Origin: Spinacia oleracea
Taxonomy: Eukaryota > Streptophyta > Magnoliopsida > Caryophyllales > Amaranthaceae
Assembly (NCBI RefSeq): GCF_020520425.1
Contig: NC_079490.1
Coordinates: forward strand, 7,688,001 to 7,752,000
DNA length: 64,000 nt
Direction of reading: 5' to 3'
Under the pieces are notes generated by a model that ran no database searches, was not told the origin of the DNA, and saw nothing but the letters and a program-made list of their open reading frames with translations. Positions 1 through 64,000 of this stretch are shown here, one piece after another. The translations under genes and the position numbers were made by a program. Every line of letters begins with the position of its first letter. Position 1 is the first letter of the stretch.

Positions 1-1560
1 CGGCATCCAAATGGAAAGAATGCATATCACATCATTTTCAGATGGAAATTCTTCCCAATTGGATGCCGATGTGCCAAAAGATGTAATGGACAAGGAAACA
101 AGAACAAAGCAGCAAAAACAAGGAAGCAATGAACAAGGCAACATCATTGAATCTCAGTTAAGTTGTTTTACATCATTGACAGATTTGTTTCTAAATGATT
201 TACAACCTCACCACCAATTCACCAAAGGGGATACTAGATCAATCAATGATGTGACATGATCTGTATTCCCTTTGGTAATTGGTGGTGAAGGACATGTTTA
301 GAATCAAATATCTCAGGTTATCAACACATACATCACAGAATATCAACACTAACATCATTGAATATCAGAAACACATTATACATGTTTTGCAAGACATGAA
401 TTGCCTCTCCTGTCAAACATGACATAAGATCTCAGAATGTCCCCAAGCATCATTGACACAAACCCTATCCCCTAACACTTAGCTCCGGAAGAGCATCAAT
501 GATGCTAATGGTGCACAAGTGTTATTGGAACATTGGGTTTGAGTCTCAGCAAATGAAAGACTCATCACAGATCAAGCATAACAATAACAATCAACAATGC
601 ATCAGATCACCATGAACTGATCAAAACATAGGGTTTGAACCTCATCAAATGAAAGACTCATCACAGACCTCCACTGATTCATGGGACATGAAGCATTAAA
701 CAGATCATTAACATGTAGGGTTTCATTTCTCAGACATATTGACACACATCATTGATCAAGTAGTTTCAATACTATCATATCTTTAACATTCTTCTGCCGA
801 ACGGAATGATTGATATTCACATTCCATTGTGTGAAATGACATTCACTCCGTTCGACAAAAGAAGTTAAAGGACAATTATCAAAACAAAGATCTCAGAATA
901 TCAACAATCACATCATTGAAGATCACAAACCTCCTAATATTGATCTCAGAATGTCCCCAAGCATCATTGAAACAACTCCAAACCACAAACACTTAGCGCC
1001 CGAGAAATATCATTACTGATACTAATGGCAGCACGAGCATTTGTGGTTAGTAAGACTTGTTCCTCAGCAATAAAAAGACTCATCATCGATCACAATAAAT
1101 AAAGGGACATTACTGTATCCTAAAGGGACATGCTTGGACATTAAGCATTCAACACAAGGCCACACTGAGAGGACTGAAATAACTCAAACCCTATCCCCAA
1201 ATTATATTCATTTCATGCCTTTACTAATCCAAAACATAGTTATACTGATCAAATCTCATACTCACCAAAGCATCATATTTATCATACACAAAACATACCA
1301 TAAAACAGGGGACATTAAGCCATCAAATCATGTTCATCACACAGACAACATTCCACAAAATTTCATAACCATATGGAAACACCATCATCCAATCATCATT
1401 ATCAATATCAATATCATAACATCATTATCTAACATCAACATCCATACAACTAATCACAACATCATAATCCAAACAACAACACCCCTGGCCAACAACAGAT
1501 CACAGTTGTTGGCATCCACCTTATGACTCCACAGCTAGCCAGCATTCAATAAAATTAAAA
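1..1560. other. Non-coding, hairpin-rich stretch
   Basis: No convincing gene is seen. Open frames here are low-complexity (His/Ile/Thr-rich) and unlike known proteins. The stretch holds several imperfect short inverted repeats: 1-68 (arms starting cggcatcc and ending ggatgccg), 208-288 (tcaccaccaatt with aattggtggtga), 781-870 (ctttaac...gaacgga with tccgttcg...gttaaag) and 1488-1513 (perfect 9-bp arms gccaacaac/gttgttggc). Two segments near 420-540 and 930-1040 resemble each other and share the start tctcagaatgtccccaagca, so part of it arose by local duplication. Confidence 0.5.
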
Positions 1561-1584
1561 AAGGGAGAAAGGAGACAGACTTAT

Positions 1585-2770
1585 CTAAGCATCATCAGAT
1601 GCTGAAGCCGATTTTTTTCCCTTTTCAACTTTCTTTGAGGAGGGATAACCAGATAAAAGTTGCCCAGGAGACCCAACAGCATCACCATTCTCATTTTCAC
1701 ACTCTCCAACATACACCAGATCAAATGAATCAGACCCACTTGGTTCATTGCAATCAATAGGGGACAAACAACGTGATTAGTGCCATCATAAAATAACAGG
1801 GGACCATGAATTAAAATCAGATTTAATCAAACAACTCAAAATAAAGTTCCAAATAATTTCAGATCACCATGGTTACCACATGCAATGAGATAAATGAGAG
1901 CAAATCACACAATAATTCCATTAAAATCCAACTAATTTTCCGAATACATCCAGATCCCATTTTTACCCAAAAAATGTCAAATAATATCCCAAATACATCC
2001 AGATCCCATTTTTAACCACATGCAATGGGAAAACAGATCAACAAAACACATGAATATTCCGATTTTCTTCAAATAATTTCCAAATATCTCCAAATAAAAT
2101 CAGAACTCAATTTTAACAACATGCAATGAAAAAACAGAGCACAAAATAAAATCAGAACTCAATTTTAACAACATGCAATGAGAAAACAGAGCAAAGAATA
2201 ACATAAAAAGCCCGAATGAATCCAACAAATCTCCAAAAAATTCCCAAAAAATTCGAAATAATACCAGATCTGCATTTTTAACACATGCAATGGGAAATCA
2301 GAGCAACTTATCCAAAAAATAATCCGAGTTTAATGAACAATACTCCAAATAAATCCAACATTTATCAAATCCCACTTTTTTAGACATGCAAACAATCATC
2401 AAACCATTTTAATAAAACCGACATCACTAACCCTAAATAAATCGCAAAAAATCAAAAGTAATACCTCATCGGAATCTCCTTCACCGAAAAAACGCAGATC
2501 TGAGGGAGTGGGTTTCCGATCGTCATATTTTGACTCAACCTCCTCTCCTGGCTCCACTTCCCTCTTCCGAAACCATTCTTCCAAATAGTTTCGAGTACTC
2601 GTATTTTCTTTTTGGGCCAAATACAGATTGTTTTTATATTCGGCGGAGTAGGAATGCTCGTTATTGGGACAGTTGCACTTGGATCCCCAATCACAGTTGG
2701 AATCGGGGATTCTTTGACCAGAAGTTCCCACCCCAGAATCACCTCGAGTTCTAGACAAAGAAGAACCCAT
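1585..2770 (-). CDS. Putative two-exon small protein, unrecognised
   Basis: I do not recognise this product. On the minus strand an ATG at 2770 opens a 102-codon frame (starts MGSSLSRTRGD, ends FFGEGDSDE). It runs into a good splice donor (GATGAG|GTATTA) at 2465/2464. About 700 bases further on, a second open stretch (contains SFDLVYVGECENENGD, ends KKSASASDDA) closes with a stop at 1585. The acceptor is not certain; it lies near 1750-1765. The product would be about 160 residues, acidic, Ser-rich at both ends and without membrane segments. The apparent intron holds imperfect repeats of an 'atccagatcccattttta...catgcaatggga' type. A GA-rich tract upstream (2975-3100) could be a 5' leader or promoter element. 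It could be a real small gene, a transposon-carried gene, or chance; expression evidence would decide. Confidence 0.35.
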
Positions 2771-2974
2771 AACGTACCAGAAAAACAAAGATCAGCGACG
2801 ATTAGGGACCAAAAAGGGGACAAAAATAGAGGGGATCTGATCGGAAAATGAATCCGAGTAATTTTTATGAAAGTTTTTCGGCGAAAACGTTTCAGATTTG
2901 TGAGATTTGGAGAGGAAAACCCAGATCAGAGGCGGAAAACCTAGGGTTTTCTCAAGAACAGGGGGGGATTTTAA

Positions 2975-3100
2975 GAGAGAGATAGAGTGAAATAAGAGAG
3001 AGAGAGAGATCCGAAGAGGTGAGAGAGAGAAATCAGAATGAGAGAGAGAGAAATCAGAATGAGAGGTGAGAGAGTGAAATGAGAAAGGGACGGGTAATAA
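2975..3100. repeat. GA-rich microsatellite
   Basis: Runs of gagaga, including a duplicated 'gagagagaaatcagaat' unit. It lies just upstream of the putative minus-strand gene that starts at 2770, where GA/CT tracts are common in plant 5' regions. Confidence 0.7.
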
Positions 3101-3525
3101 AGGGAGGGGGGGTAGGGTTAGGTTAAATAATTAAATAAGGTGGGTGGGGTAAAAGTGGGTGGGAAAGGGTAGAATCTTAGGGTATTTTTGGTAAATAGTG
3201 GGGAATCTTAGGGTAAATTGGTAAAAAAACTATGGCCAAAAATAGTAAAGATTCAGTAGGGGAAGAACAAAAAGAAATGCTAAAAAAGGAAATGGGAAGA
3301 ACAAAAAGGAATGGAGGGAGTACTATTTACCGGCCCATATTATTCAAAATCGCCCTATTTATTTACCCTCTTATATGCATCTTCCTCATCTACCTTCTTT
3401 CACCTCTAACCTTTCCACCACCTCGCCCGCCACCTTCGGGTGTCAATCCGACCACCGCATACATGTGCGTGTCTACAAACGGAACCTCGACGACACCACA
3501 AGAGTTTTTTTGGTAGTCAAAAAAA

Positions 3526-3978
3526 AATTCACAGACTTATGCATTTCAGCTTGTACCATGGTACAAACTTATAAATTTTAAGCTTGTGCCATGGTACAAA
3601 CTTATGAATTTTGAGTTTCGACCATGCATGGTACAGACTTACGAATTTGAAGCTCGTACCATGACATGATCAAATTAAAATTCATAAGTATATACCATTG
3701 TCGAAGCTCAAAATTCACAAGTCTCTAAAAAAATTCCAGGGTAAATTAATTTAAATTCAACAACAAATTAAACCCTTAAATAACGTAGACTTATGCACAA
3801 TAAGCTCACACCATTGTGTATACTTATGCATTTTAAGCTCCTCTCATGGTACGAGCTTAAAATTCATAAGTCTATACCATGTTCGAAGCTCAAAATTTAC
3901 AAATCTGTACCAAGCTTTAAATCCATAAGTTTGTACCATGGTATAAGCTTAAAATGCATAAGTCTGTGGTTTTTTTTT
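3526..3978. repeat. Foldback element with ~45-bp inverted ends
   Basis: The left end (ttcacagacttatgcattt...gtaccatggtac) recurs inverted at the right end (gtaccatggtat...aaatgcataagtctgtgg). The interior repeats the palindromic core accatggtac and 'aagcttaaaattcataagt'-like units in both orientations. There is no coding content. It looks like a foldback-type or MITE-like DNA element; no clear target-site duplication was seen. Confidence 0.6.
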
Positions 3979-4094
3979 CAGGACAAAAAAAACGGTGGAG
4001 GTCTTTTCTTTGGACAAATGCGTGGTAATTGGTGGTGGTTGTCTGGTGAAGCGCCAGTGGAGAGCTTTTCTCCAATAATGGGAGAGGTGAAAGT

Positions 4095-4257
4095 TCGGGG
4101 AGAGAGAAATAGAAAGTCGGGAAAAATGCCGCCCCGATATACTCAATATATATAGGGGCGTTTCATTTTTCCCGACTTTCTATTTCTCTCTCCCCAAAAA
4201 GCCGCCCCGATATACTCAATATATAAAGGGGCGTTTTTGAGTATATCGGGGCGGCTT
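4095..4257. repeat. Compound palindrome
   Basis: Two overlapping inverted repeats. 'gagagagaaatagaaagtcgg' near 4098 pairs with 'ccgactttctatttctctctc' near 4170-4190. 'gccgccccgatatactcaat' at 4201 pairs with 'gagtatatcggggcggc' ending at 4257. Half of the second stem is also present at about 4128-4158, so alternative foldings exist. The function is unknown. Confidence 0.6.
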
Positions 4258-4815
4258 TTAGCGCTTCATTATATGAATAAAGTAAGAAGTTGATATTCTA
4301 CCAATATCGAACAACTTTCCTCTTTTCACTTTTGCACTCTTTTTTTTGTTTGTTTACAATAAGAAGCCGTCGTTAATTCATTATATATATGTATAAAGTT
4401 GGTTTTAACGATGCTAATATGACTTGATTGCAGAGAACAACATAAAATTTAACCGGTTCACAAAGTATATAGTTGGGGTGCAAGTTAGGCGTGACAAATA
4501 TTACATTTTTAGATGTAATGAGTGACATAAATGATTAAGCTTATAGCTAGTTAATTGTGTGACTTGTGTCATGTCCATGCACACAAAGATAGTTTACATC
4601 ACGAATTTCACCCAAAATAGTACTCTTAGAATGGTTTTTTTTAACGAATTAACGACAATTACTACGTACAATCTTTTAGCCCTAATCGATTTTACACTTC
4701 TCTTGATCAATATGCAGGGTATAAATAAGTCGAGACTCTCAATAAATTATTTGGGCTCGAGATCGGCTAACACTCGTTCATGTTCGTTCATTTAATAAGC
4801 GAATCGAGTTTGAAC

Positions 4816-5064
4816 CACTACAAAAAATTGTACCATATAGGCCACTAATCGTTGATTAATGACGGAATTTCATGTCGCGAACTCGTCATAAAGGGGGCCG
4901 TCGTTAATGGCCGGAAAATCTTGTCGTTAACCCATCGTAAAAGACATTTGCAACGGTTGTTCCCCTCTTTGTTTGATTGTTAGTCCCGTCGCAAAAGGCT
5001 TTTGCGACGGAATTTTTGACCCGTCGTAATTAGGTTGTCGTTAATGATACAGATTCTTGTAGTG
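4816..5064. mobile_element. Non-autonomous CACTA (CMC/EnSpm) element, 249 bp
   Basis: It starts CACTACAAAAAATTG and ends TTCTTGTAGTG, the signature ends of CACTA transposons. It is flanked by the 3-bp duplication AAC at 4813-4815 and 5065-5067. The interior carries short repeats of 'gtcgttaa/cgtcgcaaaa' type and no coding region, so it must be moved by a transposase from elsewhere. Confidence 0.85.
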
Positions 5065-5256
5065 AACAACGTTTGAAGCTCGTTTAATAAACACGCTTTT
5101 TTTTTTTTAGATCAAACAAGCTTGAACATGAACATATTTATATGCTCGTTTATTTAAGTTCATAAACAACTCAGCTCGTTCATTTATGTCTTCAAATAAC
5201 AACATTAACTCGTTCATTTATATTCGCGAAGAAGCTCGTCTATTTTATTAAATATA

Positions 5257-5379
<123 letters not shown>

Positions 5380-5850
5380 AATTATAGATAAAAATTGCTA
5401 CACACATTTTTACTTATAACTTTTGAAGCTCGTTTAAGAAAAATTCTAATTTAATAAAAAATCTCGTTTATGAAAAAAAACTTGTTTTTAAACTCGACTC
5501 GATTAATAAACGAGACGTTCATGAACTAAAATTTTCTTAAATGAACTGAGCTTGAACAGAATTTTGAGCTCGGGCTCGAACTTGCCTAACTTAAATTAAC
5601 ATGTACTCCGTGCATAAATAGAGTGGTACTCGGCTCGCCTCGGCTCATTTGTACCCTTATCAGTAAGCAATGGAGATGATTGTGTGAGTTATTGACCATT
5701 GACTTATTAGTTTGTTACGATTATATCCTTCAATAGGAAGCCAATACCATGTTTGTTTTGATTTAGATATTTTTCCACATACTTCAATTAAACTCAAATA
5801 ATATGGCATTAATTATGACTTATGACTTATGAATATGACTTGACCCCATG

Positions 5851-5956
5851 TTAATTGGTCAAATATATGATGCCCAAAAACACTCGAATATGAGTTGACC
5901 TAAAGCTAGCTGTTCATATTCGAGTGTTTTTGGGCATCATATATTTGACCAATTAA
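5851..5956. repeat. Perfect 43-bp inverted repeat, 20-nt loop
   Basis: The left arm 5851-5893 (starts ttaattggtcaaat, ends ctcgaatatga) is exactly complementary to the right arm 5914-5956 (starts tcatattcgagtg). A transcript would form a miRNA-precursor-like or siRNA-producing hairpin. It may equally be a very recent inverted duplication. It lies about 1.15 kb upstream of the P450 gene. Confidence 0.85.
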
Positions 5957-6120
5957 CAATTAACATGGACAACGAGTGTCATTAACATTAACCGACCATT
6001 AATGCATCACTACAAATTGTGACCCCGCCTCCCTTCTTAAATAACGGAGCCACACAACTACGTAGTACTCCGTACAACGTTACAATGATCATAAATAATA
6101 ATATTTAATAATAAATAATA

Positions 6121-6378
6121 CTTCCTCCGCTCTTATTTACATGACACAATTGGGTTTATGACACTATTCATACAAGCTTCTTTGACTTTATTTTGTGGTT
6201 TATACTTAAGAAAAAACATAGTCGTGTGTGGTCTTATTAGATTCGTCTCAATAAATATTTTTTAAATATCAACTTTTTATAATTTTTTATTATCCATAAT
6301 TGGAGATAATAACGTTTGAAATCATATATTGGCAAACGTGTCTAAATAATTGTGTCATTTAAAAAAGAACAGATGAAG
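6121..6378. mobile_element. Stowaway-like MITE
   Basis: The ends cttcctccgctc and gatgaag are roughly inverted and flanked by TA. A second member of the same family, in opposite orientation, lies at 61288-61545 and shares long blocks such as gtgtcat, 'caaacgtg' and 'gatattt(a)aaaacata'. No coding region. Confidence 0.7.
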
Positions 6379-6379
6379 T

Positions 6380-6570
6380 AATAAGTAATATAATAATAAA
6401 TAATACTACATATATAATAAATAATAAATACCCCGTTTTAAATAATAAATAATAAATAATTATGTATTATGTATTATTAATTTATTTATTATTATTATTT
6501 ATTATTATTATTATTTTCATTTATTATTTATTTATGTTGTTAATTATTAATTATTTATTATTTATTCAGT
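6380..6570. repeat. AAT/TTA low-complexity tract
   Basis: Runs of aataataaata are followed by ttattatttatt, so the tract is also self-complementary. Nothing else is visible here. Confidence 0.8.
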
Positions 6571-7021
6571 TCAGTTAAATTACTTGGGAGTAATGTGAAA
6601 ACCAAACATCATTCTTAAACAAAAGGTTTACATTCGATTCTCCTTGATTCCCATTCTCATTCTCTTTTCCTTCCCCCTTTCTCCTTCCCCCTCTCCAACC
6701 AAACGTTTCTATACATTACCCCAATCCGAACGGGGCCTAAAGGTGAATGGTTGACTAAATGACCAATTTATTTTCTTCGGCCAAACTACACTGTACCATA
6801 AAGCTAATTACTTAATTAAGATATGAGAACACTTGAACAAAATTTAATTCAATTAATAAAGTAATGTTTAGTGATGACTACTATATTATTGAGCTTAAGT
6901 GGTCCACTAATTGATCATATTTAATTAATTATATCACGCGGGAATGACAATTGCTAATATTTTTTTTTAATATTCCTAACAACTTCCCAATATAGACTCA
7001 CTCAAAGTCTCAATTAAGGTG

Positions 7022-7029
7022 TATAAATA
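7022..7029 (+). promoter_or_regulatory. TATA box of the P450 gene
   Basis: TATAAATA lies 68 bases upstream of the start codon at 7097, at a normal plant TATA-to-ATG distance for a short 5' leader. Confidence 0.75.
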
Positions 7030-7096
7030 GAAGGTTCAAACATGTAACAATTACAACAAATAAACACCTTCCATTTCTTTCTTCATTTTATCAACC

Positions 7097-9671
7097 ATGG
7101 AAGACACAACACTAGCAATACTACTTTCCATTTCATTTGTTTGCTTTCATGTAATTCGATCATTTGTTAGCAAAACTAGATCAAAGTCTAGCGAACTTCC
7201 ACCCGGGCCTAAAAGAATGCCGATTTTCGGCAATATTTTCGACCTAGGAGATAAGCCTCATCGTTCATTTGCAAATCTTTCTAAGATCCATGGACCTTTG
7301 GTGAGCCTTAAGTTAGGAAGCATCACGACCATTGTTGTGTCTTCTGCTGACGTGGCCAGAGAAATGTTCCTTAAAAATGACCAGGCACTGGCTAACCGAA
7401 CTATTCCTGATTCGGTTAGGGCAGGGGACCACGACAAACTGTCAATGTCGTGGTTGCCAGTGTCAGCCAAGTGGAGGAATCTTAGAAAGATATCCGCCGT
7501 GCAGTTGCTCTCCAATCAGCGACTTGACGCTAGTCAAGCACATAGACAAGCCAAGGTGGAACAACTTCTTACGTACGTAAAAGATTGCTCTAAGAATGGG
7601 CTACCCGTTGACATCGGGCGGGCCGCATTTACCACATCGTTGAATTTACTATCAAACACGTTTTTCTCGGTAGAATTAGCTAGCCATGAGTCAAGTGCTT
7701 CCCAAGAGTTTAAGCAACTCATGTGGAATATAATGGAGGAAATTGGCAAACCAAATTACGCTGATTATTTCCCTATTCTTGGCTACGTTGATCCTTTTGG
7801 TATACGACGTCGTTTGGCTGCTTACTTTGATCAGCTCATTGCTGTATTCCAAAACATTATTCAAGAAAGACAGAAAATTCGATCAACAAATGCAAAACAA
7901 ACAAATGATATTCTCGACACACTTCTCAACCTCCATGATGAGAATGAGTTGAGTATGGGAGAAATTAATCATCTTCTTGTGGTGAGTAATTTAATTCTTT
8001 CTTAATTATTATTATTATTGTGCTTCACATTTTTCGATCATTTCACAAATTTAATTAATTCTAGTACGTAACCAGAGTTGAATAGCAATTTCATCTTATG
8101 ATCGACTCGTGATATATAATAAACATAATCAAATATAAACACATCATTTATTGAATAAAGTATTTTTAATTCAAACTTTAATGAGAATTATTTTGGACGT
8201 GTATAACAAAATAAAGGTGATGGTTTATAACTTTATGTAGCGTGGCCATCACTTAGAACTTTTGGGTAAGTTGTATACTAGCTAAGTAGCTAGGTTAATA
8301 ATAAACAAAAGATTTGGTATGGAATTTTATATCAAGGTTTAGGAATTGTCATTAACAATATTAGACATCAAAATATACGGTCCAACTAATCATGTAATTC
8401 ACCAACTTTTAGCAATAAGATGATCATTTATCAACTATATCTACTCCCCCGTCTCTTTTTGTTTTTTACGTTTGTTATTTTTCACGCGTTTTAACGATTA
8501 ATTAATTTGCATCGAGATTCCTCAATTTTTTTTTTATTTAAACAAGATAAATTACGTTTATTTATAATGTTTTCACTTTTATCAAAATTCTGATATTGGG
8601 AAATGAGAAAAATTTAATGTCCCAATGAAAAAGTGTGAAAGATTAAATGACCTAATGAATTTAATTGGTTTAAATAATAATTGGACACAATTTTTGATAG
8701 AATACTAAGGCTCTGTTCTATTGGACTTATTTTGACTGAACTTATATTATCTGAACTTAACTGAACTTATCTGAACTTATTTTGTCTGTAAAAAACTTAA
8801 TTTGACTGAAATAAACTTATTTGTGTGTGAAAATCTCTGAAAATACTTATTTTTGCTGAACTTATATTATCTAAACTTATCTGAACTTATTTTGTCTGAA
8901 ATAATTCAAAATAAGTCGAACAGAACAGGGCCTAGGTCATTTATGTGATAATATAAAAGAAAATGTAAAGAACATTTTGAAATACCAAAAAAGAAAAATG
9001 TAAAGAACAAAAAGAGACGGAATGAGTAAAAGTTAACAATTTGCTAAATGTTATTGCAGGACATATTTGATGCCGGAACAGACACTACGGCTAGCACATT
9101 AGAGTGGGCAATGGCCGAACTAGTTAAAAACCCAGAAATGATGACCAAAGTTCAAAACGAAATTGAACAAGCCATTGGCAAAGATTGTGCAACAATTCAA
9201 GAATCAGATATCGCAAAACTACCTTACTTACAAGCTATTATCAAGGAAACTTTACGTTTGCACCCTCCAACCGTATTTCTCTTACCTCGAAAGGCAGACG
9301 TCGATGTAGAGTTATATGGTTATGTGGTACCCAAAAATGCACAAGTTCTAGTCAATCTTTGGGCCATTGGTCGTGATCCAAAGGTATGGAAGAATCCTGA
9401 AGTATTTTCGCCTGAGAGGTTTTTAGAGTGTGATATTGATTATAAGGGACGGGATTTTGAGCTCCTACCCTTTGGTGCTGGAAGAAGGATATGTCCGGGA
9501 TTAACTTTGGCTTATAGAATGTTGAACTTAATGATGGGTAATTTTCTTCACTCATTTGATTGGAAGCTTGAAGATGGCATGAGTCCAAAAGATTTGGACA
9601 TGGATGAAAAATTTGGTATCACGTTACAGAAGGTTAAGCCTCTCCAAGTTATTCCTGTCCCTAGGAAATAA
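7097..9671 (+). CDS. CYP76AD: Cytochrome P450, CYP76AD subfamily (betalain pathway)
   Basis: Two exons, 7097-7981 and 9060-9671, joined by a GT-AG intron. They give about 498 residues, the normal length. The N-terminus (residues ~5-22) is a hydrophobic ER anchor followed by the PPGPK hinge. Exon 2 carries the oxygen-binding AGTDTT of helix I, the KETLR (ExxR) motif, SPERF, and the heme-cysteine loop [10 protein letters not shown]. Stretches such as [25 protein letters not shown] and [19 protein letters not shown] match the CYP76AD family as I know it. CYP76AD enzymes act at the ER with a P450 reductase and turn tyrosine into L-DOPA and/or L-DOPA into cyclo-DOPA, the first steps to betalain pigments. 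Which clade this one belongs to (DOPA oxidase or tyrosine hydroxylase only) cannot be decided by eye. No DODA gene is present in the window. The frame is open and all key residues are present. Confidence 0.93.
8444..9026. mobile_element. MITE inside the P450 intron
   Basis: Inverted ends (ctcccccgtctctttttgtt / aacaaaaagagacggaatgag) are flanked by TA. A degraded relative lies near 61630-61790. It fills more than half of the P450 intron and has itself been hit by another MITE at 8709-8932. Confidence 0.75.
8709..8932. mobile_element. Nested Tourist/Harbinger-like MITE
   Basis: The ends ggctctgttctattggactt and ..aagtcgaacagaacagggcc are inverted. The interior is built from 'actgaacttat(ctgaactt)' repeats. 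It is the same family as the copies at 61887-62155 and 62554-63203, and sits inside the MITE at 8444-9026. Confidence 0.75.
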
Positions 9672-9828
9672 TTAATGTTTTTTTTTTTGAGGGAAATAAT
9701 TAATGTATTTTATAATGTTCTGTTTTACAATTTTAATTACGGAGTATAGTATTTTTTGGAGCTTAGTTGATAATCTTATTCTTCGTACTATTTTTGGAGC
9801 GAGTTGATAATCTAATATTATTTTTATT

Positions 9829-10018
9829 TATTATGTTTATTATTATTGTTATTATTATTATTATTACTACTATTATTATTTACTATTATTATTGTTATTA
9901 TTATTTATTATATTTTATTTATTATATATTATATTTATATTTATTATATATTATATGGAGTATTTATATTTATATTTATTATTTGTTATTTATTACGGAG
10001 TATTTATTATTTTTATTT
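9829..10018. repeat. TTA/TAT low-complexity tract
   Basis: Runs of ttattattattatt and tatttatattt downstream of the P450 gene. The frames through it are simple-sequence artefacts. Confidence 0.85.
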
Positions 10019-10268
10019 ATGAAAAGATGGTGGTCAAGGGAAAGGAAATGGAAAACCTGGGGGGATAGAGTATCATTGTAGAGGGATTTTTGGGTAAGTG
10101 AAAAAGAAAAAAGGGTAAAGGTAATGACAAAAACCACCAAACAAACAACAACAAATGTAATAAAAACTCATCATTCCTTTCCCCTTTCCTGAAAACCCCC
10201 AACCAAATTCCCCCTTATTCTATTCATCAATGTTAATCCTTTGTGGTTATGACATTCTAGCTTGTACC

Positions 10269-10921
10269 TGTTAGCTAAATAAGTAATTGGAACGACTTAA
10301 CTGGATATTGCGTAATACGAACTGAAACAATTGTCGTGCCGTGGCCGGACCACTGCTCTAAAAGACAATTCCGCGCTACCTCCGATGCAGTAGAACGCTT
10401 GCGGTTTCCCTCCAGGGTTTACACGACACCGAGAATTATGTGCACTCATAATCCCCGATTGGAGACCAGAATATTTGCCCAGAAAGAGAGGAATTTGAGA
10501 GAGAGATCGATTGTAAGTTTCTGTATATTTTTGTGGAAATGAACGATGAATTTATAGTGAGGCTTTTGGGAAGCTGTAACAGCAAAAAACGGCTAGTGGA
10601 GAAGTTACGGGAGTAATGGGGAACTGCAACAGTCATAAAACGGCTAGTGGGGAGTAATGACGTGATTAATGGATAACCCGGCCCACAAAACCCACCCCAA
10701 GGCCCACGGCCCACGGCCCTCGCCCGAGCCCGGCCCGGCGCGCGCGCGCGTGTGTGTGTTGTGACCACCCATGCCACTCACATGCTTTCTTAAACAAATG
10801 TTTCCCTCAAACCCCCAAATATAAACATTGAATATGGTTTGTGTTTTTCCCATGTGGGACTTTTCATATTCCCACATTTTCCCACTCATTTTCTTTTGTT
10901 TTCTCACTAGGATTTCCAACA
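10269..10921 (-). repeat. LTR of the Copia element (3' LTR in element sense)
   Basis: 653 bp, starting TG and ending CA. It contains a GC-rich run of gcgcgcgc/tgtgtgtg and a CCCACGGCCCACGGCCC repeat. It is shorter than its partner because the partner has extra repeat blocks. Confidence 0.93.
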
Positions 10922-11478
10922 ATCCCCCACAGGTCCGAAGATGAGAAGAAAAAGAAAGAAGTAAAAGAATTGAATTTCTGGGCAAAACAAACAATTGAAT
11001 AGGTGTCAATGTCTTGCGACTTGAATTGACACTTAGTGACATTCAAGCTAGAATCTCTTTCCTACCAAGTGACTTTCGTATTGAACTTAATAGGGGGTTA
11101 GAAACTCATTACTCAAAGCACACAATTGAACATGTATGATATTCTGAATCTCCGCCAATAAAAGTGACGCATTGTACTGGCCATACGTCCATAACCTGGA
11201 TGCTCATAGGTGCTCTAGAGAATAGCCCATGCAATTCTCATAGGAAGCGGCCTCACTTCCACACCTAAGTAGGTGAATCCCATCAAGTGTGAGCTACATC
11301 ACACCACCAAAAATATGGATATGGGTTCATTAAGAGCCGTATGCTCAACCTCGTTCAATAATAGCAAGCACATCATAAACATCTAAGGGATGGACAGAAA
11401 ATAAAATTTGTGCTTCTGAATTATTACATAATGTTCCCCTTTGAACTCATGGTGAGTAGGAGTTCATTACCTTACAAT

Positions 11479-14400
11479 TCATCCAATGGGCCTCATGCCC
11501 ATCCCCTCCGACGTTTCCAAAACTAGTTTCTTACATAGGCCTTTCGTTAACGGATCCGCGATGTTCTTTTCGGACTTGACATAGTCCAGTGATATCACTC
11601 CACTTGACAGCAATTCTTTGACAGCCTTGTGCCTCAAACGAATGTGTCTTTTCTTTCCATTGTAGGCTTGGTTGTTTGCCACGGCAATAGCAGATTGCGA
11701 ATCACAATGAAGTGCAACTGAAGGAGCTGGCTTCCCCCACAGTGGAATATCTGCAAGCACGTTCCTCAACCATTCTGCCTCATGACCTGCCAATTCAAGA
11801 GCAATAAACTCAGATTCCATAGTAGACATAGCAGTACAAGATTGCTTACAGGATTTCCAAGAGACAGCTCCACCCCCTAGGGTGAAGACATAACCACTAG
11901 TGGAGTTGACTTCATCATTTCCAGATACCCAGTTGGCATCACAATAACCCTCCAATGCTCCTGGAAATTTGGAGTAGTGCAATCCCCAATCCATGGTACC
12001 CCTTAGGTACCTAAGCAATCGCCTTAACGCACCCCAATGCTCATTGCTTGGGTTATGGGTGTACCTGCTCAATCTACTTACAGAATAGGCAATGTCAGGT
12101 CTAGTATAGTTCATGAGAAACATAACACTACCAATAATTTTAGCATACTCAGATTGACAAACATGATCACCTTTGTTTTTCTTTAAATGAATGCTTATAT
12201 CATAAGGGGTCTTGATTGGATCGACATAAAATGAATCAAACTTTTTAAGAAGCTTTTCAACATAGTGAGCTTGGCTGAGACAAATGCCATTTGGAGTTCT
12301 AATAATTTTCACTCCCAAAATCACATCTGCCTCACCCATATCTTTCATTTCAAATTTTGAACTCAAGAATTCTTTTGTTTCATTCACTCGATCCAAATCA
12401 GTACCAAAAATTAGCATGTCATCCACATAAAGACAAATAATCACACAACCAGAAGAATCATGTTTATAATAAACGCAAGAATCACCTTCATTTACATGAT
12501 AGCCATTACTAGTCATGGTCTTGTCAAACTTGTCATGCCATTGCTTAGGCGCTTGCTTAAGCCCATACAATGACTTGACCAGTTTACAAACTTTGTTTTC
12601 TTGACCTGGAACAACAAAACCTTCAGGTTGAACCATATAAATCTCTTCATCTAAATCACCATTTAAAAATGCAGTTTTCACATCCATTTGATGCACAACA
12701 AGATCATGAATGCATGCAAGAGAAATTAAGGTTCTAATGGTTGCAATCTTAGTTACAGGAGAGTATGTATCAAAATAATCAATGCCATGTTTTTGAGTAA
12801 AACCCCTTACCACAATCCTGGCCTTATATTTATCAATGGACCCACATGATTTCAACTTTTTCCTAAAAATCCACTTACAGGTGATGGGTTTACAACCTCT
12901 AGGCAGATCAACCAATTCCCAAGTATTATTACTTAGGATTGACTGAAGTTCGCTATCAATGGCCTCTTTCCAGAAAACTGCATCAACCGACCTCATTGCC
13001 TCTTCATAGGTTCTAGGGTCGTCTTCTAGGATAAATACATACACAAAATCATCAGTAATCAAGAAAGGTTCAGTTAGGAAAGCAGTAACAAAATCATCAC
13101 CATAACTTGTTTCCTTTCTTGCCCTTTTGCTTCTCCTTGGTTCTAAATCAGACTCATTATTAGTAGTGGAACAAGGAGCAATGGGTAAAGCATTAGAGGT
13201 GCTAGAGGATGGTACATCATTACTAATGCAAGAGATCTTTAAAGGAAAAGTGTTTTCAAAAAACTCAGCATCTCTTGCTTCAATAATGTTACCACTTGCA
13301 TAAGAGTTGTTAGCACCTTTAACTAAAAAACGATAAGCAGAACTTTGATAAGCATAACCAATAAAGATAGAATCAACCGTTTTGGGACCAATCTTGTCTC
13401 TTTTGAAACTAGGTAAGGCAACCTTTGCTAAGCACCCCCACACTTTCAAGTATTTCAGGCTTGGTGCTCGACCCTTCCATAGCTCATATGGGGTCTTGTC
13501 CAGCTTCTTGTGAGGCACCCTGTTCAAAACATGACAAGCAGAAAGAATAGCTTCCCCCCACATATTATCAGGAAGCCCAGAACTAATAAGCATTGAATTC
13601 ATCATATTTTTTAAAGTTCTATTTTTCCTTTCAGCAATCCCGTTTTGTTCGGGTGTGTAAGGAGCTGTTGTTTCGTGAACTATACCATTCTGTTCACAAA
13701 ACGCCTTAAGAGTGTTAGGGTCATACTCACCCCCCCTATCACTCCTAAGTCTCTTGATTTTCCTGTCTAGCTGGTTTTCAACTTCAGCCTTGTACTTGAG
13801 GAACATCTCCTCAGCCTCATCCTTAGACCTGAGAAGATAAACCATGGTGAATCTAGAGCAGTCATCAACAAAAGTAATGTAGTATCTTTTACCGCCCCTG
13901 CTTTCATAGTTTTTAAAATCCCCCAAGTCACTATGAACAAGTTCTAGTACTTCTGTCTGTCTATCTATTGATTTAAAGGGTTTCTTTGTAAATTTTGCTT
14001 CAACACATACTTCACATTTTGCAAAATCAGTTTTAGAAAAGCTTGGAATCATGTTCATTTGTTTGAGTCTTTTAATTGAAGCAATATTAACATGACCCAA
14101 TCTAGCATGCCATAAATCAATAGACTCAGCAATATAAGCAGAAGGAGTACTAGATTTCTTATTCATAATTTCAATGGAAACATCAAGAGTAAACAACCCC
14201 CCATTACAAAAACCCTTTCCCACAAATTCCCCATTGTGAGTAATAACTAGCCTATCAGAATCAAAGGACAACTTCAAACCAGCTTTCATAAGTAAACTAC
14301 CGGAAATTAAATTCCTACGCATTTCTGGGACATGCAAAACATTAGTTAAAGTGAGTGTTTTTCCAGAAGTGAGAGTGAGAACGATCTTCCCTTTGCCTTG

Positions 14401-15414
14401 AACAGTTGCAGAAGCAGAGTTACCCATGAATACATTTTCACCATCAGTCTTCTCGTAGGAAGTGAACATTTCTTTGTTGGTGCAAATGTGCCTGGTTGCT
14501 CCTGTATCAACTATCCACTCAGCAACATCACCTGCCAGATTAGCTTTTGAAACAACAGCAATAAAATTGTTAGGATCAGCAACTGCTTCAACAAGGTGAG
14601 CTTGATTCTGATCTGGCTTCTTCTTGACCCTGCAATCCCTGGACTTGTGACCAGCCTTCCCACATTCAAAACAGTTACCCTTAAACTTATACTTCTGAAT
14701 TTTCCCTTGAGGCTTGAACTGACTGCCCTTCCCCTTAAACTTATCAGAATAGAAATTGCCCCTAGGTTCAACCAGATTAGCTTTAGCAGACCCAGAAAAT
14801 ACAAATAGACCCTTATCCTTAATACGGTTCTCCTCCTCAATTTTTAGGTGACCTACGAGTTCCTCTAGGGTAAGGTCTTTCTTCTTATGCATTAACTGGT
14901 TTCTAAAGTCTTTCCATGAGGGTGGCAGTTTCTCAATTAAAACAATAGCAAGAGTTATATCACATATACTCAAACCCTCGGCAGCCATAGCAATACAGAT
15001 ATTCTCATATGCATGAATCTGATCAATAATAGGTTTATCATCTTCAACTTGAAAACCTAACCATTTACTAACACAATAACGTTTCGTACCGGCATCATCA
15101 GTTCCATACTTTTTCTCTAAACCATCCCAAATATCCCTAGCATGATTATAGCCCATGTAAATGTCAAGCAAAACATTCGACATATGATGCAATAGCATTC
15201 CCTTACAGGTTCTATCATCCTTAGCAAACTTAACCTCAAAATCATGCAATTCATCATCATTAACAGGTTTCACAACATCAGAAATAACATACGCAACATC
15301 AATTTGCTCCAAATAAAATCTCATCCTAACAGCCCAACGTTTATAGTTTTTCCCATCAAGAGGTTCCAATTTCGACATATCAGGAATGAGAAATTTCGAC
15401 ATATTCATAGCCAT
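11479..15414 (-). CDS. Copia gag-pol polyprotein (1311 codons)
   Basis: A single open frame in Copia order. The gag domain comes first. A CCHC zinc knuckle ([14 protein letters not shown], ~residue 245) follows, then an aspartic protease (VDTGATRH, ~305). The integrase has an HHCC finger (H..H..CEVC, ~430-465) and a D-D-E core. The reverse transcriptase contains YVDDML and the C-terminus is a Ty1-type RNase H (CDSQSAIA). Integrase before reverse transcriptase is what defines Ty1/Copia. It is an element protein and not a host gene. Confidence 0.95.
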
Positions 15415-15437
15415 AACAGAATAATTGTCTTTTAGAT

Positions 15438-16204
15438 TGTTAGCTAAATAAGTAATTGGAACGACTTAACTGGATATTGCGTAATACGAACTGAAACAAT
15501 TGTCGTGCCGTGGCCGGACCACTGCTCTAAAAGACAATTCCGCGCTACCTCCGATGCAGTAGAACGCTTGCGGTTGCCCTCCAGGGTTTACACGACACCG
15601 AGAATTATGTGCACTCACAATCCCCGATTGGAGACCAGAATATTTGCCCAGAAAAAGAGGAATTTGAGAGAGAGATCGATTGTAAGTTTCTGTATATTTT
15701 TGTGGAAATGAACGATGAATTTATAGTGAGGCTTTTGGGAAGCTGTAACAGCAAAAAACGGCTAGTGGAGAAGTTACGGGAGTAATGGGGAACTGCAACA
15801 GTCATAAAACGGCTAGTGGAGAAGTTACGGGAGTAATGGGGAACTGCAACAGTCATAAAACGGCTAGTGGGGAGTAATGACGTGATTAATGGAGCAGTTT
15901 TCAAAGTTAGTGGGTTGATTAAAACCCACCCCACGCCCGCGAACCGCCAAGTACCAAGTACCAAGTACCAAGTACCAAGGCCCAAGGCCCACGGCCCACG
16001 GCCCTCGCCCGAGCCCGGCCCGGCGCGCGCGCGTGTGTGTGTTGTGACCACCCATGCCACTCACATGCTTTCTTAAACAAATGTTTCCCTCAAACCCCCA
16101 AATATAAACATTGAATATGGTTTGTGTTTTTCCCATGTGGGACTTTTCATATTCCCACATTTTCCCACTCATTTTCTTTTGTTTTCTCACTAGGATTTCC
16201 AACA
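15438..16204 (-). repeat. LTR of the Copia element (5' LTR in element sense)
   Basis: 767 bp, the same family as the LTR at 10269. It carries extra internal repeat blocks: a duplicated 'ggctagtggagaagttacgg' segment and four tandem copies of the heptamer aagtacc near 15950-15980. Confidence 0.93.
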
Positions 16205-16514
16205 GTACCTAGTACCAATTTTACACTTATATTGGAATATTTAATACCAGTTTAATTTTGTTCTTTTGCTTTAAAATATTCATGTTACAAATACTACATA
16301 CGAAACGTCAAAAATAAAATAAAATACTACGTTTTATACATAAAAATAAATAAGAGGGGTATTCGCTTTATTTATTTATTGTTTACCTGTTATTAATCTT
16401 ATTTTCCTCAATAGTCCAAAAATAAAATAAGTTGTTGGCCATTTAACCTGATCAGGCCTAGACTTGAAAACCTCCGAATGTATTATTATTATTTCAAACA
16501 AAAGCCCCATATGT

Positions 16515-16644
16515 CTTGGCCCAGTGGTTAAGACTGAGGGCCTGTGTACGATAGGTCTCAGGTTCGAATCCCCTGCCCCCATTTGTAATTTATATTGCCC
16601 CTGTGGCTCATTCGCACAAAAAAAAAAAAAAAAACAAAAAAAAA
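16515..16644 (+). mobile_element. tRNA-derived SINE with poly(A) tail
   Basis: It begins cttggcccagtggttaagac (box A-like) and continues with aggttcgaatcccc (box B), a short tRNA-unrelated part and an A-rich tail. A 16-bp target duplication caaaagccccatatgt flanks it at 16499-16514 and 16645-16660. The pol III boxes make it look like a tRNA gene, but the tail and the long duplication show retroposition by LINE machinery. Confidence 0.93.
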
Positions 16645-17615
16645 CAAAAGCCCCATATGTGAAAATATGGGGAGTATCTGACAAATTTTAATAGGTCAAA
16701 CCCCATGTCAATAATTAACATACATTATGAACTAATTATTCCGCAATGTAATAATGTTTAGCTTAAAGCCTTAAAGTGTATATAATCGAAAATGAAAGCA
16801 GATTGAGCATGTGCGAAATTTGCAAATACAGATATGCTATGCAATTTAAACAAGGGCTGCTTATAGAAGTTTGTCTGTCACTAGATCACGTTCGCAAATC
16901 ATATTTCCCTATTTTTATAGGATGAATATTGACCACTGTATTTCAGATTTATTAAAAAATAAAAATCTATTACTATATACTAAAAAGAGACACCAGGAAT
17001 AACTCATATATACTAAAAGAGACACCATCAATGACACGTGTCATTTTCTGGTGCACCTTTAGTATTTTCCTTTTTAAATTCTTTTTTATTAAATAATAAA
17101 TAACTATAAAATCGAATATAAAATTGTTAAAAAAATAAGTAAAATTCAGTTTACGAATGATTGTTTACAAAAAATAACGAATGAAATTTCATATAGCATA
17201 ACAAAAATTAAATTCCCTAAAAAATAGAACAAAAATAATAAAAAGAAATCTAAAAATAATGTGTAGTTGGGGTACCTAAATTTTAGGAGAAAAAAAAAAT
17301 AGCAATCGGATATTGTTGAGATAAATACGTGAATAAGTATTCAAATAATAAGTATTCAAATTTTAGCTTCCAAAAATATAGGAAACCACATCAGCCAATA
17401 TATTTAGATTAAGTAAACAGCCAAACCATAAAAAAAAATGAATATAATCTGTTCAGATTACAAAAAACATCCCATAAAATACGGATGGCTATAAAAATAA
17501 TACCGTAAAAAAGATGAATACAATATGTTCAAATTACTTAAACAACCCATAAAATACTGATGGCAGTAGATAACAAATTAATAAATAAAATTACAAAACA
17601 AAAATATTCCCCAAG

Positions 17616-17861
17616 TTACTTACAAAGTAGGTAACAAAATAAAATAAAAAAATATTCTACAAAACAGAAAATTCCTTAAGTTCCCTGCAAAATAGGAATG
17701 CATAGAAAAAGATAACATAAATATCTTTGAAAAGATGATTACTTACAAAGTAGGTAACAAAAAAAAAAAAAAATATATTCTACAAAACAGAAAATTCCTT
17801 AAGTTCCCTGTAAAATAGGAATGCATAGAAAAAGATAACATAAATATCTTTGAAAAGATGA
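17616..17861. repeat. Two tandem copies of a ~123-bp unit
   Basis: Both copies start ttacttacaaagtaggtaac and end atctttgaaaagatgat. They differ only at an A-run and a few bases. The duplication lies inside the Helitron at 16966-18861. Confidence 0.9.
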
Positions 17862-18074
17862 TGTATAGGTAGAAGTTAGAGATAGATAACTAGACATGCA
17901 ACAAAAATTATAAAATAATCCCTGCTTATCCAGTAATCCCTAGAATCTAGAATAATCACAAAGAATTAGGGTTACACCTAATTCAACCAGCCATAATCAA
18001 CAGTATATATACTCCCTACTGATCCAACAAATATTATCAAGCAACATTATAAACGTCATTTGTGTGAGAGAAAA

Positions 18075-18221
18075 AATGGCACAAAATTTAAGTCTCGTAC
18101 AGAGTATTAATCTATCCATAGAAAACGTAACGATACAAGGGTTATCCGACTATGGACAGTTCATGCCTTCAATAATCCAAGTGAAAAGTATATTGTTGAA
18201 ATAGTTTTACTAGATGCAGAG
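18075..18221 (+). pseudogene. Replication protein A-like (OB-fold) fragment
   Basis: An ATG at 18075 opens MAQNLSLVQSINLSIENVTI. After a one-base frame change the reading continues as RLWTVHAFNNPSEKY and VEIVLLDAE, then meets a splice-donor-like GTAATT. The pattern 'RLW..FNNP.E...EMVLLD.EG' is that of the plant RPA1-like DUF223/OB domain, a gene type that plant Helitrons often carry. Only the N-terminal part remains and it is frameshifted, so it is not functional. Confidence 0.65.
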
Positions 18222-18355
18222 GTAATTCCATTATTCATATTGTGCTATATTCAACGTTAATATCGTGAAATAATATGTTGCTAACTATTTCTTTATTTTA
18301 CTTTTTATTGTATACTAGGGTGGCAAGATTCAAACTTCCTTATTGCTAACCCCTC

Positions 18356-18552
18356 TACCGTCCACGTCAGCAAGAAAACCGGTCTAACTTTTATTTTTTT
18401 TTATAAAATCTATAATAAACCGCTATTTGAAATAGCGGCTTATAAAATCGCGGGTTTTGTTTTAAAACAAACATACATTTGAGTTCGCGGTTTATAACAT
18501 TGAACCGGGAAAAAAATGTACTTTTCTTTCTTCCATGCTGACGTGGACGGTA
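18356..18552. mobile_element. Small inverted-repeat element (MITE) in the Helitron
   Basis: The ends taccgtccacgtcagca and tgctgacgtggacggta are perfect inverted copies. The interior has a second hairpin (ccgctatttgaaatagcgg). It is non-coding. The superfamily is not assigned because the target duplication is unclear. Confidence 0.7.
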
Positions 18553-18861
18553 TGAAGGGAAATAAGTTAGAACGTGACGTATTTTGAGAATTATTGGATC
18601 TTTAACCAATATTGAAGGAGATCGCTCAATAATATAAAAATTAAAATTGTTTCATATTCATGTATATATTCATGTTATTAGTAGATATATTGTTCACCTA
18701 TGCACCGTAAGAACATCTCAAATTAATAATTATACGAAGTATTTGAAAAGTGTAACATTAGTGGTACGGAAATTAGATGGATACGAATTATTTTTTAACA
18801 AAAATATGTATAACATGTCAATAATTTTGGATTACCGTGCATTGCACGGGTCCTATACTAG

Positions 18862-19101
18862 TAGATAAATAAAGACTCAGCCAAAGATAATGATATATAA
18901 ATTTTGCTAGAAAGTAAAAAGATAAATAAAACTCAATAAAAGATAATAAGAGAAAATTAAAAATAGATAAATAAAGACCCGGTAAAAGATAATTTAAGCA
19001 ATTTTTAATAGATAAATAAAGATCCATTAAAAGATAAAAAGACATAAAAGTCTCATAAAAAAATTGATTTTAACCCGTGCATGCACGGGCTTTAAATCTA
19101 G
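18862..19101 (+). mobile_element. 3' tail of a second Helitron
   Basis: Repeats of 'tagataaataaagac..gg(t/a)aaaagata' lead to a hairpin cccgtgc-a-tgcacggg (19074-19089) and a terminal CTAG at 19098-19101 before T. The same tail occurs at 44442-44599. The Helitron ending at 18861 appears to have landed in or beside this one; its own 5' end is not identified. Confidence 0.75.
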
Positions 19102-20702
19102 TAAATACTTAATGTAGAGTACTTGATAATTTACAGCCCATTTTAACCGCGTTCTCTTCACCTTAAAAATACTACGTACTCCTTAAAATGCACATATATA
19201 TACTTTTAGTAAAACACAAGTTACGTACTCCTTAAAATACACATGTATACTTCCTAACACTTTAAAAAACACAAACTTCAATTTACTATTGCTGCAATAG
19301 TGTTGTGCCGATTTTACCCCACCTTTCAACCTTAATTACTAAATTTTCCATGATGTTGGATGATGCCACGTGTTCCATCATCTATCTGCCTTATTTGATC
19401 GTCTTTGTTTCCCCTTTCTCTTTCCTCGACTATGGGATCTTTTTCCCCTTCCATTTTCAACAAACCCTAGCTCTCATCTTTGCAATCTCTTCCTCCCCCT
19501 TCACCTCTCTCCTTCCATCATCCTAGATTTCCAGATCGTCAATCTCCGTTCTTCTTCAAGAGGATGTTAGTTTATGGTGATCGAAGGCCCACATTCGAGG
19601 ATTTTGAGAAGGAGTCCAACTATGGAACCATTGATACATTTGAAGGTGAAAATCGATTGTTTTCGGTAGTTTTGTTCTTGATTTTGCTATTTTAGATTAG
19701 TTAAACTCACTGTCTCCTTCCATTTTCAACCCTAGCTATTCGTTCTCATATGACGAATCTGTTGCTTCGTAATTCGCCTCTTCAATAACCGGCACCCAGG
19801 TTCACTCCTTCTGAATCTCCTCACTATCAGTTCGTCTCTTTCTCCCTGGTATGATTCACCTTTGTCTGGATTTTTTGAATTAGGGTTTTATTTCTTGCTT
19901 TTAATGGTTGATTTGCTTTTAATTGTTGATTTTTTTGAATTATGGCTGGTTTAATTAAATTGGAATATTGATATTATTTGAAACACGACTAAGTTTATTG
20001 GCACATACTTTAGATTAGGAATTGTAATTTGAATTCATCTGGCAGAATTTGGGATCATACTCGATTTCCCATTTTAATTTAGAGAATAAAATTACTCTTC
20101 TTCAATGTCTCCCATCATCACCATAATTGTTGAGGATTTTGGTCACGGGTTTTTGTGAAGGCGGATATATATGAGTTTGTATGATTGTAATTGGAGTTGC
20201 ATTTATATGATTGTAATTGGAGTTGAGTTTATATGATTGGTATTGAGATTTCATGAAGTCTGTTACTTCTAAAGATAAGGTAATACATGAAGACAATTGT
20301 TCCATACTTACCATAAGATAAATACTGGTGCTTGATTTTATAAAGGTGCTTGATTTTATAAGATTCACTTTTATGCCAGATTAACCATTATATGTTGAGA
20401 GTTCTGATACAGGACTTTTCTGCCAAACCTTTTCATTAAGTTGGACCGTAGAAAATCCTGTTTGCCATAACGGTGGGGGTGGAAATTGCGTTACGGAGTA
20501 GATTTTTGTTTTAAGAACCAGAGTTTGTCAAGGCTTATTTTGGGAAGCAATTGTAAATTGCCAAATTTTATCTGAACTGCATTCTATGATGATTTTATAG
20601 TTATCAGAAACAACCTTTTTCTAAATTGACTAGGGTTTATTGCCTACATTATTATCTCCCTTAATTTATTTGAATCTCTGAGTACTCTATTATTGCTTGC
20701 AG

Positions 20703-22084
20703 GTGGTAATTATGAAAATTGTAAGCTATCCCAACATAGTCAATCTTATCGAGGTGATTAATGATCCAGACACAGATCACTTCTATATGGGTATTTTTTC
20801 CACCATTTCCTTTCGTATCACACTTCTGAATTTTTGTTTGTTGGAGGCTAAATGGATCTGGAATTTTTTTTTTTTGGCCTTTTAGTCAATGAAATTGTAA
20901 TTTTCTTTGTTCAGTTGAGTATGTGGAGGGCAAATGGGATTGTGAGGGTGTTGGACCACCTGGTGGCTTAGGGGAAGCTATCATGAGACAATATTTACGA
21001 GATATTGTTTCTGGGTTAATGTATCTTCATTCACATGTAAGATCACTTTAGTTCCATTTTAAATTTTGTTGCCCCCAAGGTCCATATTGGTCTTATTTGT
21101 AATGCGCTTTTCAAAAAAAGTCTGCTTGGTGCTATTTTTTTTTTCTATTCGTATGGTGTTGGGAATCCAGAAGAGTATATGGGGATTCTGACACTTTGTT
21201 TACTGCATTTCCTACATCAAAATCATCTTAAATGTTGTCCCAATGCCTCTAAAAGAGGCTCCTGATCATTCTAGGGTAAAGGAGGATTGGATGTATGTAG
21301 CTTATTTATAAGATGAAAGATAGGTGGTTTCCAATTGATCTGTGATACCCTTAAAAAAAATTTGATCTGTGATTCAAAACAAGAACTGAATACTGCCTCA
21401 CTGCCCTACCTTTTTTCTCAGCGCAAAAAACTGTCTCCTACTTTACATTAAGAAAGAAGTGCAGAGAGTTTGCTGATTTATTTGTAATTTAGCATTAAGA
21501 TGTGAAGTTTACTGCAGTTAATCTCTTTAGAAGTTCGAATCTTATGTAGTTCTCCTGGTGTTTTTCATTTCCAGTTAATCTAAGTCTATGATAGATTGAT
21601 AGGTTGTAATAGATGATCAAGCTTAATGTAGTTATATTTACATTCATAACTTTTTCCACAAAGGTTCAGAATAAGGAGATAAGAGGAATGAACAGGGGAT
21701 TCTTCATACCCATTATTAAATCTGTTATTCCAAACTTAGGGCTTTTTCTTTGGGAGGTGGTGTTGTTCTGTTTAGGTTTCTTTTGGTTATAACTATTTAC
21801 TTTTGACTTGTTCATTAATGCATATTATTGCTGAAAGGAGAAGAAACAATGAGTTTTTTCTAGGAGTTTTTTTTCTTTTTTTTTCTTCTAAATTTGGCAC
21901 TTGAACCATCTGAGTTGTAACTTCATTTTTTCACGTGGCTATTGGCATATATTGAATCTTAACAATTTTCTTTTCTTTTGAGAAACAGAATATAGTGCAT
22001 ATGGACATAAAGACTCAAAATCTTTTGGTTTCGCGTAATGGCACTGTAAAGATTGCAAATTTCAGTGTCAGCCAAGTTTTTGAG
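20703..22084 (+). pseudogene. GRIK/SnAK kinase fragment (three exons)
   Basis: Exon-like blocks 20703-20790, 20915-21036 and 21989-22084 each sit between splice sites and read in phase. They give KIVSYPNIVNLIEVI, EYVEGKWD, GPPGGLGEAIMRQYLRDI, VSGLMYLHSH and NLLVSRNGTVKIANFSVSQ. This is the middle of the plant GRIK (geminivirus Rep-interacting / SnRK1-activating) kinases. In the cell these phosphorylate the SnRK1 activation loop. Here the glycine loop, the catalytic lysine region and the C-lobe are missing. The catalytic loop HGDIKPDN has become HMDIKTQN and the metal-binding DFS has become NFS. One codon at the first junction is lost. It is a captured, non-catalytic remnant. Confidence 0.85.
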
Positions 22085-24230
22085 GTAATGGAATAGTATC
22101 TCATTATATTAAATATCAATTTATTTCTATTCTTGATAACTTTGTGCATGTGATCTTTTCCATTCATTATTTGGTTGAGGATACAATGATTTCATTTGAT
22201 TCTGTTGCAAATGCAAATATATCATAACATTTCTAGAGACAACATGTTAGTACCTACATGCGGAGGTCAGAAGATATGGGAAGTGAAACTATAGTCAATC
22301 TTTTTGTTGACAGTTGTAACTGGGAAGATAATTCTCATAACTTCTATGAATGTTATTTTTGTTTTTAAGTGACCATATACTGATATTACACGTTCTTTGT
22401 GCGCCTTTCTGTTTATCTATCAAGACTATTGTCAATTTGACATCTTTTTTCTTTTCTTTTAATTGTGTGTGTGTGCCCAATTTGTGGATGGCTGACAATA
22501 GTCCACGTAGAGGTACGTGCACCACTTTCAAAACGCAAAGAATTGTATATAAAACGCATATTAAACATTAAAAATAATACGGGAAGCACATCCTTAGTAT
22601 AACCCTCTGTACCCGAAATTTAGGGGAAAAAAATCTCTAGAAATTAAAACTCCTTTGATTTCGCTAATTCAGCAATCAGAGGTTTCTCCGTCTTCCCAAA
22701 CAATCTCAATCTTCATCCCTAAAATATCTCCAAACTACCAGAAAATGAATTTATCCCCAATTTCATCACAGTGTAATTTGTATAGCTTTCTTATACACAA
22801 CCGATTCGATAAAAGGGGTTAAATCTGAAGAAATTTAAATTCGCATGGCACTAGAAATTAGAGAACGAACACGGCGAACACCGAAGAAGAACACATAATA
22901 AAAAATCTTATGTACTAACTTTTTTTAAATTATGTTTGTGGTCTAATGTACGTGTTAGTAAAATTGCCGGTAAATTGAATTGATGTTGGTTTTTGAGAAT
23001 TATATAGCTTATCTCAGGGTTGGTTCGGTTTTTGTGCCTGACATTTTCGGTTTTGTTTCAGATTTGATCATATCTTATTATCTTTTATGGTCTGGGATTG
23101 TGTGTGTTTTATCAATTATTCGTTGCTGGGAAATTGAATCATTGTTGCTTCTTTAGTGTTATTTAGCTTTTTGCTGGGAAATTGAATATTTGGGAGTCAG
23201 TGGTTTCAAGTGAGAGAAAGAGTAACAAGAAGAGGTATCAGTGAGAGGGAGTAAGCCAGCAGTATGGTAGCCATGAGTAGGGCAACGTATGAAGGTGCAG
23301 ATTATCTTTTAGACATGGAATTTTGTGTCTTTAAAATCACCGTATGTAGTCTAGCCTTATTTTATTAAAAGAACAAAGACTTTGGATCAAATATGTAGTA
23401 GTACTTTGAGATTATACGGTGATTAGAATGTATTGGAGTATGGATGTTTTAATTTGTAAATGTAAATATTTTCTTGCTGCTATATAGATTAGTATAGCAA
23501 TTTATGGTAGCGTATAGTGGAGTATTACAATATAGATTAAGTATAGCATACTTGGTTCTCTTTATAATGGCGTGGTAGTACCCTAAATCAAAGTTTTCAA
23601 GAAAAATGGAGTTGGCTTTGCATCAAAACAATACATTAATAGAGATTTCAAATAATTAACCAGAGACCAAACCGATCAGTTAATAATTAACCAGATGTTC
23701 TTCTTTGGAATACATTATGTTCTTATATATTCACTCCATGTTTTTTTAATATATATGTCTAATAATTGATCAGATGTTCTTCTTTGGAATAAATTATGTT
23801 CTTATATATTAACTCCATGTTCTTTCTTTTTTATTATTTGTTTAATAATTGACCTGATGTTCTCTTTTGGGATATATTATGTTCTTATATATTCACTTCA
23901 TGTTCTCTTTTTTAAACGGAGCAATACTAAAGAACGTCAGCCTCCATGTTACGGAGTACTAAGTATGTGTTATTTTATACGTATTATCTTCGTACAAACG
24001 TCTTGCTTGTATGTTCCTTAGTAATATCTTGTATGTTCTTCATGATAATACATACTAGCAACAAAAAAATAAGATTCAGACCTAAACTAAAAACTAATAA
24101 AGATTGAATTGATATCACTGAACTACACATATATAATCCGCAAAATCAAAATTAAATTGTAAACCCTTTTCATTAGACTTTTTTTTTATTCAACCGAAGT
24201 TCTGATCTACTTATTAAAACTATTTGCCAG

Positions 24231-25098
24231 ATGGAATCTTGCTTCTTGAAGCTAATAGAATGTTCAGAGCTGGAGGATATTTTGTATGGGCAGTATTGCC
24301 AGTCTATAAACTTGAAGATAACTTGCAAAAGCAGTGGAAATGTATCATTATTATTTACTTACACATGCATTTCCTGCTTCATAAGTAGGGAATTACCAGT
24401 GCTTACCTTTTTTATCACCGTTTTCCCTTCCTCCCCCTTCTTAAGACTTTTGAGTTTGCTTGAAATCCCTTACTTAAATTCAAAGTTTCCGCTGGTCAAT
24501 ATTTGAGTTGTTAATTTAGATTTCATGGAATCTGATACTCTTCAAGATAGGAACATATTTATTTATGCTTTTTTCTCTTTTTACTTATAAATCTACAGAA
24601 ATGGAGAATCTTACGTCCCATATTTGCTGGGAACTGGTAAAAGGGAGGGTTATATTGCTATATGGAGGAAGCCTTTGAACAACATTTGTTATCTGAATCG
24701 TGAAGTTGGTGCGAAACCTCCACTTTTTGACCCGAACAATTATCGAGACAGTGTCAGGTATTGACCAAAAATGCTTTTGTATATTTATGATAGTAGTGGA
24801 GAACCAACCTGTGAGTTCTCCTATGCCATATTCCATAATCAAGGAGATATATCTGGGTTGCCTGGACCAAGATTCTGTTTTTGTTTCCCTCAAAAAAAAA
24901 GATTCTGTTTTTGTTAGCCTTACTATTTCATCCAGTCCGCTGTTAAGATGATTGAAGCTCTTTCTTCAGGATGATTCCTTTTATTTGTTAATGAGATGTT
25001 ATTCCGCAACTACCTCTTTAGTAGAATGACTAATTCAATTCACGAATTTTGGCAGGCATGTGGGACAGAAGGTCTGTATTACAAGGGTACCTAATAAC
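24231..25098 (+). pseudogene. PMT-type methyltransferase fragment (QUA2/PMT10-11-like)
   Basis: Three blocks are seen. 24231 to about 24341 reads [19 protein letters not shown]. 24599-24757 reads [19 protein letters not shown] and [17 protein letters not shown]. 25056 to about 25098 reads VCITRVPNNG. These match the C-terminal half of the S-adenosylmethionine methyltransferase domain of plant Golgi PMT proteins, thought to act on pectin. Exons keep their splice borders (CAG acceptors; GTATTG donor after 24757). The membrane anchor and most of the domain are absent. The last block runs straight into kinesin-like sequence in another frame. It is a captured fragment inside the Helitron. Confidence 0.85.
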
Positions 25099-25099
25099 G

Positions 25100-25192
25100 G
25101 ATGTGAATGTTGTCGGAGAGAGAATAAGTACCCTCAATTTTGCAGAGAGGGTTGCCTCTATAGTACTTGGAGCTGCTCGAGCTAACACTTGA
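25100..25192 (+). pseudogene. Kinesin-14 motor-domain end fragment
   Basis: The frame reads DVNVVGERISTLNFAERVAS then IVLGAARANT and a stop. This is the end of the kinesin motor core in plant KIN-14 proteins (family form: 'GETISTLKFAERV..VELGAAR'). It is only about 30 codons and follows the methyltransferase fragment with no spacer, so the two were fused before or during capture. It has no function by itself. Confidence 0.75.
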
Positions 25193-25838
25193 ACGTGAAG
25201 CAAATACTATTTTATTGGGTTTGTTCCTTATCTTTTTGCTTCTTTTCATTTTCAAGCCTTAAAACATTTGAACGTGGAGCAAATACTATTTTATTGGGTT
25301 TATTTCCTAATTTTCTGGGTTTATGATTTATACATAGTGTATGATATGTTCTTAATGCTGATTTCACTGAAGAGATTGAGGGCCTTTTGTTGTCCGACTC
25401 ATCTTTTATAATAGATGTGCCTAAGTTGTGTTCATTCGTATATAACATTCATAATCTATCAAACAACTTGTACCCAAGTTGATTGCCATCTTACTTTGGT
25501 ACCATATTAATACCAAGATCTTTTTATTTCTTACATGACAAGGACATTGAAAAGTTAAAGCTCTCATAAATGTCCTGTAGAGAAGGGATCATTGAAGTAG
25601 CTAAATGTATGTTCTCTTCTCTTATCGAATTAATTTTGACTTAGTTTTGTATTTCCCTTTTTTGTTTCCATTTTATAATAAAGGTATTTTTTGTGTTTTA
25701 TTGTCTTGATGTTATACTTCAAGAAATCGAGAAGTTTATAAATAGAACCTAAGCATTAATCTGCGCCTTTTTTCATTGTATTGATGAAAGTCTTTTTTTG
25801 TTTGTTTTTGAATTTCGTGTGGTGTTGGTTTAAGGTAG

Positions 25839-26768
25839 GCTGTATTTTACAAGAGTGAGACTAGGAACTACCCCAAGGGAATACAATGTGCAGATTATGG
25901 GTTCCATTTATTGACTGTCCACGGGCGAGTGGGTTTCATTTATGTTTCTACTCAATATCGCGCTTTATTGTGTGATTATTTGAATGATGGTTATTAGTTT
26001 CTGCTGACTGATATTAGGTCGAGCTCAATTTCTATGATATCAATGGCTCCTCAACTGCCAACGCAGTTTCTTGTTCAGACCCAGTATGTAGTACTATGGT
26101 TCCACCAGCATCGTCTCACTGCTCAGCTGAAAGTAAACAGTGCGGTTACTCGTTTCAATATGGTGATGGAAGTGGGACCTCAGGGTTTTATGTGTCTACT
26201 ATGATGTACTTTTATATGATCTAGGGAGCTCTATGAACGCTAATTCACCTGCCTCTATCGTTTTCAGGTGAGGGGTATTTTTCTGTTCTAATTTGTTTAC
26301 AATGGTAATCTATCTTGCTAACTTTTTTGTAAAGGATAAATATGTATACGAAACTGGTACATTGCAAAATAAATAGTCTACCCTTTAGCAAATTCAGTTT
26401 ATATCTGAACTTACTTTGAAGGAGAAAATTTTCCTATCTATGCTTTTGCTGAATGTTAATGTCTACTCTCCTTGGTTTTCTGTCTTTTACATTTTTCTTT
26501 GTGCTTGTATGTTTTGATTTTAAATCTATGGTTCTGGTGCAGATGCAACAATTATCAATCTGGAGATTTGATCAATTCAGAACGTGCTCTTGATGGGATC
26601 TTTGGTTTTGGTCAGCAGGGCTTGTCCTTTGTATCTCAATTTTCTTCCAGGGTAATAACACCTCAACCATTTTCCCATTTTTGAAAGGAGGAGGAAATGG
26701 TGGGGTTATTCTGGTGCTTGTAAGATTTTGGGCCCAAGTATTGCGTATGGTCCACTTGTGCCATCATA
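25839..26768 (+). pseudogene. Aspartic protease fragment (A1 family, ASPR-like)
   Basis: Blocks near 25839-25907 (LYFTRVRLGTTPREYNVQI), 26018-26267 (SSTANAVSCSDPVC; CGYSFQYGDGSGTSGFYVS) and 26543-26768 ([19 protein letters not shown]; then, with a frame change, KILGPSIAYGPLVPS) follow the plant membrane-linked aspartic protease family in order. Acceptors precede each block. The first catalytic motif DTGSD is replaced by MGSI, and at least two frameshifts and in-frame stops are present. The second catalytic lobe is not included. It is an inactive captured piece. Confidence 0.85.
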
Positions 26769-27516
26769 GTATGTCTCCCAATTCTTTTGAGAACTTCTTG
26801 ATTGTGGATTTTGTTTATTAGTTTCTTTCTTTTATTGTTCTTCTTCCTTTGATGTGCTTTACGGTCAATTATTGAACAAGTCTTGTATCCCCATCCCCCC
26901 CTCAAAAGTATTTTTAACCTTTTACTTCAAAAGCTCAATTTTTGTGGGTTAAACTTAAACCCAACATGTTGTCTACCTTGTACATATGGGCTTTGTCGTA
27001 AGTCATTCAGCCTTCACTGTTTGTAAATTTCATTTTGGATTTTATACATGTGAAAGGGTTGTCATCGAAAATCTGTGCCATTTGCTGAAACAGGACGGTG
27101 CCGCGCTTTGGTGCATAGGTTTTTGGAAGGTTCATAAAGGCCCATGAGTTACAATATTAGGAGGTCATTCGCATGTTTATTTTACTATTTTCCATACAAA
27201 ACTTCCACTAAAGTATATACTTAAATAATACGAAGTATATACTTTAAATGTTCTATGCTGTAATTACTTAGTTAATCCACATACTTGGCAAAAGAATTGC
27301 GAATTTGGAGTTGGGTGAGTGGTTGGCAGTTTTCATCGAAGAGCGGAAAAGAGTTATGTAGCAGTTGAATACTGATCTATTAATAATAATCACCAAGCTA
27401 TAAAGTACATAATTTATGTAGAAAGCAATCCACTATTGTCTTCTTTTGAACTGATCTTATAACTGTGAATTCAGTTGCTTTTCTAATTTCCGTTATTTGA
27501 TATTGCTATTCCACAG

Positions 27517-27850
27517 GGAGGAGAGGATGCTGCCATTGTCAGATACATGTACACAAGGATGACTGAAATCACTAGAGAACTACTAGGAAAGATACTGGAA
27601 TCACTTCACAGTTAGTGGAACTATTGAGGTAGTGGATGTAGACAGTGCAAGTGATGCAAGTGATGCAAGTGAAGGGATGATGTAACTCTCAGAATCACTG
27701 AACTACCAGTTCGGAAGTGGACTCAAGATTATAAGGAATTTTAAAGAGAGACAGAGATCAAATGATGTAGCAAAATTAAATGATGCGGCGAATATTCGGT
27801 GCTAAGGAGTTCTTTGAGATTTTTCAAAGATGCTTCTGATCAGGTATTGA
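27517..27850 (+). pseudogene. DNA topoisomerase II fragment
   Basis: After a CAG acceptor the frame reads GGEDAAIVRYMYTRMTEITR, close to the GGKDAASARYI(F/Y)TRLSPITR block of eukaryotic topoisomerase II. Further on, VSGTIEVVDVD and, after a frame change, LRITELPVRKWTQDYKEF match the family's 'ITELP(V/I)R.WTQDYKEFL' block. The sequence between these two conserved regions in the real enzyme is missing. An inserted GCAAGTGAT repeat encodes SDASDAS. It is a captured, deleted, frameshifted remnant. Confidence 0.75.
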
Positions 27851-28611
27851 TGTACATTTCTCTATTTTCACCGATCGTGGAGTCTAGGACTTCTAACAGT
27901 CTGTGCCTCTCAATTTTGAGTTTCATAAAAAGGTTGTGATTCTTTTCATTCTGTACTTATTGTGCAACTCCTTTAACACCTAAGAAAACTTTAGAAATAT
28001 TTTCAGCAGTAATGTGTAATGAACATGCCTAATAAAGATGATTCAGTTATTTCACCAGGGTTATGTGTGTTTAGTTTTGCAGTCGTTTAGCCGCTACAGG
28101 CATAAGTCACACCTAGCGACATTTATGTTCAACTCTAATATGTAATATCATGTTTGGGGTTATCAGCTTTTCGCTGACAAGAGTCATTAGCAAAGAGGGA
28201 AGCTGATTAGAAATTCTTAGCATTGCTTCTATTTCATTATTTAGCAGTATGTATTGGAAATATAAATGTTGTCATTGAGGATACTCAACATTGTGTCTGT
28301 CACATTAGAAAGGATGGCTGAACTTTGAAGAGACTGCATTTCATCCTAGCGGTTTTAGATTTTGTTTATAGTTCTTGAATAGTGTGAATTTTTTTTAAGT
28401 ACCTACTTTTCTGTGAGTTTTTACAACTTCCTAGGAAAAGAAAGTTTGTTTTAGTTCAACCCCCTGCCTCTCGCTTTGCGTCTACTATGCTGTAAAGTTG
28501 AGCGGTTGTGAACTTAAGAAGTTTGTTCGAGTCTATTAGCTTCCTCAGTTCCTCTTTGTTTATATGAGATGATGTGATGTGCTGCATTTAGAAACTTAAT
28601 TAAATAAACAG

Positions 28612-28805
28612 GCCATGAAGCTTGAAACATAATTCCACAAAAGATCGTGGCTCCCTTGTGGAAAGAGCTTAATCCTGAAGATTGGCATCTCGTGCTATTT
28701 TCAGATTTTGACTTGACTTGCGCAGTTGTTGATTCGTCTGCAATATTAGCTGAAATTGCAATTGCAACAGCAACAGCAACAGCTCTACAAAGCCTTATAT
28801 ATCAG
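28612..28805 (+). pseudogene. TH2-like HAD phosphatase fragment
   Basis: The frame holds APLWKELNPEDWHLVLFSDF and DLTCAVVDSSAILAEIAI. DFDLT is HAD motif I (nucleophile Asp and acid/base Asp). The surrounding sequence resembles the C-terminal thiamine-monophosphate phosphatase domain of the plant bifunctional TH2/TenA protein. The frame then enters a GCAACA repeat and a donor-like GTGATT. Only the first motif of the domain is present. The upstream codons (EAMKLE-like) contain a stop. It is the last recognisable gene piece before the Helitron 3' end. Confidence 0.65.
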
Positions 28806-29188
28806 GTGATTGAGTATGACAGTAGTATGTGTACAATCAATCAATAACTGCAGGATAGACATATTTCTTGCTTCATCATTGATCAACTAAGTAACCATGA
28901 ATCTTTTTTTGCAGAGTCGTATGTTGCCACAAAGTTAGCCGAGGAACTATCATGACTGTTATTTCTCCTTTCTCCTATTAGGCCGGTCTTTTTTAATTTT
29001 TCTAAACTTAGCCATGTAAATTTTTTATGCTTAGCCATGAATTCTATATATGTAAACTACATCAAGTAATTAGTCATGTTTATTATCATCTTCGGAGTAC
29101 TATATTCATGTCTTCAACTATTTCTATAGAGTAATTTGGCTTGTGATTTGTATAGTGTGTTATGGGAGATAGCGTTTTATATCTTGGG

Positions 29189-29223
29189 GGAACGTGCGCG
29201 CTAGCGCACGTTCCAACAACTAG
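29189..29223 (+). terminator. Helitron 3' terminal hairpin and CTAG
   Basis: A perfect palindromic 26-base hairpin is followed after a few bases by CTAG, then host T. In rolling-circle transposition this is the replication stop signal, not a transcription terminator. Confidence 0.93.
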
Positions 29224-29875
29224 TTTAGTAAAAACAAGTTTTATATTTTAGAAAGACGTGTTGGTGATCTCTGACATCAAAACAAGCAAAGATCTTACAA
29301 TTATGAAAGCTAACTACAATGGGATTAATGTCAATCCCCACACACACATGGCTAAATTGTTTCGGGAATGAAGCAATTAATCTTGGATGAGGTTAGTTTG
29401 CTGTATTGGAGAAGACCTTGGTTAAGTCGTGTTTGAGCTCGGATATACCTACATACGAATAAGTTAACTGGTCTCGAGGGAGTTCCAAAAAAAGCCTCTA
29501 CGATGCCTAAGTCAGCTAATGAATTACTATATTTGTATGAAATTCAATAAATGAGCATACCTTAAATTTACCACATAAAATCATAGCCTTTGTAGGCTTT
29601 GATGACAAAAGTTGTTGGGCTTTCTTATAATGGACCGTGGGACGCTTACAGGAACTGAATCCTTTTGATAAACAATATTTAGAAACTTAGTGGGTGTAAC
29701 GGTAAACAGACCCAACTGGGAGCCAATTGGACACCCAAATAATTAACATATGTTAATGGCTTACCATACTTTAGATTACTTTGTCATAGAGGTGATAAAA
29801 AATCCAGGACGGGACGGGCTTTAAGAACAAATTCATGCCCAAATCCATAAATTTTGTACAGGCTTTGTAACACCC
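29224..29875. repeat. Right half of a duplicated locus (copy 1)
   Basis: Closely matches 44757-45395 and, together with 18946-19251 (matching 44442-44756), forms one copy of a ~0.95-kb duplicated segment. Copy 1 is split by the Helitron, copy 2 is not. There is no gene in it. Similarity stops at 29875, where a decayed Copia begins (tgtaacacccc). Confidence 0.9.
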
Positions 29876-32800
29876 CGACTTGTCCTTAGGGACAAGTGTG
29901 CATTGCCTAATTCCTTTGTCGCATGATGCTTGCTCATGAACATAAGGTAAGAGTAGTCATCCTTATTATGTCCAGAGGTATTTCTCGGTTTCAGAGTTCA
30001 ACTAATCACATAAACAGATAATCATAACCTATGATTCATCTGAGCACGGCCATGCATTTTTCAGTTTCTAACTCTCCGAGTGGCCTTGTACAACTTTCAG
30101 CATCTCATCCGGAATTATGGGAGGATAATCCCAATCTTGTTATCTTGAGGTTAGACTTCGTTTGATAGGTGATTACCTGAGCGTTGCCGTTATGGTCTCC
30201 TTTTACGGTGCGACGGTTGACAATGTCAAAGTAACCAATTCTCAAGAAAGTAATCTCAAATCACTCAGGTATTGAGGATTAGTGTCTAATAATGTAATGA
30301 AATTTATTATGACAAATTTTTATCTCTTACAGTAAAGTTTCATAGGTCTGTCCAATACTATTTTTCTCAAAGTAAGTATCTATGCAAATGATTGCGACAT
30401 TGCCATGTCCACGTAGTTCAAGAAACAAAACGACTAGTCATCTTGCATTCTAGTCGTCTAGTGTTTTCTATGCGTCCACCTTTATAGAAAACTTCCGACC
30501 AGAGACCATCTTCAAGTTTTGACATTCAAGTTCACTTGATAGGCATTTCTTAGTCACAGGACTGGTCCTGACAGTCTATCTTGAATATATTTTCAAATTG
30601 AAAGGACTCATCATTTAATACTAAACCAAGATTAAATGGAGTATGAAAAATACATTTCATATATGATAAATGTTCAACCCCAATGTGTTACAACCATGGG
30701 CCTCAAACCCATCTTTAAAACAGTTCATGGAATTCAAAGCTATGCTTGATTTCCAGTGCTACAATGTGAGTGTTGCTCCTCACTTGGTTCATAGGTTTAG
30801 TTATCATTCTTTGCCAATCTTAATATCCTTTTCATCGAATGTTTTTTGAGATAGGATGATAAGATCTTTTGAGTATGTTTATTTTGTGATCTAGTCTTTC
30901 TTGCTACAATAGTGGTTCTACACATTTCGCAATGAAGAACCATCAAGTCAGCAGACATGTGATTCACCCAAGTTCAATGAAGAACTCTTAACGTAAACAA
31001 CCCTGTTTTATTGCTTCTTAGGCAATAAGTACTTTTACTTCAACTGTATAGGTTGCTAGTGATACTTTGTTTGGATTTATTTATCCAAGCAGTTAACAGA
31101 TATGTGGAAGACTTTCCATCTGTATCTCTAAACATAGAAATTAATGTTTAATTTCCCACGCGACAACTCATGTTCTTCAATCCATGTTGCCATTTTAAAC
31201 CACGATGCATATAGCTCATTCTTGCCAATGGTTAACTCCAAATGAATCTTTCTTGATCCTTTGCTAGTGTTTATGCGTGTAGCATCAATATTTAGCATAT
31301 CTTTATTTCCTTGAATCAAGAACTATTCCTATGTACCTTTTCAAGTACCATAAGTTTTTCTTGATCTCAATCTAGTTGATCTTCTCTTAGACCAATAAAG
31401 ATTGGTATATGTTCGTCATGCCTAAAGTCATACGATACATTTTTGGCGATCCTCATATTATATCATACATGATAAATTCTTTTGCAGAATAATTCTCAAT
31501 TGAATTCTATTCATGTAACTTTAGCTCATCTAGTTTCAGTAGATACTAATTTCAGCTAAATTCTTTGACATATAATATAGGTTAAGAATCTCATTTATAC
31601 TCTTTGATGTTTAACTTATTAAATGCTTATACATAGTTCAAACATCTATTACTTAGATTTATTCATATGGGTCGAATGTCTCCAATGGAGTCTTTCGTGT
31701 TTGATTTAGTAATTGCCATTACTTAATTTAAAACAATAATATAAGATCTTTGTAAATAGATCTTAAAACCCAGTGTGTACTAAGTTTCGCCTTGGCCCAT
31801 CATTGATGAATAATTTCAAATCTAAGTCATTAGCATAGAGAGATATGTGTGTGATACACATAGGACCAATTAAGTTTTATGTACTCCCACTAAACTTCTT
31901 ATACATCTATAAGAATCATGTACATTTTATGAAACTAAAATACTTATTAGCTTCACTAAAATACAGTTCCAATTCCCAATTGCTTGCTTAAATCTGTACT
32001 TAGATTTCATAAGCTAGCTTTCCTTTTCAAGTATTTATTTGGATCCACAAATCTTATGACATACCATGTACATAGTTTCTTCCAACATTTGATTGAGGAA
32101 TATGTTTTGTCATCCAATTGCCATATGTACCAATATGCAATCATTGCTTGATTTATAGACTGGAGCATTACGATTTTGCATGAGGTTTCAACACAATCCA
32201 CGCCATGAATTTGCTTGATACCTTTAGCAACTAATCTAGCTTTGTGTTGTGAACACAATTCCATATTTGATGGTTTTTATCCTTAAAACCCATTTGTAAC
32301 CAATAGATGTAAACCATTCTTGCAAATCAACAAAATTTCAATTTTGTCATCAAAACATTGATTATGTTTTATGGCCTTTAACCATCTAAAACATTTGAGT
32401 CTATATATGGTTTCTAACCATTTTAGGGAATCAGGGTTTCGTCATAGTTTTTTTACAAGTCACAAACTCATTAATATACATGATAATAGTTTGACTGCAG
32501 GTTGTAGGTTTCTTCACTATCTAATAGAAGAATCTCATATTTTCAGTGACCTGAACTCTATGTTTCTTCACTATCTAATAGAAGAATCTCATAGTTTCAG
32601 TGACTTGAACTCTATGCCTACTTGGGTATAGAAAATCAAACAATAGAATATCAATAGACACTTGAGAGTCCTTTGAATATTATGTTCTCCTTGAAGCACT
32701 TGTAAAGTCTTCTAAGAGATGTCCATTCTTTAAAGCCACTTTTAAAGTCCTTAAAGAATAAGTGTTCAGATTTTCTGAAGAACTTTGAAAAGCCTCTGCA

Positions 32801-34700
32801 ATGTCCGTTTATGTTTGTTGTTCGCCTCGATGAACTTTCGAGGTCTATTTTCTCCCACTTGTCATTTTGGAAACGAATCTCCAAAAGGACATTATTTCGA
32901 GCAAACAAACATTATGTTCTCAAAAATTCGTGGTAGAAATAATACCCTTGTGTCTCATTTGAATAAATCACACTAAAATATATATCTATACTTGGGCCTT
33001 AGTTTGTCGAATAAGAAACACTAAGCTCCCACTGAGTTTAGGAACTCTTTAGATATATATTATGAAAAGATATTATGAAATTACTTTTCAATATCTTTGA
33101 CGAATTTGGTTTAGTTTAGTGGTAGTTGAGCATTTTGTTTTAGAAATTATAGGAAAAGTCTTTATGATTCATCATTGATTGAATCAAGTACTAATTGACT
33201 TCGATCATTCCAACCGTGAAATTACAACACACAATCATTGATGATCATTTTTGGTCTTAAAGTAATCATCGTCATGATCTAACCTAGATCTTTATGATTT
33301 CTTGTCAAGTGGATTTTATACTTTTCTATGAATCTTTGAACTAGCCAAACAGATTCAAACTTATATCACTTTGAGTAAATAAATCCATATTCACTCAAAA
33401 CCATGTGAAATAATAAAGTCATAAAATATTTCTTTAGCTTTGAACTCTATTGTCTAGGTGTTCTAACAATAGTTCATATCTTTTGTTACTTTCAACAAGA
33501 CTTGCTTTATCTTGAATGATCTAGAAATCAATCAACTTTCAGAATTCCATGAAAATAGAGCTTTTGAATGTTAACTTGTTAACATGGTCTAAGCAACAAT
33601 GGTAAAGGTTTGTGGAACTCAAATCAAGAGATTGATTTGAACCTAGTAAAGTTCTTATTGTTAAAGAGTTGTTTGTTTTAATCAAGCACACATGACTCAA
33701 CCCGTAAATGACCATTTCATTCAAATAAACAAACAAACATAGTTTTTTGTTTTTCTTGAATGTGAGTCTTTCTACGTTGAAAACAGAAATTTAGGTATGC
33801 TGATTATAGAACAAAATAGCCATTGAGTGCTGGCCTTTGAAAGGACTTAAAAACAAACTAGATGACCCTACAACTAATGTAGCATTGCCATTCTCCATTT
33901 CCCACTTGTAGGTCAATAGTGTAGCCTAGCTTCCATTGTTTGAGTTATTACCGAAGTAAGAACCTCAAGCGGTATATGATACCAAGGAAGTTTGATTGCT
34001 AGGTTACTTTTATTTAAATATAAACTTATAGGTAGAAATGGAATCGTAAATTCCTTTCATTTGTTCCTTGTTTTCCTATTTCTTGTACCCGTTAAACTTA
34101 TAGCTTTAAGAATTGACTTCTCTAGTGTTGACTTTTATACTTTGTTAGACATGTCCAATGTCACTCCGACAAAGTTCTTACCATTTTATTTATGTTGAAT
34201 ATTCTGTTTCAACTAGATGATCTTACCAGAATCTTCTAAAGTTCTCTAAGCATCGATCTATTCGAATGTCTAGGGACTAGACTCATTCGAGAGTTAAATG
34301 GATAAAAGATATTAGGTTGTTAACCATTGGTAAAGCTGAGTGTTTAAACTCAATGCTTTATGATCTCAAAACTACATTGTATTTTGAATTCACAAGCACC
34401 AATCGGTTTTCCATTCGACTTTGATACTCGAAAACAACCATAAAAGTGGCTATAAGAAACGTACATCTAAACTTGCTCACTTTCTCTCATTTCCGTGAAT
34501 CGCTCTTGGATTCACTACCAATCGAGGAAATTTACTGTTATCTTTCTAAAAGGATTTACTGCAGTGCAAGATATTTAATTATAAACAATAATTAAAACAT
34601 ACATTGAAGCATGCAAAGTCTAAACATTTATCATAAGTAATAACTTGAAAATTAAAGCAATCATGCAATTTAAACAAGTCATTGGTGTTGTGGGAAAAAT
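29876..34700 (-). mobile_element. Heavily decayed Ty1/Copia element
   Basis: Minus orientation. A stretch around 32.0-32.3 kb encodes a Copia reverse-transcriptase signature (HKARLVAKGI, IHGVD, WQLDDKT). LTR-like sequence starting tgtaacacccc lies at the left edge. The rest is non-coding by now, with many breaks, so it is old. The right border is approximate. Confidence 0.65.
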
Positions 34701-34729
34701 TACCATGCCTTCGTGCACCAATGAGGATG

Positions 34730-35207
34730 TGACACCTGGCACGTATTGCGCCCCCTAAGCAGAAATCATGCGAAGTCTACTCCGGGGCATGAGTATTAAT
34801 CTAGGTATCTACAATGTATGTATTTAAGTATGTATAAATGTACGTATAAAACCTATACCTGGAAAAGGGCTTAATTAGTATGTATCCCAAGTGAATGACT
34901 AAGCACAATAGGCCCAAATAGCCCACTATTGCTAAAAGGGATCAGAGAATTGTAAGGAGAAAGGACACGTGTCCTTCTCCCATTCCCCAGCCAATCATGT
35001 AAGGGGAATATTAGGTCATTCCCACAAAAACCTAGTACTATAAATATTCCCACTTCCCTAGAAAAAGGGGTCACAATCAATACATTCTAGAGCAATTGCT
35101 GCTCTGCCTTCTCTCTACTTTCTCTCTCTATAAAAATACAATCTTGTTTAATCTTTAAAAGTTACCAAGAAACCTCCAAGGTATCTCACCGGAAAAACCC
35201 CACAACA
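34730..35207 (+). repeat. 5' LTR of the Gypsy element (left border approximate)
   Basis: AT-rich with a TATAAATA at about 35039 and a CT-rich segment after it. It ends ...ccccacaaca just before the primer-site motif. The left border is only estimated because no second LTR is available to compare. Confidence 0.6.
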
Positions 35208-35238
35208 TTTGGCGCCGTCTGTGGGGAGGTACGGTAAC

Positions 35239-38200
35239 ATGGAAGATCAACGACAGGACAACGATGCTGGGCGGCCTACGCGCGTAGATCGGCCACCCCT
35301 CGAAAGAGAAATGCCGACTGAACATCACACGCCGGCCACAAGAATCACTGAAGATGCCGCGCGTACATTTGCGGCCGGGCACACCCCTCGTCACACTGCC
35401 GAGGTAGAGGTGCTCAGCGAGGAGGACGACCAGGCCAATCGCACCCCTCCTGGAGGACACCTGGATCCTCGGGTGGATACGGTAATAGAGGAGAACCCTG
35501 ATATGCCTGTCTCTGTGGGTGCTCTTCGGGCTATTTTGGCTGAGTTCCAAGCTGATGTGGGGAAGACAGTTAATGCTGAGGTACAGAAGAGTATGCTGAT
35601 TTACACCACTGCTGTGGCTGCAAATCATGAGAGGCCGGCAAGCAATAGGCCAACACTTTCTTTGCGCCCCCCAAATGTCTGGACCAGGCTGACAGGCGAG
35701 GACCTAAGGAGACAGCCGCCAACAAGTCAGCCCAATCAGGCAATGTCTTACCTACCACGCCGAATGCCACGGCGGCTGATCGGAGAAACGTCCCGAGGAC
35801 GTGAGCAGCCACGCGCAGAGCAGTTGCCTGACTCTGAGTCTGAACTTTCTGACACTGGGTCAACCCCCGTCATGCCGGATAGACCTCTCCCTCATCCAAC
35901 TTATACGCATCTGAGCCAGGCGCGTCCAGGGGCCACCCGTCCAACCCGTCAAACTCGTGGACGCGAGTCCTCCGAGCGGCTACCCTACTCCAGGCGTCAA
36001 GACCCTGTATATCACATTCAGGAGGGGGTGTCCAACATGGCCCTAGGGCACACCACCCCTTTTGCAGACTCCATCATGAGAGCCCCGAGGGAACCCAAAG
36101 TCAAGCCGCCCAACATTGATGCTTACGATGGTACCACCGATCCGGACATGCACCTCTTGGTTTACCGGCATCACATGTATGTCCAAGGAACAACTGACTC
36201 AACCTGGTGTAAGTATTTTCCGGGCACACTCAAAGGAGTAGCCTCTAAGTGGTTCGAGAGACTTCCAGCCGGAACTATTCGCTCTTTTTCGGAGCTCGAG
36301 CTATTGTTCTCTACTCGGTTCATGGCTCACAAGGAAGAGAAGAAGACGAGCATGCATCTGAGTAGGATTCAGCAAGGGAAGGACGAGTCCCTGAGGAGTT
36401 ATGTGAAGAGATTCAATCTAGAGGCAGGGCAAATTCCGGATTTGCCAGATGGTGTTGCATTCGATAACTTCATTCGAGGGCTTAAAAAGGGCTCTTTCAA
36501 GTTTGATCTGGTAAATAAAAGCGTCCGAACAATGGCAGAAGTGCTGGATGAGGCCGAGGCCTTCATTCATGCAACAGAGATTTGCAGCGTCCCGAAAGAC
36601 CCCAGAGGAAGTGATACCGCCGAGCTAGCGGCAAAAAAGGAGAAATTCGAAAAGAAGAACCGGCCTAACGGGACGTGGGCTATTGCAAAAGAGTCAGACA
36701 GGGCCCCCGGAGCGGCAGGTCAGAAACGGCCCAGAACTTATGATCGGGAGCGATTCGAGTATAACACAGACATGTACACAATCTTGATGGACGTCGGGTC
36801 CAAATATGACATTGATCGTCCATTTCCCATGAAGTCACCACCAGAAAGTAGGGACCCCAAACTGTACTGTCACTTTCACAGTGACATTGGGCATGACACC
36901 AATGAATGTAAGAGCTTGAAAAGGGCATTGGACGGCCTAGCCACCAAGGGGTTCTTAAAAAGTTATATCAGCAGGAACACGGGAGGTTCTGGCAAACCCT
37001 TCTACAAGAAAAACAAATCCCCTCCCTCGGAGGAAGATGGGAATCGTACCGACCCAGAGTGCGTGGCAGTCATCTTAGGAGGATTGGCCGCCGGCGGGCC
37101 GACCATGAGGGGCCAGAAGGATTATGCCAAGCGATTGGGGCAAGTGATGCTGTCCGGCAAGGCCACAGTTGACCCGTTTCCAAAAGTGGAAATCGGCGAG
37201 GCCGACCGTGGGAAAATCTCCACCCCGCATGACGATCCTTTGGTAATTGAGTTAAAAGTTGCTAACCTAAGGGTTAGGCGTATTTTGGTTGATACAGGAA
37301 GTTCGTCGGACATAATTAGTCTAGAGTGCTTGAATCGGCTGCAACATGATCCCTCAAAGATTGAGAAAATCCACTATCCCATTATAGGCTTCGGAGGTAG
37401 TGTCATCCACCCAGTCGGCATAATTACCCTTCCTCTGAGGATGGGAAATAAAAAGGAATCTCGGCAAATGGATGTCCGTTTTCTCATAGTGAAAGATCTG
37501 ACGGCATATAACATCATCTTGGGGCGTCCCACGTTGAACAGGGCAAAGGCTGTCATTGTAACTCATCTGATGCTTCTTAAGTTCATTTGTGACGATGGGA
37601 GCGTCAGCACTATACATGGTGACCAGCAACAAGCTAGAGATTGCTACCTAACCACCTTGAGTCCAGAAGCATGGGGGATGGGTGAAGAGAAAGGGACGTC
37701 GAGCAACAAACGAAAATGTGGCGACACGCAACCCAAGGTCATCAAAGAAACATTAACTATCTCAGCAGGGCACATGGAAGAGAGACGCCCAGAGCCTGTT
37801 GGGGCCCATTTCAATGTGGTTTTAAACACAGATAAACCTGACAGAGTAGTGCCCATCGGGATTTCTCCTGACGACCCGCTGGCGGCAGAGTTGGTCCACC
37901 TTTTGAGAGAATTTGAAGATATCTTTGCTTTCACGGTGGACGAAATGCCGGGTATTGACCCCGTTGTGGCCGTCCATAAGCTGAATGTGGACCCAAACTT
38001 TAAACCGGTTCGTCAGAAGAAAAGGAACCATGGGGAAGATAGAAATCAGGCGGCAGCCGCGGAAATACAAAAGTTGATGGAGGCTGGGTTCGTCAGGCCT
38101 AGTCAGTACCCCGACTGGGTTGCTAACGTGGTCCTCGTCAAAAAACCTAATGGTACCTGGAGAATGTGTGTTGATTACACCAACCTCAATAAGGCATGTC

Positions 38201-41000
38201 CAAAGGACAGTTTCCCATTGCCCAAGATTGACCGGCTCGTCGACTCTACAGCGGGGCATGCTATGATGAGCTTTATGGATGCCTACTCAGGGTTTCACCA
38301 GATTCCGTTGTGGCCTGACGACCAGGAAAAAACGTCATTTGTTACTGAACAAGGCCTTTAGTGCTACAAGGTGATGCCGTTTGGGTTAAAAAATGCACCG
38401 GCCACCTTTCAGCGTCTTATTAACACTGTGTTCATTAAGCAGCTCGGCAGGAATATTGAAGCTTACATTGACGATATGATCGTAAAAAGTAAGCTGAGGG
38501 CGGCGCACATAACTGATCTCAGGGAGACATTTGAGACTATTCGAGCTTACAACATGAGGTTGAATCCTAAGAAGTGTGTGTTCGGGGTGACGGCAGGCAA
38601 ATTCTTAGGTTTCTTGATTGATGAAAGAGGAATTGAAGCCAACCCAGAGAAAATCCAGGCAGTAATTGATATGAGCTCACCAAAGACGGTGAGGGAGGTC
38701 CAGCGGCTCACAGGTTGCTTGGCCGCCCTGGGCAGATTCCTTTCCAGGGCTGGAGACAAGTGCCACTACTTTTTTAGGTCTGTCAGAAAGAAGGCCAAGT
38801 TTGAATGGTCGGACGAGGCCGAGGCGGCATTGGTCAGATTAAAGGAGCACTTACATACCTTGCCTCGTCTTGTTAGTCCCTTGCTAGGAGAGACTTTGTA
38901 CATGTATCTCGCCGTGTCCGAGCACTCGTTGAGTGCCGTTCTACTGACAGAGAGGGAGGGAATACAGATGCCGGTATACTTTGTCAGTCATGTTCTTCAA
39001 AATGCTGAAGTTAGATATCCTACAGTGGAAAAGTTTGGCTTAGCTCTGTTCATGGCCAGCAAAAAGCTCCGTCCTTATTTCTTAGCTCACAAAATAGTGA
39101 TCTACACCGATCAGCCGCTCAAACTGCCCTTCACAAAGCTGGAGGCGTCAGGACGAATGCTGAATTGGGCAATAGAGCTGAACGCCTTTGATATCACCTA
39201 TGAGCCGAGGAAAGCTGTCAAGGGGCAGGCATGTGCCGACTTCATTGTTGAAATGACGAGGCCAGACTTTGCCAAGAATACAAGCACAGTGTGGACAGTG
39301 TATGTAGACGGCTCATCCACACAGAATGGATGTGGAGCAGGGATAATCTGTCACTCCCCAGAAGGAGATACTTTTGAATATGCTATGCGATTTAACTTCC
39401 AGGCGTCAAATAATGAAGCCGAATATGAAGCCCTGCTTTGTGGCATTAAAATGTGTAAGGCGGCAGGCGCCGAGGAGATTGTAGCACTATCTGACTCCCA
39501 ACTGATTGTGAGCCAAGTTAATGGGACCTACGAAGCTAGGGATCCGACTATGGTCAAATACATGCAGGCCGTCCATCAGGAAGTAGAGCCACTGGAAAGT
39601 TTTGAAGTAAGGCAAGTCCCTCGCTCGGAAAATAACCAAGCTGATGCCCTGTCAAAGTTGGCAAGTTCCGCGTCTTGTGATACCCCTCGGCACGTGTTTT
39701 GGGAGGTAAAAGAGCACAAAAGTGTTGAGCAAATGGAGGTGGAAACTCTTGACAGAACGTCCACATGGATGGATGACATAGTAAACTTCAAAATGAATGG
39801 AGTCTTGCCCGAAGACTCAAGGGAAGCGGCAAAACTTCAAAAGAAATGTTCTTGGTTTGAAATGTGGAACGGCACCCTCTATAAAAAGGCCTACTCCCGT
39901 CCTTTGTTAAGATGTGTAACACCTGAGAAGGGGCAGGAAATTCTAGAAGACCTTCATCAGGGGTTGTGCAGCTCGCATATTGGTGGAAGGGCTTTGGCTG
40001 AAAAGGCACTTCGAACCGGCTATTACTGGCCGACCCTTAAGGAGGACGCAATCTCACTGGTCAAGAACTGTGACAAATGCCAGCGCTTTTCTCACCTAAT
40101 ACACCAACCGGCACGAGTTCTGACGCCCATTACAAGCCCAATTCCATTTGCTAAATGGGGGATGGATCTCCTAGGCCCATTCACGACCGCACCAGGAGGA
40201 AGGCGTTATGTCATTGTTGCTGTAGATTACTTCACCAAATGGGTGGAGGCAGAAGCGCTCAAAAACATAAAAACTGCTGATGTGAGAGCATTCATTTGGA
40301 AGAACATCATGACTCGCTTTGGGATTCCACAGGCTATCGTCTTCGATAATGGGCCCCAGTTTGAGACGCCTAAGCTGAAAGAGTGGCTGGCAGATCACGG
40401 TATACACACCTGTTTTGCATCAGTCGGACGACCCCAAGCCAATGGTCAGGTTGAGGCGTTCAACAAAATTATCTCTGAAGGAATGAAAAAGAAGCTTGAC
40501 GAAGCCAAAGGTCTATGGCTGATGAGCTGCCAAATGTCTTATGGTCCATCCGCACCACGGCTAAGAATTCAACCGGTGAAACACCCTTCTTGCTAGCCTA
40601 TGGCGCCGAGGCTGTCCTACCCATAGAAATGTGTGAACCAACGTTGAGAGTCATGCTGTATGACGAAAATGCTAACTGGGAGACAATGAAAGCAGTCTTG
40701 GACTTTCTGCCCGAGGTTAGAGGAAATGCTGCGCTCAGACAACAGCTGTACAAGATAAGGATGGCAAGAGAATACAACAAGAGAGTCTCTAATAGAGTGC
40801 TCAAAGTGGGAGATTTTGTCCTCAGAAAAATGGAGTCCACAGGACGAGCAAATGAACAAGGTAAGCTGACGCCCACTTGGGAGGGACCTTACGAGATCTA
40901 TGATGAGGTTAGAGATGGAACCTATCGCATTCAAGACATGCAAGGCCGCCCTATTTTGCGCACTTGGAATGCCGACAATCTCAAGAAATATTTCTTCTAG
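35239..41000 (+). other. Gypsy/Tat gag-pol coding region (fossil)
   Basis: Domain order by approximate position: retrotransposon gag (36.06-36.6 kb), a zinc-finger-like C/H cluster (36.87 kb), aspartic protease VDTGSSSDII (37.3 kb), reverse transcriptase with YIDDM (37.9-38.8 kb), RNase H (38.9-39.25 kb), archaeal-type RNase H starting VYVDGSSTQNG (39.3-39.7 kb), integrase with HHCC finger and DxxG/FDNG core (39.95-40.6 kb) and its C-terminal part to 41.0 kb. The frame is broken in about two places. Confidence 0.88.
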
Positions 41001-41399
41001 ATATGTGCTAAGCCTTGTCTTACTTACCACGATCCATTGCCCAAGGGGCGGCCTCTAATGGTCATAGTAGGGTAGTAATTACTTTTGTAACCGACTAAAT
41101 TCGCCTTGCAAAGTTATAAATAATACTACTCTATTTGTCTCGTAATATTTATTGCTCGCACAATGAATATAAAAATATACACTCCAATGCATAACCAAAG
41201 CCTAATTGTATGACGGCCTGAGAAGTGGCCCAGATTAGCAAAAACTCAGCAAGACTAATTGTTTGAAGCCTAAGAAGTGGCCCAGATTAGCACCAAGTTG
41301 TAGGCTGATCACCTATCCAACTCCCCTCCCAATATAAGCAAGTCGCTGGCCGACCAGTACAGCATAATAAGTGCCAGCGGCACAAATAAACTTTAATCG

Positions 41400-42180
41400 T
41401 AAGTTATTTGTTCGAAAGCCCAGCGGCATGAACACCTTTGAAACATAGGTTGTTTGCTCAAAAGCCCAGCGGCATGAACAACTTTGAAACATAGGTTGTT
41501 TGCTCAATAGCTCAGCGGCATGAACAACTTTGAAACATAGGTTGTTTGATCAAAAGTGCGGCGGCACGAATATATGGCCGTCCAACCCATTTGACGAGCA
41601 TGTCTAGCGGCAATCATACCTATTGATTGACTTGCGTCAATCAATATCGTTATAGACACGCTCGCCAAAGAAAGCGACGATCACAGTAGTGCCTAGCGGA
41701 TGCTCAGTTGCCTGCGGCACCAATATCAAAGAGACTAAGGTTGTTTGCTAAAAAGCGCGGCGGCACGCACGTTTGGCCGGTCAGTCCATTTGACGAGCAT
41801 GTCTAGCGGCAATCATACCTATTGATTGACTTGCGCCAATCAATATCGTTATAGACATGCTCGCCAAAGAAGGCGGCGACCACAGTGGGGCCTAGCACAT
41901 GCTCAGTTGCCAGCGGCACCAACCACTTGGAAACAAAGGTTGTTCGCTCAAAAGTTCAGCGGCACGATTAACTTCGAAACAAAGGTTGTTTGCTCAAAGT
42001 TAGGCGGCACGAACGTTTGGCCGTCCAGTCCATTTGACGAGCATGTCTAGCGGCAATCATACCTATTGATTGACTTGCGTCAATCAATATCGTTATAGAC
42101 ACGCTCGCCAAAGAAAGTGACGACCAAAGTAGTGCCTAGCGCATACTCAGTTGCCTGCGGCATCAACGTGCTTAGTGTAC
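41400..42180. repeat. Direct-repeat array in the Gypsy 3' region
   Basis: Two interleaved units are seen. One is a ~60-bp unit with 'agcggcatgaacaactttga'. The other is a ~200-240-bp unit that recurs from about 41571, 41775 and 42019 and includes 'tttgacgagcatgtctagcg'. The longer unit holds a 10-bp-arm palindrome attgattgac-ttgc-gtcaatcaat in every copy. Confidence 0.85.
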
Positions 42181-42496
42181 ACTCGGTTGCACCTTGGCAA
42201 TCATACCTATTGATTAAGCCTATTGATTAAGGAATAATCAAATTATGAAGAGCAAATAAATGCGAGATAAGAGAAGCATCAAAAAACCTATTTACTTATA
42301 AAACAACGCCCGTAGAAAGGCGTGTAAAAGTAGCTCAGAATTCTTGACCAGAAAAAAGAAAGAAAATTGTTGTGTGCTCAGCAGGCACAATGATACAGAC
42401 GCCATCAGCGCCAAAACTTTACAACATAATTGTTTTTGCCCTTAGGCACGGGAACGCTTGAATAAAATTTTAGAAAAAAGCGGGAAAGGAAGTAAA

Positions 42497-43726
42497 TCAG
42501 GGAGCGGCCGCATCGTCCTCGTCATCAGATGATACAAACTCAGGGGGCGGCTGACCAAGACGTTCAGCAGCCAACACAGCGGCACTGTGCTCCATTCGCC
42601 GCTGGAACCACGCAAGATCATACTCTGACATGTGGCTCTCCCAGGCGTGCTTAACAGCGTCCTTGGTCGCTTGTTCCCCCAGATCATAGGATTCCAGAAG
42701 ACGCTCACGCAAGGTGCGAACTTGCGATCTGGCCGTCTCCAGCTCCCCACGAAGATGCTCGGCTTCCTCAGCCGCCTCTTTGACCTGAGGGTACTCCCGC
42801 AACTGGTCCTGAAGCGCCCGTATTTCCGCCGCCGCTGTCTTGGCCTCCTCGACCATTGCCACCATGTCTTTGTCCTGCGCCAAGATCTTCTTAAGCAGCT
42901 CGGCCTTGTCAGATCTCAACGCAGCTACCTCCTTAGCTTGAAGGTCTATGGTCGTCTGCATCTGCAGGCGGACCTCTTCAATGGACTTGAACGCATAGTC
43001 GCCATGGTGGGTGGACTCAGCCACCTGAGCTTTGAGCTCCTCAGCAGTGCGGGTCTTCCAACTCTTGCAGAATTCCATGCGGCAGAACAACTGCAAAAGA
43101 AGCTACATATTAGTAAATGACTCTAAAAGAGAAGACAAGTACAAGCAAGTTGGAAATAGACTTACATCGAGAAGAGTGGCCTGGATCGCACCAAACTGGG
43201 CGTCAGTCTTGCGGCCAGGAAGAGAAGCAACATACTCTGCGGGGACGGCCTTAAAAACCTTGCGGCATATAGCCACCCTATCCTTTGACGAATAGTGGGG
43301 AGTAGCAGGTAAGTTCTCGTCCTCGGCAGCAGCTGCATCCTTCCCTTTGTCTTTGGCTATAGGAAAAACAACGGCCTTAGGATGACGCGGAGAGTAAGAA
43401 GAACTGCCAGAGGAGGCTCGATACGTCTGAACGACGTTCGAATAATACTTACCGCCCGAAGACCTAGCTCGGCGGGCCACCTCCGCCGGTATCTGAGAGC
43501 GGACGTCGGCCGGGATTCCCGAAAGAGGGTCCTCCAGCTCGTTCGGATGCCCACCGGACCTCGATTTGGACACCAAGTCCACCACCAGAGACGGCTTGTC
43601 CACGCCCATCTCTTCGTCATCAGGGCATCCCCCCTCAGCAACCTTCGACTCGTCTTTCTTCACGAGACGGCGAGGTAGGGGTTTTGGCTTCTTGAAGGTA
43701 CTCGGAGTCTCCGAGCCAGCCGGCAC
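42497..43726 (-). CDS. Antisense coiled-coil ORF of the Tat element
   Basis: Two open stretches on the minus strand (43726-43167 and 43090-42497) are separated by what looks like a short GT-AG intron. The first part is Lys/Ser-rich and ends with RKVFKAVPAEYVASLPGRKT. The second is a long alpha-helical coiled coil (heptad-like ELKAQVAES, EVAALRSDKAELLKK, EEAEHLRGELETARS) with an acidic tail DDEDDAA. Antisense ORFs of unknown role downstream of pol are known from Tat elements such as Grande. No enzymatic motif is seen. It is element-borne and not a host gene. Confidence 0.6.
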
Positions 43727-43841
43727 AGCTCTCTTCTTCAGCTGGGACAGAGTCGTCCCCTTCTTCTTCCCTGACGCCCTAGCCGCGTCCTTAGCTTGCT
43801 AAAAAAGAAAGTAAAGGACGGTCAAATATTAGGCCTCGTCA

Positions 43842-44441
43842 TCTATCGCAAGTCACTCATCATATAGTGGCTCGTCATTAAAAAAGGACGCCCATCTTAA
43901 AAATGACGGCGTACCTGATCAATCACGAGTCACTCACCATGTAGTGGCTCGTCATTAAAAAGGACGCCCATCTCAAAAATGACGAGGCGTACCTCATCCA
44001 TCACAAGTCACTCACAGAATAGTGGCTCGTCATTGAAAAGGACGCCCGTCTCAAAATGACGAGGCGCACCTTATCAATCACAAGCCACTCACAGAACAGT
44101 GGCTCGTCATTAAAAAGGACGCCCGTCTCAAAAATGACGAGGCGTACCTTATCAATCACAAGTCACTCACAGAACAGTGGCTCGTCATTAAAAAGGACGC
44201 CCGTCTCAAAAATGACGAGGCGTACCTCATCAAATCACAAGTTACTCACAGAATAGTGGCTCGTCATTGAAAAGGACGCCCGTCTCAAAATGACGAGGCG
44301 CACCTTATCAATCACAAGTCACTCACAGAACAGTGGCTCGTCATTAAAAAGGACGCCCGTCACAAAAATGACGAGGCGTACCTTATCAATCACAAGTCAC
44401 TCACAGAACAGTGGCTCGTCATTAAAAAGGACGCCCGTCTC
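43842..44441. repeat. ~78-bp tandem satellite array
   Basis: About seven to eight copies of a unit containing 'agtggctcgtcattaaaaag' and 'gacgcccgtctcaaaaatga'. The array ends abruptly at 44441, where Helitron-tail sequence begins. It lies upstream (in its own sense) of the antisense ORF. Confidence 0.92.
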
Positions 44442-45395
44442 CAAGAGAAAATTAAAAATAGATAAATAAAGACCCGGTAAAAGATAATTTAAGCAATTTT
44501 TAATAGATAAATAAAGATCCGTTAAAAGATAAAAAGACATAAAAGTCTCATAAAAAAAAATTATTTTTAACCCGTGCATTGCACGGGCTTTATATCTAGT
44601 AAATACTCAATACAGAGTACTTGATAATTTACAGCCCATTTTAACCGCGTTCTCTTCACCTTAAAAATACTAAGTACTCCTTAAAATACACATATATATA
44701 CTTTTAGTAAAAACAAGTTACGTACTCCTTAAAATACACACATATGTATAGTTTTAGTAAAAACAAGTTTTATATTTTAGAAAGACGTGTTGGTGATCTC
44801 TGTCATCAAAACAAGCAAAGATCTTACAATTATGAAAGCTAACTACAATGGGATTAATGTCGATCCCCACACACATCGCTAAATTGTTTCGGGAATGAAG
44901 CAATTAATCTTGAATGAGGTTAGTTTGCTGTCTTGGAGAAGACCTTGGTTAAGTCGTGTTTGAGCTCGGATATACCTACATACGAATAAGTTAACTAGTA
45001 TCGAGAATGTTCTAAGAAAAGTCTCTACGATGTCTAAGTCAGATGATGAATTACTAGGCTTGTGTGTAAATGTAATAAATGAGCATACCTTAAAATTCAC
45101 CACATAAAATCATAGTATTTGTAGTCTTTGATGATAAAGGTGGTTGGGCTTTATTATAATGGACTGTGGGACGCTTACAGGAACTGAATCCTTTTGATAA
45201 ACAATATTTAGAAACTTAGTGGGTGTAACGGTAAACAGACCCAACTGGGAGCCAATTGGGCACCCAAATAATTAAGATAGGTTAATGGCTTACCATACAT
45301 TATATTACTTTGTCACATAGGTGATAAAAAGTCCAGGGCGGGACGGGCTTCAAGAACAAATTCATACCCAAACCATAAATTTGGTACGGGCTTTT
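44442..45395. repeat. Duplicated locus, copy 2 (with the empty Helitron site)
   Basis: Matches 18946-19251 joined to 29224-29875. It includes a Helitron tail ending CTAG at 44596-44599 (hairpin cccgtgcattgcacggg) and, near 44757, the uninterrupted site where copy 1 carries the ~10-kb Helitron. No gene. Confidence 0.9.
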
Positions 45396-45794
45396 TGGAC
45401 CAAAACGGGTTTTGGTCTTTTTGGGTGTGGCTCGAGTTTTTGGTCTAAAATGCGTACTGAAATTTGCCCAAACCCATACTTTTTTAAGTTTCAAGTTGGG
45501 ACACACACTGTAGTTGATCAGGTCCAAATTGTCAGTATACGAAATTCCAATGTTATCCAAACTTATCACAATCTTACAATTTGTCCTTATTTCCCAACCG
45601 GAAACCTCCCTTTGATGTTGTTAGGCCCTCAAAAGGAAATAAGAGGGAAGAGGGAAGTGAAGGCCTAAATTAAGGGTACATGGGCTTGGCATTTGTGAAA
45701 TCCGTTTACATTTGCTGAAAACAGTGGCGGATTTAAGATTTATTTGCCGAAAACCATCCATACCATAAATTATATACCTGGTTAAGCTTGGTTT

Positions 45795-46322
45795 TAGGGA
45801 TGGGCATCGGTCCAGGACCCGGACCAGACCCCTGTTAGACCCGGCCCATATTTAAGGGTGTAGGTCTAATTATTTGAGATCCAATGGATTTGGGGCGGAT
45901 CTGGATCCATGTGTTTAAAAACGGGTCTGGGTTTGGGTCCAATATTCTCAGATCCAGACCCGATCCAGATCCAGCCCATGGACCCAATCAATTATTAGAA
46001 ATTAGAAATAGTCTAATTAGATACATGCATACATTAGTACTTTGGCACTAATTTGCGAATTGTGATATTTTATGTATCGAATGTGAATATGTGATGGTAA
46101 ATCGGCTAAATTAATGGCGCGGGAAAATTTTCTGAGACAAGAATGTTAAAAATAAACAAATAATACTAGACCCATTTTTGACCCGAATTAGACCCATTGA
46201 ATCTAGGTATGAGTCTGAATTTTTCAGACCCAATGGATATGGAGCGGGTCTGGGTCCGCCTAACAAATATGGGTCTGGGTCTGGGTCTCACCCGACCCAG
46301 ATCCGGCCCATGTCCATCCCTA
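45795..46322. mobile_element. hAT-type MITE
   Basis: The ends tagggatgggcatcgg and ..ggcccatgtccatcccta are inverted. The flanks cttggttt / cttggtat form a near-perfect 8-bp duplication. The interior is full of 'gacccgga/ggtctgggt' units. Non-coding. Confidence 0.8.
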
Positions 46323-46497
46323 CTTGGTATGGTGATAACAATTGAATATTTCAACCTTGATATCGTGTGTTTAGTTTCACTAGGAGGATTTTCAAAGTAT
46401 GAAAGTGAAATCATTTCCACTTCCCCCACTCCCAAATAGCCTAGTCCGCTATTAAAAATTTTGGCCCGGTAAAGAAAAGAATACCCCCTCAGGCCCG

Positions 46498-46746
46498 TTC
46501 CTGAATACTTATATCAGTTTGACTTTTACACTATTTCATACATTAAATTTGACCAAATTTTCTTACTAATATATAAAAATCAAATGTTATTGTGTAATAT
46601 GTCGTTGGATTACTATTAATATACATTTTTCAAATATCAATTCTTCTAAATATTTAGTAATAATGTAATTATGTAATTGCGTATAATTACAGTCAAACTA
46701 ATGCATTGACAAGTGTGTCAGTCAAACTATTGCAAGTATTCAGGAA
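46498..46746. mobile_element. MITE with ~25-bp inverted ends
   Basis: The left end ttcctgaatacttatatcag and the right end ..caagtattcaggaa are inverted, with 'gtttgac/gtcaaac' just inside. Non-coding; superfamily unassigned. Confidence 0.65.
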
Positions 46747-46857
46747 CATAGGTTCAGTTTGGGTTGAGTCATGCGCGTAGCAATAATTAATTGAATGAAA
46801 GAAGTGGAATTTAGTAGATTAATTAGTGCTAGCAAAATCATAAATGTCACAAGCTGT

Positions 46858-47480
46858 TTTTTTTTTTAAAGTTGTTTTTTTTTATTAGCAAAATCCAAGA
46901 GGACATACCTTCAAAGACCGAACAAGAACAAACCGGCTAAACAAAATAGCTACCCTGCAAGCAGGGTTGTATACCAGGTGTGATCCCTATTGCTAACATC
47001 CCTAGGCATCACTGCATTCACTCTATTATATACATGCTTTAGTATATTATTGCGCACCTTATCTATACATCTGATTTGAGAGTTCCACATATCATTGTTC
47101 CTTTCACTCCAAATGTGATATGCAACACACATCACAAAGGTGGAAAGTACCCCTTTCTTGAACTTGGTAATCCTTTTACTGAGAATCCACTGAAAAATGT
47201 CATGTAGACATTTAGGAGCTCTATCCATACCAAACTTAGTAGAACACTGTTGCCAACATCTTAAATTGTAAGGGCACTCAAAAAATAAGTGTTTTTGATC
47301 CTCATCAGCATTTCCACATAAGAAGCACAGGCTGTCAGCAGTAACCCCCATCTTCTATAACCTATCTTTAGTGCTGAGTCTTTCCAACATTGCCAACCAG
47401 GTGATAAATCTATGTTTGGGTTGGCTCAATCTATCCCATACGAGGGCCACTTTGCGAATCACAATCAAGGCTAGAAATCA
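46858..47480 (-). mobile_element. 5'-truncated LINE (L1-type) 3' end
   Basis: Minus strand. The frame 47351-46950 reads LCFLCGNADEDQKHLFFECP and VMCVAYHIWSERNNDMWN. This is the zinc-binding zf-RVT domain (CxxC...HLFFECP) that follows reverse transcriptase in plant L1-type elements. Poly(A), seen as T runs at 46858-46883, marks the 3' end. The reverse transcriptase is missing, the usual 5' truncation. The exact 5' border and target duplication are unclear; gctag-aaatca-like sequence near both ends is a candidate. Confidence 0.85.
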
Positions 47481-48029
47481 CCTCCTATAATTAAAATAAT
47501 AACACTTAGTTCTTATCCATGCTTACTAAGGCCCTATTTAGTTCACCTTATTTCAAGACCTTATTACTTATTTCAGATTTAATCAGATCAGATCAGATCA
47601 GACCAGACCAGATCAGATCAGATCAGACCAGACCCGATTAGTATGACGATTATTATTATTATTATATATTTATATCATTGTTAAGGGATACACTTTCCTT
47701 TTTCGGCCGTATTTATTTAAGAGATACACTTGCCATTTTTAGTAACTTATCAATACCACCATCTAATTAAATAATCTATCTAATATATCATATGTTCCAC
47801 CACCCTATTAACACAAATAATTTCAAAACTACACCCCACCTCCCACCCCCTAAAATGACATGGCCCCCACTTATTTTACCTATTAAAATATCTACCCAAC
47901 CTCACTTGTTTTATTACTTTATTTCATTCAATTTTTCTTCTTAATACACGTGCCCAACCAAGTCTACCCCTTAAATAAATACGGAGGGAGTATTACTTAA
48001 GGCATAAAAAACATTAACAGAACATTCAA

Positions 48030-48780
48030 ATTCATCATGTCCAAATTAAAACCATTAAGTCAAGATCATAAACGATATGATCAGGTCATGTACATATCAA
48101 AACTGATTTTTATAGACCAGAACCATTATATATCTAGACCAGCACTGATAGGATTAGATAATATCCAGGTCATAACTAATCTGTACAGATCATGTCCATA
48201 TCATGTTCAAATCTGCAAAGATCTTGTCTACATCAGAACCGATCCTTACATAATCAATATGTTCAGATCAAAACTGATTTGTACAGATCATGTCCAAATC
48301 AGAATCGATATGTCCAGATTATAACTGGTCTAGATATCGACTATGTACAGATTATGTTCAGATCAGAATTTTTCTGCAACGATCATATCATGTCCAAATC
48401 AGAATTGATTTGTACTGATCATGACTAGATCAGAACTAGTCTGTACAGATCAGAACTAATCTGTACAGATCATGTACAGATCAGAAATGATTGCTCTGAA
48501 CATGATTTGTACAGATCATGTCCCCATATCAAAATTGATTTGTACAGATCATATCCAGATCAGAGCTAAACTGTACAGATAACGTTCAGATCAGAACTGG
48601 TATGTACAGATCATGTCCATATTAGAACTGAACTATACAGATCATGTCTAAATCAGAAATGATCATGTCCAGAACAGAACAGATTTGTACAAATCATGTC
48701 CAGATCAGAACCGATCTGTACAGATCATATCCAGATCATATCCATATCATAACCGATCTATCAAGATCATGTCTAGGTCT
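48030..48780. repeat. Degenerate 'gtacagatcatgtccagatcagaac' repeats
   Basis: About twenty imperfect copies of a ~30-35-bp unit built from gatcag/catgtcc/tgtacag. The unit is related to the gatcaga runs at both ends of the Harbinger-like element. The frames through it are artefacts of the repeat. Confidence 0.85.
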
Positions 48781-49277
48781 ATCTAATATACGGAATAGTT
48801 AAATCATGAGCTACGTCAAATAAATAATAACAATATTATAAATTTGTGTAATATTTATTTTACACGCAAGTCGTTTAATATTAATAACGGATATTTCATG
48901 AAATACCCCCGAGTTTTGAAGTAATTCACCAAATGCCCATCAAGTTCCAATAATTCACCAAATACCCCTGACAATTGACTTAATGCCCCAAATACCCTTA
49001 CTGATAACGGTCCGTTAGTCCGTCGTTAGTCTAGTTTCATAATTCACCAAATGCCCCTTTTTAAAAAATTTATTTCACCAAATACCCCTATTATTAAACT
49101 TATTTCACCAAATGCCCCCAACCTTAAAAATAGTTATGCTGATGTTCCAACGGCTAGTTTTTTCGTTTGAAAATTAGTCGTTGCTTATTGTTTGCTTATG
49201 CCTTCTTGATCCACTAAAGTTGTGATAATATCTAAAGGCTAATTTTGAACAAACGTAGTACGAAGAGAAAATAATAA

Positions 49278-51025
49278 CGGTTTTTTCATGAAATGCCCCT
49301 GAGGTTTGCAAAAACGCACCAAATACCCTCGCGTCTTTTGAATCACATAATATACCCCTATTTTTTCCCAAGTTTGCACCAAATACCCCTAAACCGACCT
49401 TCCGTTAAGCCTCCGTTAAGTCGTGTTTATAATTCACAGAATACCCCTATTTATAAACTAAGTTGCACCAAATACCCAAAATATTTTTAAACCGCAGAAT
49501 TTGATTTCCATAAATCGTTCACCTAATATGGGGATTGAGGATATGCAATTAATAATAGAAAATATTGTCACTCAAATCTTTCACCTAAAATATCACACTT
49601 TGTTTGACCAGCAATGGAAATAAAAGGGGGGCGTCTACACAATCACCACCCACAAACATTAATCGGAAAACCAAATCATAGTGGTTCATTTCTATATTAG
49701 TTCACCATCACCTCTGGGCTTGAATTCACAGAAAAACAATAACCGACTAGTTTCATATCCCATAGATACAGCAAGGTGGGGCAACAACTTAGCAGGGAAG
49801 TGCTAATAATCAACTGACTTTAGCTCACTCTAATAAAATGAGATCAAAATTACAAGAAAAAGAAAGGAACATGACTGTCATGATGAATTCAAGGGTGAAA
49901 TATAACCAATTTCAACTAGAAAGCACAACCAAAGAGTATATAGAAATCAAAACTGTAGAAATCATCATCATCAAGTTGTTATCTGAAATGGCTACTACAA
50001 ATGACCAGCAACTTCATCTGCTTTACGATACCTAGGGCCTTGAACCCAAGCACCATCAATGGGGGCAATAACTCCAGTCAAGCCATCGTCGACAAAATCA
50101 CAACCCTCTTCCCCTCTAAAACAGCCTTCACCGGCGCCAACTTAAGCTTCACACCAAAGTCCCTAATCCTCTGTGAAGGCTCGATAAAGGTTCTCCCCAC
50201 ATAATGGGACCTAATCAAACCCTTTTGAAAGGGCACACCAGCTTTCTCAGCATCCCCAAGAGCAGCAACAACCCCAGAATCAGGCACTGCAATAACCACA
50301 TCACATTCAACAGGCGAATCAAACCAAATAAAAAACGCCTAGAAATTAAACGCCAATTTGTAATCAAAAGAACTAATCAACAACAAACCCAAGAATCACA
50401 ACCAAACCACCGATCAAAATCCGGCGAAATTTGTCGATCCCTTGCCAGAAGACCCGAAACCCATCCCTAATTCAAACCCAATGAGAAACTTCCTTCTACT
50501 GGGCAATTATAATTATCAAAGGAAAGAGAAGAAGCTTTGTAGAGCTTTACTTGATAAGGAGAGAGAAAATAATTTGGGTTTGGAATCTGGTCACGAGGAT
50601 GATGCAAGTGAGGCTGTTGGGTTTGGAATCTGGTCACGAGGATCACCAACATCTTGCCCCCATTTGTAGTAGCCACTATACTTCAAAATCGTGGGTTAGG
50701 CTTGCCGGCGACCAGAGATCGGCCTCCGCCGGCGAAAAAAGAGCGGAGATCGGATGCCGCCGGCGACCAGAGAGCCGGAGGAAGAACATCGGAGAGGAGA
50801 GAGAAAAAGATAGAGAAAATGGTTGAGATTTCTTTGGGAATTTTGTCAAAAAACATGTTTTAAGGGCAAAATAGTAAAACGCGACTAACGGCAGACTAAC
50901 GCCGTTAACTCAAAGGTGTATCTCATGAACAGTACGCAAAAATAGGGGTATATTATGTGATTCAAAAGACGCGAGGGTATTTGATGCGTTTTTGCAAACC
51001 TCAGGGGTATTTCATGAAAAAACCG
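49278..51025. mobile_element. Pack-MULE (inner) with amidophosphoribosyltransferase piece
   Basis: The inverted ends start CGGTTTTTTCATGAAAT and continue 'gcccctgaggtttgcaaaaa'. The exact 9-bp duplication AAATAATAA lies at 49269-49277 and 51026-51034. The TIR is related to that of its host MULE. No transposase. It carries a captured purine-synthesis gene fragment (49995-50340) and a GC-richer leader-like stretch at 50700-50810. Confidence 0.92.
49995..50340 (-). pseudogene. Amidophosphoribosyltransferase (ASE/purF) fragment
   Basis: On the minus strand [40 protein letters not shown] and [20 protein letters not shown] are an almost unchanged piece of plant glutamine-PRPP amidotransferase, the plastid enzyme that starts purine synthesis. 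After LEGKRVV the family's VVDDSIVRGTT is lost. The frame shifts and continues through 32 codons of unrecognised sequence ([20 protein letters not shown]) to a stop at 49995. The N-terminal glutaminase and the PRPP loop are missing, so it cannot be an enzyme. Confidence 0.88.
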
Positions 51026-51353
51026 AAATAATAATGTTGATTGTGTGTTCCACTCAATACAAAGCTACGCAATTTATAGGTATCAAAATAACAAACTAAG
51101 CCTTATAATAAGGGAGAAAGATACTTATGAAATGAATCCATGCAACAAAGAAAATCAATGTTCTGAGTAACGAGTGAGATATCTTGAAATAACAATTTGT
51201 ACATTAAACCCAAGGCATAATCCAAAGAGAAGCTAGTAGGAAACTTATTCCTGATTTACAGCTACGATGCCAATTATGAGCTTTGGATCTATTGATGTCA
51301 CAAGGAAATTTGACAAGCATCGACTCAGCGTACACAAATTCAACTCCACTGCT

Positions 51354-51618
51354 TCAACCCAGGGACGGAAAACACTTGAGGATAATCTCAGAACCTGTTT
51401 CGAGCTCCTGTTCTAGTATGGTCAGTGGAGGAACCAATCTCTCTATTTTCCTTCTCCAGCAGTTAATATTAACAATTTAACATTCCTGAATTTCGACAAG
51501 CATCAACTAGCGGGCCAACTTGTGCATCCAACTCTATACCAATAATAAGACCCTGCCCTCGGACTTCTTTCACATGTTGTTTGCCTCCTAATTTCTTCGC
51601 TAAGAGTTCTCTGAAGTC
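51354..51618 (-). pseudogene. Acetylornithine aminotransferase fragment
   Basis: Minus strand: [40 protein letters not shown], then after frame changes LTAGEGK and ERLVPPLTILEQELE ... LKCFPSLG. This follows the C-terminal part of the plant plastid acetylornithine aminotransferase (arginine synthesis). The PLP-lysine region is not included and there are at least two frameshifts. It was captured by the outer MULE. Upstream DNA to about 51960 may be captured intron. Confidence 0.85.
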
Positions 51619-52609
51619 TTAACCTTTCTTTGCTAAAAGTACTTGCTTGCTCTCTTAAGTCCTAAGTTCTGCCTGTCCATCCCAAACCATGACATAAATA
51701 GGATTAGCCTTTCTTCATTTCACAATCAAAGTAAGATGCCTTGTATTGACATTACAGTATCATCTTTTTCTTCATTTGCTTCAAGTCCTATTGCATCTTA
51801 CTGTTTCCCCTATTTTCAGTACTTTCTCCTTCGCCTAAGCTTCCCCTGTATTGTCCTTCATGCTGCTGCCCCCTGTTTTCTTGCTCAATTACTCCCTTGC
51901 ACCAACTCAGATTGTTGCAAGGATCACACTTGTAGTACAACCTTTGTGGATTGAGTGTTGTATCGGAGCTTCAGATGACAAATTTCCAATCACAATAGCA
52001 AAATAATTGGTTAGGTACTCTAACATATGTGGACTCATTGTATGTGGATGATGATTTTGAAACAAAAGTCATGACACAAATCTAATGCAATTAGCGAAGC
52101 AAAGAAAAAAAACAACTAAATTACAAGAAACATTCAGAAAGTGGGTTTTTATAGCCAGCAAGACCAACAGCTACTTTTCAAATGAAAAAACTAGTCGTTG
52201 GAACATCAGAATAACTATTTTAAGTTTGGGGCATTTGGTGAAATAAGTTTAATAATAGGGGTATTTGGTGAATTATGAAACTAGGCTAACGGCGGACTAA
52301 CGGACCGTTAAAAGTAAGGGTATTTTGGGCATTAAGTCAATTGTCAGGGGTATTTGGTGAATTATTGGAACTTGATGGGCATTTGGTGAATTACTTCAAA
52401 ACTCGGGGGTATTTCATGAAATATCCGTATTAATAAATGTAGATTTTTGTTTAAACTTAATTATGAAGAATCAGATCAGACCAGATCAGATCAGACCAGA
52501 CCATATTAAATCAGAAAAAATAAGTTCAGATCAGATCAGATTAGAAAAAATAAGTTTAGATCAGATCAGATCAGGAGAAATAAGGTGAACTAAACATGGC
52601 CTAAATTAC

Positions 52610-54134
52610 CAGCAACTTTTAAGAGTTTTAAAACCTTTGAATTAGTTAGAAATTTGTTGCTCATAATTAGAATAATAGTCTCAATTGGCCGATTAAAGTC
52701 CTAGCATAAAACATTGATTTTTGGCCTTTAAAACCATTAAAATCGACACTTTAAAACCTTGGATTAAGTCTGAAATTTAAGTTTGATTTCCATAACTGAA
52801 AACGACTTTAAATTATGTAAATCAATCATGCATTATATTAAGATTAAAACTCTAATCTTAATTATCCATAAAAATCGCGTTTAGACATTAAAAATCCAAG
52901 CATTAATAAATAACCAAATCTGAAAATAATAACTCTTTTAATAAAAATTATCCTCATGAATTCAAATACAAAAAATATCATAATTCGGTATTCATAACCG
53001 TTCCCAGCAGTTTAAATAGTCAAAATCAATAATAATAATAATAATATAATTTTGAAATACAGAATTGAAATAGAATAGGTAAGGAAGAACAGAATTATAC
53101 CAATCCGGCCTATAGCACGGTACAATCACGAATTGAATGTGATTGGGCGAAAAAAAGGGTTAACATATACGGAGTATACAGAACAACGACCAACGCACAA
53201 CACACAACAACCGTGAGTGTGTGCGCGGACAGCAACGAGAAGGCAGCATCAAGGCTTCGATGCACGGCAGACACGAGAGGAGAAAGAGAGACGAGCGTGT
53301 GTGGGTGCAGCACACTCGACAACAACAAGAACAACACGCAGCGCAGCAGCAACAACACGCGAGTGTGCAGGCTGTGCGACGACGGGATGCGAGCGAGAGG
53401 AGAGGGAGTGTGCGAGTGGTGCTATGCACACCAATGCACGAGCACGCAGCAAGGGCACCAAGGGACGCGTGTTGTGCGAGAGGCATAGAGAAATGCAGCA
53501 GCAAGGCACGAGGGTGCTCGTGCTTGCGGGCAAAAGAGAGAGGGAAGTGGATATTACTGCAGCAGGATATTAGAACGCTCATAACTTCTAATCTATAACT
53601 CATAATTAATCGATTCTTGAGGCAAAGTTTCGAGATCTACAACTTTGAAGAAGAAACTTTTGTCTGAAAACGAACAGAAGTAGGAGAAAAACGGTCAAAC
53701 ATAAGTTCGACGAAAGAAAGAGGAATTTAGGGTTATGGTTTTACTTTTAGGTTTAATGAATAATAGTACGTGAGGGATTTTGAGGGTGAGCACCTATATT
53801 TATAGGTTTAGGAAACTCAAAGATGGGCTAGGCTTTAGGATTCCCTTTCGGGCTTCATTAAACATAAGATGGGCTTGTTTAATTTGTTTGGTCTTGAACT
53901 TGGAATTGGATTGGGCTAGATTAATTAAAAATCGTTTTACTTTTGAAACCCAATTAAATTCCCAACTTGAAATAATAAATTCGTTTGGTAATTAATTAAA
54001 ATAACAAATATTCTATTTAATTAAAAATACATTTAAATAATATTTAAATGCGGTTTGAATTCTAAAAATCATAAAAATACTTTATAAATATAATAAAATA
54101 TATTTATAAATACAGAAAAATACGAGGTATTACA
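52610..54134 (-). repeat. Ty3/Gypsy (chromovirus-like) LTR, probably solo
   Basis: Read on the minus strand it begins TGTAATACCTCGTATTTTTC, a start typical of Tekay-like plant LTRs. It has a TATAAATATAGG box near 53795 and a 'ccctaaattcc' leader. No coding interior adjoins it, so it looks like a solo or truncated LTR. The left border is approximate. Frames in its GC-rich part (53.2-53.6 kb) are artefacts. Confidence 0.65.
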
Positions 54135-54173
54135 ATCATCAAAAACATTTGGGTTAACATGTTATGTATAGAA

Positions 54174-54600
54174 AAAACATAAGAGTTTCGATACTTGGAC
54201 ACAAAACTTTACTCCCAAAGTCGTTGTAAGACATGATGAAACAAGTGGAAAAGGCAAAAGCAACATGGAAATAAAGGCGCCGCATGTGGAGTTTAAGTTA
54301 GCGATAGCTTATGCCGGTACAAGAGATATAGTGCTTGCTACAAGGAGATTGTGTGAGAAGGCCAAGGCTGGCCTAATTGAGCCCGGTGCCATAGACGAGG
54401 CCTTGTTTGATCAAGAGCTTTCGACTCGTGGCACTCCTCCCCCAGACTTTTGTATCCGAACCGGTGGTCAAATTCGTCTTAGCGGCTACTTGACATGGCA
54501 ATTTGCCAATATTGAGTTGTACTTCACTGACATTTATGGGCCAGAGTTTACAGAGGATGAGTTTCTCAAAGCTATAAAGTCCAGAACTAATAAGAATTGA
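54174..54600 (+). pseudogene. cis-Prenyltransferase C-terminal fragment
   Basis: Reads IRVSILGHKTLLPK, then after a one-frame shift FKLAIAYAGTRDIVLATRRL, the substrate-binding motif RTGGQIRLSGYLTWQFANIE and LYFTDIYGPEFTEDEFLKAI, ending at 54600. This is the last ~130 residues of a plant cis-prenyltransferase (dehydrodolichyl or polyprenyl diphosphate synthase type). The catalytic Asp region is absent. It lies on the same strand as the cis-prenyltransferase gene starting at 63615. Right after its end the sequence continues into a Copia remnant, so it was cut or captured there. Confidence 0.85.
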
Positions 54601-54867
54601 ATTCATCATATTTTTTAAAGTCGTGTTTTTCCTTTCAACAATTCATATTGGGAGTTTTAGGAGCTGCAACAACCATAAACGGCTAGAAACTAAAACGAGA
54701 GTAGTGGAGCAGTTGCAACGAAACAAATTCCGTAATCAATGTCATTAGTGGGTTGATTAATTTTTCTGACCGTTACATCAAGAATTAACCAAACCGCTCC
54801 TGACCAAAAAGAATATACAGGCCCACAACCCCCCCCCCCCACGCCCGCGCATCGCATTCCCACGTAC

Positions 54868-54939
<72 letters not shown>

Positions 54940-55400
54940 GTGTCCACCCATACCACTCTCACTCTTTCTTTCTTATAACGGATGCAAAGAAAGAATAAAT
55001 AACGTAATAAAGAACGCAGAGAATTTAACGTGGTTCACTAACAATGTGTTAGCTACGTCCACATGCAGAGGGGAGGAAAGTTTTATTGATCTTGAGGATT
55101 ACAGATTACAGAATACAACTAGATTATGACCTAAAGAGTTTATATAGTACTCTCTAGACAGGTGCGGAAAAGCCCATAAAATAGGCCCAAAACAGATAAC
55201 CCTAGCGAGATTCCCATGCGGGGGCGTTGCAGTAAGGGGCTTGACCGATTCAAGGCATTATTCTAACATTCTTAAACAAGTATTGCGCGCACTCAAGCCC
55301 CAAATATAATCAAGGAATAAATTAAGTTGACATTTTATCAATGTGGGCCTTTTTTCCTTCTCACTTTTCCCACTCTTTTTCTTTTGCACCCTCAACAAGA
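54596..55400 (-). mobile_element. Decayed Copia remnant related to the element at 10269-16204
   Basis: 54596-54645 matches a short part of the integrase region of the young Copia. 54640-54960 and 55270-55400 match its LTR in order (cggctag, 'agtgggttgattaa', gtgtgtg run, 'cttttcccactc'). Between them lies a different LTR-like segment ('gtggttcactaacaatgtgt'). It is old and rearranged, with many breaks. Confidence 0.7.
54871..54936. repeat. (GT)n microsatellite
   Basis: 33 GT repeats, an expanded version of the short gtgtgtg run in the related Copia LTR. Confidence 0.95.
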
Positions 55401-55581
55401 ACTTTCAATAGAAACTTTTATAAATTTCAAGCTAGTCCCTAGCTACAATCATTGGAGATGATATGAGTGTTATATTTGTGTCTAAAGACCCTAGAAGTGT
55501 TCTAGTTTAGTTTGTTGCGCTATATTTAATTAATACAAATTTACCTCCACCCCCAATTTTTTTTAAAAAAAATAGTGTTGC

Positions 55582-57032
55582 TGTTATAAATATATTGTAT
55601 TGTGGATGCCCATTATACCCCTGCCATCCTTATCCTATATAATGTATGTTTGTGTACATATTATGCCAAATGGAATAAGATCATAACCGCCCATTTCTCT
55701 CTTTCTCTCTCTCCCTTTCTCCCTAATTTCATAACACGTTATCAGCACCATTATAGTTATGTTTTATCATGGTATGATGTAGAATTATCCAGTTATAATT
55801 TCGTATTACATGTTTCAAAACTATTATGATGTCGTATATGAATACGCATCCAAAGAATGGTAAGACAAATTTGCAACTTTATGAATATTATAAGAGGAGT
55901 TTCTTACTCCAATGGGCGAATAATTGCGAAAGAAGTATATATATATAATGTTGATTTAATAGCATGTTATGAATCATGCAAATAAAAAGAGTTCCTGAAG
56001 AACTTATACATGATGTTCTTAAACATCTAGTCCTTTAAGTTTTGCCATATGAATGTCATAACATTGATCAAATATTATCTAAACTCTTGAAGAGTGTTTT
56101 TGAACTGTCGTCTCAACCAGTAGTTTGAGTACTTGAGAATTATGAAATATACATATTAGTTTATTCACGGAAGAATTCTTGTACAAATATGAGTTGATTC
56201 AAAAATATAAGATAAGAGGATGTAATGTCCTTACATTGAGTTTTATTTTAGGGTCCAGAAGAACCATAAATTACATTATACCCTAAGTTGGACAGTGAAA
56301 TTATTATTTATCATGCATTGTCATGAAAGTATGACTAGAGAAATTTGATCAACATTGATGATTACTACTATTTATGATCTCCAGAAGAAGGTTTATATAT
56401 GTCCAATGTGAAAAGATACATTTTGTAATATTATGTGCAAGAAAGTATATTATTTCACGTATTATTTTCAAAAGTTTGGTGATATAAATACTCACCTAGT
56501 GCATACAAGTGAAGATTTGAAAATTCAAGTCAAATGGTGGAGAATCAAATTTCAAGAAGCTACATGTTGATACATTTGAAAAGTTATCAACAATATTATA
56601 TTCATTGAACTTGAAGATCTCAAGTAATGTATTCATCAGGGGGAGAAAATACGCGTTGCACTCTTTTTCCCTTAACCATGGTTGTCCCATTGGGTTTTCC
56701 TGGTAAGGTTTTTAATGAGGCAACATCCCAAGCGTATTATGATGAGTGTTGTATTTTTTTTCCTTCACTAAGTTTTTATCCCACAGGGTTTTCTTAGGAA
56801 GGTTTTTAATGAGGTATCATCTCATGTACATTACAGGGCCATTGTATTGCTTTAGATAATGGACATCCAAGGGGGAGTGTTATAAATATATTGTATTGTG
56901 GATGTCCATTATACCCCTGCCATCCTTATCTTATATAATGTATGTTTGTGTACATATTATGCCAAATGGAATAAGATCATAACCGCCCATTTCTCTCTTT
57001 CTCTCTCTCCCTTTCTCCCTAATTTCATAACA
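55582..57032 (+). mobile_element. Small non-autonomous LTR element (TRIM-like), looks structurally whole
   Basis: 155-bp LTRs lie at 55582-55736 and 56878-57032 (start TGTTATAAATATATTG, end TTTCATAACA) and differ at about two bases. The 5-bp duplication GTTGC lies at 55577-55581 and 57033-57037. A primer-site-like 'gttatcagcacc' follows the left LTR and a purine tract aagggggag precedes the right one. The 1.1-kb interior has no coding capacity. A Copia-type 3' region is suggested by 'cccattgggttttcctggta'. It is young judging by the LTRs. Confidence 0.9.
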
Positions 57033-57137
57033 GTTGCAACTCCTTTTTTTTTTTTTTTTTTTTTGAAATTTGGGGGTGGAGGTAAAATACATTAAGACGA
57101 ATACAATACATGTATTCGGTCATACGTAATTCATAAT

Positions 57138-57781
57138 TAGGGATGTCAGTGGGGCAGATTTTATGGGTGATCCGCCCCGCATCCGCCCCCATGTAGGCGG
57201 GGATGGAGGTAGATTTGGCGGGGGATGGGTATAGAAATCGTACCCGTCATGGGTGATGGGGCAGGTGTGGATTTTGTGTTGAACCCGCCCTATCCGCGCC
57301 CCATCCCCACTCGCCCTGCTTCATACCCGCCATTGGTAATGGGGTGAGTGGATTTATTTACATGCTAGGTGATAATATTTAGGTGAGATTTTTAAGTTTT
57401 TTGTTTGGATTTTTTTGTAATGACGGGTATTTTTTCGATTATATATTTTACTTTAGTCATAAAGTATATATTTTTTTTCTAAATTTAACTTTTATTACTC
57501 TGTATATATGACAAATTGACAAATATTTGCTAAATAAGAAAAATTAGGCAGGTATTGGCGCGGGTATATGGTGGGAATAAGAAGGGAATGGATACTCAGT
57601 GGGGTGGTGGGGCGGGAATGGATTTTAGTTTATACCCGTTGGGGCGGGGATGGGGATGAATTTTGTACCCGCCATGGGTGATGGGGCGGGGATGGGAATG
57701 CAAATTTTAGGTGGGGCTGGGGATGGGAATGGGGATGGAGGGACCTACATCCGCATCCGCCCCGCCACATTAACATCCCTA
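57138..57781. mobile_element. hAT-type MITE
   Basis: The ends tagggatgtcagtggggc and gccacattaacatcccta are inverted and flanked by the exact 8-bp duplication ttcataat (57130-57137 and 57782-57789). The interior is rich in 'cgggga/ccgcccc' units. Non-coding. Confidence 0.9.
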
Positions 57782-57789
57782 TTCATAAT

Positions 57790-58778
57790 CTTAGTGATAT
57801 TTTGTTGCATACCTTCTGGTTCTCAAATCTCATGCATTTGTTTTATTAATTTTTCACAATCAATGTAATTCGATCACATTATCTTAATTCATAATTCATA
57901 ATACGTTGTTTTCACGAAAAGAGGCGGTCCATGAGACAATGAAATCAACCTGTATCTTCTTGGAATAACGTTAATTAGAAAGTACAAATTGAAGTAATAG
58001 CAAATCGAATCATAAGAAGAAAAACAAAAAAAAACAGACTTACTACTCCGTCTATTGACCCGTCCTATACTTGACCATTAATATCTCTTAGCCAAATTGA
58101 AAACAATTGATATTTCAAAATAACACAGCAAAATAAATATCTAATGTCAGCGTGTTCAACAAACAATAGTAAAGACGTACGTGGGCTATGGCTGGCAGTG
58201 TTTTGTGTCGAACCCACATGTCATGGGCCTGAATGATGCTCGTATGTTGCGCAAGCTCACATGTTTCGTTGCAGACCAAAAGTTTCAAAAGGGCTATCAG
58301 ACACGATACAAGCCCACTATGTTACCCTCGTATCGTCCATTCGTGTTCACTCAATTTAACGTGCTTTTTTGTGTTGTGCCATGTCGTCGTGCTTGTCAAA
58401 AAAATATGCGGCTCAAACTCTGCCCACAACTTTATGCACGTGTCTAACCGTGTTTTTCTGTGCTCGTGCTTGTTTCATATGTGCTAGGTTGTGCCACGAG
58501 CCGAGCCAGCCAAATACCATAATCTTAGTAACTTAGTAGCCCTTCTCAAGTTCTCAACTTATTGGATCCTGCACTGAAATTAAATTGGCAGATTTGATTA
58601 ATGTACCAGGTTAAAGTAGTTTATAATATTTTTTTGTGTATAAATTAAGGAAGCTGATAATTAATTAGCTTGCTTCAAAGTTTTCTAAGGTGTCGTACGA
58701 GGAACAAGGAATCAACAACTTTGGGCCACGGTGTATAACCTGCACGTAGCACGCACTATACGTTCATTCGACCCGTTA
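57790..58778. other. Intergenic DNA without recognisable gene
   Basis: Open frames near 58181-58487 have no known protein character. A weak pair of inverted 'ggctatggctggc' / 'gccgagccagcc' ends (about 58185-58510) may be a degenerate MITE. I see nothing else. Confidence 0.4.
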
Positions 58779-59095
58779 TAATCAAACGCGTGTCACGAAT
58801 AATTAGGAACAAATATGCAAATACAATGTAGAACAAATAGTAAAAATAATAATAAAAGACACAAGTCTTTTTGAGGAAATTTTCCTCCCCTCAAATATTA
58901 TCGTATTATAAGTTCCTGCAAAATAATACAATAATCCATCAATCGATGATTCTTCTCATCAATGTATTTTTCCTCTCCTTTTCTAGCTAGGCCGAAACCC
59001 CTTTATAGGCTAAACTAGAAATCCTCGTCAATTGGGATACATAAAATTTTCCCTCCAAGTATACTATCTTAGTTGTACATACATACCTAAAATGT
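58779..59095. repeat. Direct repeat, copy 1 (LTR-like)
   Basis: Matches 59833-60150 in the same orientation, including cgcaaatacaat, 'tattatcgtattataagttc' and 'gctaaactagaaatc'. The two could be remnants of LTRs of one lost element, but the DNA between them (59096-59832) shows no coding or retroelement motif. Confidence 0.7.
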
Positions 59096-59832
59096 ACAGT
59101 ACTATGTATCTAGTTTTTAAATTACAATTCTAACCGCTTTGGAATATGTGTCCAAAGTATGAAAATTTTGACTTTAAATTCTCATTCTTATATACATCAA
59201 AAAATTATTATCTAAGATCTTGTAAGATTGTTCTCATTATATATTTTCATAATGGTTGTCTCTCATAATTTTTTTTACTTTAAGGTCTTTTTTCGCAAAT
59301 TTTTTTAAAAGGTTGTTTCTCGCAAAAAAAGGGTTATAAAATGTTGTTTTTGGCAAATTTGCCTTTAATATTTATATGTGTTTTTTAAGGTAAAATGAAG
59401 TGTCTTACCGAGCCGAGACCCGACATTGGTCAACCCGCCCCAGGTAAGCAGGTTAGGCACTTTAGAGAATTAACCCCTTCCTCAAAGTTCCCCTAGTGGG
59501 TCGGGATTAAATCCTAACATTAATTTTAGTTGGAATTTGGAATCTTTTCGACTATGCTAAGACTTTGCTTGCACTTTCTAAAAGCGGTCATATTTTAATA
59601 TGTGTAGCACGCTATTTTTTATATGTATTTTTTCTATTTTATTATTTCTCCCTTCCCTCATCAGGCCCACTAATAATATATATTTTATAATTTCTTCCTT
59701 AATTTTGCATTATTTAAATACTTTACTAGTTTATTACCCATTATTTTTTTCACAATTATTAATTTGTTCCCACTTACCAATATAAATTAACTTCCTCTCT
59801 CAAAACTCGATGCAAAATGCATATATATTTTG

Positions 59833-60150
59833 TTATAACCAAACACGTGCCACGAACAATTAAGAATAAACCCGCAAATACAATATAGAACAAATAGCAA
59901 AAGTAATAATAAAAGACACAAGTGTTTATGAGGAAATTTAGATTTCCTCCCATCAAATATTATCGTATTATAAGTTCCTGCAAAATAATACAATAATCCA
60001 TCAATTGATTATACTTCTCCCCAATATATTTTCCATATCTTTTTCTAGTTAGGCCGAAACCCCTTTTATAGGCTAAACTAGAAATCTTCATCAACTGGTT
60101 ACATAAAACTTGACCTGCAAATATAATATCTTAGTTGTACATACATACCT
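59833..60150. repeat. Direct repeat, copy 2 (LTR-like)
   Basis: Second copy of the repeat at 58779, starting tgttataaccaaacacgtgc-like sequence and ending ttgtacatacatacct. The DNA after it, to 60583, holds no gene. Confidence 0.7.
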
Positions 60151-60583
60151 CATCTTTGTACCTGCCCCCATCAGGTACAAGATTGGAGGGATAAGAGTCT
60201 CTTTTATCCCTATCCTTATCCTTCCAAAACCACCAATTCCATCTAAACAAACATGGGATAAGGAAAACTTGGGATAACTAATCTTATCCCCACCCACTAT
60301 CCCTCTAAACGAACGAGCCGTTAATATTTGTCTTAGCGTGCAATTAATCGTCGGACTTCCACTTCAATCTTCAACCCGAGTTCTCTTCAATTTAATTAAG
60401 TTACATTTAATTCCTAACCTATTTAAATACGCACGGGTGAAATCTAAACTGAGATTCATTGTATCCCAAGGTGGCAGTAAGAATTTGCCCAACAATTTTA
60501 AGTTTTTATTTTATTTTATAGGATCGTCAAGATCGTTATTTACGGGATCGCTATCCTACAGATCCCATACGATCCCAAGCAAT

Positions 60584-61130
60584 TAGACCTGTCAAAAATC
60601 GACCCGACCCGAAAACCGATCCGAACCCGACCCGAAAATAATGGGTCCTGAACAAGATTTTGTGACCCGTAACCCGATTTTATCCGAACCCGAGCAACCC
60701 GAAATGTAATGGGTCAAAACCCGACCGAACCCGTTTAGGACCCGACCGATTGAAAATCATTGTATTTATACTAAAAAATGAGATTATGAGAAAATTAAAG
60801 CATAATAAACAGGTTGTTTTTACTATTGTTGTGTGTAATATAATTTTAATTTGAATTATACGCCATTATATGGTTAAATTTGACTAAATATAAACTTGTG
60901 TAGGAAAATTTGTTAATTTTTGCTCATATTTTGTATATTTATTACCTAAATTAATGAAAATATAATGCGCGTTTTAAAATCTCTCAACCCGTTGGGTCGA
61001 CCCGAACCCGAAAGTTCTGGGTCTTGAACAAGCATTTATAAACCCGAACCCGAAAGTGACCGACCCGATTCAATCCGAACCCGGAAAAATTTTTTACAAC
61101 CCGACCCGACCGACCCGTTTGACAGGTCTA
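60584..61130. mobile_element. hAT-type MITE
   Basis: Perfect ends tagacctgtcaaa / tttgacaggtcta are flanked by the exact 8-bp duplication caagcaat (60576-60583 and 61131-61138). The interior carries many 'cgacccgaaccc' units. Non-coding. Confidence 0.92.
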
Positions 61131-61287
61131 CAAGCAATCCCTGCTGTCTAATCCTACCTTCTTCACGATTCTAGGATCCGGATCGAATTCGTCAATGGTG
61201 GATCAATACATGCGTGACACATTTCTTTTTCGATTGTAATCAACTTTTAAGGTTACCATATCGTATAATTCAATTTGCTTAATTTTA

Positions 61288-61545
61288 CTTCCTCTATTCT
61301 TTTTTAAATGACATAATTATTTAGGCACGTTTGCCAACGCATGATTTCAAACATTAATATCTCTAATTATGAATAAGAAAAAATTATAAAAAGTTGATAT
61401 TTAAAACATATTTATTGAGACGAATCTAACAAGATACCACACGACTATATTTTTTCATAAGTATAAACCACAAAAGGAAGTCAAATGAGATTGTGTGAAT
61501 AGTGTCCAAAATCCAATTGTGTCATATAAATAAAAATGGAGGAAG
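61288..61545. mobile_element. Stowaway-like MITE (partner of 6121-6378)
   Basis: The ends cttcctctattc / aaaatggaggaag are flanked by TA. It is the reverse-complement orientation of the copy at 6121. Non-coding. Confidence 0.75.
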
Positions 61546-61859
61546 TAATATTTGTGTACACCTAGCATGTGGCCGGTGATCTGAGTGATTGAGACATGCA
61601 TGCACAATTGCTCATGGAGTCATGGGCAGAACGTACTCATTTTCCCAATATCAGAATTTTGATAAGAGTGAAAAATTATAAATAAACGTAATTTTCCAAC
61701 TTAGAAGAATCTCAATGCACATTAATTAGTCGTTAAAACGCGTGCAAAATACCAAACGTAAAAAACAAAAAGAGACGGAGGCAGTAGCTATCAATGAGAT
61801 TTTGGCCTACTATTTAATTAAGATTGGGGATCTGTGTAGAAAAGGTATCAGGTTCGATT

Positions 61860-62529
61860 ACCTCGTCCTCTAATGTATAACGCTTAGGTTATGTTTTGTT
61901 AGACTTATTTTGACTTATTTCAGACAAAATAAGTTCAGATAAATTCAGTTAATTTCAGTTAAGTTTAGGTAAGTTCAAATAATATAAGTTCAGAAAAATA
62001 AGTTTTTTTTCAGAATTTTTCACATACAAATAAGTTTATTTCAGATAAAATAAATTTAATCAGATAAAATAAGTTCAGTTAAATTCAGATAATATAAGTT
62101 CAGTTAAGTTCAAAAAATATAAATTCAGTCAAAATAAGTCAAACAGAACGGAGCCTTATTTTGTCCTCATATCTTATTCGCGCACAAAAAAAATGTGTGG
62201 ATCACATGGGTGGGTGGAAGGCTCGCTCGACACCCCAAAATTTCTATATTTCTGGAAAAAATAGTTTAAAAAATTATATTTTAAAAAAAAGGTAAATTTT
62301 GTGACTTGGTCCTCCTAAATACTTTGGGCCAATTGCAAACAACCTATCTGCAATGGCAGGGGTAAGGTTGGGTACGTCCGATCCTCCCTTACCCCACTTC
62401 TTACGGGAGCCTCTTTAAAGCAATGTGGTAATGATAATGATAATGTCCTCATAAAGATGCAAAAATAAGATTTCTGATTTCGCATCTGTGCATGCAACTC
62501 ATCTAGCATACACTATAAATAAAGTTCCC
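61860..62529. repeat. Tandem duplication upstream of the cis-prenyltransferase, unit 1
   Basis: The unit begins ctcgtcctctaatgtata, includes a MITE (61887-62155) and continues through 'gtgacttggtcctcctaaat' and a SINE-like 'aatgataatgataatgtcct' part to catacactataaataaagt. The whole order recurs in 62530-63575. Unit 1's TATA (62514) has no gene behind it. Confidence 0.85.
61887..62155. mobile_element. Tourist/Harbinger-like MITE
   Basis: The ends ggttatgttttgttagactt / aagtcaaacagaacggagcc are inverted. The TTA duplication lies at 61884-61886 and 62156-62158. The interior is of 'aagttcag(a/t)taaat' repeats. Same family as 8709-8932. Confidence 0.85.
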
Positions 62530-62553
62530 TCGTCCCCTAATTTATAGCGTTTA

Positions 62554-63203
62554 GGCTCTGTTATGTTCGACTTATTTTGACTTATTTCAGACAAAATAAG
62601 TTCAGTTAAATTCAGATAAATTCAGTTAATTTCAGTTAAGTTTAGATAATCTCAAATAATATAAGTTTAGAAAAATAAGTTTTTTTTTCAGAATTTTCAC
62701 ATACAAATAACCCAATAGGGGCAGCACACCCCCCACTACATTCTTTGGTTGGACTGATCAGTTATCAACTATGCGAGATCAGGCCACTTACCTCTCTGCG
62801 CTGCTGCTTTGTAGGCTTTAGTCCACAATTCAAATTAGGAAGGAGGCATACTACTTCCGAAGAGGACAATGTAGCTCAAGTAAGAGATTACAGAGACAAT
62901 AGCATCGGTCTTTATCCCAAAACAGTATACACACAGGAATCCGTGTATCAGTTGTGAGCTTTGTACCAACAGTTTGAGCAACTGAAACGAAATCCTAATT
63001 TCAATTTCTGTTCTACTTGATATTTTTTTATACAGAACGGAGAAAGAGAGTGTAGTTCGGTTTATATTTCAGACAAAATAAGTTTTTTCAGATAAAATAA
63101 GTTTTTTCAGATAAAATAAGTTCAGTTAAATTCAGATAATATAAGTTCAGTTAAGTTCAGATAATATAAGTTCAGTCAAAATAAGTCAAACAGAACGAAG
63201 CCT
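62554..63203. mobile_element. Tourist/Harbinger-like MITE interrupted by ~350 bp
   Basis: The ends ggctctgttatgttcgactt / aagtcaaacagaacgaagcc are flanked by TTA on both sides. The DNA at about 62709-63058 interrupts it. That insert has an open frame ending SIGLYPKTVYTQESVYQL and, on the minus strand, LTR-like sequence. I cannot assign it. Confidence 0.75.
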
Positions 63204-63563
63204 TATATTGTCCTTATCGCTTATTCGCACACACAAAAAATGGGTGGATCCATAGGGGTGGGTGGAAGCCTCGCTCGACACCCAAAATTTCTATATTTCT
63301 GGAAAAGTTAGTTTAAAAAATTAATTTTTTTAAAAAAAATAGGTAAATTTTGTGACTTGGTCCTCCTAAATACTTTGGGTCAATTGGAAACAACCTATCT
63401 GCAATGACAGGGGTAAAGTTGCTTACGTCTGATCCCCTTAACCCCGCTTCTTGCAGGAACCTATTTAAAATAATGGGGTAATGATAATGATAATGTCCTC
63501 CTAAAAATGCAAAAATAAGGTTTATGGTTTCGCACCTATACATGCAGCTCATCTGGCATACAC

Positions 63564-63571
63564 TATAAATA
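63564..63571 (+). promoter_or_regulatory. TATA box of the cis-prenyltransferase gene
   Basis: TATAAATA lies 44 bases before the likely start codon at 63615. The same cactataaataaag context is found in the upstream duplicate at 62514. Confidence 0.7.
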
Positions 63572-63614
63572 AAGTAACAACGCCATATAATCAGTTCATC
63601 ACCAGCAAGAAAAA

Positions 63615-64000
63615 ATGCAAAGTTTGCTAGGTAGACGTAGTAGTACCATCTCCTCCTCAATATTCAATAGAGTTGGCAATGCCATTATTGCCAGCCAAAA
63701 TGGTACGAGTACTCGTAATGGTACGAGTACTCGTACGTATAGTAGCCAGGGCCGGGCCTCGCCATTGGAGTACTCATCGTCGTCAGTACTCAAGGTGAGT
63801 ACTGACGAGGAGTACGCGATGGCGGGTCTTCGAAAGGAGTTGATGCCAAAACATGTGGCAATTATGTTAGATGGAAGTAGGAGGTGGTCTAAGGCTCAGG
63901 GGAAACCTCTTGATTACATGCCCGTACTTGACACTAATGTCCGTTTTGCTGAATTTTGTCTCAAATGGGGGGTTGCTATTGCTAGCTCCGGCATGTTTTT
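63615..64000 (+). CDS. cis-Prenyltransferase, N-terminal part (runs off window)
   Basis: An ATG at 63615 opens 128 codons to the window end. Residues 1-60 are Ser/Thr/Arg-rich with few acidic residues, like a plastid or mitochondrial targeting peptide, and contain the short tandem repeat NGTSTR-NGTSTR. From about residue 85 the family's first conserved region appears: LMPKHVAIMLDGSRRWSKAQ, later AEFCLKWGVAIASSGMF. This is the start of the fold that condenses isopentenyl diphosphate onto an allylic primer to make Z-polyprenyl diphosphates (dolichol, polyprenol or Z-terpenoid precursors). The catalytic Asp of the DGN motif is kept, but the Asn is Ser here and the usual GH/GY step after the motif is altered. 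The gene is therefore divergent or specialised. Its C-terminal half lies outside. The fragment at 54174-54600 is a relative. Confidence 0.85.
   Translation, partial: MQSLLGRRSSTISSSIFNRVGNAIIASQNGTSTRNGTSTRTYSSQGRASPLEYSSSSVLKVSTDEEYAMAGLRKELMPKHVAIMLDGSRRWSKAQGKPLDYMPVLDTNVRFAEFCLKWGVAIASSGMF

Follow-up and report, generated by a model that had tools for sequence, protein, structure and literature searches.

A probable gene-capturing Helitron with fragments of several host genes in the spinach nuclear genome

Results

Gene fragments in a 9972-bp element

The window, a 64,000-nucleotide stretch of Spinacia oleracea DNA, contains on its plus strand a 9972-bp element (19252..29223) that carries fragments of five genes and, with moderate support, of a sixth encoding a kinesin. 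As predicted originally and borne out by tblastn mapping, all fragments are on the plus strand, and most include introns. When the fragments were compared with their parents by tblastn, those of GRIK, PMT, aspartic proteinase 36 (AP36), and TH2 matched named spinach proteins, while the topoisomerase II (TOP2) fragment matched TOP2 of other plants. The GRIK-type kinase fragment (20699..22084, plus strand) comprises three exons with their introns and corresponds to residues 173-276 of spinach GRIK1 (P0012), with 87-94% identity per exon; the assignment also draws on Pfam (Pkinase, 1e-19) and on the fragment edges. Three exon pieces make up the PMT-type methyltransferase fragment (24230..25101, plus strand), equivalent to residues 322-427 of spinach P0044 and interrupted by a frame shift near 24640. 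The third of these pieces (residues 413-427) is a weak match of 15 residues at 60% identity (E 0.5). The Pfam family Methyltransf_29 was recovered at 6.4e-26 from the joined exons with the shift skipped and at 4.4e-9 from the unaltered open reading frame (ORF) 24218-24385.

Fused directly to a PMT exon piece is the kinesin motor-end fragment (25101..25186, plus strand), and the two readings overlap at one point. The original prediction counted six gene fragments; tblastn strongly supports five of these, and the kinesin is moderately supported as a piece of about 25 aa that ranks first among 3329 ORF pieces of the window compared with the motor end of KIFC3 (score 41, next 32). By itself it matched nothing in Pfam or PDB, and no kinesin was present among the 57 proteins matched by a mixed protein query. 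We take KIFC3 to be of the kinesin-14 class, and the piece may be assigned to that class by its resemblance to KIFC3 only, a moderately supported assignment.

The AP36 fragment (25839..27165, plus strand) consists of at least five exon pieces and spans residues 95-431 of spinach P0001 with approximately 297-399 unmatched. Its best piece reached 1.4e-38 in tblastn, the joined exons matched Pfam TAXi_N at 3.9e-19, and the fragment edges are consistent with the assignment; the proteinase piece had no match in PDB. In the TOP2 fragment (27514..27741, plus strand), residues 718-743 of P0142 (E 0.007) directly abut residues 832-865 (E 1.2e-7), with the intervening stretch missing, so that the AP36 and TOP2 fragments both have internal gaps. 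PDB chains of TOP2 were matched at 3.9e-8 at best, and the Pfam match (2.4e-4) fell under its cut-off. The TH2 fragment (28612..28940, plus strand), from a bifunctional thiamine-pathway protein, was assigned by tblastn and its edges and matches residues 254-300 of spinach P0121 at 87% identity (2e-20). P0121 was also the top match of the mixed query, a second exon beginning at 28916 was placed by eye, and the fragment had no significant Pfam match.

Exon order within the fragments follows that of the parents and their reading frames are broken; the captured pieces have decayed and in all likelihood make no protein. Since introns are kept, genomic DNA rather than cDNA was captured, and the retained introns rule out retrocopies. 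Splice borders had been expected for every fragment. They are clear at some fragment edges only, and the kinesin piece, sitting fused in a PMT exon, has none of its own. Across the four fragments with spinach parents, 11 residues are shared with spinach only versus 2 common only to all outgroups; as far as such residue comparisons go, capture in the spinach lineage is favored.

Two stretches within the element, at 19300-20500 (about 1.2 kb) and 22500-24200 (about 1.7 kb), have no assigned origin and count against the Helitron interpretation given below. Pfam gave no family for a piece at 19565-19663, which also had no recognizable match in the mixed protein query. Neither Rfam, at its gathering threshold, nor a search for tRNAs returned anything in the whole window. 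Near the element is a P450 identical to a spinach protein over 498 aa, in agreement with the assignment of the window to Spinacia oleracea.

Termini of the element

By direct reading, the 5' terminus (19252..19275, plus strand) begins with TC at 19252, and the 3' terminus (29189..29223, plus strand) consists of a perfect 11-bp hairpin, a 5-nt spacer, and CTAG at 29220-29223 with T as the next base, as is canonical for Helitrons. The hairpin itself (29189-29214; 26 nt in total, with a 4-base loop) stops 9 bases short of the 3' end. It is therefore slightly longer and nearer the terminus than the canonical palindrome, for which PMC2267711 gives approximately 16-20 nt and a position about 10-15 bp before the 3' terminus, and is counted here as agreeing with it. 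Folded as DNA, it reached -15.7 kcal/mol, whereas shuffled sequences averaged -5.1 (z -6.6) and 0 of 200 equaled its value. A scan for a hairpin followed by CTRR and T returned seven rows in the 64-kb window, of which the one inside the element is its 3' end. First-order Markov simulations of 64-kb sequences averaged 0.25 rows, and none of 20 simulations gave a row with a stem of at least 9 and at least 6 G/C. The original description of a perfect 3' hairpin with CTAG and then T was thus accurate.

The 5' boundary is set by the TC rule and the paralogous copy alone. The first 25 bases of the element resemble the flanking repeat (score 11.5); when 495 further 40-base stretches from within the element were scored, 1 ranked as high. 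This placement of the boundary, together with that likeness, is counted against the Helitron interpretation. No Rep/helicase domain was found in 20 ORFs of the element (56-126 aa), and the element is therefore considered non-autonomous. The set comprised every stop-to-stop ORF in 19200-29240 that reaches 70 aa, 19 in total, and a shorter one of 56 aa.

Insertion site

The left flank (18948..19251, plus strand) and the right flank (29224..29866, plus strand) recur without the element in a paralogous copy of the joined flanks (44443..45394, plus strand). Pairwise, 18948-19243 is 95.7% identical to 44443-44740, and 29224-29866 is 92.4% identical to 44753-45394. The alignment of the joined flanks, which extends the left match to 19251, has 889 identical bases among 943 aligned, with 13 gap columns; its junction is ungapped, with a C/G mismatch 2 bases and a 4-base gap 9 bases to the left of the cut. 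The original prediction spoke of an empty site preserved nearby. The flanks are indeed contiguous at 44443-45394, but this copy is a duplicate of the flanks and not the ancestral site itself.

Judging from the flanks and the paralog, the target of this one insertion was T|T and not the canonical A|T. An A|T insertion was considered and rejected: the element would then start with CTT and the joined flanks would fall two bases short of the paralog in length, so that T|T with a TC start is preferred. Insertion is described as always between A and T in PMC4067079 and as not always at AT in PMC2267711; for Helraiser, 46 non-AT insertions were reported, among which TT, AC, and AA stood out most (PMC4778049). 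We treat A|T as a strong preference, so that T|T here is an exception with precedent in print, yet one that counts against a canonical Helitron.

Discussion

Nature of the element

The element is very probably a non-autonomous, gene-capturing Helitron of the spinach nuclear genome, given its TC and CTAG ends, the hairpin, the absence of a target-site duplication or terminal inverted repeats (TIRs), the ungapped junction relative to the paralog, the rarity of such a hairpin end, and the mapped parents. The same features, with the unfilled paralog and the gene pieces, uphold the original proposal of a Helitron that captured several genes, all in the same orientation.

Host gene fragments are likewise carried by Pack-MULEs in plants (PMC13317346), and a cut-and-paste TIR transposon with gene pieces (Pack-MULE, CACTA, or another Pack-TYPE element) could in principle account for the cargo. 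It is nevertheless very improbable: the first and last 30 bases of the element are not inverted, no target-site duplication beyond a single shared T was found at its junctions, and between its first and last 300 bases the longest exact inverted word measures 8 nt, a length reached by 148 of 200 shuffles. That last result, which concerns exact words only, also bears on a Helentron-type rolling-circle element, as no subterminal inverted word exceeds chance. Helentrons prefer TT targets (PMC4067079), in keeping with the T|T seen at this one insertion, but the TC and CTAG ends speak against them, and we regard this origin as highly unlikely.

The mosaic of unrelated genomic pieces, the internal gaps of the AP36 and TOP2 fragments, and the point of overlap between PMT and kinesin could also be read as a patchwork of filler DNA at a double-strand break, with Helitron-like ends arising by chance and no single transposition unit. 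There is very little likelihood of this, as the ends coincide exactly with the flank breakpoints set by the paralog and simulated sequences rarely contain such a hairpin end. An assembly artifact, of which no sign was seen, is extremely improbable, since the junctions fall on Helitron signals and exon order matches the parents. A natural gene cluster is unlikely, a judgment that concerns the GRIK, PMT, and AP36 parents only: assuming one assembly, these lie on different contigs (136.5, 114.8, and 127.4 Mb, respectively). The contig sizes listed for the P450 of the window and for the TH2 parent are 189.1 Mb and 37.9 kb, respectively, and the parents compared include no spinach protein for TOP2 or kinesin. 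Two nested Helitrons were rejected because just one hairpin and CTRR end occurs within the element.

Proposed mechanism and transcription

For a gene-capturing Helitron, an autonomous relative would provide Rep/helicase in trans to nick the donor element, and one strand might then be copied beyond its normal stop, or the template switched. Genomic DNA of several genes could be added in one or more such rounds, and the resulting element would have been pasted at T|T in an AT-rich region, next to older Helitron-type ends. The 3' hairpin of Helraiser serves as its terminator, and flanking DNA is transduced when this hairpin is read through (PMC4778049); stepwise capture has been proposed for gene-capturing Helitrons of maize (PMC3288121, PMC2267711).

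Transcription from the 5' region through the sense fragments is a speculative and rather unlikely source of spliced chimeric RNAs, or of small RNAs acting on the donor genes; if it occurred, a single Helitron would couple six otherwise separate loci. Among the 120 listed of 1056 matches, with candidates limited to about 210-668 aa, there was no fusion-like protein.

Relation to known Helitrons

Elements of this class are already known, best from maize, and so is the mechanism proposed above. Maize HelA Helitrons likewise have TC and CTAG ends, a 3' palindrome, and several gene fragments (PMC3288121, PMC2267711); the spinach element differs in host, in donors, and in having T|T instead of A|T as its target. 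The number of gene fragments per HelA element ranges from 0 to 12, with a mean of 3, so the gene set, initially thought possibly undescribed, is ordinary in kind (PMC3288121). In Brassica napus, which differs in species and donors, 35.25% of 1793 gene-capturing Helitrons hold at least two fragments and captured sequences average 230 bp (PMC11986588).

For spinach itself, HelitronScanner predicted 1297 elements totaling 9,049,533 bp (PMC6337768), or by division a mean size of approximately 7 kb; this set is of the same species and class and is known here as counts, without captured genes or verified ends. The text of another survey gives a single Helitron cluster, in beet only and not in Spinacia, although its table shows entries of 0.01 past the first columns (PMC7840529). 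The element provides a clean end-to-end case of multi-gene Helitron capture in a plant other than maize. The two repeat surveys conflict as to the amount of Helitron DNA in spinach (PMC6337768, PMC7840529). Its named donors and the element-free paralog allow captures to be dated singly and chimeric transcripts or donor silencing to be tested for.

Termini and Insertion Site

The gene-capturing Helitron occupies positions 19252-29223 of the window on the plus strand. The originally predicted coordinates are exact for Helitron-type termini, with TC at 19252 and CTAG ending at 29223, and the perfect 3' hairpin was recovered with an 11-bp stem. Nine bases separate this hairpin from the 3' terminus, and its folding is far more favorable than that of shuffled sequence (z -6.6; n = 200 shuffles). 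A scan of both strands of the window for a hairpin followed by CTRR and T returned seven sites, compared to 0.25 per 64 kb in first-order Markov sequences; across 20 first-order Markov runs, none had a stem of at least 9 with at least 6 G/C. These seven sites comprise the element's own plus-strand 3' end, a site at 29878-29910, two overlapping sites within a tandem array (48425-48469), and three plus-strand ends of another type (18835-18861, 19074-19101, and 44571-44599). The latter consist of a CCGTGCA/TGCACGG hairpin, an 8-nt spacer, CTAG, and then T, and the first two lie a short way upstream of the element, which is inserted next to older Helitron-type ends. No terminal inverted repeat of the element was found, and its longest subterminal inverted word (8 nt) was equaled in 148 of 200 shuffles and is thus not above chance.

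Alignment confirmed that the flanks are contiguous in a nearby paralogous copy lacking the element (44443-45394). The left flank (18948-19251) matches 44443-44740 at 95.7% over 18948-19243, and the right flank (29224-29866) matches 44753-45394 at 92.4%. Of the 943 columns aligned for the joined flanks, 889 are identical, with 13 gap columns. The junction itself is free of gaps; a C/G mismatch lies two bases, and a 4-base gap nine bases, to its left. By T count, the sole cut that yields TC and CTAG together falls between two T's, and there is no target duplication past a single T. The inferred target is T|T rather than the A|T usual for Helitrons. One account gives the Helitron target as always A|T (PMC4067079); for Helraiser, 46 non-AT insertions are described, with TT, AC, and AA as the leading alternatives (PMC4778049).

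Captured Gene Fragments

Six plus-strand gene pieces had been predicted, and mapping of database proteins to the window by tblastn recovered five, all on the plus strand and with exons in parental order. The GRIK1 fragment corresponds to residues 173-276 of the spinach protein P0012 in three exons (86.7, 92.7, and 93.8%), the PMT-type methyltransferase fragment to residues 322-427 of spinach P0044 (the last 15 matching weakly; 60%, E 0.5), the aspartic proteinase 36 (AP36) fragment to residues 95-431 of spinach P0001 (about 297-399 without a match), and the TH2 fragment to residues 254-300 of spinach P0121 (87%). In the topoisomerase II (TOP2) fragment, residues 718-743 of the database protein P0142 are joined straight to 832-865; no spinach parent was among the proteins retrieved. 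The sixth piece, kinesin, is fused to a PMT exon piece, spans ~25 residues, and had no match when searched alone, including against Pfam and PDB. Kinesin was also absent from 57 proteins returned by a mixed query, yet when 3329 ORF pieces from the window were scored against the motor end of KIFC3, this one ranked first (score 41, runner-up 32). Pfam concurs for the kinase, methyltransferase, and proteinase pieces, with the topoisomerase match under the family cut-off and none significant for TH2; PDB concurs for the kinase and topoisomerase pieces, with no match for the proteinase. Elsewhere in the element, ~1.7 kb (22500-24200) has no assigned source and includes roughly three copies of an 83-bp repeat (23680-23914). 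A short possible exon near the 5' end (19565-19663), without a Pfam match, is possibly one more captured fragment.

The predicted splice borders stand in part. With 14 exon edges placed by eye, AG occurs at 13 upstream edges or no more than 4 bases away. GT donors are clear after exons 2 and 3 of GRIK, exon 2 of PMT, and one exon of the proteinase, and are displaced by one base at exon 1 of GRIK, PMT, and TH2; the remaining seven downstream edges have no clear donor at their printed place or are fusion points. Introns are retained between the pieces, indicating that genomic DNA was the source of capture.

Mechanism and Timing of Capture

No Rep or helicase domain was detected in 20 ORFs (the full set of 19 that run from stop to stop over 70 aa or more, plus one of 56 aa), and the element is non-autonomous. 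The same scan again recovered the proteinase and methyltransferase pieces, and two sub-threshold matches (E 0.03 and 0.053), both to unrelated families, are considered chance. By analogy with work on other Helitrons, host DNA may have been captured via read-through or template switching, with a transposase acting in trans. Multi-gene capture is, as originally noted, known Helitron behavior: in maize, each HelA element holds from 0 to 12 fragments, and stepwise capture has been proposed (PMC3288121). In spinach, 1297 Helitrons were already predicted (PMC6337768). Among the openly licensed papers listed for Caryophyllales and spinach Helitrons, titles and abstract openings yielded no account of this one; the element itself is new, its kind already known.

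The fragment reading frames contain stops and shifts. When parents were ranked by summed bits over 177 proteins, the spinach parent came first for PMT, AP36, and TH2. For GRIK, four proteins edged past it (206.4-209.1 vs 206.0), although spinach had the highest identity (91.3%) among the best six matches; the best six for TOP2 were all from maize. For the four fragments that have a spinach parent (topoisomerase and kinesin left out), alignments revealed 11 residues shared exclusively with spinach (GRIK 1, PMT 3, AP36 5, TH2 2) and 2 common to all outgroups only (GRIK 1, PMT 1); a further 47 occur in the fragments alone, and another 39 gapped or mixed columns were set aside. It should be noted that PMT says little on timing because its outgroups are just two proteins, one from Nepenthes. 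Since the count is 11 to 2, and 8 to 1 without PMT, these residues favor capture within the spinach lineage.

Neighboring Features

Gypsy-type polyprotein frames and a 78-bp tandem array occupy 35152-41000 and 43841-44441, the array running up to the left edge of the flank paralog. A Copia polyprotein (11479-15465, minus strand) forms a single uninterrupted frame of 1328 aa, flanked by similar-looking ORFs, its probable LTRs (10436-11042 and 15605-16208). A cis-prenyltransferase domain is encoded by an ORF at 54172-54600 (Pfam Prenyltransf, 1.5e-24), and an N-terminus that looks similar, without a Pfam match, lies at 63591. A reverse-transcriptase zinc-binding domain (Pfam zf-RVT, 1.9e-7) occurs in a minus-strand ORF at 46950-47354, probably a retroelement remnant. 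The product of a CYP76AD-like P450 gene (7064-9671) is identical over 498 residues to the spinach CYP76AD1-like protein P0178 and matches beet CYP76AD5 at 89%.
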